Shown here piece by piece: positions 1-64,000 of a stretch of DNA of 64,000 nt. How positions within the stretch are numbered: position 1 is the stretch's first letter; the number at the start of each line of letters is the position of its first letter. Made by a program: the position numbers and the translations under genes. The notes below the pieces were generated by a model that saw only the letters and a list, made by a program, of their open reading frames with translations, had not been told where the DNA came from and searched no databases. Origin of the DNA: Limimaricola cinnabarinus (GTDB lineage Bacteria; Pseudomonadota; Alphaproteobacteria; Rhodobacterales; Rhodobacteraceae); contig NZ_KZ304957.1 in NCBI RefSeq assembly GCF_002723615.1, forward strand, positions 1 through 64,000, given 5' to 3'.

Positions 1-15
1 TCGCCATTGCGCTCG

Positions 16-32
16 TCAGGTTCATAACCTGA
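16..32 (+). other. tRNA anticodon-arm-like remnant (CAT anticodon)
   Basis: A perfect 5-bp stem (TCAGG/CCTGA) encloses the 7-base loop TTCATAA, which reads as a CAT anticodon, preceded by GCTCG as in initiator tRNA-Met. The flanking D arm and T arm do not match a tRNA, so this is not a functional tRNA gene. It could be a fragment left by recombination at a tRNA gene, or chance. Confidence 0.3.
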
Positions 33-36
33 AGGG

Positions 37-82
37 TCGAGACCGGCTCGGAAACGCTCCAGTGGAGCGTTTCAGGTCTCGA
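37..82. repeat. Long imperfect palindrome (stem-loop)
   Basis: TCGAGACC (37-44) pairs with GGTCTCGA (75-82), and inside it GAAACGCTCC (51-60) pairs perfectly with GGAGCGTTTC (64-73) around the loop AGT. The 10-bp inner stem with a 3-base loop is far beyond chance and looks like an intergenic repetitive palindrome. It lies downstream of the minus-strand oxidase operon and could also act as a transcription terminator, though no T-run follows. Confidence 0.7.
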
Positions 83-123
83 CGGGCAAAGCCCCGGCGC
101 AGGGGCGACGCCTGCTTCCCTGC

Positions 124-441
124 TTACAGGCAATGCGACGTTGTCAGTGTCGGAATGAGCGTCCAAGCCGTGGCGACCAGCGCAACGATAGCGAGCGCCA
201 TGCTGATGCGATGAATGGCGGCATCGGGATGGGGCCAGCGCGAGGATCTCAGCAAGACGAGAAGCAGGGCTTGCAGCGCCAAGGCAGCAAGGCTCGCACC
301 GATCAGCAGGAGCCGGCCCGGAAGCTCCGGGGCGAGCGTGGCCCAGCGGCTCGAGCACAGCAGGCCGTGCAGGCCGTAGACCGCGCTGAAACTGGCGAGC
401 CAGAGCGTCAGCGGCAGAGACAGGCGCAGGATGGCGTTCAT
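124..441 (-). CDS. Small three-helix membrane protein of the oxidase operon
   Basis: I do not recognise the family. The 105-residue product has three hydrophobic segments (about residues 4-26, 43-66 and 79-99) with short polar linkers and ends just after the third. Its ATG overlaps the stop codon of the oxidase subunit I-III gene (ATGA, 438-441), so it is the last, translationally coupled gene of the oxidase operon. From size, topology and position I infer a small accessory subunit or assembly factor of that oxidase. An in-frame upstream extension to 609 exists but lies wholly inside the oxidase gene and is rejected. Confidence 0.7.
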   Translation of the reverse strand: MNAILRLSLPLTLWLASFSAVYGLHGLLCSSRWATLAPELPGRLLLIGASLAALALQALLLVLLRSSRWPHPDAAIHRISMALAIVALVATAWTLIPTLTTSHCL

Positions 442-2894
442 GTCAGCACCCCCGGCAGGCCGATCGCCGCGGCGCTCAGCAGGGCGACCAGCAGGGTGTA
501 GTCGCTCCATAGGCGGGCGACGCGCATTGCGCCGAGCGTGGTCTGCGCCGAATGGCCCGACAGGCGGCGCGCCGCCACGACCGACCACATCAGCAGGCTG
601 ACGAGGCAATGCAGCAGCCCGTATCCGACGAAGACCCAGACCGTCGCGTCATAGGCGTGGCGCGTGGGATCGGGGCTTTGCGACAGAACGGGCAGCGAGG
701 TTCCGGCGATGAGAACGAGGCCGGCGAGGGCGGCGCCTGCGCCCATGAGCGCGCCGAGGCGGGAGCCGAAGAAGACGAGACCCGCGCCCATCAGGACGAG
801 GATCAGCGGCAGGGCCCCCGGTTCGAGATAGGAGGGCGGCGGCCAGTTCGGGGCGATGGTGAACAGGAAGGCATAGCCGAAGAGCAACGAGCCGAAGAAG
901 GTGCCATTGGCCAGAAGCAGGAAGACCGAGCCCCACCAGCCGGGCGGATCGGGAACCTCGGTGGCAGGGACGAGCGACAGGCCCCGGCCCACCGGCAGCG
1001 CCCCTTCGGTCGTGCTGCGGCCGAGCCCCCAGACCCAGACCAGCGCGCAGGCGATCACGCCGATCGCCGAGATCGGCACGAGCCAATAGGCCTTGATCAG
1101 CATGCCCAGGAAGAACAGCCCCGTGACCGCAGACATCAGCATCGGCAGCGCGGAATTGCCGGGAAAGACCACCATGTAGCGCGGCGTGCCGCTGGCGATG
1201 TCGAGCGAGAGCGTCTCGCGCCGGCCGCGGGTCGGGTCGCCGAGATAGCCCTCGCCGCGCGCCAGCCGCACCGGCAGATCGGGGTCTTCATGGAGCGGAT
1301 CGCGCGAGGTGACATGCGCGAGGCTGGCGAAGTTGTAGGGCGCCGCCGGGGTCGGCATCGCCCAGTCGAGCGTGCCCGCGCCCCAAGGGTCGCGCGAGCC
1401 GCGCACCGCCACCACCGCGTTGACCACCACGTCGATCAGCACCAGCGCGAAGCCGATCGCCATGACGAAGCTGCTGATCGAGGCGATGATGTTGATCGCC
1501 TCCCAGCCTTGTCCCGGCGCGAAGCTGTCGATCCGCCGCCGCATGCCCAAAAGCCCGGCCCAGTGCAGAGCCAGGAAGGTGCCGTGAAACCCCGGCACCA
1601 CCAGCCAGAAGGCGGCGTGGCCGAGCTTGAAATAGGTCCGACGCCCGGTGAAATGCGGCATCCAGTAATAGAGCGCCGCGATCATCGGGAAGACGAAGCC
1701 GCCGATCAGCACGTAGTGCAGATGGGCGACGATGAAGTAGGTGTCATGCGCCTGCCAGTCGAAGGGCACGATCGCCACCATCACGCCCGTCAGCCCGCCG
1801 ATCACGAAGGTGGCGAAGAAGGCGAGAAGCCAGAGCATCGGCAGGTGCATCACGGGCCGGCCCTTCCACAGCGTGCCGATCCAGGCAAAGATCTGCACCG
1901 CCGTCGGCACCGCCACCAGCGTCGAGGCGGCCGAGAAGAAGGCCAGCCCCATATGCGGGATGCCGGTGGTGAACATGTGGTGCACCCAGAGTCCGAAGCT
2001 CAGCACCCCGAGGCTCACCGCCGACGCGACGATCCAGCCATAGCCCATGAGCGTGGTGCGCGCCATCACCGGCAGTATGGTCGAGATCGCGCCCGCCGCG
2101 GGCAGGAAGATGATGTAGACCTCCGGGTGTCCGAAGAGCCAGAACAGGTGCTGCCACAAGAGCGCGTCGCCGCCCTGCGCCACCTGGAAGAAGGGCAGGC
2201 CGAAGGCGCGCTCCAGCTCCAGGAGGATCGAGCCGAGGATGAGCGGCGGAAAGCCCGTCAGGATCATCACCGCCGTGACCAGCGCGTACCACGCGAAGAT
2301 CGGCATCTGCGAGAGCTTCATCCCCGGCGCGCGGTAGCGCAACACCGTCACGGTGATCTCGACCGCCGCCGAGATCGCCGAGATCTCGACGAAGGTGATG
2401 CCGATCAGCCAGAAATCCGAGTTGATCCCCGGCGCGCCGATGGTCGAGGACAAGGGCGGATACATGAACCAGCCGCTGTCGGGCGCGATCCCGGCCAGCA
2501 GCGCGAAGATCATCATCGCGCCGCCGAAGACGTAGCACCAGAAGCCGTAGGCGGTGAGCCGCGGGAAGGCGAGGTCGCGCGTGCCGAGCATCTTCGGCAG
2601 CAGATACACCGCGAGCCCCTCGAAGAAGGGGATCGCGAACAGGAACATCATGATGGTCCCGTGCATGGTGAAGATCTGGTTGTAATGGTCGGGGCCGAGA
2701 AAGGCCGAGCGGGGGCTGGCGAGCTGCGCTCGGATCAGCATGGCGAGAATGCCGCCGATGACGAAGAAGACCGTCGCCACGAAGAGGAACATCCGCCCCA
2801 GATCGGTGTGGTTCACGGTGGTGAACCAGCCCTTGAGGCCGGGCTCGGAGGCCCAGATGCGCGACAGGGCGCGGTGGCGCCTGAGCGCGTTCAT
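438..2894 (-). CDS. ctaD: Haem-copper oxidase subunit I fused to subunit III
   Basis: Catalytic core of a terminal oxidase reducing O2 to water at a haem-CuB site in the inner membrane. All key residues of subunit I are visible: haem a ligand His78 (MHGT), CuB ligand His256 and cross-linked Tyr260 in GHPEVY, CuB ligands His305/His306, and His391/His393 in AHLHYV. Asp106 (LGTRDLAF) and Glu258 fit the proton-input pathway of A-type oxidases. After about residue 590 a second group of hydrophobic helices follows, including PPGWWGSVFLLL, corresponding to subunit III; at 818 residues the protein is much longer than a stand-alone subunit I. Fused I-III proteins are known from caa3-type and related oxidases. 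It lies directly downstream of the subunit II gene with a 4-bp overlap. Whether the donor is quinol or cytochrome c depends on subunit II, which lacks CuA ligands. Confidence 0.95.
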   Translation of the reverse strand: MNALRRHRALSRIWASEPGLKGWFTTVNHTDLGRMFLFVATVFFVIGGILAMLIRAQLASPRSAFLGPDHYNQIFTMHGTIMMFLFAIPFFEGLAVYLLPKMLGTRDLAFPRLTAYGFWCYVFGGAMMIFALLAGIAPDSGWFMYPPLSSTIGAPGINSDFWLIGITFVEISAISAAVEITVTVLRYRAPGMKLSQMPIFAWYALVTAVMILTGFPPLILGSILLELERAFGLPFFQVAQGGDALLWQHLFWLFGHPEVYIIFLPAAGAISTILPVMARTTLMGYGWIVASAVSLGVLSFGLWVHHMFTTGIPHMGLAFFSAASTLVAVPTAVQIFAWIGTLWKGRPVMHLPMLWLLAFFATFVIGGLTGVMVAIVPFDWQAHDTYFIVAHLHYVLIGGFVFPMIAALYYWMPHFTGRRTYFKLGHAAFWLVVPGFHGTFLALHWAGLLGMRRRIDSFAPGQGWEAINIIASISSFVMAIGFALVLIDVVVNAVVAVRGSRDPWGAGTLDWAMPTPAAPYNFASLAHVTSRDPLHEDPDLPVRLARGEGYLGDPTRGRRETLSLDIASGTPRYMVVFPGNSALPMLMSAVTGLFFLGMLIKAYWLVPISAIGVIACALVWVWGLGRSTTEGALPVGRGLSLVPATEVPDPPGWWGSVFLLLANGTFFGSLLFGYAFLFTIAPNWPPPSYLEPGALPLILVLMGAGLVFFGSRLGALMGAGAALAGLVLIAGTSLPVLSQSPDPTRHAYDATVWVFVGYGLLHCLVSLLMWSVVAARRLSGHSAQTTLGAMRVARLWSDYTLLVALLSAAAIGLPGVLT

Positions 2895-3625
2895 GGTGTC
2901 TCTCCTTGCAGGAAGCTCTGCCAGCCCGCCTCGTCATGCGCGATCACGGTAAAGCGGTGGTCGCGGTAGCCCGCGCCGTTGAACTCCGAGCCCAGTCCCT
3001 CGTAGCGGCCCGGCGCATCGGCCTCGAGCCTGAGCACGTTCACATGCCCCGGCATGGCGTCGAGCTTGCCCGCCAGCCGCGGCACCCAGAAGCCATGCAC
3101 CACGTCGACGCTGGTGATGGCGACATCGACGGGGCGGCCCGCCGGGATGTGCAGCACGTTTTCCGTCTCCCGCCCCGGCGCGTCCTCGTAGCCGAAGCGC
3201 CAGTCCCATTGCCGCGCCTCGGCCGCGACGCGCACCAGATCGGGCGTCGCGCGCGGCAACAGCCGCTCGCCCACGACGAGGCCATAGGCGAGGAGCGCGG
3301 CCAGCACCGTCATGGGAAAGACGAGCCCGAGCCAGACCACGAAGCGCCGCTCCTGCGTCTCTCCCGGCGGCCGCCGCCAGGCGAGCGCGATCAGCGCCGC
3401 GACGAAAAGGAAGATCGCCGTGGCACCCGCCAGCAGCACCCACCACAGCTGCGCGATGACCGCCGCCGCCGGCCCCGCCGGATGCACCGTCGAGAGGCTT
3501 TCCTCGCAACCCGCGAGCAGCAGGAGTGTTGAGCCCGGAAGACCCCAGCGCAGGAGAGAGCGGGCATGGCCGAGGAAATGGTTCAGACCGAGCGGGAAGA
3601 GCTCGAAGACCCGATCGTGGAGCAT
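2891..3625 (-). CDS. ctaC: Haem-copper oxidase subunit II lacking CuA ligands
   Basis: Subunit II partner of the fused subunit I-III. Seen: a lipoprotein-like signal with LLLLAGC (Cys40), a second hydrophobic helix, then a periplasmic cupredoxin domain with the aromatic patch QWDWRFGYED and the conserved VVHGFWVPRLAGKLDAMPG. The CuA-binding loop of cytochrome c oxidases (CxxxCxxxHxxM) reads GLGSEFNGAGYRDHRF here: both cysteines are replaced by Gly and Asn, His by Tyr and Met by His. The same loss characterises quinol-oxidising bo3 subunit II. I infer a quinol oxidase. The start is uncertain: the ATG at 3625 overlaps the divergent DUF2231-like gene by 60 bp, and the next usable codon would be a CTG just before RWGLPG. 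The stop overlaps the start of the subunit I-III gene. Confidence 0.85.
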   Translation of the reverse strand: MLHDRVFELFPLGLNHFLGHARSLLRWGLPGSTLLLLAGCEESLSTVHPAGPAAAVIAQLWWVLLAGATAIFLFVAALIALAWRRPPGETQERRFVVWLGLVFPMTVLAALLAYGLVVGERLLPRATPDLVRVAAEARQWDWRFGYEDAPGRETENVLHIPAGRPVDVAITSVDVVHGFWVPRLAGKLDAMPGHVNVLRLEADAPGRYEGLGSEFNGAGYRDHRFTVIAHDEAGWQSFLQGETP

Positions 3626-4081
3626 GAAGGGTATGAGGACACCGAATCCATCGTCGGCATCTGGGGCCACCCGCTGCACGCGATGAGCGTGGCCTTCCCC
3701 GTGGCGCTGACCTTCTGCACCTTCGGGGCCGACGCGCTCTACTGGTGGTCGGGCGAGCTGTTCTGGGCGCGCGCCGCGATCTGGGCGGCGGGCACGGCCT
3801 TTTTGTTCGGCCTCGCCGCAGGTGCCACCGGCACGGCGGAGCTTTTGATGGTGCCGGGCATCCGCATCCGCGCCCCGGCCTGGTCGCATTTCGTCATCGC
3901 CGTGCTCCTGCTGTCGATCCTCGGCGCGAATTGGGGCTACCGATTGCAGGGCTTCGAGGCGGCGGTGCTGCCCTACGGCATCCTGATCTCGGGATTCGCC
4001 GTTCTGGTGGTGATGGTCACGGGATGGCATGGCGGCAAGCTCGTCTTCGATTATCGTCTGGGCACGTCGAAAGGCAGCTGA
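3566..4081 (+). CDS. DUF2231-like four-helix membrane protein
   Basis: The 171-residue protein has a polar N-terminus followed by the motif GIWGHPLHAMSVAFPVAL and four hydrophobic segments, the pattern of DUF2231 membrane proteins, whose function is unknown; the conserved His residues in the first helix suggest haem or metal binding. The start is supported by AGGAGAG about 6 bases upstream. It is the only plus-strand gene within the minus-strand oxidase block. Its 5' end overlaps the likely subunit II start and its 3' end overlaps the HemJ-like gene by 31 bp. A link to the oxidase is inferred from position only. Confidence 0.75.
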   Translation: MAEEMVQTEREELEDPIVEHEGYEDTESIVGIWGHPLHAMSVAFPVALTFCTFGADALYWWSGELFWARAAIWAAGTAFLFGLAAGATGTAELLMVPGIRIRAPAWSHFVIAVLLLSILGANWGYRLQGFEAAVLPYGILISGFAVLVVMVTGWHGGKLVFDYRLGTSKGS

Positions 4082-4560
4082 CGGCCCATCGGCTCGGTCA
4101 GCCAGCCCGGCACCGGGATCTCGCCAAGCTCCGGCTTGGCGAGGACCAGAGCCAGGATGCCCAGCACCGGCAGCAGCAACAGCAGAAGCGGCAGCACCGG
4201 CTGCGGCGCGCGGTGCGCGCCCGCCCGCTCGGCCACCGCGACCAGCACGTAGCCGACCCAGACATGAAAGCTCACCAGGAGCGCCACGAAGACCAGCTTG
4301 GCGAACATCCATGTCACGAAGGCCTCGCGCAAAAAGATCAGCGCCGTGCCCGAAGCGATGGCGAGAACCGCCGCCGGGGTGACGCAGAAGGTATAGGCGT
4401 AATGCGTGGCCCGGCGGATGCGTTCGTAATCGCCCTGGCCGATCGCCGGCTCGTGCCGCGCCAGCATCAAGGGCAGCGCGAAGAGCCCGCCGCACCACAG
4501 CACCAGCATGCCCACATGCAGCGCCTTGAGATGCGGGATGAGGCCGTAGACCCAGCTCAC
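4051..4560 (-). CDS. HemJ/CopD-like four-helix membrane protein
   Basis: A 169-residue membrane protein starting at a GTG whose GTGA overlaps the stop of ctaG. The N-terminus (HLKALHVGMLVLWCGGLF) carries the conserved His of the HemJ/CopD fold, and FHVWVGYVLV near residue 110 carries a second histidine; four hydrophobic helices are evident. HemJ oxidises protoporphyrinogen IX in haem synthesis, and CopD-type proteins handle copper. Either would suit supply of cofactors to the adjacent oxidase, but the sequence alone does not decide. Moderate confidence in the family, low in the exact function. Confidence 0.65.
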   Translation of the reverse strand: MSWVYGLIPHLKALHVGMLVLWCGGLFALPLMLARHEPAIGQGDYERIRRATHYAYTFCVTPAAVLAIASGTALIFLREAFVTWMFAKLVFVALLVSFHVWVGYVLVAVAERAGAHRAPQPVLPLLLLLLPVLGILALVLAKPELGEIPVPGWLTEPMGRQLPFDVPRR

Positions 4561-5270
4561 GCGACACCCCGCCCGGCGCCCGCCTGCCAGCCGCGTCGGG
4601 CCGAAAGCGCGATCATCGCCGCATAGGGCAGCATCGCCGGCACCCACATGATCAGCCCGCCGAGCTGCTGATCGGCCAGCGGCGTGAGACCCCATGCCAG
4701 CGGCGCAAGGGCATGGGCGGCATAGAGCGGCACTGGCGCGAAGGTCAAAAGCGCGCCGAGCGCGCCCATCTGCATCAGCCCGGCCAGCGACCACAGCACC
4801 GCCTCGATGCCGCCGCGCGCGGCGAGCACCGCCCGCCAGAACCAGAGGGCCGAGCCCAGCAGCGTCGCCTGCATGACCCAGTAGACGGCCATGTCGCGCA
4901 GCGCGAGATCGTAGGCCGCAGGCAGGTGCCACGCCCAGAGCAGCGCCGTGGAGACGAGAAAGGGCAGGGCCGCACCGGACGCGCGGCGCGCGGGCAGGGC
5001 GGCCGCCAGCAGCGGCGCCGCCACCGCGACCAGCAGCACGTGATGCACGACACGGGCCGAGAACAGCCCCACCGACATCGCGCAGAGCGGCGAGACGAAG
5101 GCGAGGACCAGCACGCCGACGCCGGCAGGCCCCGTCCGGCTGCGCCACAGGAGCACCAGCATGAGAAGCAGGCCCGCCAGCAGAAAAGGATCGAGATTCC
5201 AGCTGTACAGCGCCAGATCGGGCGGGGGTGGCGCGCCGCAATAGCTGCCCGGGATGATCTCGATCGGCAT
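4557..5270 (-). CDS. ctaG: CtaG-type cytochrome oxidase assembly protein
   Basis: A multispanning membrane protein of 237 residues of the caa3-type CtaG family, which is needed for copper insertion or assembly of haem-copper oxidases. Seen: about seven hydrophobic helices, the histidine pair in ARVVHHVLLV, AWHLP in a later helix, and LADQQLGGLIMWVPAM near the C-terminus, a signature region of this family. Among three close ATG codons I chose 5270 because AAGGAG lies 7 bases upstream; ATG 5276 is too close to that site. It is followed by the HemJ-like gene with a 4-bp overlap and then by the oxidase subunits on the same strand. Confidence 0.85.
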   Translation of the reverse strand: MPIEIIPGSYCGAPPPPDLALYSWNLDPFLLAGLLLMLVLLWRSRTGPAGVGVLVLAFVSPLCAMSVGLFSARVVHHVLLVAVAAPLLAAALPARRASGAALPFLVSTALLWAWHLPAAYDLALRDMAVYWVMQATLLGSALWFWRAVLAARGGIEAVLWSLAGLMQMGALGALLTFAPVPLYAAHALAPLAWGLTPLADQQLGGLIMWVPAMLPYAAMIALSARRGWQAGAGRGVA

Positions 5271-5410
5271 CGACATGCTCCTTGCCGCGGTGGCGGTGGC
5301 GGTGGCGCGCAAAGCCCGCAGGGGCCGTTGCGCCGCTACCGGTACCCAAAGCCAGTTAGGCCGGTAAGGTCATGGTTCAACGGCGCAATCCGCGTGCCGA
5401 TCCACACCAT

Positions 5411-5443
5411 GCCCCGCGGCCCGGATCGGCCTCCATGCGGGGC
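5411..5443 (-). terminator. Possible intergenic hairpin between dehydrogenase and oxidase operons
   Basis: GCCCCGC (5411-5417) pairs with GCGGGGC (5437-5443) across a GC-rich loop, inside the 214-bp gap between the end of the dehydrogenase gene run and the start of ctaG. There is no T-run, so an intrinsic terminator is only a possibility. Confidence 0.25.
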
Positions 5444-5484
5444 CGGGCCGTCAGGTCCGGCCGGCCGCCTTCGCCGCGCGGGTT

Positions 5485-5862
5485 TCAGTAGATGATGCCC
5501 GCTTCGCTGCAAAGCTCTGCCGAGATCCCCGAAAGATCGGGGTTCGCATCGCCGGAGCTTTCGCCATCGCCATCGCCAGAGGCCAGCTGATCCGCCCCGA
5601 TCCCCGTTCCGACGGAGCCCACGGGGGAGCCCGAAGCCTGGCCGGCCCGTTCGCTTTCCACCCCTTGGGTCAGCAGGCCCGCGCCATTCGATGCGCCATC
5701 CCCAGCCTCGCGGGACACCTCCCTGCAATGCTCGATGATGGCCTCCATCGTGGCGCGGTCCCCGGTGTCGAACTCCTTGTTGCCGAGATAGAGGGCTTCG
5801 GCCCCTCCGGGCCCCGCCATGCCGATGCTCAGGGCGAGGGAGACGAGACATGCGCGCATCAT
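5485..5862 (-). CDS. Secreted protein of unknown function
   Basis: I do not recognise this 125-residue protein. It has a cleavable signal peptide (hydrophobic core about 5-18, likely cleavage after GGAEA), a short segment FDTGDRATMEAIIEHCREVS with one cysteine, then a long low-complexity Gly/Ser/Ala/Asp-rich stretch and a second cysteine close to the C-terminus (AELCSEAGIIY). The two cysteines could form a disulfide. It starts 11 bases after the triheme cytochrome gene ends, so it probably belongs to the dehydrogenase transcription unit; a small periplasmic accessory role is inferred. Confidence 0.65.
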   Translation of the reverse strand: MMRACLVSLALSIGMAGPGGAEALYLGNKEFDTGDRATMEAIIEHCREVSREAGDGASNGAGLLTQGVESERAGQASGSPVGSVGTGIGADQLASGDGDGESSGDANPDLSGISAELCSEAGIIY

Positions 5863-5873
5863 GGGGGTCACCT

Positions 5874-7109
5874 TCAATGTTCCTCTTCGGCCAGATATTC
5901 GCGCATCTCGGTCACCTGCGCGGCCGAGACGGGGCCTGCGCGCCGATCGCCGGTGCCGCGCAGATAGGTCAGCAGATCGGCGATCTGTTCGTCGCTGAGC
6001 TTCCACGAGAAGGGCGGCATGGCGAGCATGCTGGGAATGGTGTCCGTGGGCTGCGCCCGCGCCCCGCCGAGGATGATGCGGATGGCGGTCGAGGGGTCCT
6101 CGGCATGGACCTTGTTGGAACTGCTCAGCGGCGCGAAGAAATACGGCACGCCGGACTGGTCCGCCGCATGGCAGGCGGCGCAGTTGTCGAAATAGAGCCC
6201 GGCCCCGGTCTCCAGGCGGACGGGGTCGGGGGTGTCCTCCTCCTCGCGCAGCTCGTCCTCGAGGCTCTTGAGATAGGTCGCCACCGCGCGCAGATCCTCT
6301 TCGCGCAGGTGCTGGGTTGAGATCGAGACCACCTCGCCCATGCGCTGCATCGGGGCGGTGTGCTCGGCCCGGCCATATTTGAGAAACTCGACGATGTCGT
6401 CGGTGTCCCAATGCGCGATGCCACCGCCCGCTCCGGCGCGGATATTGGGCGCGAACCAGTTCTCCAGAAGCCCGCCGCGCAGGTACTCGTCGTCCTGGCT
6501 CGCCCCGAGCAGGTTCTTGCCCGAATGGCAGGCGCCGCAATGCAGCGGGCCATCGACGAGAAAGCGGCCCCGGTTCCACTCCTCCGAGCGGTCGGGGTCG
6601 GGGACGAACTCCTCATCCTCGAAGAACAGGAGCTTCCAGCCGCTCACCGACATGCGGATGTTGAGCGGGAAGGGCAGATCGTTCTCCGGCGTCTCGGCGT
6701 GGACCGGCTCCAGCGACTGGAGATAGGCGAAGATCGCGTCGGTCTCCTCGCGCGACATCAGCGTGTAATTGGGGTAGGGCATCGCCGGGTAGAGGTGCTG
6801 GCCCTCGTCGTCGATGCCTTCGTTCAGCGCGTCGTGGAACTCCTCGCGCGTCCAGCGCCCGAGCCCGGTCTCGTCGTCGGGCGTCAGGTTGGGCGAGTAG
6901 ATCGTGCCGAAGGGCGTGCCCAGCGCGCGGCCCCCCGTGAAGGGCAGGCCGTTATTCTCGATATCGGTGTGGCAGGCCTGGCAATCGCCCGCGATGGTCA
7001 GGTAGCGGCCGCGCTCGATCTGCGACGAGGACAGCTCTTGTGCCGTGGATGCGGTGGCCATGAGGGCGGCCAGGCCGCCGATGGCGGATATCAGGGCAGG
7101 GGCTTTCAT
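5874..7109 (-). CDS. Triheme cytochrome c subunit of a GMC dehydrogenase
   Basis: Electron-accepting subunit of a membrane-bound dehydrogenase. The 411-residue protein has a signal peptide (about 1-23, ASTAQ) and three haem c sites: CQACH (43-47), CGACH (191-195) and CAACH (310-314), with methionine-containing stretches such as LYPAMPYPNY and SMLAMPPFSW as likely sixth ligands. Three haems, this length and the pairing with a GMC flavoprotein match cytochrome subunits of gluconate, sorbitol, fructose or alcohol dehydrogenases of acetic acid bacteria and relatives. These pass electrons to ubiquinone or a downstream cytochrome. No hydrophobic C-terminal anchor is obvious. The start overlaps the stop of the flavoprotein gene (ATGA), supporting a complex. 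Confidence 0.9.
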   Translation of the reverse strand: MKAPALISAIGGLAALMATASTAQELSSSQIERGRYLTIAGDCQACHTDIENNGLPFTGGRALGTPFGTIYSPNLTPDDETGLGRWTREEFHDALNEGIDDEGQHLYPAMPYPNYTLMSREETDAIFAYLQSLEPVHAETPENDLPFPLNIRMSVSGWKLLFFEDEEFVPDPDRSEEWNRGRFLVDGPLHCGACHSGKNLLGASQDDEYLRGGLLENWFAPNIRAGAGGGIAHWDTDDIVEFLKYGRAEHTAPMQRMGEVVSISTQHLREEDLRAVATYLKSLEDELREEEDTPDPVRLETGAGLYFDNCAACHAADQSGVPYFFAPLSSSNKVHAEDPSTAIRIILGGARAQPTDTIPSMLAMPPFSWKLSDEQIADLLTYLRGTGDRRAGPVSAAQVTEMREYLAEEEH

Positions 7110-8866
7110 GGCTGCACCAGCGGGCCGGGCTGGCCCAGATACTTGTTGATGATCGCATCCACCGACCAGTAGGCCAGCGCGCCGACCGTGCCCGTGGGGT
7201 TGTAGCCCGCGTTTTGCGGAAACAGCCCGGCCCCGGCGACGAAGAGGTTGGGCAGGTCCCAGCTCTGGCAATAGCGGTTGCACACGCTGGTCTTTGGGTC
7301 CGTGCCCATGATCGTGCCGCCGGTGTTGTGGGTGGTCTGGTAGGGCACCGAATCGTAGGAGCCCTTGCGCTCGGCCACCACCACGTCGCGCCCGCCCATG
7401 CCGCGCGCGATCTCCTCGGCGACCGGGGTGAGATGGGCGCTCAGCCGGCGGTCATTGAGGGTGAAGTCGAAGGTCATGCGCAGCAGCGGACGGCCATGCC
7501 GGTCGGTATAGGTCGGGTCGAGATCGAGATAGTTGCTGCGATGCGCCATCGAGGCGCCATGCACCCCCACCGAGGCGGTCTTGAGGAAGTTGGCCTGCAC
7601 CGCCTGCTTCCATTCGCTGCCCCAGCCGGGCACGCCCTCGGGGACGGGGTGGCTTTCGATCGGGCGGGCATTGGTGGTGTAGCAGGCGATGTAGCCGCCG
7701 CCGATGAAGCCGAGGCCGGTATGGTCGAAATTGTCGCCATTGTAATCGTCGGCCGCCATGCCCAGCGCCCCCGCCCCGACGAAGCCGTTGGTGTATTCCT
7801 CCTCGAAGAACACCGTGGCGCCCGACATCACCTGGTAGCAGTAGTTCTTGCCGACCACGCCCTCGCCCGTGCTCGGATCATAGGGCTCGCCGATCTGCGA
7901 CAGCAGCATCAGCCGGGTGTTCTCCAGCGGATAGGCGCAAAGCACGACGATCTCGGCGGGCTGGAAGAAGGTCTCGCCGCTGGTGTCGACATAGGTGACG
8001 CCCGTGGTCCGCGACCCGTCGGCCGATTTCTCGATCGACAGCACCTCGCTGTCGGTGCGCAGCGCGAAATTCGACCGCTTCATCAGCGCCGGGATGATCG
8101 TCGTCTGCGGCGAGGATTTCGAGTAGTTGCCGCAGCCATGCTTTTCGCAAAAGCCGCAATAGGTGCAGGGCGCCAGCTGCAGGCCCAGCGGGTTGACATA
8201 GGCGCGCGACATGTTGGCCGAAGGCACCGGGAAGGGGTTGAGCCCGACATTGCGCGCCGCCGCCTCGAAGCGGTCCTGCGAGAAGGTCATCTCCATCGGC
8301 GGGTTGGGATATTCGTCGCTGCGCGGCCCCTCGAAGGGGTTGCCGCCCGCGACGATGTCGCCGTTGAGGTTGCCCGCCTTGCCGCAGATGCCGCAGATCT
8401 TCTCGAAATAGTCGAAATGCGGCTCCAGCTCGTCATAGGTGACGCCGTAATCCTGAACCGTCATCCCCTCGGGCAGGGGGCCGTAGCGTTCCTCGTTATG
8501 GCTCTTGGCCACGAAATCCGAAGGCAGGAAGCGATAGGTCTGGCCGTTCCAGTGCACGCCCGACCCGCCGACGCCGTTGCCCGGCAGGAACGAGCCCCAG
8601 CTGCGCATCGGCAACGCGGTCTGGGCCGAGTTGTTGCGGAAGGTGACCGTCGATTGCGACGCCTCCTGGAACATGCCGTGCCGCCAGTAATAGCGCAGCT
8701 CGTCCTGCGCAAAGGTGGTGGCGAAATCCTTGGTCGTGTCGCGCCATGGCCCCCGTTCGAGAGCCAGCACGTCGAGCCCCGCATCGGTCAGCTTCTCGGC
8801 ATAGATCGCGCCGGTCCAGCCGAAGCCGACGAGAACCACGTCGACACCTGGGAGCTGTTTCGTCAT
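7106..8866 (-). CDS. GMC-family FAD dehydrogenase, large subunit
   Basis: Catalytic flavoprotein of a periplasmic polyol, sugar or sugar-acid dehydrogenase (GMC oxidoreductase). Seen: the FAD-binding VGFGWTG (residues 13-19), GNGVGGSGVHWNG (about 96-108), and the C-terminal HNTGGT with GYNPTGTVGALAYWS, containing the active-site histidine region and the FAD closing motif. A cysteine cluster CTYCGFCEKHGC (Cys234, 237, 240, 245) resembles the iron-sulfur site of bacterial FAD-dependent glucose dehydrogenase and related three-subunit enzymes. There is no signal peptide; such subunits are co-exported with the TAT-signal small subunit, encoded just upstream here. The substrate cannot be called from sequence. 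Confidence 0.9.
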   Translation of the reverse strand: MTKQLPGVDVVLVGFGWTGAIYAEKLTDAGLDVLALERGPWRDTTKDFATTFAQDELRYYWRHGMFQEASQSTVTFRNNSAQTALPMRSWGSFLPGNGVGGSGVHWNGQTYRFLPSDFVAKSHNEERYGPLPEGMTVQDYGVTYDELEPHFDYFEKICGICGKAGNLNGDIVAGGNPFEGPRSDEYPNPPMEMTFSQDRFEAAARNVGLNPFPVPSANMSRAYVNPLGLQLAPCTYCGFCEKHGCGNYSKSSPQTTIIPALMKRSNFALRTDSEVLSIEKSADGSRTTGVTYVDTSGETFFQPAEIVVLCAYPLENTRLMLLSQIGEPYDPSTGEGVVGKNYCYQVMSGATVFFEEEYTNGFVGAGALGMAADDYNGDNFDHTGLGFIGGGYIACYTTNARPIESHPVPEGVPGWGSEWKQAVQANFLKTASVGVHGASMAHRSNYLDLDPTYTDRHGRPLLRMTFDFTLNDRRLSAHLTPVAEEIARGMGGRDVVVAERKGSYDSVPYQTTHNTGGTIMGTDPKTSVCNRYCQSWDLPNLFVAGAGLFPQNAGYNPTGTVGALAYWSVDAIINKYLGQPGPLVQP

Positions 8867-8878
8867 TCCTCACCTCTC

Positions 8879-8920
8879 GGTCTTGGTCTCGGTCTGGGTC
8901 CCGGTCTGGGCTTCGGTCTC
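8879..8920. repeat. Seven tandem GGTCTN-type hexamers
   Basis: Seven consecutive six-base units on the plus strand read GGTCTT, GGTCTC, GGTCTG, GGTCCC, GGTCTG, GGCTTC, GGTCTC. They fill nearly all of the 52-bp spacer between the small-subunit and large-subunit genes and end in the small-subunit stop codon. The ribosome binding site of the large subunit (GAGGTGAGGA on the minus strand) lies just beside them. Confidence 0.75.
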
Positions 8921-9701
8921 AGGGGCTGCTCCAGCCGGGGCGGCCCATCAGGCTGACCGGCGGAAGCTCGATGCGCGCGCCGTTGTGGCCGACGAAGTCG
9001 CGGTAGTCGTAGCGGGTGCCGGGAAAGCCGATGTAGCGCCACGCCACCATGTCGCGGTTGCCGCCATAGAGCGGGTCGGCGAAGAAGCCCTCGATCGTGT
9101 TCTTCAGGATCAGGTCGAAGAAGGTCTTGGCCGACACCTCCGCAAAGGTGATCTCCTCCTCGTCCAGCCCCTTGAGCACCGCATCCTGCCGCTCCTCGGA
9201 AAGCGCGGCGAAACCGGCCTCGTAGGTGTTCCGGCAATGGGCCTCCAGCGCGGCGAGCGCGCGGCGATAGAGCTGCGCGGGCGGATGCTCGCTCTGGTAT
9301 CCTTGGGTGGCGGTCCCTTCGAGGAAGGGGCCTTGCATGTACCAATGCTGGCCGCGGCCGTAAAAGCCCGCCATCTGCCGGTCGAGAAAGGTCACCACGT
9401 CGGCCTCGGTCGCGCCCGGCCCGTCATCGCTGGGGATCAGCCGCGCGCAGATCGCCGCCACCGCCTCGCGCTCCGCCGGGGTGAAGAAGGAGGCCTCCGT
9501 CGTGCCGTAATAGGGCGGCTGGCCCCTGAGCGGCGACCACGGCATTCCCTCGCCGCGCCCGTATTCGGCTGCGTAGAGCGCGGACGGCACCGCGATGGCG
9601 GTGCCGCCGAACAGCATGGCCTTCAGAACCTTGCGTCGTGTCGGAGAAAACAAGCCACCTCTCCTGTCTCTGCTAGCTACGGTTGCACGGGTTCCCGACA
9701 C
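8919..9701 (-). CDS. TAT-exported small subunit of the dehydrogenase (gluconate 2-dehydrogenase subunit 3 family)
   Basis: The 260-residue protein begins with a polar region and a twin-arginine-type signal (TRRKVLKAMLFGG, about 21-33) followed by a hydrophobic stretch and ALYAAE. The body contains the helical pattern of the gluconate 2-dehydrogenase subunit 3 family: ERIEAVAAICARLIP-like segment at about 75-90, AALEAHCRNTYEAGF, and KTFFDLILKNTIEGFFADPLYGGN (given in part) near the end. In this family the small subunit carries the GMC large subunit across the membrane. It is the first gene of the dehydrogenase unit; the promoter must lie in the gap beyond 9701. Confidence 0.85.
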   Translation of the reverse strand: MSGTRATVASRDRRGGLFSPTRRKVLKAMLFGGTAIAVPSALYAAEYGRGEGMPWSPLRGQPPYYGTTEASFFTPAEREAVAAICARLIPSDDGPGATEADVVTFLDRQMAGFYGRGQHWYMQGPFLEGTATQGYQSEHPPAQLYRRALAALEAHCRNTYEAGFAALSEERQDAVLKGLDEEEITFAEVSAKTFFDLILKNTIEGFFADPLYGGNRDMVAWRYIGFPGTRYDYRDFVGHNGARIELPPVSLMGRPGWSSP

Positions 9702-10439
9702 GAACTGTATCGGGCCGCGGGACCGTCAAGGGATTCGGCGGCCGAACGGGGCCGGATCTTCAACTTGCGGGAAAGCGCGGCTCCCGGCTCCCGGCGCATA
9801 GCAGCGCAGGCGCATGGCAAGGCCCGATCCCGAGGCCAGTTTCGGCCGGAATCTCGCGGCAGGCGGCGCAGCGCTCGAGGTGCCGCGTGGCACCAGCCGT
9901 CAGCGCCCCCCCTATTGCCCCCGTGCGGCCCGGGCGGGCGGGGCGGTCAGAACGCCAATTCGAATCAAATGCTGCCGGTCCGCGCCCTGTGGCTGGCAAC
10001 GATTCGCCCCGTGGTCCGATACTGTTTCCGGTTTGGCGCAAGTTCGGCGAGAGGCCGGCGCCGGTCATGACAAGGCCGCCATCCTGCCGGGCGGTCGCCG
10101 CAAAGCCGCCCCAATCCTGAGCGCGGTGGAGAGGCATTGGGCTGAGGCGCGGGACTTAAGTATAGGTAAGGTTTCCCGACGGCGATCAAATCGGCATCAA
10201 TGAGAAGGGCCGTTTCCCGCCCGTGCCCAATCAGGGCACGGCAATGTGAGGTGTCGGCCCGCGTCGGAGCGCGTTTTTCGGTGTGATTTCGGCAATTTGG
10301 TGGCCGCGTGCCGCTTGGTTTCACCGCCCGAGCTTTGACCATGGGTAGGTGAAATATAGGTTCGATGGCACGCGGGGTGCGCGGGATCGGTTGCCCCGGT
10401 CACCGCTTTGATCGGTGCAGGCGAAGGGACGGTTTTTTG
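9702..10439. other. 738-bp intergenic region between divergent operons
   Basis: This gap separates the minus-strand dehydrogenase genes from the plus-strand polysaccharide locus and must contain both promoters. Several open frames cross it, but none has a ribosome binding site or recognisable protein features. A perfect stem CGTGCCC (10222-10228) / GGGCACG (10234-10240) with loop AATCA is present. The right half is clearly more AT-rich than the rest of the window, and a TTGACC (10335-10340) lies 14 bases from TATAGG (10355-10360), too close for a standard sigma-70 promoter. Nothing else is recognised. Confidence 0.6.
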
Positions 10440-11183
10440 ATGACAAGTATCTTTGTGGTCGACGGACGAGCGAACAACATCTCTCGCGCGATACCGCGGC
10501 GCGAGCATGCCGCATCGGACAGGCTGGCCATCGGCGCGGCCGAAACGGGGCGGGACGGCCTGCTGCCGCGCCCGGAAGGGCTCTACCACCGCCGCTTCAA
10601 GCGCTGGATCGACCTGCTGTTCACCGCGCTGGTCTTCGTGCCGGTGTCGCTCCTGGTGCTGCTGATCGCCGGTCTCGTGGCGCTCGATGGCGGGCGGCCC
10701 TTCTATGCGCAGCGCCGGGTCGGGCTCGCCGGGCGCAGCTTCACCATGTACAAGATCCGCACCATGGTTCCCGATGCCGATGCCGTGCTCGAGCGGCATC
10801 TCGCAAGGAACCCGGCCGACCGGATCGAATGGGACCATCACCAGAAGCTGCGCAACGATCCGCGGATCACCCGGATCGGGCGGCTCTTGCGCCGCAGCTC
10901 GCTCGACGAGCTGCCGCAGTTCTTCAACGTGCTGCGCGGCGAGATGGCGCTGGTCGGGCCGCGCCCCTTCCTGCCCGAACAGCAGGCCTATTATCCCGGC
11001 ACGGAATACTACGCCATGCGGCCCGGCATCACCGGCTTCTGGCAGACCTCGGTGCGCAACGAGGCAAGCTTCGTGCAGCGCGCCGCCTATGATCGCAGCT
11101 ATTACCACGCGCTCTCGCCGATGACCGATCTGCGGGTGATCGGGCGGACGCTACGGGTCGTGCTGCGCGGCACCGGCCTCTGA
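10440..11183 (+). CDS. Undecaprenyl-phosphate sugar-1-phosphate transferase (ExoY/WcaJ-like)
   Basis: Initiating phosphoglycosyl transferase that moves a sugar-1-phosphate from a nucleotide sugar to undecaprenyl phosphate in the inner membrane, starting repeat-unit assembly. The 247-residue protein has a cationic N-terminus, one hydrophobic segment (about 56-75), then the family motifs PFYAQRRVGL, FTMYKIRTM, RRSSLDELPQFFNVLRGEM and LVGPRPFLPE, with the catalytic Asp-Glu pair in LDELPQ. One helix plus catalytic domain matches the short ExoY type rather than the long WbaP type. The ATG at 10440 is preceded by GAAGGGA. It is the first gene of the locus. Confidence 0.92.
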   Translation: MTSIFVVDGRANNISRAIPRREHAASDRLAIGAAETGRDGLLPRPEGLYHRRFKRWIDLLFTALVFVPVSLLVLLIAGLVALDGGRPFYAQRRVGLAGRSFTMYKIRTMVPDADAVLERHLARNPADRIEWDHHQKLRNDPRITRIGRLLRRSSLDELPQFFNVLRGEMALVGPRPFLPEQQAYYPGTEYYAMRPGITGFWQTSVRNEASFVQRAAYDRSYYHALSPMTDLRVIGRTLRVVLRGTGL

Positions 11184-11321
11184 AGCGTTCGGGTTCGCGC
11201 CATCCTCTGCCCGGTGGCGCGGCCCAATGCGCCGCCATGCGCCCCTTCGCGCCACGGCCCTGCCATCGCCGCGGCTTCGTGATATGCCATGGCGTGACGC
11301 GGAACACGGGACCGGCCTGAC

Positions 11322-12710
11322 ATGCCCAATGCCATAGCCTCGATCGCCCTGCTGGTCTGGCCGCTCGTCACGCTGGCGCTCTTCGTGCGGCTGAGCCCCG
11401 AACGCGCGCTGCTGGCGAGCCTCATTGGCGGCTATCTTCTGCTGCCGCCGATGCCCGCCGAGTTCGACCTGCCGCTGCTGCCCTCGCTCAACAAGAGCAC
11501 CATCCCGAGCCTGTCGGTGCTGGCGGCCGCGGTGATGCTGGGCCGGCTGCGCGTGATGCAGCTCGTGCCGCGCCATCCCTTGATGCTGATCGCGCTGGCG
11601 GTCTACCTGCTGTCGCCGCTGATGACGGTGCTGGGCAATGACGATGCGCTGCGCTACGGCCCCCGGCTGGTGCCGGGGCTGCGCCTGGCCGAGGTGCCGG
11701 GTCTGGTGATCGTGCAGTTCCTGCTGGTGGTGCCCTTGCTGATGGCGCGGGTCTTCCTGGGCCGGGGGGAGGATCACCGGCTGCTGCTCTGGGCCATCCT
11801 GCTGGGCGGGCTGGCCTACACGCTGCCGATCCTGATCGAGGTCCGGCTCAGCCCGCAGCTCAACATCTGGACCTATGGCTATTTCCAGCACAGCTTCAGC
11901 CAGATGATCCGCGGCGACGGGTTCAGGCCGATCGTGTTTCTCTATCACGGGCTATGGGTCGCGTTCTACGTGGCGATGGCGGTGCTGGCCGCGACGGGGC
12001 TCGCGCGCGCGGCGCGGGGGCGCGAGGCGGTGGCGCTGTGGGGCGCGGCGGCGGGGCTCGGCGTGGTGCTGGTGCTGTGCAAATCGCTGGCGGCGCTTCT
12101 CTACACCATGGTGCTGGCACCGGTGCTGGCGCTGGCGCCGCGGCGGTTGCAGCTCTTCGGCGCGGCGGCGATGGCGCTGCTGGCGCTGGGCTACCCGCTG
12201 CTCAAGGGCGCCGATCTGGTGCCGCAGGAGCAGATCCTCGCCTTCGCCGAAAGCATCCACCCGGACCGGGCGCAATCCGTGGGCTTTCGCTTCGACAACG
12301 AGGACATGCTGCTCGAGCGCGTCTGGGAGCGGCCGGTCTTCGGCTGGGGGATCTGGGGGCGCAACCAGATCTACGATGCCGAAAGCGGCCGCGAGCTGAG
12401 CGTCACCGATGGCCGCTGGCTGGTGGTGATCGGCATCTTCGGCTGGGCCGGTTTCCTGGCCGAGTTCGGCCTGCTCGCCGGACCGGTGCTGCTGCTGTGG
12501 TGGCGGGGCCGCGACGCCGCGCTCGATGCGGCCAGCGTGACGCTGGCGGTGATCCTGGGAATGAACCTCGTGGACATGCTGCCCAATGCGACGCTGACGC
12601 CGCTGACCTTCCTTGCCGCGGGCGCGCTTCTGGGCCGGGTGGAGGCGCTGTCGGTGCGAAACCGGCGCGCCCTGGCCCCCGCGCACCCCCCGATCCGGAC
12701 GGTGCTGTGA
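11322..12710 (+). CDS. O-antigen polymerase/ligase-like membrane protein
   Basis: The 462-residue protein has about ten to twelve hydrophobic helices and a large periplasmic loop around residues 300-370 carrying FRFDNEDMLLERVWERPVFG and GWGIWGRN. Such a loop followed by two or three helices is typical of the Wzy/WaaL/ExoQ superfamily, where a short motif near conserved Arg and His residues handles undecaprenyl-linked glycans. In this locus polymerisation of repeat units is the likeliest role. It ends with a GTGA overlap with the next gene. The exact reaction cannot be told apart from ligation by sequence alone. Confidence 0.8.
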   Translation: MPNAIASIALLVWPLVTLALFVRLSPERALLASLIGGYLLLPPMPAEFDLPLLPSLNKSTIPSLSVLAAAVMLGRLRVMQLVPRHPLMLIALAVYLLSPLMTVLGNDDALRYGPRLVPGLRLAEVPGLVIVQFLLVVPLLMARVFLGRGEDHRLLLWAILLGGLAYTLPILIEVRLSPQLNIWTYGYFQHSFSQMIRGDGFRPIVFLYHGLWVAFYVAMAVLAATGLARAARGREAVALWGAAAGLGVVLVLCKSLAALLYTMVLAPVLALAPRRLQLFGAAAMALLALGYPLLKGADLVPQEQILAFAESIHPDRAQSVGFRFDNEDMLLERVWERPVFGWGIWGRNQIYDAESGRELSVTDGRWLVVIGIFGWAGFLAEFGLLAGPVLLLWWRGRDAALDAASVTLAVILGMNLVDMLPNATLTPLTFLAAGALLGRVEALSVRNRRALAPAHPPIRTVL

Positions 12711-14683
12711 GCGGCGCGCGGCCCGCCCCGGCATGGCGCGCCCCGGCGGCGCTTCTCCTGTGGCTCGCCTTGGCCATGGCGGCCATGGCGGGCGCCGCGA
12801 TGGGCCGCGGCGCCGCCGCAGAGCCCGCCGCAGAGCCCGCCCCAGTGCTGGGCATGAACCTCGCGCCCATCTCCGACTGGTCGACCGAACATCCCTTTCT
12901 CGACCTGATGAAAAGCTCGCGCCCCTGGCTCGGTCACCTGCCGGGCCGCTGGGGCGGGGTGGAGCCCGAGGCGCTGCTGGCGGCGGGCCATGTCGATGCG
13001 GGCGGGCACCTGCTCTCCATCCCGCCCGAGGTGGAGCATGTCGGCACGCTGATCCTCACCGATCAGCCCGAGGCGGCGGTCTCGCTCGCCGGGCGCTACG
13101 TGCTGCGGCATGAGGGGCGGGGCGAGATCTCGGTCGGTGGCCGCGCGCAAGAGGTGAGCCGCGCCCCCGGCGAGATCCGCTTCGACTACACCCCCGGTCA
13201 CGGCGCGGTCGAGATCGAGATCGCCGCGATCGACGCGCAGGATCCGCTGCGCGACATCAGCGTGGTGCGCGAGGATCGCCTGTCGCATGCCGCGGCGGGC
13301 GCGCTGTTCAACCCCGACTGGCTGGCGCGCGTGTCGCGGCTGCGCCTGCTGCGGGTCATGGACTGGATGGGGACCAACGGCTCGAAGGCGCAACATTGGC
13401 AGGACAGGCCGCGCCCGGCGGACCAGCGCTGGACCGAAGCCGTGCCCGCGGAGGTGCTGGCGCGGCTGGCCAACGAGATCGGCGCCGATCTGTGGGTGAC
13501 GCTGCCGCATCTGGCCGATGACGCCTATGTGCGCGGCTTCGCGCGCTTGATGTATGAGGCGCTCGACCCGCGGCTCAGGATCCATGCGGAATGGTCAAAC
13601 GAGGTATGGAATTTCGGCTTCCGGCAGGCGAAATGGGCCGAAGAGCAGGCGGCGGCGCGCTGGGGCGAGGCGGCGCCGGGCGACGCATGGATGCAGGTCG
13701 CCGGGAGGCGCGCGGCGCAGGTGGCCGATATCTGGGCCGAAGTTTTCGGCGCGCAGGCCGAGGCGCGGCTGGTGCGGGTGATCGGGGTGCAGACCGGCTG
13801 GCGCGGGCTCGAAGCGGCGGCGCTCGAAGCGCCGCTGGCGGTGGCGGAGGGCGCGCGCCCGCCGGCCCAAAGCTTCGACGCCTATGCGGTGACGGGCTAT
13901 GTCGGCCATGACGTGGCGCGCGACGATGATCTGCCCGGGCTGCGCCGGGCGCTCGCGCGCGGCACCGCCGCCGAGCGGGTGCTGGAGATGCTGCGCGCCG
14001 ATGCCGCCGATCTGACGGGGCGGTTCTGGCCCCATCACGCGCGCGTCGCCGCGCGGCACGGGCTGCGGCTGGTGATGTATGAGGCCGGGCCGCACATGGC
14101 CGCCGGGGCGGCGGGGCGCGAGGATGACGCGATCACCGATTTCCTCGCCGAGATCTCGCATGCGCCAGAGGTCGCGGCGCTGGTCGAGGCGCTGTTTGAG
14201 AGCTGGACCGCGCTCGGCGGCACGCAGGTCACCGCCTATCACGACATCGGCTGGCCCTCGCGCTGGGGCAGCTGGGGCGCGCTGCGCCATATCGACGACG
14301 ACACGCCGCGCTGGCAAAGCCTGATGCGCTACAACCGCTCGGGCGCCGATTGGGAAAGCCGCGCGCCGGGCAGCTTCGAGGACGGGGTGACGCTGCGCGG
14401 CGGCGCGGCGGCCGAGCGGCTGGTCGGTACGCCCGAGGAGGACCTGCTGCTGGCCGGCGGCGGCAACGACATCGTGCTGGCCGGGCCGGGCGACCGGGTC
14501 GATGGCGGGGCGGGGTATGACCGGCTGGTGTTGCCGGAGGCGCTGCGCGGCGCGCCCGTGGCGTGGCAGGGCGCGCGGCTTGCGATCGGGCAGGGGCGGG
14601 GGCGCATTCTCGTGGCCGGCATCGAGGAGATCGCCTATGGCACCGACATGCAGGCACAGCCCGTGCCGGAGCGGCCCAGATGA
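12707..14683 (+). CDS. Secreted glycoside-hydrolase-like protein with calcium-repeat-like tail
   Basis: A 658-residue protein starting at GTG within the previous stop (GTGA). It has a signal peptide (hydrophobic about 16-33) followed by an Ala/Glu/Pro repeat, then GMNLAPISDWSTEHPFLDL. The central part carries AEWSNEVWNF, whose Asn-Glu resembles the acid/base motif of clan GH-A hydrolases, and about 155 residues later VMYEAGPH, a plausible nucleophile. Near the C-terminus, TPEEDLLLAGGGNDIVLAG and VDGGAGYDRL form one to two RTX-like calcium-binding nonapeptides. I infer a polysaccharide-processing or depolymerising enzyme acting outside the cytoplasm on this locus's glycan. Catalysis is unproven. 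Confidence 0.7.
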   Translation: MSGARPAPAWRAPAALLLWLALAMAAMAGAAMGRGAAAEPAAEPAPVLGMNLAPISDWSTEHPFLDLMKSSRPWLGHLPGRWGGVEPEALLAAGHVDAGGHLLSIPPEVEHVGTLILTDQPEAAVSLAGRYVLRHEGRGEISVGGRAQEVSRAPGEIRFDYTPGHGAVEIEIAAIDAQDPLRDISVVREDRLSHAAAGALFNPDWLARVSRLRLLRVMDWMGTNGSKAQHWQDRPRPADQRWTEAVPAEVLARLANEIGADLWVTLPHLADDAYVRGFARLMYEALDPRLRIHAEWSNEVWNFGFRQAKWAEEQAAARWGEAAPGDAWMQVAGRRAAQVADIWAEVFGAQAEARLVRVIGVQTGWRGLEAAALEAPLAVAEGARPPAQSFDAYAVTGYVGHDVARDDDLPGLRRALARGTAAERVLEMLRADAADLTGRFWPHHARVAARHGLRLVMYEAGPHMAAGAAGREDDAITDFLAEISHAPEVAALVEALFESWTALGGTQVTAYHDIGWPSRWGSWGALRHIDDDTPRWQSLMRYNRSGADWESRAPGSFEDGVTLRGGAAAERLVGTPEEDLLLAGGGNDIVLAGPGDRVDGGAGYDRLVLPEALRGAPVAWQGARLAIGQGRGRILVAGIEEIAYGTDMQAQPVPERPR

Positions 14684-15519
14684 GCGCAGCGACCCCGATG
14701 GAGATCCTGATCCCCGCCAGCAACGAGGCGGCGCTGATCGGCGGTTGCCTGTCGGCGCTCGCGGCTTCCGCGCCGCCGCCCGGCCCGGTCGGCGTCACCG
14801 TCATCGCCAATGGCTGCCATGACGCCACCGCCGCGCAGGCGCGGCGCTTCTCGCAGGTCTTCGCAAAGAAGGGCTGGCGCCTGCGGGTGATCGAGCTGGC
14901 GCAAGGCTCCAAGATCGCGGCGCTCAACGCGGGCGAGGCCGGTCTGCCGCCCGGCGCGATCCGGGTCTATCTCGATGCCGATGTCACCGTTTCGCCCCGG
15001 CTGATCGCGGGGCTTCACGCCGCGCTCGACCGGCCGGGCGCGCTCTATGCCAGCGGCCGGCCGCGGATCACCGGGCGGGGCCGCGTCGCGCGCGCCTATG
15101 CGCGGCTCTGGGCGCGGCTGCCCTTCATGCGCCACGGCGTGCCGGGCTGCGGCGTCTTCGCGGTGAACGCCCGAGGCCGGGGCCGCTGGGGCCGGTTTCC
15201 CGATCTCATCTCGGATGACGGTTTCGTGCGGCTGCAATTTTGCCCCGAAGAGCGCTGCGACGTGCCCGCCACCTATGACTGGCCCGTGGCCGAGGGCTGG
15301 CGCGCGCTGGTGCGGGTGCGGCGGCGGCAGGATGCGGGCATGCGCGAGCTGGCGGCGCGGCACCCCGAGATCATGTCGCGCGAGGACAAGCCGCCCCTGG
15401 GCGCCTCGGGTGCCGCGCGGCTGGCGCTGCGCGATCCGCTGGGCTTCGCGGTCTACGGTGCGGTGGCGCTTGGCGTCCGGCTGCGGCCCGCCGGTCGGGG
15501 CTGGAGCCGCGGGCGATGA
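14680..15519 (+). CDS. Family 2 glycosyltransferase
   Basis: Transfers a sugar from a nucleotide donor to a growing glycan at the cytoplasmic membrane face. The 279-residue protein has a GT-A start (EILIPASNEAALIGGCLSAL), VIANGCHDAT, KIAALNAGEA and the metal-binding YLDADVT (DxD) at about residue 105, followed by ISDDGFVRLQ as the acceptor/catalytic acid region and a weakly hydrophobic C-terminal segment. The ATG overlaps the preceding stop (ATGA), and the stop overlaps the start of the flippase gene, so it is embedded in the coupled polysaccharide run. Sugar specificity cannot be assigned. Confidence 0.88.
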   Translation: MSAATPMEILIPASNEAALIGGCLSALAASAPPPGPVGVTVIANGCHDATAAQARRFSQVFAKKGWRLRVIELAQGSKIAALNAGEAGLPPGAIRVYLDADVTVSPRLIAGLHAALDRPGALYASGRPRITGRGRVARAYARLWARLPFMRHGVPGCGVFAVNARGRGRWGRFPDLISDDGFVRLQFCPEERCDVPATYDWPVAEGWRALVRVRRRQDAGMRELAARHPEIMSREDKPPLGASGAARLALRDPLGFAVYGAVALGVRLRPAGRGWSRGR

Positions 15520-16898
15520 CGGCGGCGCTGACGACGGCGCTGATGGGGCGGCTGCGCTCGGCCGATATCGGCAGCCGGGCGCTGCGCTCGGCGGGGATCA
15601 TGATCGCGGGCTTCGGAGCGAGCCAGCTTCTGCGGCTCGGCTCGAACCTTCTGCTGACGCGGCTGCTCTTTCCCGAGGCCTTCGGCATCATGGCGATCAT
15701 CATGGTGGTGATGATGGGCCTCAACATGTTCTCGGATGTGGGCCTCACCCCCGCCATCATGCAAAGCCGGCGCGGCGACGATCCCGCGTTCCTCGACACC
15801 GCATGGACGATCCAGATCGGCAGGGGGATCGCGCTGTGGCTGGTGGCGCTGGCGCTCGCCGCCCCGGCGGCGCAGTGGTACGACGAGCCGATGCTGGCGC
15901 ACTACCTGTCGGTGGCGGCCTTCGCGCTCGTCATCAACGGCTTCAACCCGACCCGGCTCGACACCGCGCACCGGCATCTGCGCGCCGGTCGCGTGACGCT
16001 GATCGAGCTGTCGACGCAAGCCACGCAGCTGGTCGTCGGGCTCGTCCTGGCCTGGGCCTGGGGCTCGGTCTGGGCGCTGGTGGCAAGCGGGCTGGCGGGG
16101 GCGCTGGCGCAGCTGGTCTATCTCAACCTGTTCCTGCCCGGCCCGCGCAACCGGCTGCGCTTCGAGCGGTCGGCCGCCTCCGAGCTGGTGCATTTCGGCA
16201 AGTGGATCTTCTTGTCGACCGTCGCGGGCTTTGCCGTGGCGCAGGGCGACCGGCTCATCATCGGCAGCTACCTGTCGCTGTCGGAGTTCGGGATCTACAA
16301 TATCGGCCTGTTCCTCGCGACATTCCCGGTGATGCTGGGCCACATGGTGACGCGGCGGGTGCTGATCCCGGTCTATCGCGACAGCCCGCCGGGCCGCAGC
16401 CGGGCCGATTTCATGCGGCTGCGGCGGCTGCGGATGCTGGCCAGCGCGGGGCTGCTGGCGGCCACATGCGCGCTGGGCCTTTTGGGCGACTGGCTGATCG
16501 GGGTGATGTATGATGCGCGCTACGCCGCCGCGGGCGGCGTGGTGGTGCTGGTGGCACTCTTGCAGATCCCGGTGCTGATCGGCATCACCTATGATCAGGC
16601 GCTGCTCGCCTCGGGGCGCTCGCGCGGCTTCTTCGCGCTGCAGGCCTTGCGCGCCGTGCTGACCCTCGCGGGGCTGGCGGGGGGCCTCGTTTGGGCTGGG
16701 CTCTGGGGCGGGCTGCTGGGGCAGGGGGCGGCGCAGATCCTGGCCTACCCGCTGCTCGTCGCTCTCGCACGCCGCGAGCGCGCCTGGGATCCGCTGCATG
16801 ATCTCGTATTCGCGGCGGCGGGGCTGCTCCTGGCCGCTCTCTGCCTTTGGGTGAACTGGCCCGCGATCATGGCGCTCGATACGCTCGGACGCTCTTGA
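15516..16898 (+). CDS. Wzx-type polysaccharide flippase
   Basis: A 460-residue membrane protein with about 12 to 14 hydrophobic helices, of the polysaccharide transporter branch of the MOP superfamily (Wzx/RfbX-like). These flip undecaprenyl-linked repeat units to the periplasmic leaflet. The N-terminal pattern SRALRSAGIMIAGFGASQLL followed by NLLLTRLLFPEAFGIMA is typical of the first two helices of this family. It overlaps the glycosyltransferase gene by 4 bp. The PKS gene starts 90 bp downstream with no obvious terminator between, so both may be co-transcribed. Confidence 0.9.
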   Translation: MTAALTTALMGRLRSADIGSRALRSAGIMIAGFGASQLLRLGSNLLLTRLLFPEAFGIMAIIMVVMMGLNMFSDVGLTPAIMQSRRGDDPAFLDTAWTIQIGRGIALWLVALALAAPAAQWYDEPMLAHYLSVAAFALVINGFNPTRLDTAHRHLRAGRVTLIELSTQATQLVVGLVLAWAWGSVWALVASGLAGALAQLVYLNLFLPGPRNRLRFERSAASELVHFGKWIFLSTVAGFAVAQGDRLIIGSYLSLSEFGIYNIGLFLATFPVMLGHMVTRRVLIPVYRDSPPGRSRADFMRLRRLRMLASAGLLAATCALGLLGDWLIGVMYDARYAAAGGVVVLVALLQIPVLIGITYDQALLASGRSRGFFALQALRAVLTLAGLAGGLVWAGLWGGLLGQGAAQILAYPLLVALARRERAWDPLHDLVFAAAGLLLAALCLWVNWPAIMALDTLGRS

Positions 16899-16988
16899 TA
16901 ACGTCGTCTCATGGGCAGGCAGGGGCCGAAAAAGTGCCGTATTCCCCGGCCAGTCTGCATGACGGAACAGAAGTCTGGAGCAGGCGGA

Positions 16989-19900
16989 ATGACGGGGCCG
17001 AACGAAAGCGCAGCGGGCGATATCGCCATTGTCGGCATGGCCGTGGACCTGCCGGGCGCGCCGACGCTCGACGCCTTCTGGCAGATGCTGTCGGAGAGCC
17101 GCACGGCGATCCGCAGGCTGAGCCCCGAGGAGCTGGCGCAGGCCGGCGTGCCCGAGGAGACCAGCCAGAGGCCCGATTACGTCCCCTTCGGCGCGCCGCT
17201 CGAGGGCCATGACCGCTTCGACGCGGGCTTCTTCGGGCTGACGCCCAAGGACGCGGCGATCATGGACCCGCAGCACCGGCGCTTCATCCGCACCGCATGG
17301 GCGGCGCTGGAGAACGCGGGCCGCCTGCCCGAAGCCTTCGACGGGGCGATCGGCGTCTATGCCGGATGCGGGCCCAATGACTACTACATGCGCAACCTGA
17401 TGGGGAACGCCGATCTGCAACGCGATGTCGGCGCCTTTCTGCTGCGCCACACCGGCAACGATAAGGATTTCCTCGCCACGCGGCTGAGCCACATGCTCGA
17501 CCTGACCGGCCCCGCCGTCTCGGTGCAGACCGCCTGTTCGACCTCGCTCGTGGCGGTGCACATGGCCGCGCAGGCGCTGCTCACCGGCGAATGCGACATG
17601 GCGCTGGCGGGCGGGGCCACGATCGAGCAGCCGCAGGGGCGGGGCTATCTGTGGCGCGAGGGCGAGATACTGTCGCCCGACGGCATGTGCCGCGCCTTCG
17701 ATCACCGCGCGCAGGGCACGGTGTTCGGCTCGGGCGCGGCGGTGGTGGCGCTGCGGCGGCTGGAGGATGCGCTGGCGGCGGGCGATCATGTCTGGGCGGT
17801 GATCCGCGGCACCGCCATCAACAATGACGGCGCGCAGAAGGCGAGCTACCTCGCCCCTTCGGTCGAGGGGCAGGCGGCGGCGGTCACCGCGGCGCTGCGC
17901 ATGGCCGGTGTGGGGGCCGAGAGCCTCGGCCTCGTCGAATGCCACGGCACCGGCACGCCGCTGGGCGATCCGATCGAGGTGGCGGCGCTGACCCGGGCCT
18001 TCCGCGAGACGACGCAGGCGCGCGGCTTCTGCCGGATCGGCTCGGTCAAGACCGGCATCGGCCATACCGACACGGCGGCGGGCGCCGCTTCGCTCATCAA
18101 GGCGGCGCTGGCGCTGCATCACGCCGCGATCCCCGGCACGCCGGGCTTCGAGGCGCCCAACCCGGCCATGGCGCTCGCGGAGTCCCCCTTCGAGGTCGCG
18201 GCGACGACGCAGCCCTGGCCGCGCGGTGCCACGCCGCGCCGGGCGGGCGTCAACTCGCTCGGGGTGGGCGGCACCAATGCGCATGCCGTGCTCGAAGAGG
18301 CCCCGGCGCGGTGGGAGGCCGCCCCCTCGGACTGGCCGTTCGAGCTCATCCGGATCTCGGCGCGCTCGCGCGAGGGGCTCGACGCCACCGCCGCAAGCCT
18401 CGCCGCGCATCTGCGCGCCCATCCCGAGCTTGCGCTCTCCGATGTCGCGGCGACGCTGGCGCAGGGCCGCCGCGCGCTGCCGCATCGCCGGGTGCTCCTG
18501 GCCGAAACCGGCACCGAGGCCGCCGATCTGCTCGATGGCTGCGATCCGCGCCGGGCGGCGACCGCGCGGGCGCAGGCCGACCCGGAGGTGGTGTTCCTCT
18601 TTCCCGGCGGCGGCGCGCAGCAGCCCGGCATGGGCCACGATCTCTACGAGACCGAGCCGGTGTTCCGCGACTGGATCGACCATGGCTTTGCCGCGATGGG
18701 CGAGGAGGGCGCGGCGCTGCGCGCGCTCTGGTCGCCCGCGCCGGGGCGGGAGGCCGAAGCCGCGGCCGCGCTGCGCCGCCCCTCGCGGCAATTGCCGCTG
18801 CTGCTCATCGTCGAACACGCGCTGGCGCGGCTCTGGATCGGCTGGGGCGTGCGCCCCGCGCGGCTGATCGGTCATTCCATGGGCGAGAACACCGCCGCTG
18901 TCGTGGCGGGGATCATGTCCTTCGAGGAGGCGCTGGGGCTGGTGCGGCTGCGCGGCGCCCTGTTCGAGGAGACCGAGGCGGGGGCGATGCTTTCGGTGGC
19001 GCTTCCGGCCGAGGAATTGCGCGCCGAGCTGGGAGAGGAGCTCGACCTCGCCGCGATCAACGCGCCGGCGCTCTGCGTCGCCTCCGGCCCGGTGGCCGCG
19101 ATCGCGGCGCTGGCCGAAAGGCTGTCCGCGCGCGGCGTCGAGGCCCGGCGCATCCCGATCGAGGTCGCGGCGCATAGCCGCCTGCTCGACCCGGTGCTGC
19201 CGCGCTTTCTGGAGCATTTGCGCGGCATGCGCCTGTCGCCCCCCGAGATCCCGGTCATCTCCAACCGCACGGGCCGCGCGCTCACCGCCGCCGAGGCCAC
19301 CGATCCGGCCTATTGGGCCGAGCATCTGCGCCACACGGTCGATTTCGACGCGGCGCTGCACGGGCTTGGGGCGGGCGCGCGCCTCTTTATCGAGATCGGG
19401 CCGGGCACCAGCCTCGGCTCCTTTGCCACCCAGCAGCCCGGCATCGGTCCGGGCCGGACGCTGGCGGGGCTGCGCCCGGCTTCGGCGCCCGAGGGCGACG
19501 ACCGGCACATGATCATGGCGCTGGGGCGGCTCTGGGCGATGGGCGGCACCTTCGACGAGGCCCAGCTCTGGACACCGGACCACCGCCGGGTGCCGCTGCC
19601 CGGCACCACACTCGACGAGACCCGCCACTTCATCGCGCCCGCGCGGGCCGCGGCGGAGCCGCCGGCGCATCCCGCGCGCGAGGACGACATGGACCGCTGG
19701 GCCTGGCGCCCCGGCTGGTCGCGCCGCTATCCGGGCGGGGCCTACGAGGCGGGCGGCGACCTGGCGGCGCAGGAGGCGGGCAACTGGCTGGTGTTCCTCG
19801 ACGAGACCGGGCTCGGCGCCGGGCTCGTGGCGCGGCTGCGCGCGGCGGGGCACGCCGTGGCCTGCGTTTCCCCCGGCCCGCGCGAGGCGCAGACCGGCCC

Positions 19901-22900
19901 GGCCGACTGGACCATCCGGCCCGAGGCGGGAGAGGAAGCGCATCGCTGGCTGTTCGAACAGCTGGCCGAGGCGGAGCTGCTGCCCGAGCGCGCGCTGCAT
20001 CTTTGGTGCGTGACCGCGCCGCGCCGCCGGGGCCGCAGGGGGCATCGGCAGCGGATGCAGCTGCTCGGCCATCAAGGGCTGATGCACCTGGCGCGCGGCT
20101 GGCACGCGGCGCAGGGCGACCGGGCGCTGCGGCTTCTCGTGGTCAGCAGCGAGGCCTATGCCGCGGCCCCGCGCGACCGGCCCGACCCGACCAAGGCGAC
20201 GCTCGATGGCCCGGCGCTGGTGATCCCGCGCGAACTGCCGGGCTTCGCGCTGTCGCGGCTCGATCTTTCGGCACCGCGCCGCGCCGGCCGCGCGGCGCAG
20301 ATCGAGGCGGTGCTCGAAGAGGCGCTTTCTCCGCCCGCACCGGCCCCGGTGGCCTGGCGCGCGGGGGTCCGCCGGGAGCGCGTCCCGCGGCGCGTGGCGC
20401 CGCCCGCCGCCGCGCCGGTGCTGCGCCATGGCGGCGCGGTGATGATCACCGGCGGTCTGGGCGGCATCGGCCTGACGCTGGCCGAAACGCTGATCCGCGA
20501 GGCGCAGGCCCCGGTCGCGCTCGTCTCGCGCCGCGGGCTGCCGCCGCGCGAAAGCTGGGAGGGCCGCATCGCGGCGGGGGGCGAGGGGGAAGAGCCGCGC
20601 CTCATTCGCGCCGTGCTGCGGCTCGAGGCGCTGGGCGGGCGGGTCATGGTGCTGCGCGCCGATGTGACCGATCTCGAACAGATGCGGGACGCGGTCGCCC
20701 GGGCGACGTCCGGGCTGGGTCCGCTCAGCGGCGTGATCCACGCCGCCGGGCGGCTCGACGACGCACCGGTGCTGGGCCGCGATCCGGCGGCGGCCGAGGC
20801 GGTGCTCGCGCCCAAGCTGCAGGGGCTGATGGTGCTCGACGCGCTGTTTCCCGACGGGCGGCTCGACTGGATGGCGCTGTGCGCCTCGAGCTCGGGCTGG
20901 ACAACCCCGGCGGGGCAGGCCGATTACGTCGCCGCCAACGCGGCGCTCGACGCCTATGCGCAATCGCATGCGGGCGGAGCCACGCGGGTCGTGGCGATCG
21001 ATTGGGGCATCTGGGCCGATACGGGCATGGCCGCCAGGGGCGGCAGCGGCCCGCGCGCGCCCCAGAGCCCCGCCAGCGGGGCGCGGCCCGATCCGAAGCT
21101 GATGTTCGATCACCGCGAGACGGGGGAGGAGATCCTGCTGAGCGCGCGCTGGAGCCCCGCGACGCGCTGGTTTCTCGATCAGCACCGCACGCGGGCGGGC
21201 GAGGCGCTTCTGCCCGGCACGGGCTATGCCGAGATGATGGCGGAGCTGGCCGGGCCGCGCGGCTTCGTGCCGTTCGAACTGCGCGAGCTGCGCTTTCTCG
21301 CGCCCTTGCACACGCCCGATGCGGGCGAGACCCGGGTGCGCGCGCGGCTGCACCCCGATGACGGTGCCGTCTCGGGGCAGGAGGGGCCCGTGCCGGGCCT
21401 GGTCGAGATCGAGGCCGCGCCGCCGGGGGCGGATTGGGGGCCGGTCGCCACCTGCCGGCTCGGCGGTGCCGAGGCCGCCCCGCGCGATATCGAGATCGGG
21501 GCCATCGCCGCGCGGCTGCCCGCGCCCGCGCCGCTCGTCCTGCCGCAGCAAACCCATCTCGATTTCGGCGCCGAGTGGCAGATCACGGGCGAGGCCCGTC
21601 TCGGCGCGCGCGAAGGGCTGGCCGAGCTGGAGCTGCCGGACGGGGCGACCCCGGGCATGCCGCTGCATCCGGGCCTGCTCGACATCGCCACCGGATGGGC
21701 GATCGAGCTTGTCGAGGGCTATGATCCGGCCCGGCTCTGGGTGCCCGCGGGCTACGGGCTGATGCGCATCCATGCGCCGCTGCCCGGCCGGATCGTGAGC
21801 CATGCGCGGCTTGCGCGGCAGGCGGAGGGCGCCGCCTGGTTCGACCTCACGCTCTGCACCCCCGAAGGGGCGGTCTGCGTCGAGATCGAGGGGTTCGAGA
21901 TACGCGCCCTGGCGGCGGGGCTGTCCCTGCAGGCCGGGCGCGGTGCCGGCGATGCCGCATCTTCCCGGTCCGATCCGCTGGAAGAGGCTCGGCGGCGGGG
22001 CATCCGCCGCGAGGAGGGCGGGGCGGCCTTCCTGATGGCGCTGCGCTCCGGCCTGCCGCAGATCGCGATGACCGCGCAGCCGCTGCCCGAGCTGATCGCC
22101 GCGGCCCGCGCGATCCGCCCCGCGCCCGCGGCATCCGCGCCGGAGGTCGCGCTGTCGGAGGAGTTCGAGACCGAGACGCAGGTCTGGCTCGCCGGGCAGT
22201 GGATGGCGCTGCTCGGGGTCGAGCGGGTCGGGCCGGATGACAGCTTCTTCGATCTCGGGGGGCATTCGCTGATCGCGGTGCGGCTGTTCGCGGCGATCCG
22301 CCGCGAGACCGGCACCGCGCTGCCGATCTCGGCGCTGTTCGAGGCCCCGACGATCCGCGCGCTCGCCGCGCGGCTGGAGCCCGAGGAGGGCGCATCCCGG
22401 CCCGGCACGCCGCCCGCGGCGGGCGGTGCGCGGCGGGCGGCCGAGGACAGCGTGCATCTCGTCGCGCTCGAAACGAAGGGCGACAAGACGCCGCTCTTCA
22501 TCTCCGCGGGCATGTTCGGCAATGTCATGAACCTGCACCATCTCGCGCGGCATCTGGGCGCGGAGCGGCCGGTCTGGGGCCTGCAGGCGCGCGGGCTGAC
22601 CGGCGAGGTGCCGCCGCATCGCCGCTTCGAGGAGATGGCGCGCGATTATCTGGCCGAGATGCGCCGCGTGCATCCGGGCGGGCCCTGGCTTCTGGCGGGC
22701 TATTCGGGCGGCGGGCTCGTCGCGCTCGAAATGGCGCGGCAGCTGACGGCCCAAGGCGAGGAGGTGGCGCAGCTGATGCTGCTCGATACGCCGTTGCCGC
22801 AGCGCCCGGCCCTGCGCTGGCAGGACCGGCTGGCGATCCAGGCGGTCGAGCTGCGCCGGGCCGGTCCGGCCTATCCGGTGAACTGGCTCGCGCAGCGGCT

Positions 22901-23306
22901 GCGCTGGGAGATCGACCGCCGCCGCCATGGCCGCCTCGCGGCGCAGCCGAGCGCGAGCCCGGTCGAGGCCGCGATCGAGGCCGCCTTCTACGAGGCCAGC
23001 GCCGCCTACCGGCTGCAACGCTGGGACGGCCCCATGACGCTGTTCCGCCCGCCTGTGGCGGGGCGTTGGCGCCTTGCGGGCGGGCGCGTGGTGAACGACG
23101 ATCGGCACTATGTGAGCGAAGACAATGGCTGGCGCGACTGGGCACCGGCGCTGGAGGTGATTGAAGTGCCGGGCGATCATGACAGCATGGTGCTGGACCC
23201 CAATGCCGAGGCGCTCGCCGCCCGGATGCGCGCCGGGCTCGCGACGGCCGGGCGCGCGGCGAAAGAGACCGATGCGGCGGGATCGGATCTGCATGCCGCG
23301 GAATGA
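16989..23306 (+). CDS. Type I polyketide synthase, one module (KS-AT-KR-DH-ACP-TE)
   Basis: A 2105-residue megasynthase. Ketosynthase about 12-440 with TACSTS (Cys183), CHGTGTP (His319) and KTGIGHTD (His359). Acyltransferase about 535-830 with GHSMGEN (Ser630) and AAHSRLLDP, which is neither the classic malonyl (HAFH) nor methylmalonyl (YASH) signature. Structural and catalytic ketoreductase about 890-1345 with TGGLGGIG and the Ser/Tyr1313/Asn region ending [13 protein letters not shown]. Dehydratase about 1385-1640 with [15 protein letters not shown] (His1399) and HPGLLDIA (Asp). Carrier protein with GGHSL (Ser1760). Type I thioesterase with GYSGGG (Ser1906) and GDHDSM (His2064). No methyltransferase or enoylreductase. 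All centres look intact, so it should perform one extension to a 3-hydroxy or 2-enoyl product and then release it. The ATG at 16989 is preceded by GGAG; earlier in-frame starts have none. Confidence 0.95.
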
Positions 23307-24288
23307 CCACAGCGACATCCGCCTGCTGACGATCATCCTGAACTGGCGCACGCCGGAGATGACGCTGCGCGCGGCCCGAAGCGCGCTCGACGCGATGCGC
23401 GGGATCGAGGGCGGGATCGTCATCGTCGACAATGATTCGGGCGACGGCTCGGAGCTGTGGCTGCGCGAGGCGGTGGCGGCGCAGGGCTGGGCGCCGCGGG
23501 TGCGGGTGGTGCAGTCGGGCCGCAATGGCGGCTTCGGCGCGGGCAACAATGCGGGCATCCGCGCCGGGCTCGCCGATGGCGCGGCTGCGGATTTCGTCTA
23601 TGTGCTGAACTCCGACGCCTTTCCCGATGCGCAGGCGATCACCGCGCTTCTGGCGCATATGCGGGCGCATCCCCGGGCCGGTCTGGCCGGCAGCCAACTC
23701 GAAGGGGAAGACGGCGTGCCGCATGTCTCGGCCTTCCGCTTTCCTTCGCTCCTGTCGGAGATCGAGGGGCCGCTGCGCTTCGGCCCGGTGTCGCGGCTGC
23801 TGGGGCGGCACAGCGTCTGGATGCGGATGCCCGGGCAGAGCGGCCCGGTGGACTGGGTCGCGGGGGCGAGCCTGATGATGCGCGCCGGGATGCTCGATGC
23901 GACCGGCGGCTTCGACGAGGGGTTCTTTCTCTATTTCGAGGAAACCGACCTGTGCCGCCGCGCCCGCGCCGCCGGCTTCGAGACGCATTTCGTCCGCGAG
24001 AGCCATGTGCGGCATATCGGTTCGGTCTCGACCGGCATGGGCTCTTGGACCCGCGTGCCGGAGTACTGGTACGATTCGCGCCGCCGCTATTTCCGCAGGC
24101 ATTTCGGCGCGGCGGGCAGCGCCGCGGCGACGGCGCTGCATCTTCTGTCGGGCGGGCTGCACCGGCTGCGCTGCCTCGTGATGCGGCGCGAGACGGGCGA
24201 TCCGCCGGGCTTCCTGCGCGGCATGATCCGTCACGAGCTGGGCCATGTTGCGGGGCCGTGTAGGGCTTCGGCGAGAAAGAGGGCATGA
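23293..24288 (+). CDS. Rhamnosyltransferase-like family 2 glycosyltransferase
   Basis: A 331-residue GT-A glycosyltransferase. Seen: [14 protein letters not shown] at the N-terminus, [36 protein letters not shown] (DxD-like) and [20 protein letters not shown], the last being the hallmark catalytic region of the GT2 branch that includes rhamnosyl- and other deoxyhexosyltransferases. The ATG at 23293 lies 14 bp before the PKS stop, and the stop overlaps the NRPS start (ATGA). It is therefore translationally tied to both megasynthases. This suggests it glycosylates, or supplies the glycan for, their product; that link is inferred. Confidence 0.9.
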
Positions 24289-27200
24289 GCATGACGCTGG
24301 CACTGATCGGGGAGACCGCGCTGACGCTCGAAGCGGCGCGGATGGCGCGGGAGGCGGGGCTGCGGCTTTCGCTCGTGATCACGCGCCACGCGCCCCTGCG
24401 CGCCCATGCGCAGGCGCATGGCATCGCGACGCTCGCGCCCGACCGGCTCGACAAGCTGCCGGACGGGATCGACTGGCTGCTCAGCGCGGGCAATCTGCGG
24501 CCCCTGCCGGGGGCGGTGCTGGCGCGCTTCGCCAAGGGGGCGATCAACTTCCATGACGGGCCCTTGCCCGAGCGGGCGGGGCGCAACGTGCCGGTCTGGG
24601 CGCTGCTCGATGGCGCGCGCCGCCACGCCGTGACCTGGCACCTGATGACCGCCGGGATCGACGCGGGCGACATCCTCGTGCGGCAGGGCTTCGACATTCC
24701 GCCCGGGGCCACGGCCCAGAGCCTCAACGCGCTGTGCTTCGCCGCCGCGATCGAGAGCCTGCCGCAGGTCTTCGCGCAGATGCGTGACGGGCTGCGGCCC
24801 CGGCCGCAGCCCGCCGGGCAGGGGCGGATGCACCGCGCCGCCGACCGCCCGCCCGCCGATGCGCTGATCGACGGGCGCGGCCCGGCCGAAGCGGCGCTGC
24901 GGCTGGTGCGCGCGCTCGATCATGGCGACCGGGAAAATCCGCTGTGCTGCCCCAAGATCGCCGGTCCGCGGGGGCCGGTGCTGGTGGGCGCGGCCGCGAT
25001 CTGCGACGCGGCGCGCCCGGGCGAGGCGCCCGGCACGCTGCGCGCCGTCTCGGCGGATGGGCTCGATCTGGTCTTCGAGGACGGGGTGCTGCGGCTGACG
25101 GGGCTGCGCCGCCCCGATGGCGCGCCCTGCGCCGCCGATGCGCTCTTTGCCGCCGGCGACCGGCTGCCTGCCACCGAAGCCGGGCCGCTGACGGCGCGGA
25201 TGGCGCGTCTGGCCAAGGCCGAGCCGGGCTGGCGCGCGCGGCTCGAAGCGCTGCGCCCGGTCGCGCTTGCCGGGTTTGCCGCGCCGCGGGCGATCGGTGA
25301 GGGAGAAGGCGAAAGCTGCCAGCTTGCGGTCGAGGCCACGCCGGAGCGGCGCATCGCGGCGCTGGCGCTGCTGGCCGCGCGCCTGTCGGACGGTGCGGCT
25401 GATATCGCCCTGTTGCGACCGGACGAGGGCGGGCATGTCTCGGACTGGGTGCCGCTGCATGTGGCACCCGATCCAAGGGAGACGCTGCAGGCCTTCGCGG
25501 CGCGGCTCGCGGCGGATTGCGCGGCATTGGAGGCGGGCCCGGGCTTCGCGGCGGATCTGCCCGCTCGGCTCGGCACGCCGCCGCCCGCGGTGCCGGCGCT
25601 GGCGCTGGGCCGGACCTGCCCCGAAGGGGCGCTGCTCGCCCTCGACCCCGAAACCGGGCGCCTGCAGGCCGCGCCGGGGGCGCTGCTGCCCGGGGCGCTG
25701 GACCTGCTGGCCGGGCGGATCGAGGCGTTGCTCTCCGCCGGGGCGGATGCGCCGGGCCTTGCGCTGTCGAAGCTGCCCGTGACCGGGCCGGGCGAGCGCG
25801 ATCTGCTGATCGAGGGCTGGAACGCGACCGAAGGCGCGATCCCCGAGGGCACGATCGACGCCGCCATCGCCGCGCAGGCGCGGTGCCGCCCCGAGGCGAC
25901 GGCGCTGATCTGCGGCGAGACGCGGCTCGGCCATGCCGAGTTGGAGGCGCGCGCCAACCGCATGGCGCGGGTGCTGATCGAGATGGGCGCAGGGCCGGGC
26001 GGCCATGTCGGGCTGCATCTGCCGCGCTCGGCCGAGATGGTCGTGGCGATGCTCGCGGTGCTGAAATCCGGCGCGGCCTATGTGCCGCTCGACCCGTCCT
26101 ACCCGGCCGAACGGCTCGCCTTCTACCTCGAGGACAGCCGCGCCGGTCTGGTGATCTGCGAGGCCGAGGGGGTCCTCGGGCTGCCGACGGGCGCGGCGCG
26201 GCTGCTGCGGCTCGACGATCCGCGCATCGCGCGGGCTTCGCCCGGCCCGATCCCGGCGCGGGCGCGGGCCGGGGATCTGGCCTATCTGATCTACACCTCC
26301 GGCTCGACCGGCCGCCCCAAGGGGGTGATGATCGAGCACCGGCAGGTGATGAATTTCCTCGCCGGGATGGATGCGCGGGTGCCGCATGCGCCCGGCGACG
26401 TGCTCCTGGCGGTCACCTCGATCTCCTTCGACATCTCGGTGCTGGAGCTTGTCTGGACCCTGTCGCGCGGGATGACGGTGGTGATCCAAAGCGAGGAGGA
26501 GCGGCTGCTCACCTCGGCGGGGCCTGCGGCCGCGCAGAAGCCGAAGGGCCCGGCGCTCAGCCTGTTCTACTGGGGCCACGAGGACAGCGACACCGCGGAT
26601 TACCGGCTGCTTCTGGAGGGCGCGCGCTTTGCCGATGCGCATGGCTTCGAGGCGGTCTGGACGCCGGAGCGGCATTTCCACGGCTTCGGCGCGGCCTATC
26701 CCAACCCGGCGGTGACCGGCGCCGCCGTCGCCGCCGTCACCTCGCGGCTGGCGATCCGGGCGGGCAGCTGCGTGGCGCCGCTGCACCACCCGGCGCGCAT
26801 CGCCGAGGATTGGGCGGTGATCGACCGGCTGTCGGGCGGGCGCGCGGGGCTGGCGATGGCGGCGGGCTGGCAGCCCGGCGATTTCGTGCTGCGCCCCGAA
26901 AACGCCCCGCCCGACAACCGCGCCGCCCTGCGCGATGGCATCGACGCGGTGCGGCGGCTCTGGCGCGGCGAGGCGGTGGCCTTTGCGCGCGCCGATGGCA
27001 GCCTGCAGGAGGTGACGACGCGGCCCCGCCCGGTGCAGCCCGAGCTGCCCTTGTGGCTCACCATCGCGGGCAATCCCGAAAGCTGGCGCGAGGCCGGGCG
27101 GATCGGGGCCAACGTGCTGACCCATCTTCTGGGGCAGAGCATCGAGGATCTGGCGGCAAGGATATCCGACTGGCGCGCCGCGCTGGCCGAGGCGGGGCAC

Positions 27201-28895
27201 GATCCTTCGGCCTTTCGCGTCACGGTGATGCTGCACAGCTATCTCGACGAAAGCCGCGAGGCCGCCTATGATGCGGCGCGCGGCCCGATGAAAGCCTATC
27301 TGCGCTCCGCCGCCGGGCTGATCGCCAGCCATGCGGCGGCCTTTCCGGCGATCCGGCGCGGGGCCGACGGGGCGATCGACCCCGATGCGCTGACGCCCGA
27401 GGAAATGGACGCGGTGCTCGAACACGCCTTCGCGCGCTATTTCGAGACCCAGGGGCTGTTCGGCACGATCGAAGACGGCGCGGCGCGGCTGGCGCAGCTG
27501 CGCGCCATCGGGGTCGACGAGATCGCCTGCCTGATCGATTTCGGCATCGCGCCCGACCGGGTGCTGGCGGGGCTGCCGCGGCTGGCGGCGCTGGTGGATG
27601 CCCAGCCTGCCCAGCCTGCCCAGCCCGTGGCACCGGCCGAGGAAGACCGCTCGATCGCCGCGCAGATCCGCCGCCACGGCGTGACCCATCTGCAATGCAC
27701 GCCATCGATGGCGCGGATGTTGGTGGCCGACGAGACGAGCCGCGCCGCGCTGGGCGGGCTGTCGCATCTCATGCTGGGCGGCGAGGCGCTGCCCGCGGCG
27801 CTGGCCGAGGAGCTGCGCGCGGCCGGGATCGGCTGGATCGAGAACATGTATGGCCCGACCGAAACCACGATCTGGTCGACCACGCGGCGGGTGACGCCGG
27901 AGGCCCCGGTCTCGGTGATCGGCACGCCGATCCTCAACACCCATGCCTATGTGCTCGATGCGGCGATGACGCCCTGCCCGGTGGGGGCACCGGGCGCGCT
28001 GTGGATCGGCGGCGCGGGGGTCGCGCGCGGCTATTGGGGCCGGGCGGAGCTGACGCGGGCGCGGTTCCGCCCCGATCCGTTCCGGCCCGGGGAGCGGATC
28101 TACGAGACCGGCGACCTCGCGCGCTGGCGCGCGGATGGCACGCTCGAATATCTCGGCCGGGCCGATGCCCAGGTGAAGCTGCGCGGCCACCGGATCGAAC
28201 CGGGCGAGATCGAGGCCGCGCTCGATGCGATCTCGGGGCTGGGCCCGAGCGTGGTGCTCCTGCGCGAGGATCGGCCCGGCGATGCGCGGCTCGTGGCCTA
28301 TCTCGAAACCGCGGCACCGATCGACGAGGCGGGGCTGCGCGCGGCGCTGGCGGCGCGGCTGCCGGGCTTCATGGTTCCGGCGCGGATCGTCGCGCTGGTG
28401 CAGTTCCCGATGACGCCCAACCGCAAGACCGACCGCGCCGCGATGCCGCCACCGCCGCCCCGCGCCCCCCGTGTTCCGGAGCCTGAGATCGCCGCGCCGG
28501 TGCCTGAGACCGCCGCGCCGGTGGCGGCGAGCATAGCTGCGCCCGCGCCCGGCACCGCCGCCCCGGCCATCGCGCAGATCTGGCGCGAGCTGCTCGACGT
28601 GGAGCAGGTCGGCCCGGGCGACAGCTTCTTCGATCTCGGCGGGCATTCGCTTCTCGCGGTGCGCGCCCATCGCGAGATCCGCGACCGGCTCGGCGTGGCG
28701 GGGCTGCAGATCACCGATATCTTCGGCCTGCCGCGGCTTGCCGATCTCGCGGCGCGGATCGAGGCCGAGCTGATGCCGGAGCCGCCCATGGAGCCCGGCT
28801 CCGCGCCTGCGCCCGCCACTGCCATGGCCGGCACGCGCGAGGAGATGATGGCGCGGCGGCGCGCGCTGCGGGCGCGGCGGGGCGGGCATGTCTGA
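24285..28895 (+). CDS. NRPS module: formyltransferase - A domain with inserted luciferase-like monooxygenase - PCP
   Basis: 1536 residues. Residues 1-180 form a formyltransferase-type domain with INFHDGPLPERAG (Asn88, His90) and AGIDAGDIL (Asp129), the classic Asn-His-Asp set, followed by its C-terminal lobe to about 290. Residues 290-510 weakly recall part of a condensation domain but lack HHxxxDG. The adenylation domain begins about 510: LKSGAAYVPLDPSYPAERL, YTSGSTGRPKG, then FDISVLEL with Asp716, the residue that binds the amino group. At 757-1105 it is interrupted by a luciferase-like flavin monooxygenase (LFYWGHEDSDTADYRLLLEG, ERHFHGFG, CVAPLHHPARIAEDWAVID). It resumes with THLQCTPSMARML, MYGPTETT (Tyr1189), YETGDLAR, LRGHRIEPGEIEAAL and NRKTDR. 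The PCP has GGHSLL (Ser1455). Such insertions are known from MupA/Atu3671-type natural-product enzymes. No condensation or release domain is present. Confidence 0.93.
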   Translation: MSMTLALIGETALTLEAARMAREAGLRLSLVITRHAPLRAHAQAHGIATLAPDRLDKLPDGIDWLLSAGNLRPLPGAVLARFAKGAINFHDGPLPERAGRNVPVWALLDGARRHAVTWHLMTAGIDAGDILVRQGFDIPPGATAQSLNALCFAAAIESLPQVFAQMRDGLRPRPQPAGQGRMHRAADRPPADALIDGRGPAEAALRLVRALDHGDRENPLCCPKIAGPRGPVLVGAAAICDAARPGEAPGTLRAVSADGLDLVFEDGVLRLTGLRRPDGAPCAADALFAAGDRLPATEAGPLTARMARLAKAEPGWRARLEALRPVALAGFAAPRAIGEGEGESCQLAVEATPERRIAALALLAARLSDGAADIALLRPDEGGHVSDWVPLHVAPDPRETLQAFAARLAADCAALEAGPGFAADLPARLGTPPPAVPALALGRTCPEGALLALDPETGRLQAAPGALLPGALDLLAGRIEALLSAGADAPGLALSKLPVTGPGERDLLIEGWNATEGAIPEGTIDAAIAAQARCRPEATALICGETRLGHAELEARANRMARVLIEMGAGPGGHVGLHLPRSAEMVVAMLAVLKSGAAYVPLDPSYPAERLAFYLEDSRAGLVICEAEGVLGLPTGAARLLRLDDPRIARASPGPIPARARAGDLAYLIYTSGSTGRPKGVMIEHRQVMNFLAGMDARVPHAPGDVLLAVTSISFDISVLELVWTLSRGMTVVIQSEEERLLTSAGPAAAQKPKGPALSLFYWGHEDSDTADYRLLLEGARFADAHGFEAVWTPERHFHGFGAAYPNPAVTGAAVAAVTSRLAIRAGSCVAPLHHPARIAEDWAVIDRLSGGRAGLAMAAGWQPGDFVLRPENAPPDNRAALRDGIDAVRRLWRGEAVAFARADGSLQEVTTRPRPVQPELPLWLTIAGNPESWREAGRIGANVLTHLLGQSIEDLAARISDWRAALAEAGHDPSAFRVTVMLHSYLDESREAAYDAARGPMKAYLRSAAGLIASHAAAFPAIRRGADGAIDPDALTPEEMDAVLEHAFARYFETQGLFGTIEDGAARLAQLRAIGVDEIACLIDFGIAPDRVLAGLPRLAALVDAQPAQPAQPVAPAEEDRSIAAQIRRHGVTHLQCTPSMARMLVADETSRAALGGLSHLMLGGEALPAALAEELRAAGIGWIENMYGPTETTIWSTTRRVTPEAPVSVIGTPILNTHAYVLDAAMTPCPVGAPGALWIGGAGVARGYWGRAELTRARFRPDPFRPGERIYETGDLARWRADGTLEYLGRADAQVKLRGHRIEPGEIEAALDAISGLGPSVVLLREDRPGDARLVAYLETAAPIDEAGLRAALAARLPGFMVPARIVALVQFPMTPNRKTDRAAMPPPPPRAPRVPEPEIAAPVPETAAPVAASIAAPAPGTAAPAIAQIWRELLDVEQVGPGDSFFDLGGHSLLAVRAHREIRDRLGVAGLQITDIFGLPRLADLAARIEAELMPEPPMEPGSAPAPATAMAGTREEMMARRRALRARRGGHV
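27601..27627 (+). repeat. Triplicated 9-bp repeat at the monooxygenase exit junction
   Basis: CCCAGCCTG, CCCAGCCTG and CCCAGCCCG follow each other directly and encode an Ala-Gln-Pro repeat. They lie exactly where the luciferase-like insert ends and the adenylation domain resumes, so they act as a flexible linker and may mark the insertion joint. Confidence 0.75.
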
Positions 28896-29658
28896 GGCGG
28901 CGCAGCTCGCGGCCGGGATCGAGGCGCTGGGCGGGCCGGGCCTCGTGGCCTGTGCCGTGTGGATCGGGGCAGAGGGCGCGCCCGACTGCGCGCTCGCGCC
29001 CGAGGAGGCGCGCGCCATGGCCCGCGCGGTGCCCGCGCGGCGGGCCGAGTTCGCCGCCGGGCGCCATGCCGCGCGCGAGGCGATGCAGCGGCTCGGCCAA
29101 GCGGCGCAGCCGGTGCCGATGCGGCCCGACCGCTCGCCGCATTGGCCCGAGGGGCTGCGCGGCAGCATCAGCCATGAGGCGGGCCTCGCCGTCGCGGCGC
29201 TGCGCTCGGGCGGCGCGGCCTTCGGCATCGACATCGCGCCCGCCGCACCGCTCGACCGCGATCTGCATGACGAGATCGCCGCCCTCGGCGAGCTCGACCA
29301 GCCGGTGCCGGGGTTCGATCGGGGCATGATCGCCCGGCTTGTCTTTTCGGCCAAGGAGGCGGCCTACAAGGCGCAGTTTCCCGAAAGCGGCCTGGTGCTG
29401 GGCTTCGAGGCCATGCGGGTCGAGATCACGGCGACGGGGCCGGCAGGGGGCGGCCTCGTGGCGCGTCTGGCGCGGCCTGCCGGACCTTATGGGGCGGGCA
29501 CGGCGTTTCGCGGGGGCTGGAGGCGGATCGGGGCCCGCTTCGCGGTGCTGATGCAGGCCCCGGCGTCCGCTGCAGAAGGTTGCCGGCCGGGTTTCGCGCT
29601 GCGCAACACTGCGTCGCGCGGCCGCGCGCGCATGGCCAGCCGGGACGGGGTGAGCTAG
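28888..29658 (+). CDS. 4'-phosphopantetheinyl transferase (EntD/Sfp superfamily)
   Basis: Loads phosphopantetheine from coenzyme A onto the carrier-protein serines, here presumably the ACP (Ser1760) of the PKS and the PCP (Ser1455) of the NRPS. The 256-residue protein shows the family order: RRAEFAAGRHAAREAM, SISHEAGLAVAAL, FGIDIAP (Mg-binding Asp) and LVFSAKEAAYKAQFP (Glu and Lys of the second motif). The layout fits the EntD-like branch. The C-terminal 40 residues after AVLMQAPAS look disordered. The ATG lies 8 bp before the NRPS stop. A dedicated PPTase in the same run is strong support that both megasynthases are meant to be active. Confidence 0.92.
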   Translation: MSEAAQLAAGIEALGGPGLVACAVWIGAEGAPDCALAPEEARAMARAVPARRAEFAAGRHAAREAMQRLGQAAQPVPMRPDRSPHWPEGLRGSISHEAGLAVAALRSGGAAFGIDIAPAAPLDRDLHDEIAALGELDQPVPGFDRGMIARLVFSAKEAAYKAQFPESGLVLGFEAMRVEITATGPAGGGLVARLARPAGPYGAGTAFRGGWRRIGARFAVLMQAPASAAEGCRPGFALRNTASRGRARMASRDGVS

Positions 29659-29724
29659 ATTGCGGCCCGGGTGTGGCGGCAATGAGGCCGGGGCCGCGAG
29701 GCGCGGCCGGAACGGGAGTCGGTG

Positions 29725-30981
29725 ATGGAGTATCTTTCCTCGCTGCGCGATCTGCGCGGGGCGCTGCGCCGCAGGGCCTGGGCCATCGTGCTGGTCTGCG
29801 CGCTGGGCATCCCCTTCGTGCTGTGGTTCGCGCTGACGCGCCCGCCCGCCTATGAGGCGACGGCGGTGATCCAGATCGAGGCGCCCCTGGTCGATGCGGG
29901 CGGCGATGCGGCCGCGCTGGCCGATACCCAGCTCGACCTGATCGAACAGAAGATCATGGCGCGCGACAGGCTTCTGGACCTCGCCGCGCGCTTTTCGCTC
30001 TTTCCCGAGCTGAGCGCCTCGGAGCGGCTGGCGCGGATGCGCGAGGCGATCGAGATCAGGAAGCTGGTCGATCCGGCGCTGGCCTGGCGGCCCGAGACCG
30101 TGCCCTCGGGGCTGTCGATCACGGTCGAGCTGGGCGAGCGGCAGGTCGCGGCCGATCTGGCCAACGCGCTGCTGAGCGAGATCGTCGCCGCGGCGCAGAG
30201 CCGGCGCGAGGGGCGCACCGAGCGCACGCTGGCCTTCTTCGAGTCCGAGGAGGCCCGGCTCGAAGAGGAGCTGGAGACGCTGGAGGCGGAATTCGCGCGG
30301 TTCCAGGAGCAGAACTTCGACTCCCTGCCCACCAGCGTCGCGGCGCAGCGCGACCAGCTATCAAGGCTGGTGGCCCAGCGGATCGACCTCGAACAGCAGG
30401 TGATCGCCTTCGAGACCAGCTCGGACCGGCTGCGCGAGGACGAGACGGCGCGCCGCCGCTCGCTGCTCGAACAGCAGCGGCAGCTGATCACCGACAATAT
30501 CGAGCGGATCGAGGCGGCGCTGGCCGCCGCCCCCGAGACGGAGCGGCGCTACAACGACTATGCCCGCAGGCGCGACCAGCTGCAGCAGGCGCTGTCGGCG
30601 GTGACCGAGCGGCGCGCGGAGGCGGCGATGGCGCGGCTGCTCGAAAGCCGCGACGAGACCACGCGCTTCGAGATCCTCGAAAAGGCGGTGCCGCCCGATT
30701 ACGCCTCCTCCTCCTCGCGCCGCAAGATCGCGGCGGCGGGCGGGATCGGGGTGCTGCTCGCCGCTCTGGCGCTGGCGCTGTCGCTCGAGGTGGTCAACCC
30801 GCAGATCCGCACCGCGGCGCAGCTGGAGCGCGCGCTCGGGGTGCGGCCGGTGGTGGTGATCCCCGAGATCGACCGGCGGCAGGCGCGGCGCCGGGCGCGC
30901 CGGGTCCGGCGGCGCGAGGCCGGGCGATTCCTGGGGATCTGGGGCCGGTTGCGCGGCTGGCGGCGGTTCCTGCCGGGCTAG
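29725..30981 (+). CDS. Polysaccharide chain-length determinant (Wzz/GumC-like)
   Basis: Polysaccharide co-polymerase of 418 residues controlling chain length and export in the inner membrane. A first hydrophobic helix (about 20-38) is followed by PPAYEATAVIQIEAP, the typical Wzz beta motif, a long heptad-rich coiled coil (about 160-300; EEARLEEELETLEAEFARF) and a second helix (about 335-355) preceded by ILEKAVPPDYASS, the proline-rich pre-helix segment. The C-terminal tail is very basic (RRQARRRARRVRRREAGRF), with no kinase domain fused. The ATG at 29725 has GGGAG about 6 bases upstream. Its stop shares CTAG with the stop of the opposing ATPase gene. Confidence 0.88.
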   Translation: MEYLSSLRDLRGALRRRAWAIVLVCALGIPFVLWFALTRPPAYEATAVIQIEAPLVDAGGDAAALADTQLDLIEQKIMARDRLLDLAARFSLFPELSASERLARMREAIEIRKLVDPALAWRPETVPSGLSITVELGERQVAADLANALLSEIVAAAQSRREGRTERTLAFFESEEARLEEELETLEAEFARFQEQNFDSLPTSVAAQRDQLSRLVAQRIDLEQQVIAFETSSDRLREDETARRRSLLEQQRQLITDNIERIEAALAAAPETERRYNDYARRRDQLQQALSAVTERRAEAAMARLLESRDETTRFEILEKAVPPDYASSSSRRKIAAAGGIGVLLAALALALSLEVVNPQIRTAAQLERALGVRPVVVIPEIDRRQARRRARRVRRREAGRFLGIWGRLRGWRRFLPG

Positions 30982-31907
30982 GCCGCGCCCGAGGCGGGGT
31001 CTTCCTCGGCGCGGTTGAGGATCATCCCCAAGATCGGCTTGTCCTCGCCGATGCGGCGCACCGCCTCGCGGATCTGCTCGGCGCTGTTGCGCCCGCCGCC
31101 GACCACCATCAGCACGCAGTCGTAGCGCGCGCGAAACGCCGTCACGTCGTCATGGTTGAGCGCCGGGGGCAGGTCGAACAGCACCGCGTCGGGCGACAGC
31201 TCCTCCTGCATCTGGTCAAGCACGGCGGCGGCCTTGGGGTCCTGCAGCAGCTCGGCGGGGTAGGTCTCGGCCCGGTCGTTGAGCCCGACGGCAAGGCCGC
31301 CGATGCCCAGAAGGTTCTGGCCGACCCGCTGCAGATGCGTGCCGCTCGACGCGGTGCCGCGAATCCAGTCCGAGATCGGGCCGGGGGCCGAAACCCCGAG
31401 CACGTCGGCAAGCGCCGGTGCGCGCATGTCGAAATCGAGCAGCACGGTGCGGCGATTCTCGTAGCGCGACAGCGCGATGGCGAGATTGGCGGCGGTGAAG
31501 GTCTTGCCGCAGCCGCGGGTGGGCGAGGTGATCGCCACCCGTTTCCAGCCATGCTCGTCGAGCGCCTGCAACAGCCGCGTGCGCAGCAGGTCGAAGGCGG
31601 CATGGGCCGGATCGCGGCGGCTGGCGGTGATCACGAGGTTGGCTTCGAGGATCGCCTCGTCGACCGGGATGCGGCGCAGGCTGCCCCACAGGTCGTGGAT
31701 CTGCGGCAGCAGGGTCACGTCATCGCCCAGCACCGCGGCGCGCAGGGCGCGCGTGGCCGGGTCGGTTTCGGGTGCGGGGGCGGCGAGGCGGGCGGCGGTC
31801 CCGCTCTCGCGCGCCGGGGCATCGACTTCGGCGATCCGGTCGAGAATCGCGGCGCGGGCCTCCGCGCCCAGCCGCCTGCGTCCATCCCGCTTGCTGCGTT
31901 CGCTCAT
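30978..31907 (-). CDS. CpsD/CapB-like P-loop ATPase for polysaccharide export
   Basis: A 309-residue cytoplasmic ATPase of the tyrosine autokinase/ParA-like fold. Walker A is SPTRGCGKTFTAANLA (about residue 135), and the A'/B region is RTVLLDFDMRAP; a third motif VLFDLPPAL is also present. It would pair with the chain-length protein whose gene converges on it. The C-terminus (ILNRAEEDPASGAA) lacks the tyrosine cluster that bacterial tyrosine kinases autophosphorylate, so I infer either a non-kinase ATPase or a kinase acting on another protein. It is encoded on the opposite strand to its presumed partner, with the stop codons sharing CTAG. Confidence 0.82.
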   Translation of the reverse strand: MSERSKRDGRRRLGAEARAAILDRIAEVDAPARESGTAARLAAPAPETDPATRALRAAVLGDDVTLLPQIHDLWGSLRRIPVDEAILEANLVITASRRDPAHAAFDLLRTRLLQALDEHGWKRVAITSPTRGCGKTFTAANLAIALSRYENRRTVLLDFDMRAPALADVLGVSAPGPISDWIRGTASSGTHLQRVGQNLLGIGGLAVGLNDRAETYPAELLQDPKAAAVLDQMQEELSPDAVLFDLPPALNHDDVTAFRARYDCVLMVVGGGRNSAEQIREAVRRIGEDKPILGMILNRAEEDPASGAA

Positions 31908-32011
31908 CTCGTCAAACCTCGCCTGCCGCCTGGTCGCGGCGAAGGTAACCCGGAACGGGGGGCGAGAATAAGCCCCGATCGCAGCCCTGCCGCGGCGGGA
32001 CCCGGCGCAGC

Positions 32012-32986
32012 TTACCTGTATTCGATCAGCCGCATCTCGCGGCCCCGCAGGCGGCGCAGGCGGTAGGTGATCATGCCCTGGGCGTTGGGCAGCTTCGACA
32101 GCACCAGCAGCAGCGCCAGCCCCGCCGCGCTGTAGGGCGCGTGGCCCTCTCGGCGCAGCCTGCGCGCGCTGCGCGCCCAGCTCGCCGCATAGAGCCCCAA
32201 GCCGGCCAGAACCGCGCCGGGGCCGAAGGCCAGAGCCCCAAGCGCCGTGGCGGCGGGCAGAGCCATGCCCCAGGCCCGCACCCGCCGCCGCTCGGCATCG
32301 AAATGGCCCGGATGCCGGTCGCCGACCTCGGCAAAGCCGTGGCCCGCCCGCACCGCGCGCCGCCACCACTGGCCCAGATGCGTCATGGCGATGTCATGCC
32401 GGGTCATGGCGCGCGGCAGGCGGTGCACCTTCAGCCCGCGCGCCCGCACCCGCAGGCACAGATCCTCGTCCTCCGAACAGATGATCGCCCCGTCGAAGCC
32501 GCCCAGCTCCTCGAACAGCGCCGTGCGCAGCATCATGTCGCCGCCGCAGGCCGCGATGTCGCCCGCCGGGCGGTGCCATTCCCATTCGGCCATGGCGTTG
32601 TAGAGCGTGGCGTCGGGCGCGACCTCGCTGCGCCAGCCGGTGACGATGCCGATGCCGGGGTCGGCCCTGAGCGCCGCCATGCCCGCCGCGAGCCAGCCGG
32701 GCTCCAGCGTGCAATCGCCATCGACGAACTGCACGAACTCCGGCAGGCCCTCCTCGCGCAGCGCCGCGACGCCCGCGTTGCGGGCGCGGGCGGCGGTGAA
32801 GGGGGCGGCGCGGTCCAGCTCGACGATGCGGGCGCCTGCGGCGCGGGCGATGGCGAGGCTGTCATCGGTGGAGCCCGAATCGACATAGACCACGCGCGCG
32901 CCGCTGCCTTCGAGCGAGGCGAGGCAGGCGCCGAGCCGCGCGCCCTCGTTGCGGCCGATGGCCACGACGCCGACCCGGGCGCTCAT
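32012..32986 (-). CDS. Family 2 glycosyltransferase
   Basis: A 324-residue glycosyltransferase with the GT-A start VGVVAIGRNEGARLGACLASL, VVYVDSGSTDDS, a DxD-type motif FVDGDCTLEPGW at about 90, GGDMMLRTALFEELGGFD and SEDEDLCLRVRARG as the catalytic-acid region. This resembles GT2 proteins acting on N-acylated or deoxy sugars in exopolysaccharide loci. A C-terminal region with one or two hydrophobic segments (about 240-265, 285-300) probably anchors it. The ATG overlaps the stop of the upstream GT4 gene, so both come from the same minus-strand operon. Confidence 0.88.
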   Translation of the reverse strand: MSARVGVVAIGRNEGARLGACLASLEGSGARVVYVDSGSTDDSLAIARAAGARIVELDRAAPFTAARARNAGVAALREEGLPEFVQFVDGDCTLEPGWLAAGMAALRADPGIGIVTGWRSEVAPDATLYNAMAEWEWHRPAGDIAACGGDMMLRTALFEELGGFDGAIICSEDEDLCLRVRARGLKVHRLPRAMTRHDIAMTHLGQWWRRAVRAGHGFAEVGDRHPGHFDAERRRVRAWGMALPAATALGALAFGPGAVLAGLGLYAASWARSARRLRREGHAPYSAAGLALLLVLSKLPNAQGMITYRLRRLRGREMRLIEYR

Positions 32987-34233
32987 GCCGCGGGCTCCGG
33001 CCGGACCGGCCCGCCGGGGCCGCTGGGGCCATCTCGCAGGAGCCGCAGCATCCGCGCCGCCTCGTGCCTTGCGTCGAACCCCGCCATGACCGCCGCGCGG
33101 CCCTCGGCCCCCATCGCCGCGCGCCGCGTCGGATCACCGGCCAGCGCCAGCATCGCCTCGGCCAGCGGCGCTTCCGCCCCCGGCGGCACCAGAAGCCCCG
33201 AAACCCCGTGCTCGACCAGCTCGGCCACGCCGCCGACGCGGGTGGCGATCACCGGGCGCGCGGCGGCCATCGCTTCCATCAGCACCACCGGCACGCCTTC
33301 GGCAAAGGAGGGCAGCACCAGCGCGCCCGTCTCGCGCAGCATCCGCGCCACCTCGGCCTGACCGAGATAGCCGTGAAAGCGCACGGCATCCCCGAGGCCC
33401 AGATCGGCGGCGAGCCGCTCCAGCGCGGCGCGGTCCTCGCCATCGCCGACGAGGTCGAGCGTGAGGGCGGGGCGCGTCTCGCGCGCCCGCGCCAGGGCGC
33501 GCAGCAGAACCGGCACGCCCTTGACCGCCGAAAGCCGCCCGACGAAGAGGAGCCGGTCATCGGGCGGGGCGGGGGTGTCGGCATAGAGTTCGGGCGCGAC
33601 GCCGCAATGCACCACGTGCAGCTTGTGCCAATGGGCGGGGTCCGAAAACAGCATCGCCTGCGATCGCGCGAAATCCGAAATGCAGGCGACGAAGCGGGCG
33701 CGGGCGATCTTCTCGCCCAAGGCCCACTGCTCGGGCGCAAAGAAGATGTCGGGGCCGTGCAGGGTGAAGCTGTACGGGATGCCCGAGATCTCGGAGGCGA
33801 GCATCGCCACCGTGCCGGAGGATTTGGCGATGTGGTTGTGCAGATGGGTGATGCCGCGCGCCTGCATCCGCTGCGCCAGCACCAGCGCCTCGCCGAAATA
33901 GATCATGTTGTAGAGCCGCCCACGCAGCCCCTTGGGCGCGCTACGCCAGGCCAGCGCCAGGGCGCGCCAGAAGCGGGCCGGGCGGCACAGCGCCGAGAGC
34001 TTGGCGCGGGTGATGGCCACGGGGTTGAGCGCGCGCTCCAGCAGGTGAAAGGTCGCCGCCGCCTCGGCGCGCTGCTCGGGGCCCACGTGATGGGCGGGAT
34101 CGGTGCGCCGGACCGAGGCGGTCTCGACCGTGATCCCGAGGTCGCGCAGCGCCGCCACCTCGCGCTGGATGAATGTGTCGGTGGCGCGCGGATACTCGCC
34201 CGTCAGCCAGATGACCGGGCCGGGCGCGCTCAT
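32983..34233 (-). CDS. Family 4 glycosyltransferase
   Basis: A 416-residue GT-B glycosyltransferase adding sugars to lipid-linked intermediates at the cytoplasmic face. Seen: an N-terminal TGEYPRATDTFIQREVAALR of the exopolysaccharide/colanic-acid type, HLHNHIAKSSGT, FTLHGPDIFFAPEQW, LLFVGRLSAVKGVPVLL and, in the donor-binding half, VLPSFAEGVPVVLMEAMA with the ExxxxxxxE-type pattern of GT4. No membrane helix is needed. Start and stop overlap neighbouring genes by 4 bp each. The C-terminus is Gly/Pro-rich. Confidence 0.92.
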   Translation of the reverse strand: MSAPGPVIWLTGEYPRATDTFIQREVAALRDLGITVETASVRRTDPAHHVGPEQRAEAAATFHLLERALNPVAITRAKLSALCRPARFWRALALAWRSAPKGLRGRLYNMIYFGEALVLAQRMQARGITHLHNHIAKSSGTVAMLASEISGIPYSFTLHGPDIFFAPEQWALGEKIARARFVACISDFARSQAMLFSDPAHWHKLHVVHCGVAPELYADTPAPPDDRLLFVGRLSAVKGVPVLLRALARARETRPALTLDLVGDGEDRAALERLAADLGLGDAVRFHGYLGQAEVARMLRETGALVLPSFAEGVPVVLMEAMAAARPVIATRVGGVAELVEHGVSGLLVPPGAEAPLAEAMLALAGDPTRRAAMGAEGRAAVMAGFDARHEAARMLRLLRDGPSGPGGPVRPEPAA

Positions 34234-35168
34234 GCCGCCCCCCGCGCCGCGGCCATCGCCGTTTCGAAATCCGCCTCGGGCCGGAATCCCAGCGCATGCG
34301 CGTGGGCATTGTCGTAGCGCAGCGGCATCAGCCGGGCGCGCAGCGTCTCGCGGCGCAACAGCCCCGGCAGACGGGGGGCGAGCGGCGTCAGCAGCCCCGC
34401 CGCCATGTCGAGCCCGCGCCAGCCCAGCGGCAGGCCGCGCCGGCCCAGCGCGGCGAGAAAGCGCGCGCGGTCGGGGCGGTCGTCGTCGAGCGCGTGGATC
34501 AGCTCGACCGGGTCGGCCTGCGGCGCGGTCGCGGCCAGCAGGAGGATCTGCGCGGCATGCGCAAGCCAGCACAGCGGCAGCTCGCCCGCATGGCGCGGCC
34601 CGAGCGTCAGGGGGCCGAGCGTGACGCCCATATGCGCGTTCCACAGATGCCCGGCCCCGAAGATCGCCCCGGGCCGCACGATCCGCAGCATCGCGCCGTG
34701 GCGCGCGGCGATGGCGCGGGCGTCGCGTTCCTGCGCGATCTTGGCGCGGGCATAAGCGTCGCGCCGCTCGGGGCGCGGCTCGATCGGCGTGTCTTCGTTG
34801 ACGCGGGCAAAGGGCGCGAGGCCGGCGGTGCCCAGCACCGAGATCGAGCTGACCAGCACCAGCCGCGCACCCGATCCTGCCGCGTGATCGAGCAGGCGGG
34901 CGCTCGGCGCCACGGTGCCTTCGGCCTGCGCCGCGTCGTCGCCGCCCATCCGCGCGGCGGCATGGATCACCGCCGATACCCCATCGAGCGGCGGGCTCTC
35001 GCGCCTCAGATCGGCATGGACGACCTCGATGCCCGTATCCCCGGCCCATTCGGGCGGCGCCGCGCCGCGCGAGATCGCGCGCAGCTCATGGCCCTGCGCC
35101 CGCGCCCGCGCCACCACCGCCCGGCCAAGGAACCCGGCCGCCCCGGTGACGGCGATCACAGCGCCCAT
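34230..35168 (-). CDS. NAD-dependent epimerase/dehydratase-like (extended SDR)
   Basis: A 312-residue extended short-chain dehydrogenase. Rossmann start IAVTGAAGFLGRAVV, HAAARMGG after the fourth strand, Ser in VLVSSISVLG, and YARAKIAQER supplying the Tyr and Lys of the catalytic set; FGAGHLWN follows. Family members epimerise, dehydrate or reduce nucleotide sugars; the shorter C-terminal part and the absence of a clear nucleotide-sugar motif leave the substrate open. It overlaps the upstream oxidoreductase gene by 13 bp and the downstream GT4 gene by 4 bp, so a role in making a precursor for those transferases is likely. Confidence 0.85.
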   Translation of the reverse strand: MGAVIAVTGAAGFLGRAVVARARAQGHELRAISRGAAPPEWAGDTGIEVVHADLRRESPPLDGVSAVIHAAARMGGDDAAQAEGTVAPSARLLDHAAGSGARLVLVSSISVLGTAGLAPFARVNEDTPIEPRPERRDAYARAKIAQERDARAIAARHGAMLRIVRPGAIFGAGHLWNAHMGVTLGPLTLGPRHAGELPLCWLAHAAQILLLAATAPQADPVELIHALDDDRPDRARFLAALGRRGLPLGWRGLDMAAGLLTPLAPRLPGLLRRETLRARLMPLRYDNAHAHALGFRPEADFETAMAAARGAA

Positions 35169-36268
35169 GGCATCGGCTCCATCGGTGCGCAGCGCGTCGT
35201 CATCTCGCGCGCCGCCCCCTCCTGGATCGCCAGCGTCACCTCGGTCAGGTGCAGCGCATAGGCCCCGGCGAGGCGGCTTTCGCGCCCCTGCGCGATGGCG
35301 TCGAGCATCTCGGCGGGGCCCAGCGCGAAATCCATCCTCGCCGCGCCGCGCCGCCCCGGCTTGGGCTGATGCGCCCCCCTGAGCGAGACGTCGCGCGCCA
35401 GCGGGCTTTCGAGCAGGCGGCGGCGCAGCCGCATCCGGCGGCGGTAGCGCACGGGCGCGTGGTTGTCCCAGGCGCGGGAGACCTCGATCACGCCCTCCTC
35501 GCCGAAGACGCGCAGCCGGTGGTCGTGCGGCGCGGCGATGGAGCAGCTGAGCCGCGCCACCGGGCCGCTTTCGAAGAACAGCGCCGCGACCGAGAAATCG
35601 GGGGCGCCCTGCTTCGATCCCGGCTTGTCGGGGATCACTTCCGCCGCCGCGGCGACGACCCGCTTTACCGGCCCCAGATGCGCGATCAGCCATGACAGCC
35701 AGTAGCCCGCATGCTCCAGCGTGCAGCCTGTGGCGAACTCGTCTTCGGCGGGCCATGGCGCGCCGCTTTCGCTGGCCCAGTCGCGGTAGGGTGCCTGCGA
35801 AATGAACCCGTCATCGAGCTCGGCATAGATCAGCCGCGGCGCGCCGCCCACGCCCATGCGCAGCGCTCGGCCCAGGCCCTGCGCCGATTGCGACAGCACC
35901 GAGGAGGGGGCCGAGGCCAGCTGCAACCCGCGCGCGCGGGCGAGATCGTGCAGCTCGCGCGCGGTTTCCATATCCGTCACCATCGGCTTTTCGGACCAGA
36001 CATGCCGCCCGGCGCGCAGGCAGCCGCGGGTGATCGTGGCGTGGCTGCGCGGGTTGGTGAGGTTCAGCACCAGCCCGTCATGCGGCAGCGCCGCGCAGGC
36101 GGCCGCCGGGTCGGGCAGCGCCGCGACGCCCCAATGCCTGCAAAAGGCAGAGAGCCGGGCCGGGTCGCGGTCATGGGCGCCGAGCACCCGGATTTCGGGG
36201 TGGGCCTTGAGGCTGCGCATGTAGAGATCGGCGACATAGCCGCATCCGATCACTGTGACGTCTTTCAT
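35156..36268 (-). CDS. Gfo/Idh/MocA family oxidoreductase
   Basis: A 370-residue NAD(P)-dependent sugar oxidoreductase of the glucose-fructose/inositol dehydrogenase type. Seen: KDVTVIGCGYVADLYM at the N-terminus, LTNPRSHATITRGCLRAG, the catalytic-lysine motif WSEKPMV (about residue 95), and a mixed C-terminal domain with ATGCTLEHAGYWLSWL. In polysaccharide loci such enzymes oxidise or reduce nucleotide sugars. I chose ATG 36268 because the Rossmann strand begins right there; an in-frame ATG 75 bases upstream would add an unlikely polar leader. It heads a minus-strand operon of four genes and faces the WecG-like gene across a 168-bp divergent promoter region. Confidence 0.85.
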   Translation of the reverse strand: MKDVTVIGCGYVADLYMRSLKAHPEIRVLGAHDRDPARLSAFCRHWGVAALPDPAAACAALPHDGLVLNLTNPRSHATITRGCLRAGRHVWSEKPMVTDMETARELHDLARARGLQLASAPSSVLSQSAQGLGRALRMGVGGAPRLIYAELDDGFISQAPYRDWASESGAPWPAEDEFATGCTLEHAGYWLSWLIAHLGPVKRVVAAAAEVIPDKPGSKQGAPDFSVAALFFESGPVARLSCSIAAPHDHRLRVFGEEGVIEVSRAWDNHAPVRYRRRMRLRRRLLESPLARDVSLRGAHQPKPGRRGAARMDFALGPAEMLDAIAQGRESRLAGAYALHLTEVTLAIQEGAAREMTTRCAPMEPMPWAL

Positions 36269-36436
36269 CGCGCTGCGGCTCCATGCGGTCTGTCGGGCGT
36301 CCGACCGCTTCCGGTCCGACGCCAAGTGGTACACAAGGGACATGGCGGCATCGGGGCGGCCGCGAGATCCTCGGGGCCATGGCTAAGCCAGCCCGCGCCC
36401 CGCGCCAAGAGGCGGAGGGCAGGCGAGGGAAGCGCG

Positions 36437-37189
36437 ATGGAATTCGATCATGGGGCGGGCCGGGTCCGGGTCAACATCACCGGTCATGCCGATCTGTTGG
36501 GCGAGGTGGGCGCGCGGCTGCGCGCGCATCGGGGCTTCGCGCTGGCGACGCTCAACCTCGATCACCTCGTGAAGCTGCGGCGCGACGCGGAGTTCGCCAC
36601 GGCCTATGCCGCGCAGGATCTCGTCACCGCCGATGGCAACCCGGTGGTCTGGCTGTCGCGGCTGGCCGGGCGCGAGGTGGCGCTCTTGCCGGGGGCCGAC
36701 CTGATCGCGCCGCTGGCGGCCGAGGCGGCGCGCTGCGGCGTGGCGGTGGCCTTCATCGGCGGCACGGAGGAGAGCCTTGCGCGCGCGGAGCGTGCCTTGC
36801 AGGCCCGGGTGCCGGGGCTGCGGGTCGCGGCGCGCATCGCCCCGCCCATGGGCTTCGACCCGGAGGGGGCCGAGGCCGATGCCGCGCTCGACGCGGTGGC
36901 GGCAAGCGGGGCGGGGCTGGTGTTTCTCGCGCTGGGCGCGCCCAAGCAGGAGCGGCTCGCTGCGCGGGGGCGGGCGCGCCAGCCGCAGCTGGGCTTCGTC
37001 TCGATCGGCGCGGGGCTCGATTTTCTCGCCGGGACACAGCAGCGCGCGCCGCGGCTGGTGCGGCGGCTGGCGCTCGAATGGCTGTGGCGCGCGGGCTCGA
37101 ACCCGGCCCGGCTGGCCGGGCGCTACGCGCGCTGCGCCGCGATCCTGCCGGGACATGCGCTGCGCGCCTGGCGGATGCGGCGCGGCTGA
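36437..37189 (+). CDS. WecG/TagA-type family 26 glycosyltransferase
   Basis: A 250-residue glycosyltransferase of the WecG/TagA/CpsF family, which adds N-acetylmannosamine(-uronic acid) or glucose residues to a lipid-linked first sugar. Seen: NLDHLVKLRRDAEFATAY, VTADGNPVVWLSRLAG (TADG is the family hallmark), LLPGADLIAPL, IGGTEESLARAERAL, PPMGFDP, FLALGAPKQERL and IGAGLDFLAGTQQRAP with WLWR close behind. All conserved blocks are present. The ATG at 36437 is preceded by GAGGGA at 6 bases. It is transcribed divergently from the minus-strand oxidoreductase operon and closes the polysaccharide region. Confidence 0.92.
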   Translation: MEFDHGAGRVRVNITGHADLLGEVGARLRAHRGFALATLNLDHLVKLRRDAEFATAYAAQDLVTADGNPVVWLSRLAGREVALLPGADLIAPLAAEAARCGVAVAFIGGTEESLARAERALQARVPGLRVAARIAPPMGFDPEGAEADAALDAVAASGAGLVFLALGAPKQERLAARGRARQPQLGFVSIGAGLDFLAGTQQRAPRLVRRLALEWLWRAGSNPARLAGRYARCAAILPGHALRAWRMRRG

Positions 37190-37313
37190 GCGCGGTTCCG
37201 GCCATCTGCGCGGACCGGCCTGTGCGCGAACGCGCGAAGATCGCCCGCGCTGCGGGTTTCGCGCCTCGGGGCAGGGGGCTATCGTCGCGCCAAGCAGGCG
37301 AAAGGTTTAGAAG

Positions 37314-38243
37314 ATGCCCCCCATCGTGTCGGTTCGCGACCTGACCAAGAGTTACGCGGGCGGCTTCACCGCCCTCGATCACGTGTCGCTCGAGATCGAG
37401 CAGGGCGAGATCATCGCGCTGCTCGGCCCCAACGGCGCGGGCAAGACGACGCTCATCTCCACCATCTGCGGCATCACCATGCCCTCGGGCGGCACGGTCG
37501 AGGTCGGCGGCCACGACGTGGTGCGCGACTGGCGAAAGGCGCGCGACCTGATCGGCCTCGTGCCGCAGGAGATCGCGCTCGAGCCGTTCTCGACCGTGTG
37601 GAACAACGTCCGCTTCACCCGCGGCCTGTTCGACCGCAAGCGCGACGACGCGCATCTGGAGCGTCTGCTGCGCGACCTGTCGCTGTGGGAGAAACGCGAC
37701 GCCAAGGTGATGGAGCTGTCGGGCGGCATGAAGCGCCGGGTGCTGATCGCCAAGGCGCTGAGCCACGAGCCGAAGATCCTGTTTCTCGACGAGCCGACGG
37801 CGGGTGTCGACGTGGAGCTGCGCAAGGATATGTGGCGCGTGGTCGAGCGGCTGCGCGAGGAGGGGGTGACGATCATCCTCACCACCCATTACATCGAGGA
37901 GGCCGAGGCCATCGCCGACCGGATCGGGGTCATCTCCAAGGGGCGGATCATGCTGGTCGAGCGCACCGAGGACCTGATGGCGCGGCTGGGGCGCAAGGAG
38001 CTTCGGATCGAGCTGGCCGAGCCCGTCGCCGAACTGCCGCAATCGCTGCGGCGCGAGGGGCTGCTGCGCGCCGAGGACGGAACGGCGCTGATCTACACCT
38101 ATGACACCCATGCCGAGCGCACCGGCATCACCGCGCTTCTGGCCGACATCCAGGCGGCGGGGTTGCAGCTCACCGATCTTTCCACCAGCAATTCCAGCCT
38201 CGAAGAGATCTTCGTGGGCCTCGTCAAGGAGGACGCGGCATGA
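37314..38243 (+). CDS. ABC transporter ATP-binding protein (YadG-like)
   Basis: ATPase subunit of an ABC-2 type exporter. The 309-residue protein has Walker [14 protein letters not shown]-loop LVPQEIAL, signature [10 protein letters not shown], Walker [13 protein letters not shown] and the switch histidine in [11 protein letters not shown]. After residue 220 a small extra domain follows ([16 protein letters not shown]), common in the drug/polysaccharide exporter branch resembling E. coli YadG. The stop overlaps the permease start (ATGA). The gene lies 124 bp beyond the WecG-like gene and may be unrelated to it; the substrate is unknown. Confidence 0.92.
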
Positions 38244-39001
38244 ATCTCGGCGCCGTCACCGCGATCTACAAGGCCGAGATGGCCCGCTTCTTCCGCACGC
38301 TTCTGCAAAGCTTCATCTCGCCCGTGATCTCGACCTCGCTCTATTTCGTGGTCTTCGGCTCGGCCATCGGCAGCCGCATGGACCGGGTCGAGGGGGTGGA
38401 ATACGCGGCCTTCATCATTCCGGGGCTGATCATGCTCTCGGTGATGACGCAGGCGACCTCGAACGCCAGCTTCGCGATCTATTTCCCGAAATTCATCGGC
38501 ACGATCTACGAATACCTCTCCGCCCCGATCAGCTTTCTGGAGGTGACGCTGGGTTTCGTCGGCGCGGCGGCGACCAAGGCGCTGTTCATCGGCCTTGTGA
38601 TCCTCGCCACCTCGTTCCTCTTCGTCGATTTCACCATATTGCACCCGGTCTCGATGCTGGCCTTCCTGATCCTGACCTGCATCAGCTTCTCGCTTCTGGG
38701 CTTCATCATCGGCATCTGGGCCAGGAATTTCGAACAGCTGCAGCTGATCCCGCTTCTGGTGATCACGCCGCTCGTCTTTCTCGGCGGCAGCTTCTACTCG
38801 ATCTCGATGCTGCCGCCCGCCTGGCAGGTCGTCACCCGGTTCAACCCGGTGGTCTACCTGATCTCGGGCTTTCGCTGGTCCTTCTTCGGGCAGGCCGACG
38901 TCTCCATCGGGGTGAGCCTCGCGGCGATCGGGCTCTTTACCGCGATCTGCCTCGGGATCATCTGGCTGATTTTCCGCACCGGCTGGCGCATCCGCTCATG
39001 A
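38240..39001 (+). CDS. ABC-2 type transporter permease (YadH-like)
   Basis: Membrane subunit for the ATPase encoded just upstream. The 253-residue protein has six hydrophobic helices, the pattern of ABC-2 permeases, with an amphipathic N-terminus ([14 protein letters not shown]), a conserved [12 protein letters not shown], and, near the end, [21 protein letters not shown], a signature stretch of the YadH branch. A half-size ATPase plus a single permease implies a homodimeric exporter. Start codon overlap (ATGA) with the ATPase gene supports a tight complex. Confidence 0.9.
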
Positions 39002-39029
39002 CCTTGTGATGGGGGCGGGCGCGGCCTAG

Positions 39030-39833
39030 ATGTCAGCCATGATGAACTGGCTGCCGTTTCGCCCCAAGGGCCCTCTCGTTTCCGTCATCCGCCTGCAGGG
39101 CGCGATCGGCGCCACAGGCACGGGCCTGAGCGACGCGGGCACCGCCGCGATGATCGAAAAGGCGTTCCGGCGCGGCAAGCCCGCCGCCGTCGCCATCGAG
39201 ATCAACTCGCCCGGCGGCTCGCCGGTGCAATCGGCGCTGATCGCCGCGCGCATCCGCAGGCTGGCCGAGGAAAAGGACATCCCCGTCATCGCCTTCGTCG
39301 AGGATGTGGCGGCCTCGGGGGGCTATTGGCTGGCGGCGGCGGCCGATGAGATCATCGTCGATCGCGGCTCGATCATGGGCTCCATCGGCGTGATCTCGGC
39401 GGGCTTCGGCGCGCATGAGCTTCTGGCGCGCAACGGCGTCGAGCGGCGGGTCCACACCGCCGGGAAATCCAAGAGCTTCCTCGATCCGTTCCGCCCCGAA
39501 AGGCCCGAGGACGTGGCCCGGCTCGAAGGCTGGCTCGAGGAGATGCACGACTATTTCATCGACCATGTGAAGACCCGGCGCGGCGCGAAGCTCGCCGACG
39601 ACCCGGACCTCTTCACCGGCGAGATCTGGATCGGCGCGCGGGCGGTGGAAAAGGGGCTCGCCGACGGGATCGGGCATCTCGTGCCGACCCTGAAGGCGCG
39701 CTTCGGCGACAAGATGCGCCTGCGCCGCCATGCCCGCAAGCGGCCCTTGCTGACGCGCTTCGGCGCGGGGCTGGCGCAGGATGCGCTGGGTGGCATCGAG
39801 GAGCGCGCGGGCTTCGCCCGCTTCGGTCTTTGA
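39030..39833 (+). CDS. S49 family serine protease (SppA/SohB-like)
   Basis: A 267-residue protease of the signal-peptide-peptidase A family, short like single-domain bacterial members. Seen: VAIEINSPGGSPVQSALI, the nucleophile region DVAASGGYWLAAAADEI (Ser in ASGG), SIMGSIGVI and the candidate catalytic Lys in HTAGKSKSFLDPF. A long helical linker and a basic C-terminus (MRLRRHARKRPLL) follow. There is no clear N-terminal membrane helix, so it may act as a soluble or peripherally attached enzyme. The stop overlaps the next small gene's ATG by one base (TGATG). Confidence 0.9.
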   Translation: MSAMMNWLPFRPKGPLVSVIRLQGAIGATGTGLSDAGTAAMIEKAFRRGKPAAVAIEINSPGGSPVQSALIAARIRRLAEEKDIPVIAFVEDVAASGGYWLAAAADEIIVDRGSIMGSIGVISAGFGAHELLARNGVERRVHTAGKSKSFLDPFRPERPEDVARLEGWLEEMHDYFIDHVKTRRGAKLADDPDLFTGEIWIGARAVEKGLADGIGHLVPTLKARFGDKMRLRRHARKRPLLTRFGAGLAQDALGGIEERAGFARFGL

Positions 39834-40011
39834 TGCTGATCAAGATCGTCACGCTGTTTCTGGTGGGCATGATCCTGCTCGCCATGTTCGGAAAACTGCG
39901 GCTGCCCAAGGGGCGGGGCCCCAGGGGCCTCATCGGGCGCGGCCGCTGCGCCGCCTGCGGGCGGCCGAGGATAGGCAAGGGGCCGTGCCCCTGCGGAAAG
40001 GACAGACTTTG

Positions 40012-40012
<1 letters not shown>
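39833..40012 (+). CDS. Small membrane protein with zinc-ribbon-like tail
   Basis: A 59-residue protein not assigned to a named family. It starts with one hydrophobic helix (LIKIVTLFLVGMILLAMFG) and ends with four cysteines, CAACG and CPCG, separated by 12 residues, a minimal zinc-ribbon pattern facing the cytoplasm. The coding region sits without gaps between the S49 protease (TGATG) and the antiporter (TGATG), so all three are probably co-translated. Role unknown. Confidence 0.75.
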
Positions 40013-40949
<937 letters not shown>

Positions 40950-40953
<4 letters not shown>

Positions 40954-41732
40954 GAGCGCGGGCGCTCGTCACCGGCGCCGGCGCGCGGCTGGGCCGCGCC
41001 ATGGCGCTCGATCTGGGCCGTCGCGGCTTTGACGTGATCGTGCATTACAACACCTCGAAGGACCCGGCCGAGGAGGTCGTGGCCGAGATCCGCGCCATGG
41101 GCCGCGAGGCGCATGCGCTGGGCGCGGATCTGCTCGACGAGGCGGCGGTGCAGGCGCTGATCCCGCGCGCCGTCGAGGCCCTGGACGGGCCGATCACCTG
41201 CCTCGTCAACTCCGCCTCGATCTTCGAATATGACGACATCGAAAGCGGCACCCGCGACAGCTGGGACCGGGCGATGGAGAGCAACCTGCGCGCGCCGGTG
41301 GTGCTGACCCAGAAGGTGGCCGAGCAGATCGCCGCGCCCGCCCGCGACGCGCGCGGCGAGCCGGTGGCCCGGGGCCTCGTGGTCAACATCATCGACCAGC
41401 GGGTGCGCAAGCTGACGCCCGATTTCATGTCCTACACCATCGCCAAGATGGGGCTGTGGGCCTTCACCCGCACCGCCGCGCAGGCGCTGGCCCCGAGGCT
41501 CAGGGTCAACGCGATCGGCCCCGGCCCGACGCTGCAGGGCGCCAACCAGAGCGACGAGCACTACGCCGGACAGCGCGCCAACACGGTGCTGCAACGCGGC
41601 TCCAACCCCGAGGACATCTGCGCGGCGCTGGGCTATTTCATCGACGCGCCGGGGGTGACGGGGCAGCTTCTCTGCGTCGATGGCGGCCAGCATCTGGGCT
41701 GGCGGACCCCGGATATCCAGGGGCGCAACTGA
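40950..41732 (+). CDS. Pteridine-reductase-like SDR (FolM type)
   Basis: A 260-residue short-chain dehydrogenase. Seen: TGAGARLGRAMALDL (NADPH site), HYNTSKDPA, CLVNSASIFEYD, VNIIDQRVRKLTPDF and YTIAKMG (Tyr-xxx-Lys). An Asp in place of the usual catalytic Ser (NIIDQR) is characteristic of pteridine reductases and FolM-type dihydromonapterin/dihydrofolate reductases, so I assign it there rather than to sugar or fatty-acid SDRs. It overlaps the antiporter gene by 4 bp and precedes uvrC, a gene order I associate with Rhodobacterales. Confidence 0.82.
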
Positions 41733-41856
41733 TCTCGCGGGCAGCCCCGTCCACGGGGCTGTCCACCGGGGCTGTGCGCAAGGCCGCGCGGCGCGGCATG
41801 GGGATGAAAGATCCACGGACCGCCGGTGTTTCCCCTGCGAAAACAGGTAATTGGCA

Positions 41857-41875
41857 TTGCCCATTTTTTGGGCAA
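41857..41875. terminator. Hairpin with T-rich loop downstream of the SDR gene
   Basis: TTGCCCA (41857-41863) pairs with TGGGCAA (41869-41875) around a TTTTT loop. It lies 124 bp beyond the SDR stop in the 280-bp gap before uvrC. No T-run follows on the plus strand, so it is a weak terminator candidate or a regulatory stem-loop. Confidence 0.3.
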
Positions 41876-41903
41876 ACCCATCAACCCCCTGACACTCCAA
41901 GGC

Positions 41904-41945
41904 TTATCCCTGCCGTCCCGCCGCTATCCACCCGCTTATCCCCAG
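41904..41945 (+). promoter_or_regulatory. Cluster of DnaA-box-like sequences upstream of uvrC
   Basis: Three related 9-mers occur in one orientation: TTATCCCTG (41904-41912), CTATCCACC (41924-41932) and TTATCCCCA (41936-41944). The last differs from the DnaA consensus TTATCCACA at one base, the others at two to three. They lie about 70-110 bp before the uvrC start. Real DnaA binding is uncertain. Confidence 0.3.
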
Positions 41946-42012
41946 AAACGGTGGACAGCTTTGCACATGACGCAGGGACGACTAGATTGCAGGACCAGCG
42001 CACGATGCCGAT

Positions 42013-43896
42013 ATGGACCGCATGACCGACACTCAGACCGATACGCCGAAGACCCCGCTGACCGGCCACGCGCTGATCCGTTCGCAGCTGCGGCTGATCG
42101 ACGGCTCGCCGGGCGTCTACCGCATGCTCGATGCCGAAAGCCGCGTGCTTTATGTCGGCAAGGCGCGCAACCTGCGCGCGCGCGTGTCGAGCTATGCCCG
42201 GCCCGCGGGCCATTCGGGGCGCATCTCGCGGATGATCCGCGAAACCGCCTCGATGATGTTCCTCACCACCCGGACCGAGACCGAGGCGCTGCTTCTGGAG
42301 CAGAACCTCATCAAGCAGCTCAAGCCGCGCTACAACGTGCTTCTGCGCGACGACAAGTCGTTTCCGAACATCCACATCTCGGATCACGACTTCCCGCAGA
42401 TCGGCAAGCATCGCGGCGCGCGCAAGGGCGCGGGGCAGTTCTTCGGCCCCTTCGCCAGCGCGGGCGCGGTGAACCGGACGCTCAACCAGCTGCAAAAGGC
42501 GTTCCTCTTGCGCAACTGCACCGATTCGGTGTTCGAGGGGCGCACCCGGCCCTGCCTCCTGCACCAGATCAAGCGCTGCTCGGCGCCCTGCACGGGCGAG
42601 ATCAGTGCCGAGGATTATGCCGGGAGCGTCAGGGACGCGGTGCGCTTTCTGTCGGGCAAGTCGACGCAGGTGCAGGAGGTGCTGGGCCGCCAGATGGCCG
42701 AGGCCTCCGAGAACATGGAGTTCGAACGCGCCGCCGCGCTGCGCGACCGGATCCGCGCGCTGACGCAGGTGCAGACCGCGCAGGGCATCAACCCGCGCGG
42801 CGTCTCGGAGGCCGACGTGATCGCGCTGCATGTCGAGGGAGGTCAGGCCTGCGTTCAGGTCTTCTTCATCCGCGGCAACCAGAACTGGGGCAACCGCGAC
42901 TATTACCCGCGCGTGTCGGGCGAGGAGGACCCCTCGGAGGTCATGCAGGCCTTCGTCGGGCAGTTCTACGCCGACCGCGAACCGGCCCGGCAGCTGATCC
43001 TGAGCCACGGGCTCGACGATCCCGACCTGATGATCGAGGCGCTGAGCGAGAAGCTCGGCCGCAAGGTCGAGGTGATCGTGCCGCAGCGGGGCGAAAAGGC
43101 CGAGCTGGTCGAGGGGGCGGCGCGCAACGCCCGCGAAAGCCTCGCACGCAAGATGAGCGAGACGGCGACCCAAGGAAAGCTGCTGCGCGGCCTGGCCGAG
43201 GCCTTCGGCCTCGACGAGCCGCCGCGCCGGATCGAGGTCTATGACAACTCCCACATCATGGGCACCGATGCCGTGGGCGGCATGATCGTCGCGGGGCCGG
43301 AGGGCTTCGAGAAGAGCCAGTACCGCAAGTTCAACATCAAGGGCACCGAGATCACGCCGGGCGACGATTTCGGCATGATGAAGGAGGTGCTGACCCGCCG
43401 CTTCGCGCGGCTCCTCAAGGAGGACCCCGGCCGCGAGAGCCCGGCCTGGCCCGACCTTCTGCTGATCGATGGCGGCGCGGGGCAGGTGAGCGCGGTGCAG
43501 GAGATCCTCGACGAGATGGGCATCGACGACGTGGCGATGATCGGCGTGGCCAAGGGGGTCGACCGCGACCACGGCAAGGAGGAGTTCTACCGCACCGGCA
43601 TGCGGCCCTTCGCCCTGCCGCGCAACGACCCTGTCCTCTACTTCGTGCAGCGCCTGCGCGACGAGGCGCACCGCTTCGCCATCGGCACCCACCGCGCCAA
43701 GCGGGCCAAGGCGGTGGGGGCGACCCCGCTCGACGAGATCGCGGGCGTGGGCGCTACGCGCAAGCGCGCACTGCTCGCGCATTTCGGCTCGGCCAAGGCG
43801 GTGAGCCGCGCCAACCTCGCCGATCTCAAGGCGGTGCAGGGCATCTCGGAAAGCCTCGCGGAGAAGATCTACGGCCATTTTCACGAAAGCGGCTGA
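42013..43896 (+). CDS. uvrC: Excinuclease ABC subunit C
   Basis: Makes the two incisions on either side of a DNA lesion in nucleotide excision repair together with UvrA and UvrB. The 627-residue length is standard. Domains in order: GIY-YIG nuclease ([20 protein letters not shown], about 35-54), a cysteine-containing segment ([15 protein letters not shown]), UvrB-binding UVR motif ([16 protein letters not shown], about 236-251), RNase H-like nuclease ([30 protein letters not shown]) and C-terminal helix-hairpin-helix pair ([34 protein letters not shown]). A second ATG three codons downstream is possible as the start. Confidence 0.96.
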
Positions 43897-43910
43897 CGGC
43901 AGGGGGGCTG

Positions 43911-44000
43911 TTTCATCTTTCCGAAAATACGCATGGCGCGCCGCTGCGGCCGCGCGCCCGGCCAAACCGTCATGCCATGCGTATTTGAAGAAAGATGAAA
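43911..44000. repeat. Inverted repeat built from a dispersed 22-25-bp element
   Basis: TTTCATCTTTCCGAAAATACGCATG (43911-43935; shown in parts: TTTCATCTTTC, AAATACGCATG) is matched by its inverted copy at 43976-44000, with 22 of 25 bases pairing around a 40-base GC-rich loop. The left arm begins 14 bases after the uvrC stop. The same element recurs at 61251-61272. It may terminate transcription or be a repetitive extragenic element. Confidence 0.8.
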
Positions 44001-44070
44001 GGGACGGACGGCCAGCAGAATGGCGGCGCGGCTATGGCAAGACCGGGGGGAGCGCGCTATCTCTTGGCGC

Positions 44071-44682
44071 ATGACATGGACCTTGCCCAATATTCTCACC
44101 GTCCTGCGGCTTCTGGCAGCTCCCGGCGTCGCGGTGATGTTCCTTTTCTTCCTGCGGCCATGGGCCGACTGGTTCGCGCTGGTGCTCTTCGTCGTGGCCG
44201 CCGTGACCGATTTCGTCGATGGCTACCTCGCCCGCGCCTGGAAGCAGGAGTCGAAGTTCGGCGCGATGCTCGACCCGATCGCCGACAAGGCGATGGTGAT
44301 CATCGCGCTTCTGGTCATCACCGGCTTTTCGGGCATGAACCCGTGGATCCTGCTGCCCGCGACGCTGATCCTGTTCCGCGAGGTCTTCGTCTCGGGGCTG
44401 CGCGAGTTTCTCGGCGCCAAGGCGGGGCTGTTGCAGGTCACCAAGCTCGCCAAGTGGAAGACCACCGCGCAGATGGTCGCCATCGCGGTGCTGTTCTCCA
44501 CCGGCGCCTTCGAGCATGGCGGCCATGAGATCGGCTCCGTCATCAGCTGGTGGACCGGCATCGTGCTGCTGTGGCTTGCCGCGGTCCTGACGCTGATGAC
44601 CGGATGGGATTATTTCTCCAAGGCGCTGCCCTTCCTGCGCGACGCGCCGCAGCCCGACCCGTCGGAGCGGCGCGTGCCATGA
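44071..44682 (+). CDS. pgsA: CDP-diacylglycerol-glycerol-3-phosphate 3-phosphatidyltransferase
   Basis: Makes phosphatidylglycerol phosphate from CDP-diacylglycerol and glycerol-3-phosphate in the inner membrane. The 203-residue protein starts with TWTLPNILTVLRLLAAPG, characteristic of PgsA, and carries the CDP-alcohol phosphotransferase motif from DFVDGYLAR to FGAMLDPIADK, with both aspartate pairs intact (DxxDG...AR...G...DxxxD). Four to six hydrophobic helices follow. The stop overlaps the moaD ATG (ATGA). Confidence 0.94.
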   Translation: MTWTLPNILTVLRLLAAPGVAVMFLFFLRPWADWFALVLFVVAAVTDFVDGYLARAWKQESKFGAMLDPIADKAMVIIALLVITGFSGMNPWILLPATLILFREVFVSGLREFLGAKAGLLQVTKLAKWKTTAQMVAIAVLFSTGAFEHGGHEIGSVISWWTGIVLLWLAAVLTLMTGWDYFSKALPFLRDAPQPDPSERRVP

Positions 44683-44927
44683 TCGAGATCGTCTATTTCG
44701 CATGGGTGCGCGAGCGGATCGGCCTGCCGCGCGAACGGATCGAGACCGGTGCCGCCACGGTGGCCGATCTGGTCGAGGAGCTGCGCGGCCGCGAGGAGCG
44801 CTATGCCGCGGCCTTTTCGGACGTCTCGGCGCTGCGCGTGGCGCTCGACCAGGAGCTGTCGGAGTTCGAGGCGAGCCTGTCGGGCGTGCGCGAGGTGGCG
44901 TTCTTTCCGCCGATGACCGGCGGCTGA
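44679..44927 (+). CDS. moaD: Molybdopterin synthase sulfur carrier subunit
   Basis: Small ubiquitin-like sulfur carrier of molybdopterin synthase. The 82-residue product begins IEIVYFAWVRERIGL and ends in PPMTGG, the C-terminal Gly-Gly that becomes a thiocarboxylate and donates sulfur to precursor Z. Length and ends match MoaD. It lies directly before moaE, its catalytic partner, and is translationally coupled to pgsA. Confidence 0.95.
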   Translation: MIEIVYFAWVRERIGLPRERIETGAATVADLVEELRGREERYAAAFSDVSALRVALDQELSEFEASLSGVREVAFFPPMTGG

Positions 44928-44940
44928 GGAGGGGGCGGGC

Positions 44941-45381
44941 ATGAAGATTTCGGTGCAGGAGGGGCCGTTCGACGCGGGCGCCGAGCTCGACGCCTTCAGC
45001 CATGGCCGCCACGAGGTCGGCGCGGTGGTGAGCTTTACCGGCATCGTGCGCGACCGCGAGGGCGGGCTGGTCGCCATGGAGATCGAGCACTACCCGGGCA
45101 TGACCGAGAAGGCGATCGCGAAGATCGCCGAAAAGGCCCGGGCGCGCTGGGATCTGGCCGATATCCTGGTGATCCACCGCTTTGGATCGCTGCCCTTGGG
45201 CCAGCCGATCATGATGGTGGCCACCGCCGCCGCGCATCGCCGCGCCGCCTTCGAGGCGGCGGAGTATCTGATGGACTACCTCAAGTCGCGCGCGCCCTTC
45301 TGGAAGAAGGAGGTGACGCGGTCGGGGGAGCATTGGGTCGAGGCGACGCCCGAGGACGAGGACGCGCTCTCGCGCTGGTAG
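44941..45381 (+). CDS. moaE: Molybdopterin synthase catalytic subunit
   Basis: Converts precursor Z to molybdopterin, using sulfur from MoaD. The 146-residue protein shows GAVVSFTGIVRD at the N-terminal third, LEIEHYPGMTEKAI-like MEIEHYPGMTEKAI, VIHRFGSLPLGQPIMMV, and the active-site lysines in YLKSRAPFWKKE near the C-terminus. All family blocks are present. GGAGG and a G-rich leader lie just upstream of the ATG, 13 bases after the moaD stop. Confidence 0.95.
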   Translation: MKISVQEGPFDAGAELDAFSHGRHEVGAVVSFTGIVRDREGGLVAMEIEHYPGMTEKAIAKIAEKARARWDLADILVIHRFGSLPLGQPIMMVATAAAHRRAAFEAAEYLMDYLKSRAPFWKKEVTRSGEHWVEATPEDEDALSRW

Positions 45382-45447
45382 CGGCTTTCACCTCGTCTTA
45401 AGCGGTATCGCCCATTCTGGCGCCCATTGCCGCAGACGGGGGTCGCC

Positions 45448-46254
45448 ATGCCGCTTGAAACCGATCAGCCCACCGATCCCTTCTCACAGGCGCAGGCGCT
45501 CGATCTGGCCGACATCCCGCGCATGGTGCGCGCAGCGCTGGCCGAGCGGCGCACCGAGCTGGCCTATCAGCCGGTGATGGTGGCCGCGAGCGGCGCGATC
45601 GCCTTTCACGAGGGGCTGATCCGGCTGCGCGATCATGCCGGGCGGCTGCTGCCGGCGCGGCATTTCCTTCCGGGCGTGGAGGAGACGGCGCTGGGCCGTG
45701 ATCTCGACCGCGCCGCGCTGCGCGAGGGGCTGGAAGCGCTGCGCCGCGCGCCCGGCCTGCGATTGTCGGTCAACATGTCGGCCCGCTCGATCGGCGACGG
45801 GCGCTGGCGGCGGACGCTGCTCGACGGGCTGGGGCGGGGTCCGGGGATCGGCGAGCGGCTGATCCTCGAGATCTCCGAAAGCTCGGCCATGACCCTGCCC
45901 GAGGTGGTCTGCCGCTTCATGGCCGAGATGCGCCCGCGCGGTGTGAGCTTCGCGCTTGATGAGTTCGGCGCGGGCCAGACCGCCTTTCGACACCTGCGGG
46001 ATTTTCTCTTCGATCTCGTCAAGATCGACGCGCATTTCGTGCGCGGCATAGAGGAAGACCCGGACAACGAGGTGCTCTGCGCCGCGCTGGTCGCGGTGGC
46101 GCGGCAGTTCGGCATGGCCAGCGTCGCCTGCGGCGTGGAGACCGAAAAAGAGGCGGAGCGGCTCGCCGGGATCGGCGCGGAATGCCTGCAGGGCTATCTT
46201 TGCGGCCGCCCGGCGCGCCAGCCCCGGCCCGCGGCGCGAATGGCGTTGCCCTGA
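45448..46254 (+). CDS. EAL-domain protein (cyclic di-GMP phosphodiesterase-like)
   Basis: A 268-residue single-domain EAL protein without a GGDEF partner or sensor domain. Seen: AYQPVMVAASGAIAFHEGLIRL (Glu of the EAL motif within HEGL), NMSARSIGDG (Asn), LILEISESSAM (Glu), FALDEFGAGQTAF, VKIDAHFVRG (Lys and Asp), ACGVETE (Glu) and CLQGYLCGRPA (Gln). Most metal and catalytic ligands are kept, but DDFG reads DEFG, changing one metal-binding Asp to Glu. Activity on cyclic di-GMP is therefore possible but may be reduced, or the protein may serve as a receptor. I prefer the ATG at 45448; an upstream TTG has no support. Confidence 0.82.
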   Translation: MPLETDQPTDPFSQAQALDLADIPRMVRAALAERRTELAYQPVMVAASGAIAFHEGLIRLRDHAGRLLPARHFLPGVEETALGRDLDRAALREGLEALRRAPGLRLSVNMSARSIGDGRWRRTLLDGLGRGPGIGERLILEISESSAMTLPEVVCRFMAEMRPRGVSFALDEFGAGQTAFRHLRDFLFDLVKIDAHFVRGIEEDPDNEVLCAALVAVARQFGMASVACGVETEKEAERLAGIGAECLQGYLCGRPARQPRPAARMALP

Positions 46255-46327
46255 GGATCGAGGCTGCTAGGCTCGGCCCCGATCCGGAAGCCCGGCACGT
46301 GCCGGCCCGTCTGTCAGGGAGAGTTTC

Positions 46328-47503
46328 ATGACCAATGTCGTAATCGCTTCGGCCGCCCGCACCGCCGTGGGCAGCTTTGGTGGTGCCTTCGCCAACACGC
46401 CCGCGCATCAGCTCGGCGCCGCCGTGCTCGAAGAGGTCGTCAGCCGCGCCGGTGTCGACAAGTCCGAAGTGAGCGAGACCATTCTCGGCCAGGTGCTGAC
46501 CGCCGCACAGGGCCAGAACCCGGCGCGCCAGGCGCATATCCTCGCCGGTCTGCCGCAGGAAAGCGCCGCCTGGGGGCTCAACCAGGTCTGCGGTTCGGGC
46601 CTGCGCGCCGTCGCACTCGCCGCGCAGCACATCCAGCTCGGCGATGCCAGCATCGTCTGCGCCGGCGGGCAGGAGAGCATGTCGCTCGCCCCCCATGCCC
46701 AGACGCTGCGGCAGGGCCAGAAGATGGGCGACATCAAGCTCACCGACACGATGATCAAGGACGGCCTCTGGGACGCCTTCAACGACTACCACATGGGCAC
46801 CACGGCCGAGAACGTGGCCACCCGCCACCAGATCACCCGCGAGATGCAGGACGAGTTCGCCGTCGCCTCGCAGAACAAGGCCGAGGCCGCCCAGAAGGAC
46901 GGGCGCTTCAAGGACGAGATCGTCCCCTTCACCGTCAAGACCCGCAAGGGCGACATCACCACCGATGCCGATGAATACATCCGCCACGGCGCCACGATCG
47001 ACGCCATGGCCAAGCTGCGCCCGGCCTTCTCCAAGGAAGGCAGCGTGACGGCGGCCAACGCCTCGGGCCTCAATGACGGCGCGGCGGCGACGCTGCTGAT
47101 GAGCGTCGAGGAGGCCGAGCGCCGCGGCATCAAACCCCTGGGCCGCATCGCCGCCTATGCCACCGCCGGTCTCGACCCGGCCTATATGGGCGAGGGGCCG
47201 ATCTATGCCTCGAAGAAGGCGCTGGAAAAGGCGGGCTGGTCGGTCGACGATCTCGACCTGATCGAGGCGAACGAGGCCTTTGCCGCGCAGGCGCTCGCGG
47301 TCAACAAGCAGATGGGCTGGGACCCCGAGAAGGTGAACGTCAATGGCGGCGCCATCGCCATCGGCCACCCGATCGGCGCCTCGGGCGCCCGCGTGCTGGT
47401 GACGCTGCTGCACGAGATGCAGCGCCGCGACGCCAAGAAGGGCCTCGCCACGCTGTGCATCGGCGGCGGCATGGGTGTCGCGCTGTGCATCGAGCGCGAC
47501 TGA
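46328..47503 (+). CDS. phaA: Acetyl-CoA acetyltransferase (thiolase)
   Basis: Condenses two acetyl-CoA to acetoacetyl-CoA, the first step of polyhydroxybutyrate synthesis; the same reaction also serves degradation. The 391-residue protein has the acyl-binding cysteine in [13 protein letters not shown] (about residue 88), [11 protein letters not shown], the His in [11 protein letters not shown] and the second cysteine in [15 protein letters not shown] at the C-terminus. Length and motifs are those of biosynthetic thiolases. AGGGAGAG lies 6 bases before the ATG. It is followed by a patatin gene and then phaB, which supports the PHB role. Confidence 0.95.
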
Positions 47504-47504
47504 G

Positions 47505-48335
47505 ATGAGCGACTGGACCGCGCCCCGGCAGCTCGTCTTCTCGGGGGGCGGCCTGCGCTGCTTCTGGCAGGGGGGCTTCATGGAGACCCTCGGCCGGCAC
47601 GCGGCCATCGCGCCCGAACGCGTCGTCGGGGTCTCGGGCGGCGCGCTTTCGGCGGCGACGCATGTCGCCGGGCGCGAGCGCAAGCTGCTCGACGCGATGT
47701 GCGACGCCTTCGAGGCGCAGGACAGCAACCTCTTCGACCGCGAGAAGGGCAGCATCAGCCCGCATCAGCGGATCTATTGCGAGGTGGTGTCGCGGGTGCT
47801 CGACGAGGAGGCGGCCCGCCTTGTCGCCGAAGGGCCGCAGACGCAGATCCTGATCGCGCATCCGCCCGCCTCCGGCCTGCCCAAGCTCAGCGGCGTGGCC
47901 GCGACCGTGGCCTATGAGGCGGAGCTGCACCTGGTCAATTCGCCGCATTTCTCATGGGCGGCCAGGCTCGGGCTCGATTGCAGCCTCGTCGATGCGCGCG
48001 CCGCCGCGCGCGAGGGGCGGCTCGTCGATCTGGTCTGCGCGGCGGCGGTGATCCCGCCGGTGTTCGAGCCGCCCGACTGGGATGGACGCCCCGTGGTCGA
48101 TGGCGGCATGGCCGACCAGGCGCCGATGCCCGAGCCCGACGAGGGCGAGACGCTGGTGCTTTTGACCCGGCGCTACCGCAAGTTGCCGCAGGTGCCGGGG
48201 CGGCGCTACGTGATGCCCTCGTACGAGACGCCCGCCGACAAGATCGATTTCACCGATCCCGACAAGCTGCGCCGCACCTGGGACCAGGGCGCGCGCGACG
48301 CAAAAGCCTTTTGTCAGGAGGTTGGGCTTGCTTGA
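47505..48335 (+). CDS. Patatin-like phospholipase/acyl hydrolase
   Basis: A 276-residue member of the patatin family of Ser-Asp dyad hydrolases. Seen: the oxyanion loop FSGGGLRCFWQGGF at the N-terminus, the nucleophile GVSGGALS (about residue 42) and the Asp in VVDGGMADQAPMPE (about residue 200). There is no signal peptide, so it acts in the cytoplasm. Family members cleave phospholipids or other esters, and some are depolymerase-like. The ATG lies one base after the phaA stop and the gene is followed by phaB, so an acyl-CoA or PHB-related role is suggested but unproven. Confidence 0.88.
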   Translation: MSDWTAPRQLVFSGGGLRCFWQGGFMETLGRHAAIAPERVVGVSGGALSAATHVAGRERKLLDAMCDAFEAQDSNLFDREKGSISPHQRIYCEVVSRVLDEEAARLVAEGPQTQILIAHPPASGLPKLSGVAATVAYEAELHLVNSPHFSWAARLGLDCSLVDARAAAREGRLVDLVCAAAVIPPVFEPPDWDGRPVVDGGMADQAPMPEPDEGETLVLLTRRYRKLPQVPGRRYVMPSYETPADKIDFTDPDKLRRTWDQGARDAKAFCQEVGLA

Positions 48336-48393
48336 CCCGACGTGATGCGAAAGGGTCGGGGGGAAGCAATTCGCAAGACGAGGGAGATCGGGA

Positions 48394-49119
48394 ATGGCGA
48401 GAACGGCACTGGTGACAGGGGGCAGCCGCGGCATCGGCGCGGCGATTTCCAAGGCGCTGAAGGCAGAGGGCCATAGGGTCGTCGCAACCTATGCGGGCAA
48501 TGACGAAAAGGCGCGCGCCTTCACCGAGGAGACCGGCATCGCCACCTACAAATGGGATGTGGGCGATTACGAGGCCTGCAAGGAGGGCATCGCCAGGGTC
48601 GAGGAAGAGCACGGGCCGGTCGACATTCTCGTCAACAATGCCGGCATCACCCGCGACGCGCCGTTTCACAAGATGACCCCGCAGCAATGGCGCGAGGTGA
48701 TCGACACCAACCTCACCGGCCTGTTCAACATGACCCATTGCGTCTGGCCCGGCCTGCGCGAGCGCAAGTTCGGCCGGATCGTCAACATCTCCTCGATCAA
48801 CGGCCAGAAGGGCCAGTTCGCCCAGGCCAACTACGCCGCCGCCAAGGCAGGCGACATCGGCTTCACCAAGGCGCTGGCGCAGGAGGGCGCGCGCGCCGGC
48901 ATCACCGTCAACGCGATCTGCCCGGGCTACATCAACACCGAGATGATGAGCACCATCCCCGAGAAGGTGATGAACGAGGTGATCCTGCCGCAGATCCCGG
49001 TCGGGCGGCTGGGCGAGGCCGAGGAGATCGCGCGCTGCGTGGTGTTCCTCTCCTCCGAGGATGCGGGCTTCGTCACCGGTTCGACGCTCTCGGCCAATGG
49101 CGGGCAGTATCTCGCCTGA
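48394..49119 (+). CDS. phaB: Acetoacetyl-CoA reductase
   Basis: NADPH-dependent SDR reducing acetoacetyl-CoA to (R)-3-hydroxybutyryl-CoA for polyhydroxybutyrate synthesis. The 241-residue protein shows VTGGSRGIGAAISKAL, DVGDYEACK, LVNNAGITRDAPF, the Ser in NISSINGQKGQFAQ, YAAAKAG (Tyr, Lys) and ICPGYINTEM; NGQKGQFGQ-like and FSAEDAGF-like C-terminal features fit PhaB rather than FabG. GAGGGA lies 8 bases before the ATG. A clear intrinsic terminator follows. Confidence 0.94.
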   Translation: MARTALVTGGSRGIGAAISKALKAEGHRVVATYAGNDEKARAFTEETGIATYKWDVGDYEACKEGIARVEEEHGPVDILVNNAGITRDAPFHKMTPQQWREVIDTNLTGLFNMTHCVWPGLRERKFGRIVNISSINGQKGQFAQANYAAAKAGDIGFTKALAQEGARAGITVNAICPGYINTEMMSTIPEKVMNEVILPQIPVGRLGEAEEIARCVVFLSSEDAGFVTGSTLSANGGQYLA

Positions 49120-49167
49120 TGGCTGATAGGAGGGGGCGGGATATCGGCCCCTCCCTTCAGATAAAGC

Positions 49168-49199
49168 AGCGCCCGTCGCGTGAGCGGCGGGCGCTTTTC
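49168..49199 (+). terminator. Intrinsic terminator after phaB
   Basis: AGCGCCCGTCGC (49168-49179) pairs with GCGGCGGGCGCT (49184-49195), a 12-bp stem with one G-T pair and a GTGA loop, followed by TTT. It lies about 50 bp beyond the phaB stop and would end the phaA-patatin-phaB transcript. Confidence 0.85.
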
Positions 49200-49274
49200 G
49201 GAAACAAGGTGTCTGTCACGAGGGTCGGGCCCCGAGGGGCATGTGCCGGGCGCGCGGCCCGGCATGGGGCCAGC

Positions 49275-49442
49275 CTAGTGCGGGCTGAGACGCGTGATCT
49301 CTTCCTTCAGCATGAGCTTGCGCTTCTTCATCTGAGCGATCTCGATGTCGCTCGTGGCGGGCGACCTTTGCGCCATCTCCACTTCCTGCGAAAGCGACTG
49401 GTGTTTGCGGCGCAGTTCCTCCAGATGCGATGTCAGGCTCAT
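49275..49442 (-). CDS. YdcH family small coiled-coil protein
   Basis: A 55-residue protein of the YdcH/DUF465 family, widespread in proteobacteria and of unknown function. The sequence begins MSLTSHLEELRRKHQSLSQE and ends MKKRKLMLKEEITRL plus SPH, one long amphipathic helix with heptad spacing of Leu, as in the family. AGGAG lies 7 bases upstream of the ATG. It stands alone between the phaB terminator and the next minus-strand gene. Confidence 0.88.
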   Translation of the reverse strand: MSLTSHLEELRRKHQSLSQEVEMAQRSPATSDIEIAQMKKRKLMLKEEITRLSPH

Positions 49443-49569
49443 AGGCTGTCTCCTGTGTCTGGTTGCGACAAGGACAGTCGAGCACGGTTTTGCAATTCTG
49501 TCACCTGAGAGATGCGACGCAATCGACCTTTATTGTCGCGATGCGCGAAATCTTGCGTGATCTGCGCCT

Positions 49570-50334
49570 CTAGATGCGCAAGATTCCTCCATCGCGCAAA
49601 ATAGTTTCGGCCTCGGGGGTGAAATCGGCGGCGTCCGACAGATGCCGCGCCCCGGCATGCAGCACCAGCGGCGCGGCGAGTCGGAAGGCGGCGCGGCCGC
49701 TCTGGCGCGCCGTCACCACCACCCGCTCCGCATCACGCCCGGCGCGCGAGACGAGCGGGCGCAGCGCGATGCCGCCCATCCGGCCATGCAGCGCGGCGAT
49801 GATCTCGGGCAGCCGGTCGGCGCGCTGGATCAGCGTCAGCCGCCCCAGCGGCGCCACCCGGCGCGCCATCGCATCGACCCATGCCGCCATCGGCAGCGGC
49901 GCGCCGAAGGCGGTCTCCTTGGCCGGGTTTGGCGCGGGGCGCGAATGGGCGCGGTCGAAATAGGGCGGGTTGGCGATGACATGATCGAATCGCCGCGCCT
50001 TGAGCGCGGCGGGCAGGGCGCGCAGATCGGCGGTGTGGATCTCGGCTTGCGCGCCGTTCAGCGCGGCGTTGCGGCGCGCCAGATCGGCATAGGCGGGCTG
50101 GATCTCCGCGCCCCAGAGCGCCAGATCAGGCACCCGCGCGGCCAGGCACATCAGCGCCGCGCCCGCGCCGCAGCCCAGCTCCAGCACGCTCTGGCCCGGC
50201 TCGGCCTCGACGGCGGCGGCAAGCAGCACCGGGTCGGTCCCCGCCCGGTAGCCGCGCCGCGGCTGCAACAGCGTCACCCGCCCGCCGAGAAAGGCGTCGC
50301 GGGTCAGCGCCTCATCGGCCCAGGTCGACGTCAT
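49570..50334 (-). CDS. tRNA1(Val) A37 N6-methyltransferase-like protein
   Basis: A 254-residue SAM-dependent methyltransferase of the TrmN6/YfiC type. Seen: VTLLQPRRGYRAGTDPVLLAAAV (the family's N-terminal GYR...D block), SAM-binding LELGCGAGAALMCLA, AEIQPAYADLARRNAA and the catalytic VIANPPYFD (NPPY, typical of N6-adenine methylases). It would modify adenine 37 of tRNA1(Val). I start it at ATG 50334; an in-frame ATG 39 bases earlier lies deeper in the upstream gene. It overlaps the DUF2007-like gene by 23 bp. Confidence 0.85.
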   Translation of the reverse strand: MTSTWADEALTRDAFLGGRVTLLQPRRGYRAGTDPVLLAAAVEAEPGQSVLELGCGAGAALMCLAARVPDLALWGAEIQPAYADLARRNAALNGAQAEIHTADLRALPAALKARRFDHVIANPPYFDRAHSRPAPNPAKETAFGAPLPMAAWVDAMARRVAPLGRLTLIQRADRLPEIIAALHGRMGGIALRPLVSRAGRDAERVVVTARQSGRAAFRLAAPLVLHAGARHLSDAADFTPEAETILRDGGILRI

Positions 50335-50527
50335 TGTCGCGCATCGCCCGTTCGGCGGCGGCATGGTCGGCACTGCGCACCATCAGGCGCCGCGGCAATA
50401 TGCCGATGCTGCCTTCGAGGATGCTCGTGTTTACGTCCCACTCGAAGCAGTCTATACCCTCGCCGTTCAATAGGGCGGTGGCAAAAGCGATGACCGTCGG
50501 GTCGTTGCTGCGCAAAAGCTCTTTCAT
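50312..50527 (-). CDS. DUF2007-like small protein
   Basis: A 71-residue protein beginning MKELLRSNDPTVIAFATALL and continuing GIDCFEWDVNTSILEGSIG, with the pattern of DUF2007 (annotated only as putative signal-transducing). One small alpha/beta domain fits the family's ferredoxin-like fold. The role is unknown. It overlaps the methyltransferase gene downstream and faces the prenyl synthase gene across a 49-bp divergent gap. Confidence 0.85.
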   Translation of the reverse strand: MKELLRSNDPTVIAFATALLNGEGIDCFEWDVNTSILEGSIGILPRRLMVRSADHAAAERAMRDNDVDLGR

Positions 50528-50576
50528 CCGCAACCAGCTAGGGCGTTTCGGCGCCCTTGTCGAGAAGACCGCCGCC

Positions 50577-51575
50577 ATGGACCTCGCCACGCCGACAGCA
50601 AAGCCGCATGACCGCCTCGCCCATGCCCTCTCGGAGGACATGCAGGCCGTCAACGCGATGATCCGAGAGCGCATGGCCTCCGAGCATGCGCCACGCATTC
50701 CCGAGGTGACCGCGCATCTGGTCGAGGCGGGGGGCAAGCGGCTGCGGCCGATGCTGACGCTCGCCGCGGCGCGGCTGTGCGGCTATGACGGCCCCTATCA
50801 CATCCACCTCGCCGCGACGGTGGAGTTCATCCACACCGCGACGCTCCTGCATGACGACGTGGTCGACGACAGCAAGCAGCGGCGCGGCCGGCCCACGGCG
50901 AACCTGCTGTGGGACAACACCTCCTCGGTGCTGGTAGGCGATTATCTCTTCGCCCGCTCGTTCCAGGTGATGGTCGAGACCGGCTCGCTGCGGGTGCTGG
51001 GCATCCTGTCGAACGCCTCGGCCACCATCGCCGAGGGCGAGGTGCTGCAGCTCACCGCGGCGCGCAATCTGGAGACCACCGAAGAGACCTATCTGCGGGT
51101 GGTGCGCGGCAAGACGGCGGCGCTGTTCTCGGCCGCGACCGAGGTGGGCGGCATCATCGCCGCCGCGCCCGAGCCGCATGTCGCGGCGCTGCGCGCTTAC
51201 GGCGACGCGCTCGGCATCGCCTTCCAGATCGTCGACGACCTGCTCGATTATGGCGGCACGGCGGCGATCGGCAAGGCGCTCGGCGACGATCTGCGCGAGG
51301 GCAAGCTGACGCTGCCGGTGATCCGGGCGCTGGCGCAGGCCGACGAGGAGGAGCGCGCCTTCTGGAGCCGCACCATCGGCAAGGGCCGGGTCGAGGCGGG
51401 CGATCTCGACCGCGCGCAGGCGATCCTCGCGCGGCACGGCGCGCTGGAAAGCACGCGCCAGACCGCGCTCGACTGGGCCGAGCGCGCGCGCCTCAGCCTG
51501 CGCGCGCTGCCGGACCACCCCTTGAGCGAGATGCTCGAGGATCTGGCGAGCTACGTGGTCGAGCGGATCAGCTGA
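50577..51575 (+). CDS. ispB: Long-chain polyprenyl diphosphate synthase (octaprenyl/decaprenyl type)
   Basis: Extends farnesyl diphosphate with isopentenyl units to make the side chain of ubiquinone. The 332-residue protein has EAGGKRLRPMLTLAAARLCG, the first aspartate-rich motif LLHDDVVDDSKQRRG (about 90-104) and the second, FQIVDDLLDYGG (about 215-226), with GDYLFARSF and RVVRGKTAALFSAA between. Length and motifs fit trans-long-chain synthases (C40-C50). Chain length cannot be set by sequence inspection. Its stop lies within the 3' end of ispE, an 8-bp convergent overlap. Confidence 0.9.
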   Translation: MDLATPTAKPHDRLAHALSEDMQAVNAMIRERMASEHAPRIPEVTAHLVEAGGKRLRPMLTLAAARLCGYDGPYHIHLAATVEFIHTATLLHDDVVDDSKQRRGRPTANLLWDNTSSVLVGDYLFARSFQVMVETGSLRVLGILSNASATIAEGEVLQLTAARNLETTEETYLRVVRGKTAALFSAATEVGGIIAAAPEPHVAALRAYGDALGIAFQIVDDLLDYGGTAAIGKALGDDLREGKLTLPVIRALAQADEEERAFWSRTIGKGRVEAGDLDRAQAILARHGALESTRQTALDWAERARLSLRALPDHPLSEMLEDLASYVVERIS

Positions 51576-52434
51576 GCAGCGGCGCCGGCGCCACCCACCA
51601 GCCCATTTCCGACAGCTGGATCGCGCGGGCGACCTGCCGCGCGCGGCCCATGTCGCGGGTGAGGCCGACGCAGGTCGCGCCCGAGCCCGACATCACCGCG
51701 AGATCGACACCGGGCATGGCGCGGAGCCGCTTGAGCGCGCGGGCGATCTCGGGCGCCAGCGCCTCGGCCGGGGCCTGCAGATCGTTGCGCTGCGCGGCCA
51801 GCCATTCGACGAAGCCCTCGTAATCGAGCCGCGCGGGCATCTCCGCCATGGGGGCGTTGTCCGACTGCGCGAGCTTGTCGAAGACCTGTCCCGTCGGCAC
51901 CTCGACGCCGGGATTGACGAGCACCAGCCCGCAGCCGGGCAGGGCGGGCAACGGGGTCAGGCTTTCGCCGATGCCGCGCATCCGTGCCGGGGCCGGGGCA
52001 TGGAGGCAGACCGGCACGTCGGCCCCGAGTTCGAGCACGATCGGATCGTCGGGCGCGAAATTCTCGACCCCCCAGACCTGGCTCAGAAGCCGCAGCGCCG
52101 CCGCGGCATCCGACGAGCCGCTGCCGATGCCCGCGGCATGGGGCAGCGTCTTGGTCAGCTTGATCCGCGCGCCCTGCGCCACGCCGCGCGTGGCCTGCAG
52201 CACCCGCGCGGCGCGCAGGATGGAGTTGCTCTCGTCGACCGGCACGCCCTTGGAAAAGGGCCCCATCACCTCGAGTGTCAGGTCGGTCGCGGGCAGGGCG
52301 GTCAGCTGATCGCCCACCCCGGCAAAGGCGACGAGGCTGTCGAGCAGGTGATAGCCCCCGGCGCGCAGCCCGGTGACATGCAGGGCGAGATTGATCTTGG
52401 CCGGTGCCAGCCCCTTGTCGAGCGCCATGGTCAT
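51568..52434 (-). CDS. ispE: 4-diphosphocytidyl-2-C-methyl-D-erythritol kinase
   Basis: GHMP kinase of the MEP isoprenoid pathway. The 288-residue protein begins LAPAKINLALHVTGLRAGGYH (given in part: APAKINLALHV), and contains LPHAAGIGSGSSDAAAALR (shown in part: the GHMP ATP-binding GIGSGSSDAA) and the C-terminal VMSGSGATCVGL. All three family motifs are present. The ATG overlaps the stop of the upstream TPR gene (ATGA). Its neighbour on the other strand makes polyprenyl diphosphate, so both belong to isoprenoid supply. Confidence 0.95.
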   Translation of the reverse strand: MTMALDKGLAPAKINLALHVTGLRAGGYHLLDSLVAFAGVGDQLTALPATDLTLEVMGPFSKGVPVDESNSILRAARVLQATRGVAQGARIKLTKTLPHAAGIGSGSSDAAAALRLLSQVWGVENFAPDDPIVLELGADVPVCLHAPAPARMRGIGESLTPLPALPGCGLVLVNPGVEVPTGQVFDKLAQSDNAPMAEMPARLDYEGFVEWLAAQRNDLQAPAEALAPEIARALKRLRAMPGVDLAVMSGSGATCVGLTRDMGRARQVARAIQLSEMGWWVAPAPLLS

Positions 52435-54140
52435 TGCCCCCCCGCGACCTGCCGGAGCGGCACGCCGCCCTCGGCGGCGATCACCGCATCGAGCCCCTTT
52501 TCGAGCTTGGCCCGGATGCGGCTGGCCTCCTCGGGCGCGGGCTCGAAGGACAGCGCGCGCTGCCATTGAAACCGCGCCTCGGTCTGGCGGCCCACCGCCC
52601 AGTAGCCATCGCCCAGATGATCGTTGACGACCGGGTCCACCGGCTCCAGCTCGGCGGCGCGTTCGAGATGGCCCACCGCCTCCTCGTAGCGGCCGAGCTT
52701 GAACTGCGCCCAGCCGAGGCTGTCGACGATCGCGCCGTTGTCGGGCTGGCTGCGCACCGCGCGTTCGATCATGTCGAGCGCCTCGTCGAGCGATTCGCCA
52801 CGCTCGACCAGCGAATAGCCGAGGAAATTGAGCACCTCGGCGCGGTCGGGGTCGATCTCGAGCGCGGCGCGGAAATCGGCCTCCGCGCCGGGCCAGTCGT
52901 CCTGCTCGTGCCGGGCGATGCCGCGCATGTAGTAGAGCCACCAGGCGGCATCCTCGCCCGCCAGGTCCAGAGCGGCGCTGTAGGCGGCCTCGGCGGCGGC
53001 GACATCGCCGCGGACGCGCTGCAGATCGCCGATCGCCACCTGCACCTCGGCCAGCTCCGGCGCCGCGCGCGACAGCTGTTCGAGCACCTCGAGCGCGCGG
53101 CTGGGCTCGCCCGCCCGGCGCAGCGCCGCGGCGCGGCCAAGCTCGGCGGTGACATGGGCGGGATGGTCCTCGGGCACCTCGGCATAGGCCTGCTGCGCCA
53201 GATCCATCCGGCCGGCCCGCTCCAGCAGCTGCGCGGTGACCAGCAGCGCCTCGACCCGGTCGGGATCGAGCGCCAGCGCCGCGCGGGCGTAAAGCAGCGC
53301 GAAGGCCCCCGGCGTCTCGTTGCCCAGCGCGCCCGCGACGCTGACATAGAGATCGGAGAGGCCCTCGACGGCGGTGGTGACGTCATCGAGGGTGGCGTCG
53401 GGATCCTGCGCGAGGCGCGTGCGCAGCGCCCCGAGGATCGCGTCGCCGCGCCCGACCCGGTCGAGCAGCGCCAGCGCCTCCTCGTGCCGGTCGAGACGCC
53501 CCAGAATGCGGGCATGGGCGGTGACGACCTGCCGGCTCAGCGGCAGCCCGTTCTCCGGCGCGGCGGCGAGGATCGCCTCGGCGGCCGAGAGATCGCCCGC
53601 CACCGCCAGCGCCAGCGCCTTGTGATAGAGGCCGAAGCCGCTCAGGCCGGGGGTTTCGATCACCTCGTCGAAGGCCGAGAGCGCCTGGTCCATGCGGCCC
53701 TGCCCGAGCCGGGCCCAGGCGCGGGTCAGCCCGTCGGCCAGCGGGCCGACGCCGTGACCGGCCTCCAGAAGATCGAAGATCTCGTCCCAGTCGCCGCGCT
53801 TCGCCGCGTCGATCTGCAGCAGCATGTTGGCGACGGGGCTGGGCGCGCCGGTCTCGCGCAGCCGCTCGGCCAGGGGCATCGCCGCCTCCGCCTCGCCCGA
53901 GGCCAGAAGCCCGCCGATCGCCCCTTCGAGCAGGGCGGGGTTGCGCGGATCGGCGCCGAGCGCGGTCTCGAACCAGTCTGCGGCGGCCTCGTAATCCTGC
54001 GCCGCGGCGGCGGCGCGGGCGGCAAGATAGGGGCCCGCATCGGTGCGGGCGCTCTGGGCCATCGCCGGGGCAGGGGCGAAAGGGGCTGACAGGATCCCGG
54101 CCGTCACGGCCAAGGCCCGCAGGCTTCGGGTCACCATCAT
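52431..54140 (-). CDS. Secreted tetratricopeptide-repeat protein
   Basis: A 569-residue protein with a signal peptide (hydrophobic about 8-24, cleavage near PAMAQ) followed by repeated 34-residue helical pairs covering most of the chain. Typical repeats include YEAAADWFETALGADPRNPA, EADFRAALEIDPDRAEVLNF and EEAVGHLERAAELEPVDPVV. This is a periplasmic TPR scaffold, probably for protein-protein contacts at the envelope. It is coupled to ispE by a 4-bp overlap but no functional link to isoprenoids is evident. A lipoprotein anchor is absent. Confidence 0.85.
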   Translation of the reverse strand: MMVTRSLRALAVTAGILSAPFAPAPAMAQSARTDAGPYLAARAAAAAQDYEAAADWFETALGADPRNPALLEGAIGGLLASGEAEAAMPLAERLRETGAPSPVANMLLQIDAAKRGDWDEIFDLLEAGHGVGPLADGLTRAWARLGQGRMDQALSAFDEVIETPGLSGFGLYHKALALAVAGDLSAAEAILAAAPENGLPLSRQVVTAHARILGRLDRHEEALALLDRVGRGDAILGALRTRLAQDPDATLDDVTTAVEGLSDLYVSVAGALGNETPGAFALLYARAALALDPDRVEALLVTAQLLERAGRMDLAQQAYAEVPEDHPAHVTAELGRAAALRRAGEPSRALEVLEQLSRAAPELAEVQVAIGDLQRVRGDVAAAEAAYSAALDLAGEDAAWWLYYMRGIARHEQDDWPGAEADFRAALEIDPDRAEVLNFLGYSLVERGESLDEALDMIERAVRSQPDNGAIVDSLGWAQFKLGRYEEAVGHLERAAELEPVDPVVNDHLGDGYWAVGRQTEARFQWQRALSFEPAPEEASRIRAKLEKGLDAVIAAEGGVPLRQVAGGQ

Positions 54141-54238
54141 TCTGCTCCTGCCGTTCCGGTCTTGGTGTTGTCGGGCAGGCTAGAGAGGCCGGCGGGGCCG
54201 CGCAATGCGGGTTCCCGCCGACCGGCGGATATCCGCGA

Positions 54239-55909
54239 TCACATGTTCGGGTAGTTCGGCCCGTCGCCGCCCTGCGGCACCGTCCAGACGATGTTCTGGC
54301 TGGGGTCCTTGATGTCGCAGGTCTTGCAGTGGACGCAGTTCTGGAAATTGATCACGAATTCCGGCCCGTCCTCCTTCTCGACCACCTCGTAGACCCCGGC
54401 CGGGCAGTAGCGCTGCGCCGGCTCGGCATAGACCGGCAGGTTCTTCTGGATCGGGACGCTCGGATCCTTGAGCTTCAGATGGCAGGGCTGGCTTTCCTCG
54501 TGGTTGGTGCCCGAGAAGCTGACATTGGTCAGCCGGTCGAAGCTCAGCACGCCGTCGGGCTTGGGATAGACGATCTCCTTGTGATCCTTGGCGGGCTCGG
54601 TCGCCTCGGCGTCGGACTTGCCATGGCCCATCGTGCCCATCAGCGAGAAGCCCAGCGTGTTGGTCCACATGTCGAAGCCGCCCAGCACCATGGAGGCGGT
54701 GAGCCCCCAGCGCGACCAGAGCGGCTTGACGTTGCGCACCCGCTTGAGGTCCTTGCCGATCGCGCCCTCGCGCACCGCCGCGTCGTAGCCTTCGAGCACG
54801 TCGCCCGAGCGGCCCGCCCTGATCGCCTCATGCGCGGCCTCGGCGGCGTGGATGCCCGAGAGCATGGCGTTGTGATTGCCCTTGATGCGCGGCACGTTGA
54901 CCATGCCCGCGGCGCAGCCCAGGAGCGCGCCGCCCGGGAAGGCGGTTTTCGGGAGCGACTGCCAGCCGCCCTCGGTGATCGCGCGGGCGCCGTAGGCCAC
55001 GCGCTTGCCGCCCTTCAGAAGCTCGGCCACCACCGGGTGGTGCTTGAAGCGCTGGAACTCCTGATAGGGGCGCAGATAGGGGTTCTTGTAGCCCAGATGC
55101 ACCACGAAGCCGACATAGACCTGGTTGTTGTCGAGATGGTAGATGAACGAGCCGCCGCCGGCGTTCTTCTCCAGCGGCCAGCCCATGGTGTGCTCGACCC
55201 GGCCCTCATGGTGCTTGGCGGGGTCGATCTCCCAGATCTCCTTCATGCCGAGCCCGTATTTCTGCGGCTCGCGGCCCTGGGCCAGATCGAAGCGCTCGAT
55301 CGCCTGCTTGGAGAGCGAGCCGCGCACGCCTTCGCCCAGGAAGACGTATTTGCCCAAAAGCTCCATGCCCGGCTCGTAGCCCGGCCCCGGCGTGCCGTCC
55401 GGGTTCTTGCCGAATTCGCCCGCGACCACGCCCGCGACGCGGCCATCCTCGCCCCAGACGATCTCCGAGCAGGCCATGCCGGGAAAGATCTCGACGCCGA
55501 GCGCCTCGGCCTGCTCGGCCATCCAGCGGCAGACATTGCCCATCGAGACGATGTAGTTGCCGTGGTTGTTCATCAGCGGCGGCATCGCGATGTTGGGGAT
55601 GCGCACCGAGCCGCCTTCGCCCAGCATCAGGAAGCGGTCTTCCTTGACCGGCACGGTGATCGGCGCGCCCATCTCGCGCCAGTCGGGCAGAAGCCGGTCG
55701 AGGCCGCAAGGGTCGAGCACCGCGCCCGACAGGATATGCGCGCCGACCTCGGAGCCCTTTTCCAGCACCACGACGGAGGTTTCGGGGTCGAGCTGCTTGA
55801 GGCGGATCGCCGCCGAGAGGCCCGCGGGCCCCGCGCCGACGATCACCACGTCGTATTCCATCGCCTCGCGCTCGGGGCGGGTCTCGGTCTGGCTGGTGGC
55901 TTCGGTCAT
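54239..55909 (-). CDS. Electron transfer flavoprotein-ubiquinone oxidoreductase
   Basis: Passes electrons from reduced ETF (fatty acid and amino acid oxidation) to ubiquinone at the inner membrane. The 556-residue protein has the FAD site DVVIVGAGPAGLSAAIRL (about 19-36), a ubiquinone-binding region around EIDPAKHHEGRVEHTMGWPL, and the C-terminal 4Fe-4S ferredoxin-like ligands in RYCPAGVYE and CVHCKTCDIKDP. No part is missing compared with family length. The upstream gap includes the tandem repeat and greA promoter in the opposite direction. Confidence 0.95.
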   Translation of the reverse strand: MTEATSQTETRPEREAMEYDVVIVGAGPAGLSAAIRLKQLDPETSVVVLEKGSEVGAHILSGAVLDPCGLDRLLPDWREMGAPITVPVKEDRFLMLGEGGSVRIPNIAMPPLMNNHGNYIVSMGNVCRWMAEQAEALGVEIFPGMACSEIVWGEDGRVAGVVAGEFGKNPDGTPGPGYEPGMELLGKYVFLGEGVRGSLSKQAIERFDLAQGREPQKYGLGMKEIWEIDPAKHHEGRVEHTMGWPLEKNAGGGSFIYHLDNNQVYVGFVVHLGYKNPYLRPYQEFQRFKHHPVVAELLKGGKRVAYGARAITEGGWQSLPKTAFPGGALLGCAAGMVNVPRIKGNHNAMLSGIHAAEAAHEAIRAGRSGDVLEGYDAAVREGAIGKDLKRVRNVKPLWSRWGLTASMVLGGFDMWTNTLGFSLMGTMGHGKSDAEATEPAKDHKEIVYPKPDGVLSFDRLTNVSFSGTNHEESQPCHLKLKDPSVPIQKNLPVYAEPAQRYCPAGVYEVVEKEDGPEFVINFQNCVHCKTCDIKDPSQNIVWTVPQGGDGPNYPNM

Positions 55910-55996
55910 GGCGGTGTCCCTGTTGGCTCTCCTGCTCCGCGCAAAGGCCTATCGCATGCGCCCGACACGCACAATTGCGACCCCGCGCCATGCGGG

Positions 55997-56044
55997 CCCG
56001 AAGCCGTCCCCGGAGACGGGCCCGAAACCAGCCCCGGAGACGGG
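55997..56044. repeat. Tandem 24-bp direct repeat
   Basis: Two adjacent copies, 55997-56020 and 56021-56044, differ at 3 of 24 positions; both contain CCCCGGAGACGGG. They end one base before the greA promoter candidate, in the divergent gap between the ETF-QO gene and greA. Confidence 0.75.
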
Positions 56045-56045
56045 C

Positions 56046-56075
56046 TTGACTTCGTCCCGCCCGGCGGGGTTAGAA
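56046..56075 (+). promoter_or_regulatory. Sigma-70-like promoter of greA
   Basis: TTGACT (56046-56051) and TTAGAA (56070-56075) are separated by 18 bases, close to the housekeeping consensus. The predicted start would give a leader of about 37 bases before the greA ATG at 56120. Confidence 0.5.
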
Positions 56076-56119
56076 CGTCCGGTGTTGCACGGCCCCGCAT
56101 GGGGGAAAGGCTGTAGAAA

Positions 56120-56590
56120 ATGGAAAAGATCCCGCTGACGCGCGCCGGTTTTGCCAAGATCGACGCGGAGCTGAAGCACCTGAAGACGGTCGAGCGCCCG
56201 GAGATCATCGCGGCGATCTCGGAGGCGCGCGCGCATGGCGACCTTTCCGAGAACGCCGAGTATCATTCGGCCAAGGAAAAGCAGAGCTTCATCGAGGGCC
56301 GGATCAAGGAGCTCGAAGGGGTGATCGGCCTGGCCGACGTGATCGACACCTCGAAGATGTCGGGCTCGATCAAGTTCGGCGCGACCGTCAAGCTCGTCGA
56401 CGAGGACACCGACGAAGAGAAGACCTACCAGATCGTCGGCGAATACGAGGCCGATATCGAGCAGGGCCGTCTCAACATCAAGTCGCCGCTGGCGCGCGCC
56501 CTGATCGGCAAGGATGAGGGCGACAGCGTCGAGGTGCGCACGCCGGGCGGCGAGAAGTCCTACGAGATCCTGAGCGTCAGCTATTCGTGA
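56120..56590 (+). CDS. greA: Transcription elongation factor GreA
   Basis: Binds the secondary channel of RNA polymerase and stimulates cleavage of backtracked transcripts. The 156-residue protein has the N-terminal coiled-coil hairpin (about 1-75), with the acidic tip at about [11 protein letters not shown], and the C-terminal FKBP-like domain ending [13 protein letters not shown]. All GreA hallmarks ([27 protein letters not shown]) are present at normal length. It is monocistronic or followed closely by the coiled-coil membrane protein gene (28 bp). Confidence 0.97.
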
Positions 56591-56618
56591 GGCCGCGCGA
56601 GCGGCCCGGAAGGGCGGT

Positions 56619-57563
56619 ATGAGCGACGATCCCGAACTCCCGCAGCCCACCGAGGCACCGTCCTCCGCCCATGCCCTGCCATGGGAGCGGATGGGCCGCG
56701 CCGAGCGCATCGCCGCCGGGGCGAGCCTGCTCTGGGCGCTGGGCGCCGGGCTGGCCATGGCGCTGGGCGGGGCGACGCTGGTCGGGCCGGTGCTGGTCGT
56801 GGTGGTGCCGGTGGCGCTCTTGTGGATCGGGCTTTTCGCGAGCCATGCCTCGCGCAGCGCGCGCGAGGAATCGCACCGCCTGCGGGCCGAGATCCAGACC
56901 CTGCAGCGCAGCCTGCGCACGCAGGCGCGCGGCGGCGGGCTGCCGGCCGAGCTCGACCGGCGGCTTGCCGGGATCGAGCGCGCGGCGCGCCAGACCGAGA
57001 CGGCGCTGGCGGGATTCGGCGTGATGCGCCCCGAGCCCGCCCCCGAGGCCGAACCCGAAACACCGGCCCCTGCGCCCGAACCCGCCCCGACGCTGGGCCG
57101 GGCCGAGCTGGCGCGGGCGCTGAACTTTCCCGACAGCGACCAGGATCTCGAAGGGTTTGCCGCCTTGCGCGCCGCCTTGCGCGACACCCGCGCGCGCCAG
57201 CTCATCCAGGCCAGCCAGGACGTGCTGACGCTGCTGAGCCAGGACGGCATCTACATGGACGACCTCGCGCCGCCGCCCGCGCCCGCCGAGGCCTGGCGCG
57301 CGCTGGCCCAAGGCGCGCGCGGCGCGCCGCTCGCGCCGCTGGCGGAGGGGCTCGACGCCCAAGGCATGGCCGGGATCGCGACCGCGCGGATGGGCGAGGA
57401 CACGATCTTTCGCGACACGGCGCAGCATTTCCTGCGGCTGTTCGACCGGATGCTCGACGATTACTGCGACGGCGCGGAGGACGATGAGATCGCGCTTCTG
57501 GCCGAAACCCGGACCGGGCGCGCCTTCCGGCTGCTCGGCGCGGCGGCGGGCAACTTCTCCTGA
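56619..57563 (+). CDS. Membrane protein with coiled coil, unknown function
   Basis: I do not recognise this 314-residue protein as a named family. It has two adjacent hydrophobic segments (about 30-50 and 53-73) forming a hairpin, then a coiled coil (SAREESHRLRAEIQTLQRSL, about 78-97), a Pro/Glu/Ala-rich linker (about 133-155), and an all-helical C-terminal domain from about 160, with QLIQASQDVLTLLSQDGIYM and FRDTAQHFLRLFDRML. Similar architecture is conserved in Rhodobacterales as hypothetical proteins. It follows greA by 28 bp and may be co-transcribed. The stop is 3 bp from the end of the opposing GNAT gene. Confidence 0.8.
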   Translation: MSDDPELPQPTEAPSSAHALPWERMGRAERIAAGASLLWALGAGLAMALGGATLVGPVLVVVVPVALLWIGLFASHASRSAREESHRLRAEIQTLQRSLRTQARGGGLPAELDRRLAGIERAARQTETALAGFGVMRPEPAPEAEPETPAPAPEPAPTLGRAELARALNFPDSDQDLEGFAALRAALRDTRARQLIQASQDVLTLLSQDGIYMDDLAPPPAPAEAWRALAQGARGAPLAPLAEGLDAQGMAGIATARMGEDTIFRDTAQHFLRLFDRMLDDYCDGAEDDEIALLAETRTGRAFRLLGAAAGNFS

Positions 57564-57566
57564 GGC

Positions 57567-58148
57567 TCAGCCGAGGCGGCGGATCATCGTCGTGGTGGCG
57601 CGAAACCCGAAGACGAGCCGCAGCGGCCCCGCGGGGCGCCGCGCGGCGGCGACGAAGCCGCGCCGCTCGTAGAGCGCGCGGGCGCGGATGTTCTCGTCCA
57701 CCACCTCGAGCCTGATCTCGTCATGGCCGCGCGCGCGCGCCTCCTGCGCCAGCGCCTCGATGAGCCGCGAGCCCACGCCGCGCCCGCGCGTCTCGGGCGC
57801 CACGAAGATCCCATCGACGAGAAAGCGTGCATTGTCCACGTCGCTTTCGAGCAGGTTCAGCAGGCCCGCCCGCCAGACCGCCCCGACCGGGCCATAGGCC
57901 GCGCGCAGGGCCCTGGGGCCGCCCAGCACCAGCGCACCGCGCGCGGTCTTGAACCCGGCCACGCCGAGCAGTTCGCCACCCGGCGCGCGCGCGCAGAGCG
58001 CATGGGCCGGGTCGAGCGCGTGGTCGATGAAGCGCAGCGCCCGGGGCCGGGGGCCGAGCACCCGCCCCAGCTTGGCGCCGAAAGCCTCCCAGTAGAGCGC
58101 CGCGATGCGCGCCCGCTCGTGCTCTTCGAAGCCCTGTCCGATCCTCAC
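57567..58148 (-). CDS. GNAT family N-acetyltransferase
   Basis: A 193-residue acetyltransferase. The acetyl-CoA-binding motif A is ETRGRGVGSRLIEALAQEA (about 125-143, with RGRGVG), preceded by the beta strand FLVDGIFVAP and followed by LEVVDENIRARALYERRGF, a typical end of the fold. The substrate is unknown. The GTG start is inside the overlapping stop of mobA (GTGA), so the two genes are coupled. Confidence 0.85.
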   Translation of the reverse strand: MRIGQGFEEHERARIAALYWEAFGAKLGRVLGPRPRALRFIDHALDPAHALCARAPGGELLGVAGFKTARGALVLGGPRALRAAYGPVGAVWRAGLLNLLESDVDNARFLVDGIFVAPETRGRGVGSRLIEALAQEARARGHDEIRLEVVDENIRARALYERRGFVAAARRPAGPLRLVFGFRATTTMIRRLG

Positions 58149-58747
58149 CGCCGCGCCTCGGCGCGCGCGAAATCCTCGGGCGTGTTGAGATTGGCGAAGG
58201 GGTCCGGGGTTCCTTCGGCAAACGCCGCGCGCGCCGCGCCGTGGCGCTGCGCCCAATCGCCAATCCGCCGCGCCCCGGCGGCGATGTCCCGCTCCAGCGT
58301 GGCGCGCAGCCGCACCGGCCATAGCCCGCAGACCGGGTGCAGCCGCCCGCCGCATTCGGCCAGCGCGATGCCGTCGCTATCTTCGCTGGCGAGAATCAGC
58401 CGCGGCACCAGGTCGCCCGGCAGCCAGGGCGTGTCGCCCGGCACGGTGACGACCCATGGCGCGCCGCGCGCCTGCGCCCAGCCCATCGCCGCCAGCACGC
58501 CCGCCAGCGGGCCGGGATGGCCCGGCAGCGGGTCGGGCACCACCTTAAGGCCGAGGGGGGCGAAGCGGGCCGGATCGCCATTGGCGTTGAGCGCGAGGGC
58601 GGGCAGCTGCGGCGCCATCCGCGCGATCACATGCGCAAGGAGCGGGCGGCCCGAAAGATCGCGCAGCCCCTTGTCGCCGCCGCCCATCCGGCGCGACAGC
58701 CCCCCTGCGAGGATCATGCCGGGCGGGGCTTCGAAGGGCGCGCTCAT
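58145..58747 (-). CDS. mobA: Molybdenum cofactor guanylyltransferase
   Basis: Attaches GMP to molybdopterin to form the bis-MGD cofactor used by enzymes such as DMSO reductase family members. The 200-residue protein begins with MILAGGLSRRMGGGDKGL, the nucleotide-binding motif of MobA, and contains WVVTVPGDTPWLPGDLV and HPVCGLWP, typical blocks. With moaD and moaE elsewhere in the window it shows the strain makes molybdopterin guanine dinucleotide. It is coupled to the GNAT gene downstream. Confidence 0.94.
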   Translation of the reverse strand: MSAPFEAPPGMILAGGLSRRMGGGDKGLRDLSGRPLLAHVIARMAPQLPALALNANGDPARFAPLGLKVVPDPLPGHPGPLAGVLAAMGWAQARGAPWVVTVPGDTPWLPGDLVPRLILASEDSDGIALAECGGRLHPVCGLWPVRLRATLERDIAAGARRIGDWAQRHGAARAAFAEGTPDPFANLNTPEDFARAEARR

Positions 58748-58772
58748 CGGCGGGGCTTTCCGTGCGGAGGCG

Positions 58773-59387
58773 TCAGCTGTCCAGCTGCCGCGCCACGGCG
58801 CGCCGCGCGTCGCGCAGGCTGTCGCTGTCGTTCTCGTTGTGCTCGGTGGTCACCACGCCGGGCAGCGCGCCGAAGCGGGCCATCAGCTTGTCGGGAAACC
58901 ATGTCGTGCCGAGCCCTTCGAAGCCGGGCAGCTGGCCCAGCAGCTGCGAGATCGCGCGCGTGCAGAAGGCCTGCCGCACCGGCCCGGCCGAAAGCGCCAG
59001 CTTCAGCGCCGCCTCGGCGGTGGGGGCCGGCACTTCGAGCCTTTGCTCCACGGTCACGTAGGAGGCGCGCGAGTGGTAGGAGACGTAGCTCTTCACCACC
59101 TGCGGCGTCATGCCGAACAGCACGTCGTTGCGCTCGGGGATCGAAGGGTGGCCGAAGCTGCCCGCCGGGTCGAACAGCACCCTCTGGCTCGCATTGATCA
59201 GCAGCGCGCTATGCGCGCCGTTGCCGGTGCCGAGATTGTTGACCGTGTAGAGCGTCAGCGCGGGCGGCCCGTCATGGACGTAGCGCGCGGCATCGACCGC
59301 CGCGTCGGCGGCCCAGACCGCCTCGCCGCCGGTGCCGCATCCGGCCAGCGCCAGCGGCGCGGCGATGAGAAACGCGCGCCGCTGCAT
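58773..59387 (-). CDS. Lipoprotein, possible permuted NlpC/P60-like hydrolase
   Basis: A 204-residue lipoprotein (RRAFLIAAPLALAGC, lipid-anchored Cys17). The mature part has GNGAHSALLINASQRVLFD with a candidate catalytic His and later AFCTRAISQLL with a Cys, in the His-first order seen in circularly permuted papain-like NlpC/P60 peptidases of the YaeF/YiiX type. The match is suggestive only; if right it would act on peptidoglycan or lipids at the envelope. It lies 3 bp downstream of the small oxidase subunit gene on the same strand. Confidence 0.6.
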   Translation of the reverse strand: MQRRAFLIAAPLALAGCGTGGEAVWAADAAVDAARYVHDGPPALTLYTVNNLGTGNGAHSALLINASQRVLFDPAGSFGHPSIPERNDVLFGMTPQVVKSYVSYHSRASYVTVEQRLEVPAPTAEAALKLALSAGPVRQAFCTRAISQLLGQLPGFEGLGTTWFPDKLMARFGALPGVVTTEHNENDSDSLRDARRAVARQLDS

Positions 59388-59390
59388 GGC

Positions 59391-59540
59391 TCAGGCGTTG
59401 ACGAGCGCGAGCAGGATCAGCGCGACGATGATCGCGATGACGGTGCGGGTCGTCAGCTTGATGAAGCCCGCATAGGTGCGTTCCTGGTCGGTGATGTCCA
59501 TGGTCCCGGGAACATGGTGGTGCTGCTGATCGTCGGCCAT
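59391..59540 (-). CDS. aa3-type cytochrome c oxidase subunit IV
   Basis: A 49-residue protein with a short polar, His-rich N-terminus (MADDQQHHHVPGTMDITDQE) and one transmembrane helix (TVIAIIVALILLALVN) at the C-terminus. The motif MDITDQERTYAGFIK matches the small subunit IV of alphaproteobacterial aa3 oxidases as in Paracoccus. It is not near any oxidase gene in this window, so it presumably serves a separate aa3-type oxidase. Its structural role is packing beside subunits I and III. Confidence 0.88.
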   Translation of the reverse strand: MADDQQHHHVPGTMDITDQERTYAGFIKLTTRTVIAIIVALILLALVNA

Positions 59541-59606
59541 CGGGGGCTCCTCGCATCTGGGCATCTGGCGTATCGCGCCGGGAGTTAGCCCGAATCCCCG
59601 CGCTTG

Positions 59607-60131
59607 TCACGATGTCTCGGGCGCGGCATCGGGTCCGTGTGGCGCCGTGTCCTCCTGCGGCTCGCTTTCGGCCTCCTCCTCCTCCTCCAGCTCGCGCGCC
59701 AGCCGGAAGCCGATCCGCCGGGCCGGGGCCTCGGGGCGCGGGCGGGGCAGGGCGCGCAGGATCACCGAAAGCTGGGTGACGTGCTGGATCAGCTGCGTCT
59801 TGGCGCCCGCGGGGTCCGTGCCATAGAAGGTCACGATATCGGGATCGAAATAGCCCATGCCCTTGATGCGCAGCACGCCCGAAGGTCCCCCCGTCATCGC
59901 CATGGCGACCTCCTCGCCCGGCTCCAGCCCGTCCTCGAACCGCTTGACGTAGTGGATCAGCCGCTCATAGGCCCAGCGCGCCGGGCTCTTGGCCCCTGCG
60001 GGCTTGCGCAGCGCGGGCGGCAGCGCCTGCGGGGCCGCGTCCCCCGCCTCGTCCGCATGCACCTCGCGCAGCCGCGGCAGGGCCTCGGCCTCCAGCGCCT
60101 CGGCGGCGGTGGCGATGATGTCGTCGGCCAT
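59607..60131 (-). CDS. DUF6173-like conserved hypothetical protein
   Basis: A 174-residue soluble protein, conserved in Rhodobacterales and probably the family called DUF6173, with unknown function. Seen: [40 protein letters not shown] and [19 protein letters not shown] as its central blocks, then a charged, glutamate-rich tail ([17 protein letters not shown]). No catalytic motif stands out. It faces accA divergently across a 138-bp gap. Confidence 0.75.
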
Positions 60132-60208
60132 GGCGGTCCCTCCCTCGTATCCGGGGCTTCAGGGTGGCGCGGGCGGGGCGCGCGTCAAGCAGGCGCGCGC
60201 GCCCCGAG

Positions 60209-60239
60209 TTGCACCGGCCCGCGCGACGCGTCATATACC
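60209..60239 (+). promoter_or_regulatory. Possible promoter of accA
   Basis: TTGCAC (60209-60214) is followed by CATATA (60232-60237) after 17 bases, or by TATACC (60234-60239) after 19. Neither -10 match is strong. Position, about 30 bases before the accA ATG, is plausible. Confidence 0.3.
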
Positions 60240-60269
60240 GGGGGCACGCGCAAATGCAGGGGCCTTCGC

Positions 60270-61232
60270 ATGACCATCTACCTCGAATTCGAGAAGCCGC
60301 TCGCCGAGATCGAAGGCCAGGCCGAGGAGCTGCGCGCGCTGGCCAGGCGCAGCCCGGAAATGGATGTCGAGAAGGAGGCCGCGGCGCTCGACCGCAAGAG
60401 CCACGACATGCTGACGCAGCTCTATGGCAGCCTGACGCCCTGGCGCAAATGCCAGGTCGCGCGCCATCCCGAGCGGCCGCATTGCAAGGATTACATCGAG
60501 CGGCTCTTCACCGAATACACGCCGCTCGCCGGCGATCGCAACTTCGCCGATGATCACGCGGTGATGGGCGGTCTGGCGCGGCTCGACGGCCGCCCGGTGG
60601 TGGTGATCGGCCATGAGAAGGGCCACGACACCAAGTCCCGGATCGAGCGCAATTTCGGCATGGCGCGCCCCGAGGGCTACCGCAAGGCGATCCGGCTGAT
60701 GGATATCGCCCATCGCTTCAAGCTGCCGGTCGTCACCCTCGTCGACACGCCCGGCGCCTATCCGGGCAAGGGCGCGGAGGAGCGCGGCCAGTCCGAGGCG
60801 ATCGCGCGCTCGACCGAGAAATGCCTGCAGATCGAGGTGCCGCTGGTCTCCGTCATCATCGGCGAGGGCGGCTCGGGCGGGGCGGTGGCCTTTGCCACCG
60901 CGAACCGCGTGGCGATGCTGGAGCATTCGATCTACTCGGTGATCTCGCCCGAGGGCTGCGCCTCGATCCTGTGGAAGGATGCCGAAAAGATGCGCGAGGC
61001 CGCCGAGGCGCTGCGCCTGACCGCGCAGGAGCTGAAAGAGCTTGGCGTCTGCGACCGGATCGTCGCCGAGCCGCTGGGCGGCGCGCATCGCGACGCGGGC
61101 GCCGCGATCGACGCGGTGGGCCGCGAGATCGGCAAGATGCTCGACGAGCTTGGCGGCATGGACGGCCAGGCGGTCCGCGCCGACCGCCGCCGCAAATATC
61201 TCGACCTCGGCTCGAAGGGGCTGGCCGCCTGA
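60270..61232 (+). CDS. accA: Acetyl-CoA carboxylase carboxyltransferase subunit alpha
   Basis: Carboxyltransferase subunit that with AccD moves CO2 from biotin to acetyl-CoA, giving malonyl-CoA for fatty acid synthesis and for the PKS extender here. The 320-residue length is normal. Seen: the N-terminal [18 protein letters not shown] typical of Acc[35 protein letters not shown] and [15 protein letters not shown] of the crotonase-like core. A dispersed repeat element begins 18 bp beyond the stop. Confidence 0.96.
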
Positions 61233-61250
61233 TCGGCGCGCCCCCTTCGG

Positions 61251-61272
61251 TTCATCTTTCTTCAAATACGCA
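61251..61272 (+). repeat. Third copy of the dispersed element seen after uvrC
   Basis: TTCATCTTTCTTCAAATACGCA (first 20 bases TTCATCTTTCTTCAAATACG) is identical to the reverse complement of the right arm of the inverted repeat at 43976-44000 over all 22 bases. It lies 18 bp after the accA stop. Three copies, all just beyond gene ends, make it a genuine repeat family. Confidence 0.85.
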
Positions 61273-61295
61273 AATTCCACGGCCGGGGCCGGGCG

Positions 61296-61901
61296 CTACC
61301 ACATCGTGGTCTTCGCCCGCTCCGGCCACTGCGCATCATAAGCCGCGCCGTCGAAGCCTTCCCTGGCCTCGGCCAGCATCTCGCCGATGCCGGGCAGGCC
61401 CGCGCTGTCGTCGCCGCGGCTCCAGAGCCCGGCACGCATCACCGCGCGGGCGCATTGCGGATAGGCCTCGCTCACCGACACCACGATCACCGCGCGCGGA
61501 TGCATGTCCTCATGGGCGAAGCGCGCGGTCAGATCGGGATCGTCGCTCAGCACGGCGCGGCCATTGACGCGCATGACGATGGTGGCGCCGATCACGAGGA
61601 ACATCAGGCTCACCCGCCCGTCGCGCACGATGTTGCGCAGCGAATCCATGCGGTTGTTGCCGCGCCAGTCGGGCAGGAGCAGGGTGCGCTCATCCATGAT
61701 CCGCACCACCGGGCCGTCATCGCCGCGCGGGCTGGCATCGGTGCCCTCGGGGCCGACCGTGCTGAGCACGCAAAAGCGCGAGGCTTCGATCCAGGCCGCC
61801 TGGGCGGGGGTCAGCCGGTCGGTGACCTTGTCGAGCGCGGCGCCCGAGGGCTTGCGCTCATAAAGCGCTTCGAGCGCCTCGATGCTGTCCACGGTCCTCA
61901 C
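61296..61901 (-). CDS. PPOX-class FMN-dependent protein
   Basis: A 201-residue split-barrel flavin protein of the pyridoxamine-phosphate-oxidase-like superfamily. Seen: FCVLSTVGPEGTDASPRGDD, LLLPDWRGNNRMDSLRNIV and LMFLVIGATIVMRVNGRAVL, a pattern found in FMN-binding DR_2398-type proteins rather than true PdxH. The reaction is unknown. The start codon is GTG, overlapping the stop of plsC (GTGA). It is the last gene of the ftsE-ftsX-plsC run. Confidence 0.8.
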   Translation of the reverse strand: MRTVDSIEALEALYERKPSGAALDKVTDRLTPAQAAWIEASRFCVLSTVGPEGTDASPRGDDGPVVRIMDERTLLLPDWRGNNRMDSLRNIVRDGRVSLMFLVIGATIVMRVNGRAVLSDDPDLTARFAHEDMHPRAVIVVSVSEAYPQCARAVMRAGLWSRGDDSAGLPGIGEMLAEAREGFDGAAYDAQWPERAKTTMW

Positions 61902-62653
61902 GCTGTTTCCTCCACGGCGAGGGGGAAGCCGGCCTCGGCCATCAGCGCGTTGGAGCGCGGCTCGATCTCGGCTTCGAGCCGGGCCATGAACTCGGGTGCG
62001 GGCAGGCCTGGCGGGATCGGTGGGAGGAATTCGACCACGGCGGTGCCGGGGCGGCGCAGCACGCCGCGGCGGGGCCAGAACAGCCCGACATTGCAGGCCA
62101 CGGGCACGCAGGGCTGGTTCAGCTCGCGGTAGATGGCGGCGGTGCCGGTCTTGTAGGGCGCATGGACGCCCGGCGCGAGCCGCGTGCCCTGCGGGTAGAT
62201 GATGAGCTGGCCGGGATCGTCGCGGCCCGCGCGCACCTCGACCATCATCTTCTTGATGGCCGCGCCGCGCTTGCCGCGATCGACCGGCACGCAGCCCATG
62301 CGCAGCGCGATCTGGCCCAGCACCGGCGCATAGACCAGCTCCTTCTTCATGATGAAGCGGCCGCGCGGCACGGAGCCGTAGATCATGATGATGTCGAGAA
62401 AGCTCTGATGCTTGGCGGCGACCATCACCTCGCCCTCGGGCGGCGTGCCGCGCACTTCGGTCCTGAGCCCCAGAAGCACCCGCGCCAGCCAGCGCACGAA
62501 GCGGCACCATGTATGGGCGGCGGCGACGGCGCCGTCGCGGCTCATGATCGCCCAAGGCGTATAGGCGAGCCCGATCGGCAGCATCGCGGCGTAGATCACG
62601 CCGCTGAACAGCAGGCTGCGCAGCCAGCGCCAGCCGTAAGCCAGCCCGCTCAT
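61898..62653 (-). CDS. plsC: 1-acyl-sn-glycerol-3-phosphate acyltransferase
   Basis: Acylates lysophosphatidic acid to phosphatidic acid at the inner membrane. The 251-residue protein has an N-terminal hydrophobic helix (about 15-32), the catalytic HQSFLD (HX4D) and the acyl-acceptor motif IIYPQGTRLAPG, where PQGTR replaces the more usual PEGTR. VPVDRGKRG also fits the family. ATG 62653 is the chosen start because it overlaps the ftsX stop (ATGA); an earlier in-frame ATG gives a low-complexity leader inside ftsX. Confidence 0.92.
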   Translation of the reverse strand: MSGLAYGWRWLRSLLFSGVIYAAMLPIGLAYTPWAIMSRDGAVAAAHTWCRFVRWLARVLLGLRTEVRGTPPEGEVMVAAKHQSFLDIIMIYGSVPRGRFIMKKELVYAPVLGQIALRMGCVPVDRGKRGAAIKKMMVEVRAGRDDPGQLIIYPQGTRLAPGVHAPYKTGTAAIYRELNQPCVPVACNVGLFWPRRGVLRRPGTAVVEFLPPIPPGLPAPEFMARLEAEIEPRSNALMAEAGFPLAVEETA

Positions 62654-63558
62654 GACTGTCGCTCCAGCATCCGCCGCGCCGCCATGCGCGTGGCGGCAAA
62701 GGCCACGGCGGCGGCGAGCGGCGGGATCGGCAGCAGCCACAGCCAGTCCGCCCCGGCAAGGCCGATGCCGGTCAGGAAGCTGTCGGTGCCCCGCGCCGCG
62801 CCGGGCAGCAGCGCCAGAAGCACCCCGCCCGCGAGCGTCCCCGCCGCCGCACCGGTGAGCGCGCGCAGCGTGAAGCGGCGCACGAAGGCGCGGGTGATGT
62901 AGGCGTCGCGCGCGCCGACCAGCCGCAGCACCCGGATCACCTGTGCATTGGCCGAGAGCGCCGATTGCGCGGCCAGCGTGATCATCGCCGCCGTCGAGGC
63001 GCCGATCAGCAGGATCGCCAGCGCGCCCAGCGCGCGCAGCCGCCCGGCAGCGGCGACGAGCGGCTCGCGCCAGCGGGTGTGATCGTCGAGCACCGCGCCG
63101 GGCACCTCGGCCTGAAGCCGGGCGCGCAGGCCCGTGGCGTCATAGCCGTCGCCCTCTTCCTCGATCTCGATCAGCTGCGGGATCGGCAGCGCGTCGAGCG
63201 GCAGATCCGGTCCGAACCACGGGGTCAGCAAGGCCTGTTCCTCTTCTTCGGTCAGGGCGCGCGCCCGGGCGATGCCCGGCGTGGTGCGCAGCACGTCGAG
63301 CGCGGCGGCGGTCTGGGCCGCCAGCTGTTCGGCGGGGGCCGAGATCCTGAGCGTCGAGGTCTGCGCCAGCTCCTCGCCCCAGCGCGCGGCCAGCCGGCCG
63401 GTGGCCAGCGACAGCGCCAGCGCGAAGACCGTCAGCAGCGCCATGGCGGCGGCGGTGAACAGCGTCAGCCGCGCGGTGAAGCCGGTGGGCGGCACGGTGC
63501 GGTCGGCCTGCACGTCACCGGCGAGAAAGGACAGCGCCTGCCAAGCCGCGCGCTTCAC
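62650..63558 (-). CDS. ftsX: Cell division protein FtsX
   Basis: Membrane partner of FtsE in the ABC-type complex that couples divisome assembly to peptidoglycan hydrolase activation. The 302-residue protein has four hydrophobic helices (about 30-50, 168-195, 220-245, 265-285) and a large periplasmic loop between the first two (about 50-165), the standard FtsX layout. FAATRMAARRMLERQS closes the sequence. It overlaps ftsE (4 bp) and plsC (4 bp). Confidence 0.9.
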   Translation of the reverse strand: MKRAAWQALSFLAGDVQADRTVPPTGFTARLTLFTAAAMALLTVFALALSLATGRLAARWGEELAQTSTLRISAPAEQLAAQTAAALDVLRTTPGIARARALTEEEEQALLTPWFGPDLPLDALPIPQLIEIEEEGDGYDATGLRARLQAEVPGAVLDDHTRWREPLVAAAGRLRALGALAILLIGASTAAMITLAAQSALSANAQVIRVLRLVGARDAYITRAFVRRFTLRALTGAAAGTLAGGVLLALLPGAARGTDSFLTGIGLAGADWLWLLPIPPLAAAVAFAATRMAARRMLERQS

Positions 63559-64000
63559 AGCTCGGCCCCCGCGGCGATGAGCTGTCGGTCCTTGAGCCTG
63601 AGCGTGCGCACCGCGACCTGCGCCTTGGCGCTGCGGATCAGGTTCATGTCATGGGTGGCGATCAGCACCGCCTTGCCCATGCGGTTGAGCTCCACCAGCA
63701 GCGCCAGCAGGCGCTGCGACATGTCCCAGTCGACATTGCCGGTGGGCTCGTCGGCGATGATCACCTCGGGCGACATGATGACCGCGCGGGCCAGCGCCGC
63801 GCGCTGCCGCTCGCCGCCCGACAGCTCGGGCGGGCGGCGCTTTGCGTGGCGGGTGAGGCCGACCCAGGCCAGCAGATCGGGCAGGTAGGCCTCGGCCTCC
63901 TGGTGCCGCCCGGCGACGGTGAGTGGCAGCGCCACGTTGTCGGTCAGCGGCAGATGATCGAGAAACTGGCAGTCCTGATGCACCACGCCGATGCGGCGGC
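63555..64000 (-). CDS. ftsE: Cell division ATP-binding protein FtsE (5' end beyond the window)
   Basis: The 3' two-thirds of the FtsE ATPase gene; the N-terminus and Walker A lie beyond position 64000. Seen: the region RIGVVHQDCQFLDHLPLTDN (Q-loop), the signature PPELSGGERQRAALARAV, Walker B VIIADEPTGNVDW and the switch His in LIATHDMNLIRS. The family's usual 220-residue length fits the missing part. Its stop overlaps the ftsX start, giving ftsE-ftsX order on the minus strand. Confidence 0.93.
   Translation of the reverse strand, partial: RRIGVVHQDCQFLDHLPLTDNVALPLTVAGRHQEAEAYLPDLLAWVGLTRHAKRRPPELSGGERQRAALARAVIMSPEVIIADEPTGNVDWDMSQRLLALLVELNRMGKAVLIATHDMNLIRSAKAQVAVRTLRLKDRQLIAAGAEL

Follow-up and report, generated by a model that had tools for sequence, protein, structure and literature searches.

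A putative NRPS-PKS cassette that may supply a small acyl group to an exopolysaccharide of Limimaricola cinnabarinus

The window analyzed here, a 64,000-nucleotide stretch of DNA from Limimaricola cinnabarinus, contains a cassette of four co-directional genes encoding a PKS, a glycosyltransferase (GT), an NRPS, and a phosphopantetheinyl transferase (PPTase), embedded among surface-polysaccharide genes. We judge the chances to be about even that the NRPS-PKS pair, primed by the cassette's PPTase, builds a single small acyl group destined for the locus's exopolysaccharide. In our best reading the product would be a single C4 acyl unit, N-formylglycine extended by one malonate and probably hydroxylated, that decorates the glycan. 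The broader proposal, that a dedicated NRPS-PKS line modifies a widespread class of alphaproteobacterial exopolysaccharides, one unit at a time, with a formamido-butenoyl (or hydroxylated) group derived from glycine, formate, and malonate, is advanced somewhat more tentatively.

The cassette and its surrounding polysaccharide locus

All four cassette genes lie on the forward strand. The first encodes a type I PKS with the Pfam domain order KS-AT-KR-DH-ACP-TE (16989..23306, alternative start 16911; homologues in 80/80 loci of the best 80 relatives, the set to which all locus counts refer), followed by a family 2 glycosyltransferase gene between those of the PKS and NRPS (23293..24288; Pfam Glycos_transf_2; 79/80), the NRPS, a predicted initiation module (24285..28895; Pfam Formyl_trans_N, AMP-binding, Bac_luciferase, and PP-binding), and the PPTase (28888..29658; Pfam 4PPT_N, 2.8e-23, and ACPS; 72/80). 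With these starts, successive genes overlap by 14, 4, and 8 bp. The gene set, coordinates, and overlaps reproduce those of an earlier note on this DNA, as does the position of the cassette between a Wzx-type oligosaccharide flippase (15516..16898, forward; Pfam Polysacc_synt_3, 4.2e-50; 53/80) and a Wzz-like chain-length protein resembling those of XrtA systems (29722..30981, forward; Pfam Wzz, 1.2e-5; 56/80) that matches TIGR03007 at 3.1e-25, under the cut-off. Pfam detected no exporter or resistance gene among the four cassette genes, and a siderophore product was set aside because they include no transporter.

Further upstream, also on the forward strand, are a polyprenyl-phosphate hexose-1-phosphate transferase as initiating sugar transferase (10365..11183; Pfam Bac_transf, 4.6e-55; matches to TIGR03022 and TIGR03025, both under their cut-offs; 18/80), a membrane protein in which a simple Kyte-Doolittle scan counts 11 hydrophobic segments and which is a candidate Wzy polymerase (11322..12710; 40/80), a glycanase-like protein, probably secreted, that bears an RTX-like repeat (12713..14683, the real start probably being a GTG at about 12707; 45/80), and a family 2 glycosyltransferase (14680..15519; Pfam Glycos_transf_2; 52/80). 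The AlphaFold model of the glycanase-like protein (pLDDT 84) found a GH10 xylanase as its best Foldseek match (E 6.5e-8) and other TIM-barrel glycanases next, with TM-scores by query length of only about 0.2-0.3; its S-N-E-x-W-N columns are invariant (n = 24 sequences). Downstream, on the reverse strand, lie a Wzc-like autokinase-domain protein (30978..32009, start provisional; Pfam CbiA; TIGR03018 at 2.8e-25, under the cut-off; 48/80), a family 2 glycosyltransferase identified with Pfam (32012..32986; 49/80 after removal of one match located on the cassette GT), an EpsE-like glycosyltransferase of the GT4 family (32983..34509; Pfam Glycos_transf_1; NF041876 at 1.8e-66, under the cut-off; 54/80), and a Gfo/Idh/MocA oxidoreductase, likely a sugar dehydrogenase, again from Pfam (35156..36343; 23/80).

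An initiating transferase, a flippase, and a Wzz are thus all present, as in a Wzx/Wzy-dependent locus. The locus had earlier been called complete, which goes too far: the outer-membrane exporter (Poly_export, PF02563) is absent from the window's contig (C7), its matches in the genome being confined to contigs C2 and C20, and neither Pfam nor NCBIfam yielded a match for the Wzy candidate. Of the locus ORFs tested, none encodes an acyltransferase, and genes for amino sugars were likewise not found there; both absences count against our best explanation.

Domain architecture and probable direction of the assembly line

In Pfam the NRPS comprises a formyltransferase, an A domain with an inserted luciferase-like monooxygenase (LLM), and a PCP, and it is, as read from its sequence, an initiation module of the form formyltransferase-A(LLM)-PCP. 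The one-module NRPS of the earlier note holds as regards the A domain and the PCP, whose active serine is conserved in 80/80, but Pfam found no Condensation match in the full protein, and the N-terminal NRPS parts of 36 relatives yielded a single weak one (E 0.3). A plain C-A-PCP extension module was rejected because the C domain was not found; as a guess, residues 310-520 might be half of one. In the fold searches the formyltransferase part took up the match lists, and these residues have no assigned fold, a further point against our best explanation. No TE was detected in the NRPS protein. The formyltransferase keeps N88, H90, and D126 in 81/81 aligned rows, and in a predicted model of residues 1-524 this part shows a complete FMT/ArnA fold (Z 26.1 to the ArnA formyltransferase). 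The LLM lies at residues 758-1103, between A-domain stretches, and the protein scores 452.9 bits against TIGR04020, the MupA/Atu3671 LLM family, above the cut-off of 244.45. The A-domain code read from the alignment, D-I-L-Q-x-G-M-I-W-K, has 8/10 positions constant across the 80 covering rows, and we take it to be of the glycine type.

The PKS carries the KS, AT, and ACP with active residues that define a type I PKS, and it matches NF045894 with a score under that model's cut-off. In the alignment of the best 80 relatives, its main catalytic residues are conserved in nearly all covering rows (KS, AT, KR, DH, ACP, and TE residues kept in 74-78 rows of the 74-79 covering them), and the triad of its type I TE is intact. 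No ER domain was detected with Pfam. The DH has one extra residue in HxxxGxxxxP and a Gly behind the Asp, in departure from what we take to be the usual motifs (HxxxGxxxxP with standard spacing and Gln/His behind the Asp); these deviations also count against our best explanation.

A few relatives indicate the order in which the two proteins may act. In G436, G494, one copy in G140, and G158, the PKS gene comes after the NRPS gene with both on one strand, and in the last of these genomes the homologous PKS protein continues into C-A-PCP-TE, with the NRPS gene running up to the PKS and a formate-THF ligase gene 1.4 kb away. An NRPS gene leading into a longer PKS in this way points to transfer from NRPS to PKS. 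The small acyl-aminoacyl unit proposed earlier gains support from these data; its acyl-onto-amino-acid order is disfavored because no condensation domain was found, and the amino acid seems to come first, followed by one ketide extension.

Conservation of the cassette and its neighborhood

The PKS-GT-NRPS order is kept in 78/80 loci and, among genomes sampled evenly across the family, for 49/56 NRPS copies. Among the 149 genomes of an even draw, the NRPS front part was matched in 54 and the PKS in 54; both were matched in 51 of the 57 genomes matching either, and the unit was matched in 53/148 sampled genera of the family (about a third). Cultured carriers include Limimaricola pyoseonensis DSM 21424 and Tritonibacter scottomollicae DSM 25328. 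The whole NRPS is present in 6/7 congeners, on which grounds a one-off island was rejected, and its lack in the seventh (G001) looks like an assembly gap because the contig ends inside the PKS gene.

In 78/80 loci there is a homologue of one or more of nine polysaccharide genes from the window, compared with zero polysaccharide homologues in ten control stretches (86 kb in all). Rhizobiales plasmid relatives too keep homologous polysaccharide genes beside the cassette, and in 13 near genomes the flippase and the cassette co-occur in the same genomes. The association with polysaccharide genes that the earlier note had seen at a single locus is thereby strongly supported, and a chance neighborhood was rejected given the 78/80 loci and the presence of both genes in 51/57 genomes. 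Nor does the PKS-NRPS set routinely occur away from polysaccharide genes, although one relative, G494, has the pair with no polysaccharide gene among nine neighbors scanned and no tblastn match to those of the window, and in G158 the pair lies within a longer line.

Co-divergence was highest for PKS and NRPS among the pairs tested (Spearman 0.69). Since Wzz co-diverges with the PKS at 0.60, above the 0.58 of the GT, the GT is not singled out by this measure. It lies outside the PKS-NRPS gap in 2/80 loci, having moved in L068 and not being found in L072, and no match to it adjoins the NRPS-PKS pair in G436 or G494. This ranking, these GT placements, and the G494 pair with no polysaccharide gene found nearby are counted against our best explanation.

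Proposed pathway, alternatives, and precedents

In the proposed pathway, the PCP and ACP would be primed by the PPTase, glycine would be loaded onto the PCP by the A domain, and its amine would be formylated by the N-terminal domain with 10-formyl-tetrahydrofolate as donor. The glycyl alpha carbon would be hydroxylated by the monooxygenase inside the A domain, and the formylglycyl unit would then move to the KS of the PKS, where one malonate would be added, reduced, and dehydrated to yield a 4-formamido-but-2-enoyl (probably 4-hydroxy) thioester. The TE would transfer the acyl group to a sugar within the repeat unit, in whose assembly the adjacent GT may be used, before Wzx export and Wzy polymerization. 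Domains with conserved residues argue for priming, glycine loading, formylation, and PKS extension, while the NRPS-to-PKS direction draws on gene order and the longer line in relatives, the alpha-hydroxylation on precedent in other lines, and the glycan attachment on gene context. A weakness of this scheme is that formylglycine hydroxylated at the alpha carbon could break down to a glyoxylyl thioester.

The main rival holds that the TE releases the product of the pair as a free small molecule (signal, chelator, or toxin), the placement of the genes reflecting co-regulation with surface growth rather than binding of the product to a glycan. It ranks as such because of G494, where no sugar gene was found nearby and the NRPS-PKS pair adjoins zinc-uptake, TPP-enzyme, and transporter genes; the longer PKS-NRPS line in G158 and an intact type I TE able simply to hydrolyze point the same way. 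We nevertheless think it unlikely, given the polysaccharide homologues beside the pair in 78/80 top relatives and in Rhizobiales plasmids, the GT between PKS and NRPS in 78/80, and a cassette lacking its own exporter or resistance gene. The GT's position and its co-divergence with the PKS might instead mean that the polyketide-peptide unit is what this enzyme glycosylates, with a small glycoside or a glycan primer as the outcome rather than a side-chain decoration. This seems quite improbable to us, as the locus has an initiating sugar transferase and the chemistry need not depend on a GT that is displaced in L068 and was not found in L072 or next to the pair in G436 and G494. A lipid-anchor or long-chain role has been proposed for RkpA/WcbR. 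The type I PKS genes known from rkp/wcb capsule clusters, as described in part of PMC3908369, would likewise suit an iterative PKS making a longer acyl chain or lipid anchor while the NRPS works separately. That both genes are present in 51/57 genomes with either, that the NRPS gene closely precedes the PKS gene in G436, G494, and G158, and that an ER domain was not detected make this a very remote prospect.

The decorating acyl unit that we favor has partial precedents. LgrA (linear gramicidin synthetase), top of the PDB list for the NRPS, has the same formyltransferase fusion ahead of an A-PCP initiation module; the formyltransferase fold with Asn, His, and Asp is found here as well, and formylating activity is predicted. 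In contrast to LgrA, whose formyltransferase is shorter than the whole FMT/ArnA fold, the present protein has that whole fold and an LLM inserted in the A domain, and is followed by a PKS instead of an NRPS module. RkpA/WcbR systems presumably differ from this locus in export type and role. By description they resemble it in placing a type I PKS within a surface-polysaccharide cluster (rhizobial and Burkholderia), but the portion of PMC3908369 consulted names no NRPS, formyltransferase, or monooxygenase partner. In the myxothiazol, melithiazol, and solanimycin B lines, glycine is alpha-hydroxylated by a monooxygenase lying in a glycine A domain, and corallorazine-like lines likewise carry such an enzyme within an A domain or module of the glycine type, according to excerpts of PMC10204066 and PMC11342130. 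The LLM here is embedded in the A domain as in the MtaG/MelG kind, and alpha-hydroxylation is predicted by analogy; in myxothiazol-type lines the monooxygenase acts on the grown chain, whereas here it would act on the starter, its amine presumably formylated, and in a polysaccharide locus. For the althiomycin NRPS-PKS line a similar sequence has been proposed, with glycine, a single malonate extension, and TE release, but that line is multi-module, makes an antibiotic, and is not linked to polysaccharide in the part of PMC3445576 available.

The earlier note knew of no described system with this exact gene set, and no description of the combination was found in the open-licence literature searched; PKS genes in capsule clusters are already known (RkpA/WcbR). 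Roseobacter genome papers class such PKS/NRPS genes as secondary metabolism, and the excerpts of PMC4062626 and PMC11225332 draw no link from them to polysaccharide; should these or similar genes instead tailor a glycan, the search for their product has been misdirected. As about a third of sampled genera match, a large bacterial group may carry a surface glycan with a chemical group of which no description was found. Our preferred reading, if true, would also offer a simple model, with just two proteins, of how an NRPS passes its product to a PKS and of how a TE can act on a sugar, with thiotemplate natural-product chemistry serving as a glycan tailoring system.

The Wzz and autokinase resemble those of XrtA/PEP-CTERM-type exopolysaccharide loci (TIGR03007 and TIGR03018, both under curated cut-offs); unlike in such loci, no exosortase was found among the part of the window's ORFs scanned. 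On a Ruegeria plasmid, XrtD lies near the cassette.

Domain build and conserved residues of the cassette

Four genes on one strand at 16989-29658 encode a PKS, a family 2 glycosyltransferase (GT), an NRPS, and a PPTase, and their overlaps of 14, 4, and 8 bp are as an earlier note on this DNA had described them. That note also called the NRPS (24285-28895) a one-module NRPS, but it is no normal module: the protein consists of a formyltransferase (F), an A domain into which a luciferase-like monooxygenase (LLM) of the MupA/Atu3671 family is inserted (452.9 bits vs. a cut-off of 244.45), and a PCP, and neither a condensation domain nor a TE was detected in domain searches of the protein. Residues 1-524 were modelled (pLDDT 93), and residues 1-295 form a complete methionyl-tRNA/ArnA formyltransferase fold (model vs. 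2bln, Z 26.1). The ~200 residues between the formyltransferase and the A domain (310-520) were modelled mostly with confidence, and no fold is assigned to them; they could represent one half of a condensation domain. In Paracoccus marcusii (locus L092, 13430-18021), the formyltransferase is annotated as a separate gene, apart from the A-LLM-PCP part. The PKS (16989-23306) has the domains KS-AT-KR-DH-ACP-TE, with a slightly deviant DH placed after the KR rather than in the usual DH-KR order.

Catalytic residues were counted after aligning the window with 80 relatives. Formyltransferase N88, H90, and D126 are present in 81/81 rows, and a second aspartate, D129, is D in only 61 of the 81. The A-domain code reads D-I-L-Q-x-G-M-I-W-K. 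Eight positions do not vary across the 80 rows in which they are covered, the eighth position is I (77) or V (3), and position x is M (44), L (25), F (8), Y (2), or V (1); it is probably a glycine code, like DILQLGLIWK. The PCP serine is present in 80/80 rows. In the PKS, where several gapped rows are loci in which a contig end or frame break cuts the gene, the counts were 74/74 for KS Cys, 74/75 and 75/75 for KS His, 77/77 for AT Ser, 77, 76, and 75 of 77 for KR Ser, Tyr, and Asn, 76 and 77 of 77 for DH His and Asp, 77/77 for ACP Ser, and 76/76, 77/77, and 78/79 for TE Ser, Asp, and His. The last residue of the KR's LDD motif is D in 77/77 rows and the middle D is kept in 50, which suggests a B-type KR. 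The position behind the DH Asp is usually Gln or His in DH domains; because the cassette DH has a constant Gly there and one extra residue in its HxxxGxxxxP motif, its predicted activity is less sure. One family member (G112) carries a decayed copy: LLM, formyltransferase motif, and PCP serine are all missing from its NRPS, and there is one TGA in its PKS match; polysaccharide homologues persist near this copy (L135).

Probable direction of the line and predicted product

Gene order in four relatives' genomes makes it most likely that the chain begins on the F-A-LLM-PCP unit and is then extended by the PKS. In G436 and G494, which belong to the class but not to the family, the PKS gene lies 22 and 54 bases, respectively, downstream of the NRPS gene in the same orientation; in one of the two copies in G140, the NRPS lies ahead of the PKS with ~1.1 kb between the matches; and in G158, an F-A-LLM-PCP gene whose formyltransferase, A-code, and PCP motifs match the cassette's in type stops six bases ahead of a 3080-residue frame, KS-AT-KR-DH-ACP-C-A-PCP-TE. 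A formate-tetrahydrofolate ligase gene starts 1.4 kb behind and would be the source of the formyl donor. The G158 genes (L133, L134) are part of a longer PKS-NRPS line whose first protein includes an aminotransferase class III domain and in which the F-A-LLM-PCP gene takes the middle position. When each family was compared against the NRPS and against the PKS, co-divergence was highest for the PKS-NRPS pair (Spearman 0.69, permutation maximum 0.18), and Wzz and the GT reached 0.60 and 0.58 against the PKS, all with species kinship left in.

Glycine on the PCP would be N-formylated, extended once with malonate, ketoreduced, dehydrated, and released by the TE, with a hydroxyl added by the monooxygenase. 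Malonate is assumed as the extender from the GHSMGE motif and from the PKS, in which no methyltransferase domain was detected. In published work, monooxygenases of this kind in glycine A domains or modules hydroxylate the alpha carbon. The bond then breaks in myxothiazol and melithiazol, giving a glyoxylyl thioester, and is kept intact in solanimycin B (PMC10204066; PMC11342130). Because these related enzymes hydroxylate the glycine alpha carbon, we expect by analogy a 4-formamido-4-hydroxybut-2-enoyl product; the alternatives are 4-formamidobut-2-enoyl and a 4-oxobutenoyl unit.

Distribution of the cassette

A search of genome contigs returned at least 592 stretches, with 584 coding relatives, of which the best 80, biased to close relatives, were used. 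Three of these are Hydrogenophaga; the other 77 we take, by their names, to be Rhodobacterales. Among these best 80 of 584, a PKS homologue was found in 80/80, a GT in 79/80, and a PPTase in 72/80, and the order PKS-GT-NRPS is kept in 78/80, the exceptions being L068 (GT 8 kb past the NRPS) and L072 (no GT found). Between L010 and the window, cassette proteins are 47-72% identical and flanking polysaccharide proteins, Wzc left out, 69-88%, so that the cassette seems to change faster than its flanks in this comparison. In Hydrogenophaga pseudoflava (L045, 18762-24767), the cassette is followed by a further NRPS (AMP ligase-PCP-C-A-PCP-TE) and a GT gene and preceded by an AAA_22 ATPase, as in XrtA-type loci.

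An even draw from the family gave 149 genomes, counting the window's own. Of these, 54 had a match to the front part of the NRPS (E up to 1e-30), 54 to the KR-DH part of the PKS (E up to 1e-50), and 51 to both; ~20 would be expected to match both if the two were independent, shared ancestry aside. The PKS and GT lie upstream in order on the same strand in 49/56 NRPS copies. The seven other copies include G158 and one G140 copy; in G113 and G037, the NRPS and PKS are on separate contigs, and G100, G161, and a second copy in G146 had no PKS match on the contig (E up to 1e-50). Three genomes have the PKS only (G043, G132, and G112 with its decayed NRPS). The formyltransferase-to-linker profile matched 10 of 385 genomes drawn evenly from the class, five in the family (the window's own included) and five outside. 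Of the five outside, G436 and G494 carry both the full NRPS and the PKS, and G388, G460, and G403 have short stretches in which the front part adjoins NRPS sequence that is different or incomplete. Among the 20 listed of 28 matching plasmid records, plasmids of Shinella and Aminobacter (Rhizobiales) carry the PKS, on the opposite strand, with F-A-LLM-PCP, PPTase, homologous GTs, and a flippase, and the alignment to a Streptomyces plasmid begins at the A domain, the formyltransferase missing.

The cassette is made of known enzyme kinds, and it is their join and setting that are unusual. Published work files PKS Inhi_1972 and NRPS Inhi_1974 of the Phaeobacter inhibens type strain under secondary metabolism (PMC4062626), a numbering that, taken by itself, would fit the PKS-GT-NRPS order. 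For Tritonibacter mobilis AK171, a type I PKS and an NRPS-like cluster that resembles no known one are reported (PMC11225332), and PKS genes in capsule clusters are known as rkpA/wcbR (PMC3908369). No description of the PKS-GT-NRPS-PPTase combination in a polysaccharide locus was found in the literature covered, which takes in few subscription journals.

The polysaccharide locus and the proposed link to the glycan

The region 10365-36343 holds an initiating sugar transferase (PHPT), a glycanase-like protein, GTs, a flippase, Wzz, an autokinase-like gene, a sugar-dehydrogenase-like gene, and a possible Wzy, namely a membrane protein with 11 hydrophobic segments. The Wzx/Wzy-type locus, called complete in the earlier note, is better described as near-complete, because the outer-membrane exporter family is absent from the window's contig and the genome's two Poly_export genes sit on other contigs.

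The basis for linking the cassette to the glycan is gene context. Among the best 80 of 584 relatives, 76/80 carry one or more of PHPT, Wzx, Wzy, Wzz, and Wzc. When nine polysaccharide genes of the window were used as queries (tblastn, E up to 1e-6, matches on the cassette itself excluded), 78/80 of these loci had a match to one or more, 69 to two or more, and 60 to three or more. The same nine queries gave 0 matches in ten control stretches totalling 86 kb, a small, non-random choice. The two loci with no match to the nine queries are L017, which has GDP-mannose-pyrophosphorylase-like and acyltransferase genes, and L024, on a contig of only 9.9 kb. Among 13 near genomes, the flippase was found in 10 and GT4 in 9. 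Nine of the 10 with the flippase also have the NRPS, and in the remaining one (G001), the contig ends after PKS residue 417; in G008, G010, and G011, the flippase and GT4 were unmatched and the NRPS had no high-scoring match. The second G140 copy has flippase and GT homologues nearby, and near the G436 pair lie genes for two epimerases, two GT4 enzymes, and a DegT aminotransferase.

Two pairs speak against this link. The stand-alone G494 pair (L122, L123) gave 0 matches to the window's polysaccharide queries over 34 kb, and its nine scanned neighbours are genes for zinc uptake, a TPP enzyme, a regulator, a hydrolase, transporters, and a kinase, with no sugar gene found among them; the G158 pair sits in apparently ordinary secondary metabolism, with no match to the nine queries over 30 kb. 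The PKS-NRPS set occurs without polysaccharide matches in exceptions such as these, not routinely. The pair can thus be put to use in other settings, and the glycan would be its usual, not its only, role.

The conserved protein at 12713-14683 has an RTX-like repeat and no Pfam enzyme match; its model resembles TIM-barrel glycanases, at low TM-scores, and it may represent an unnamed glycoside hydrolase family linked to the glycan of this locus.
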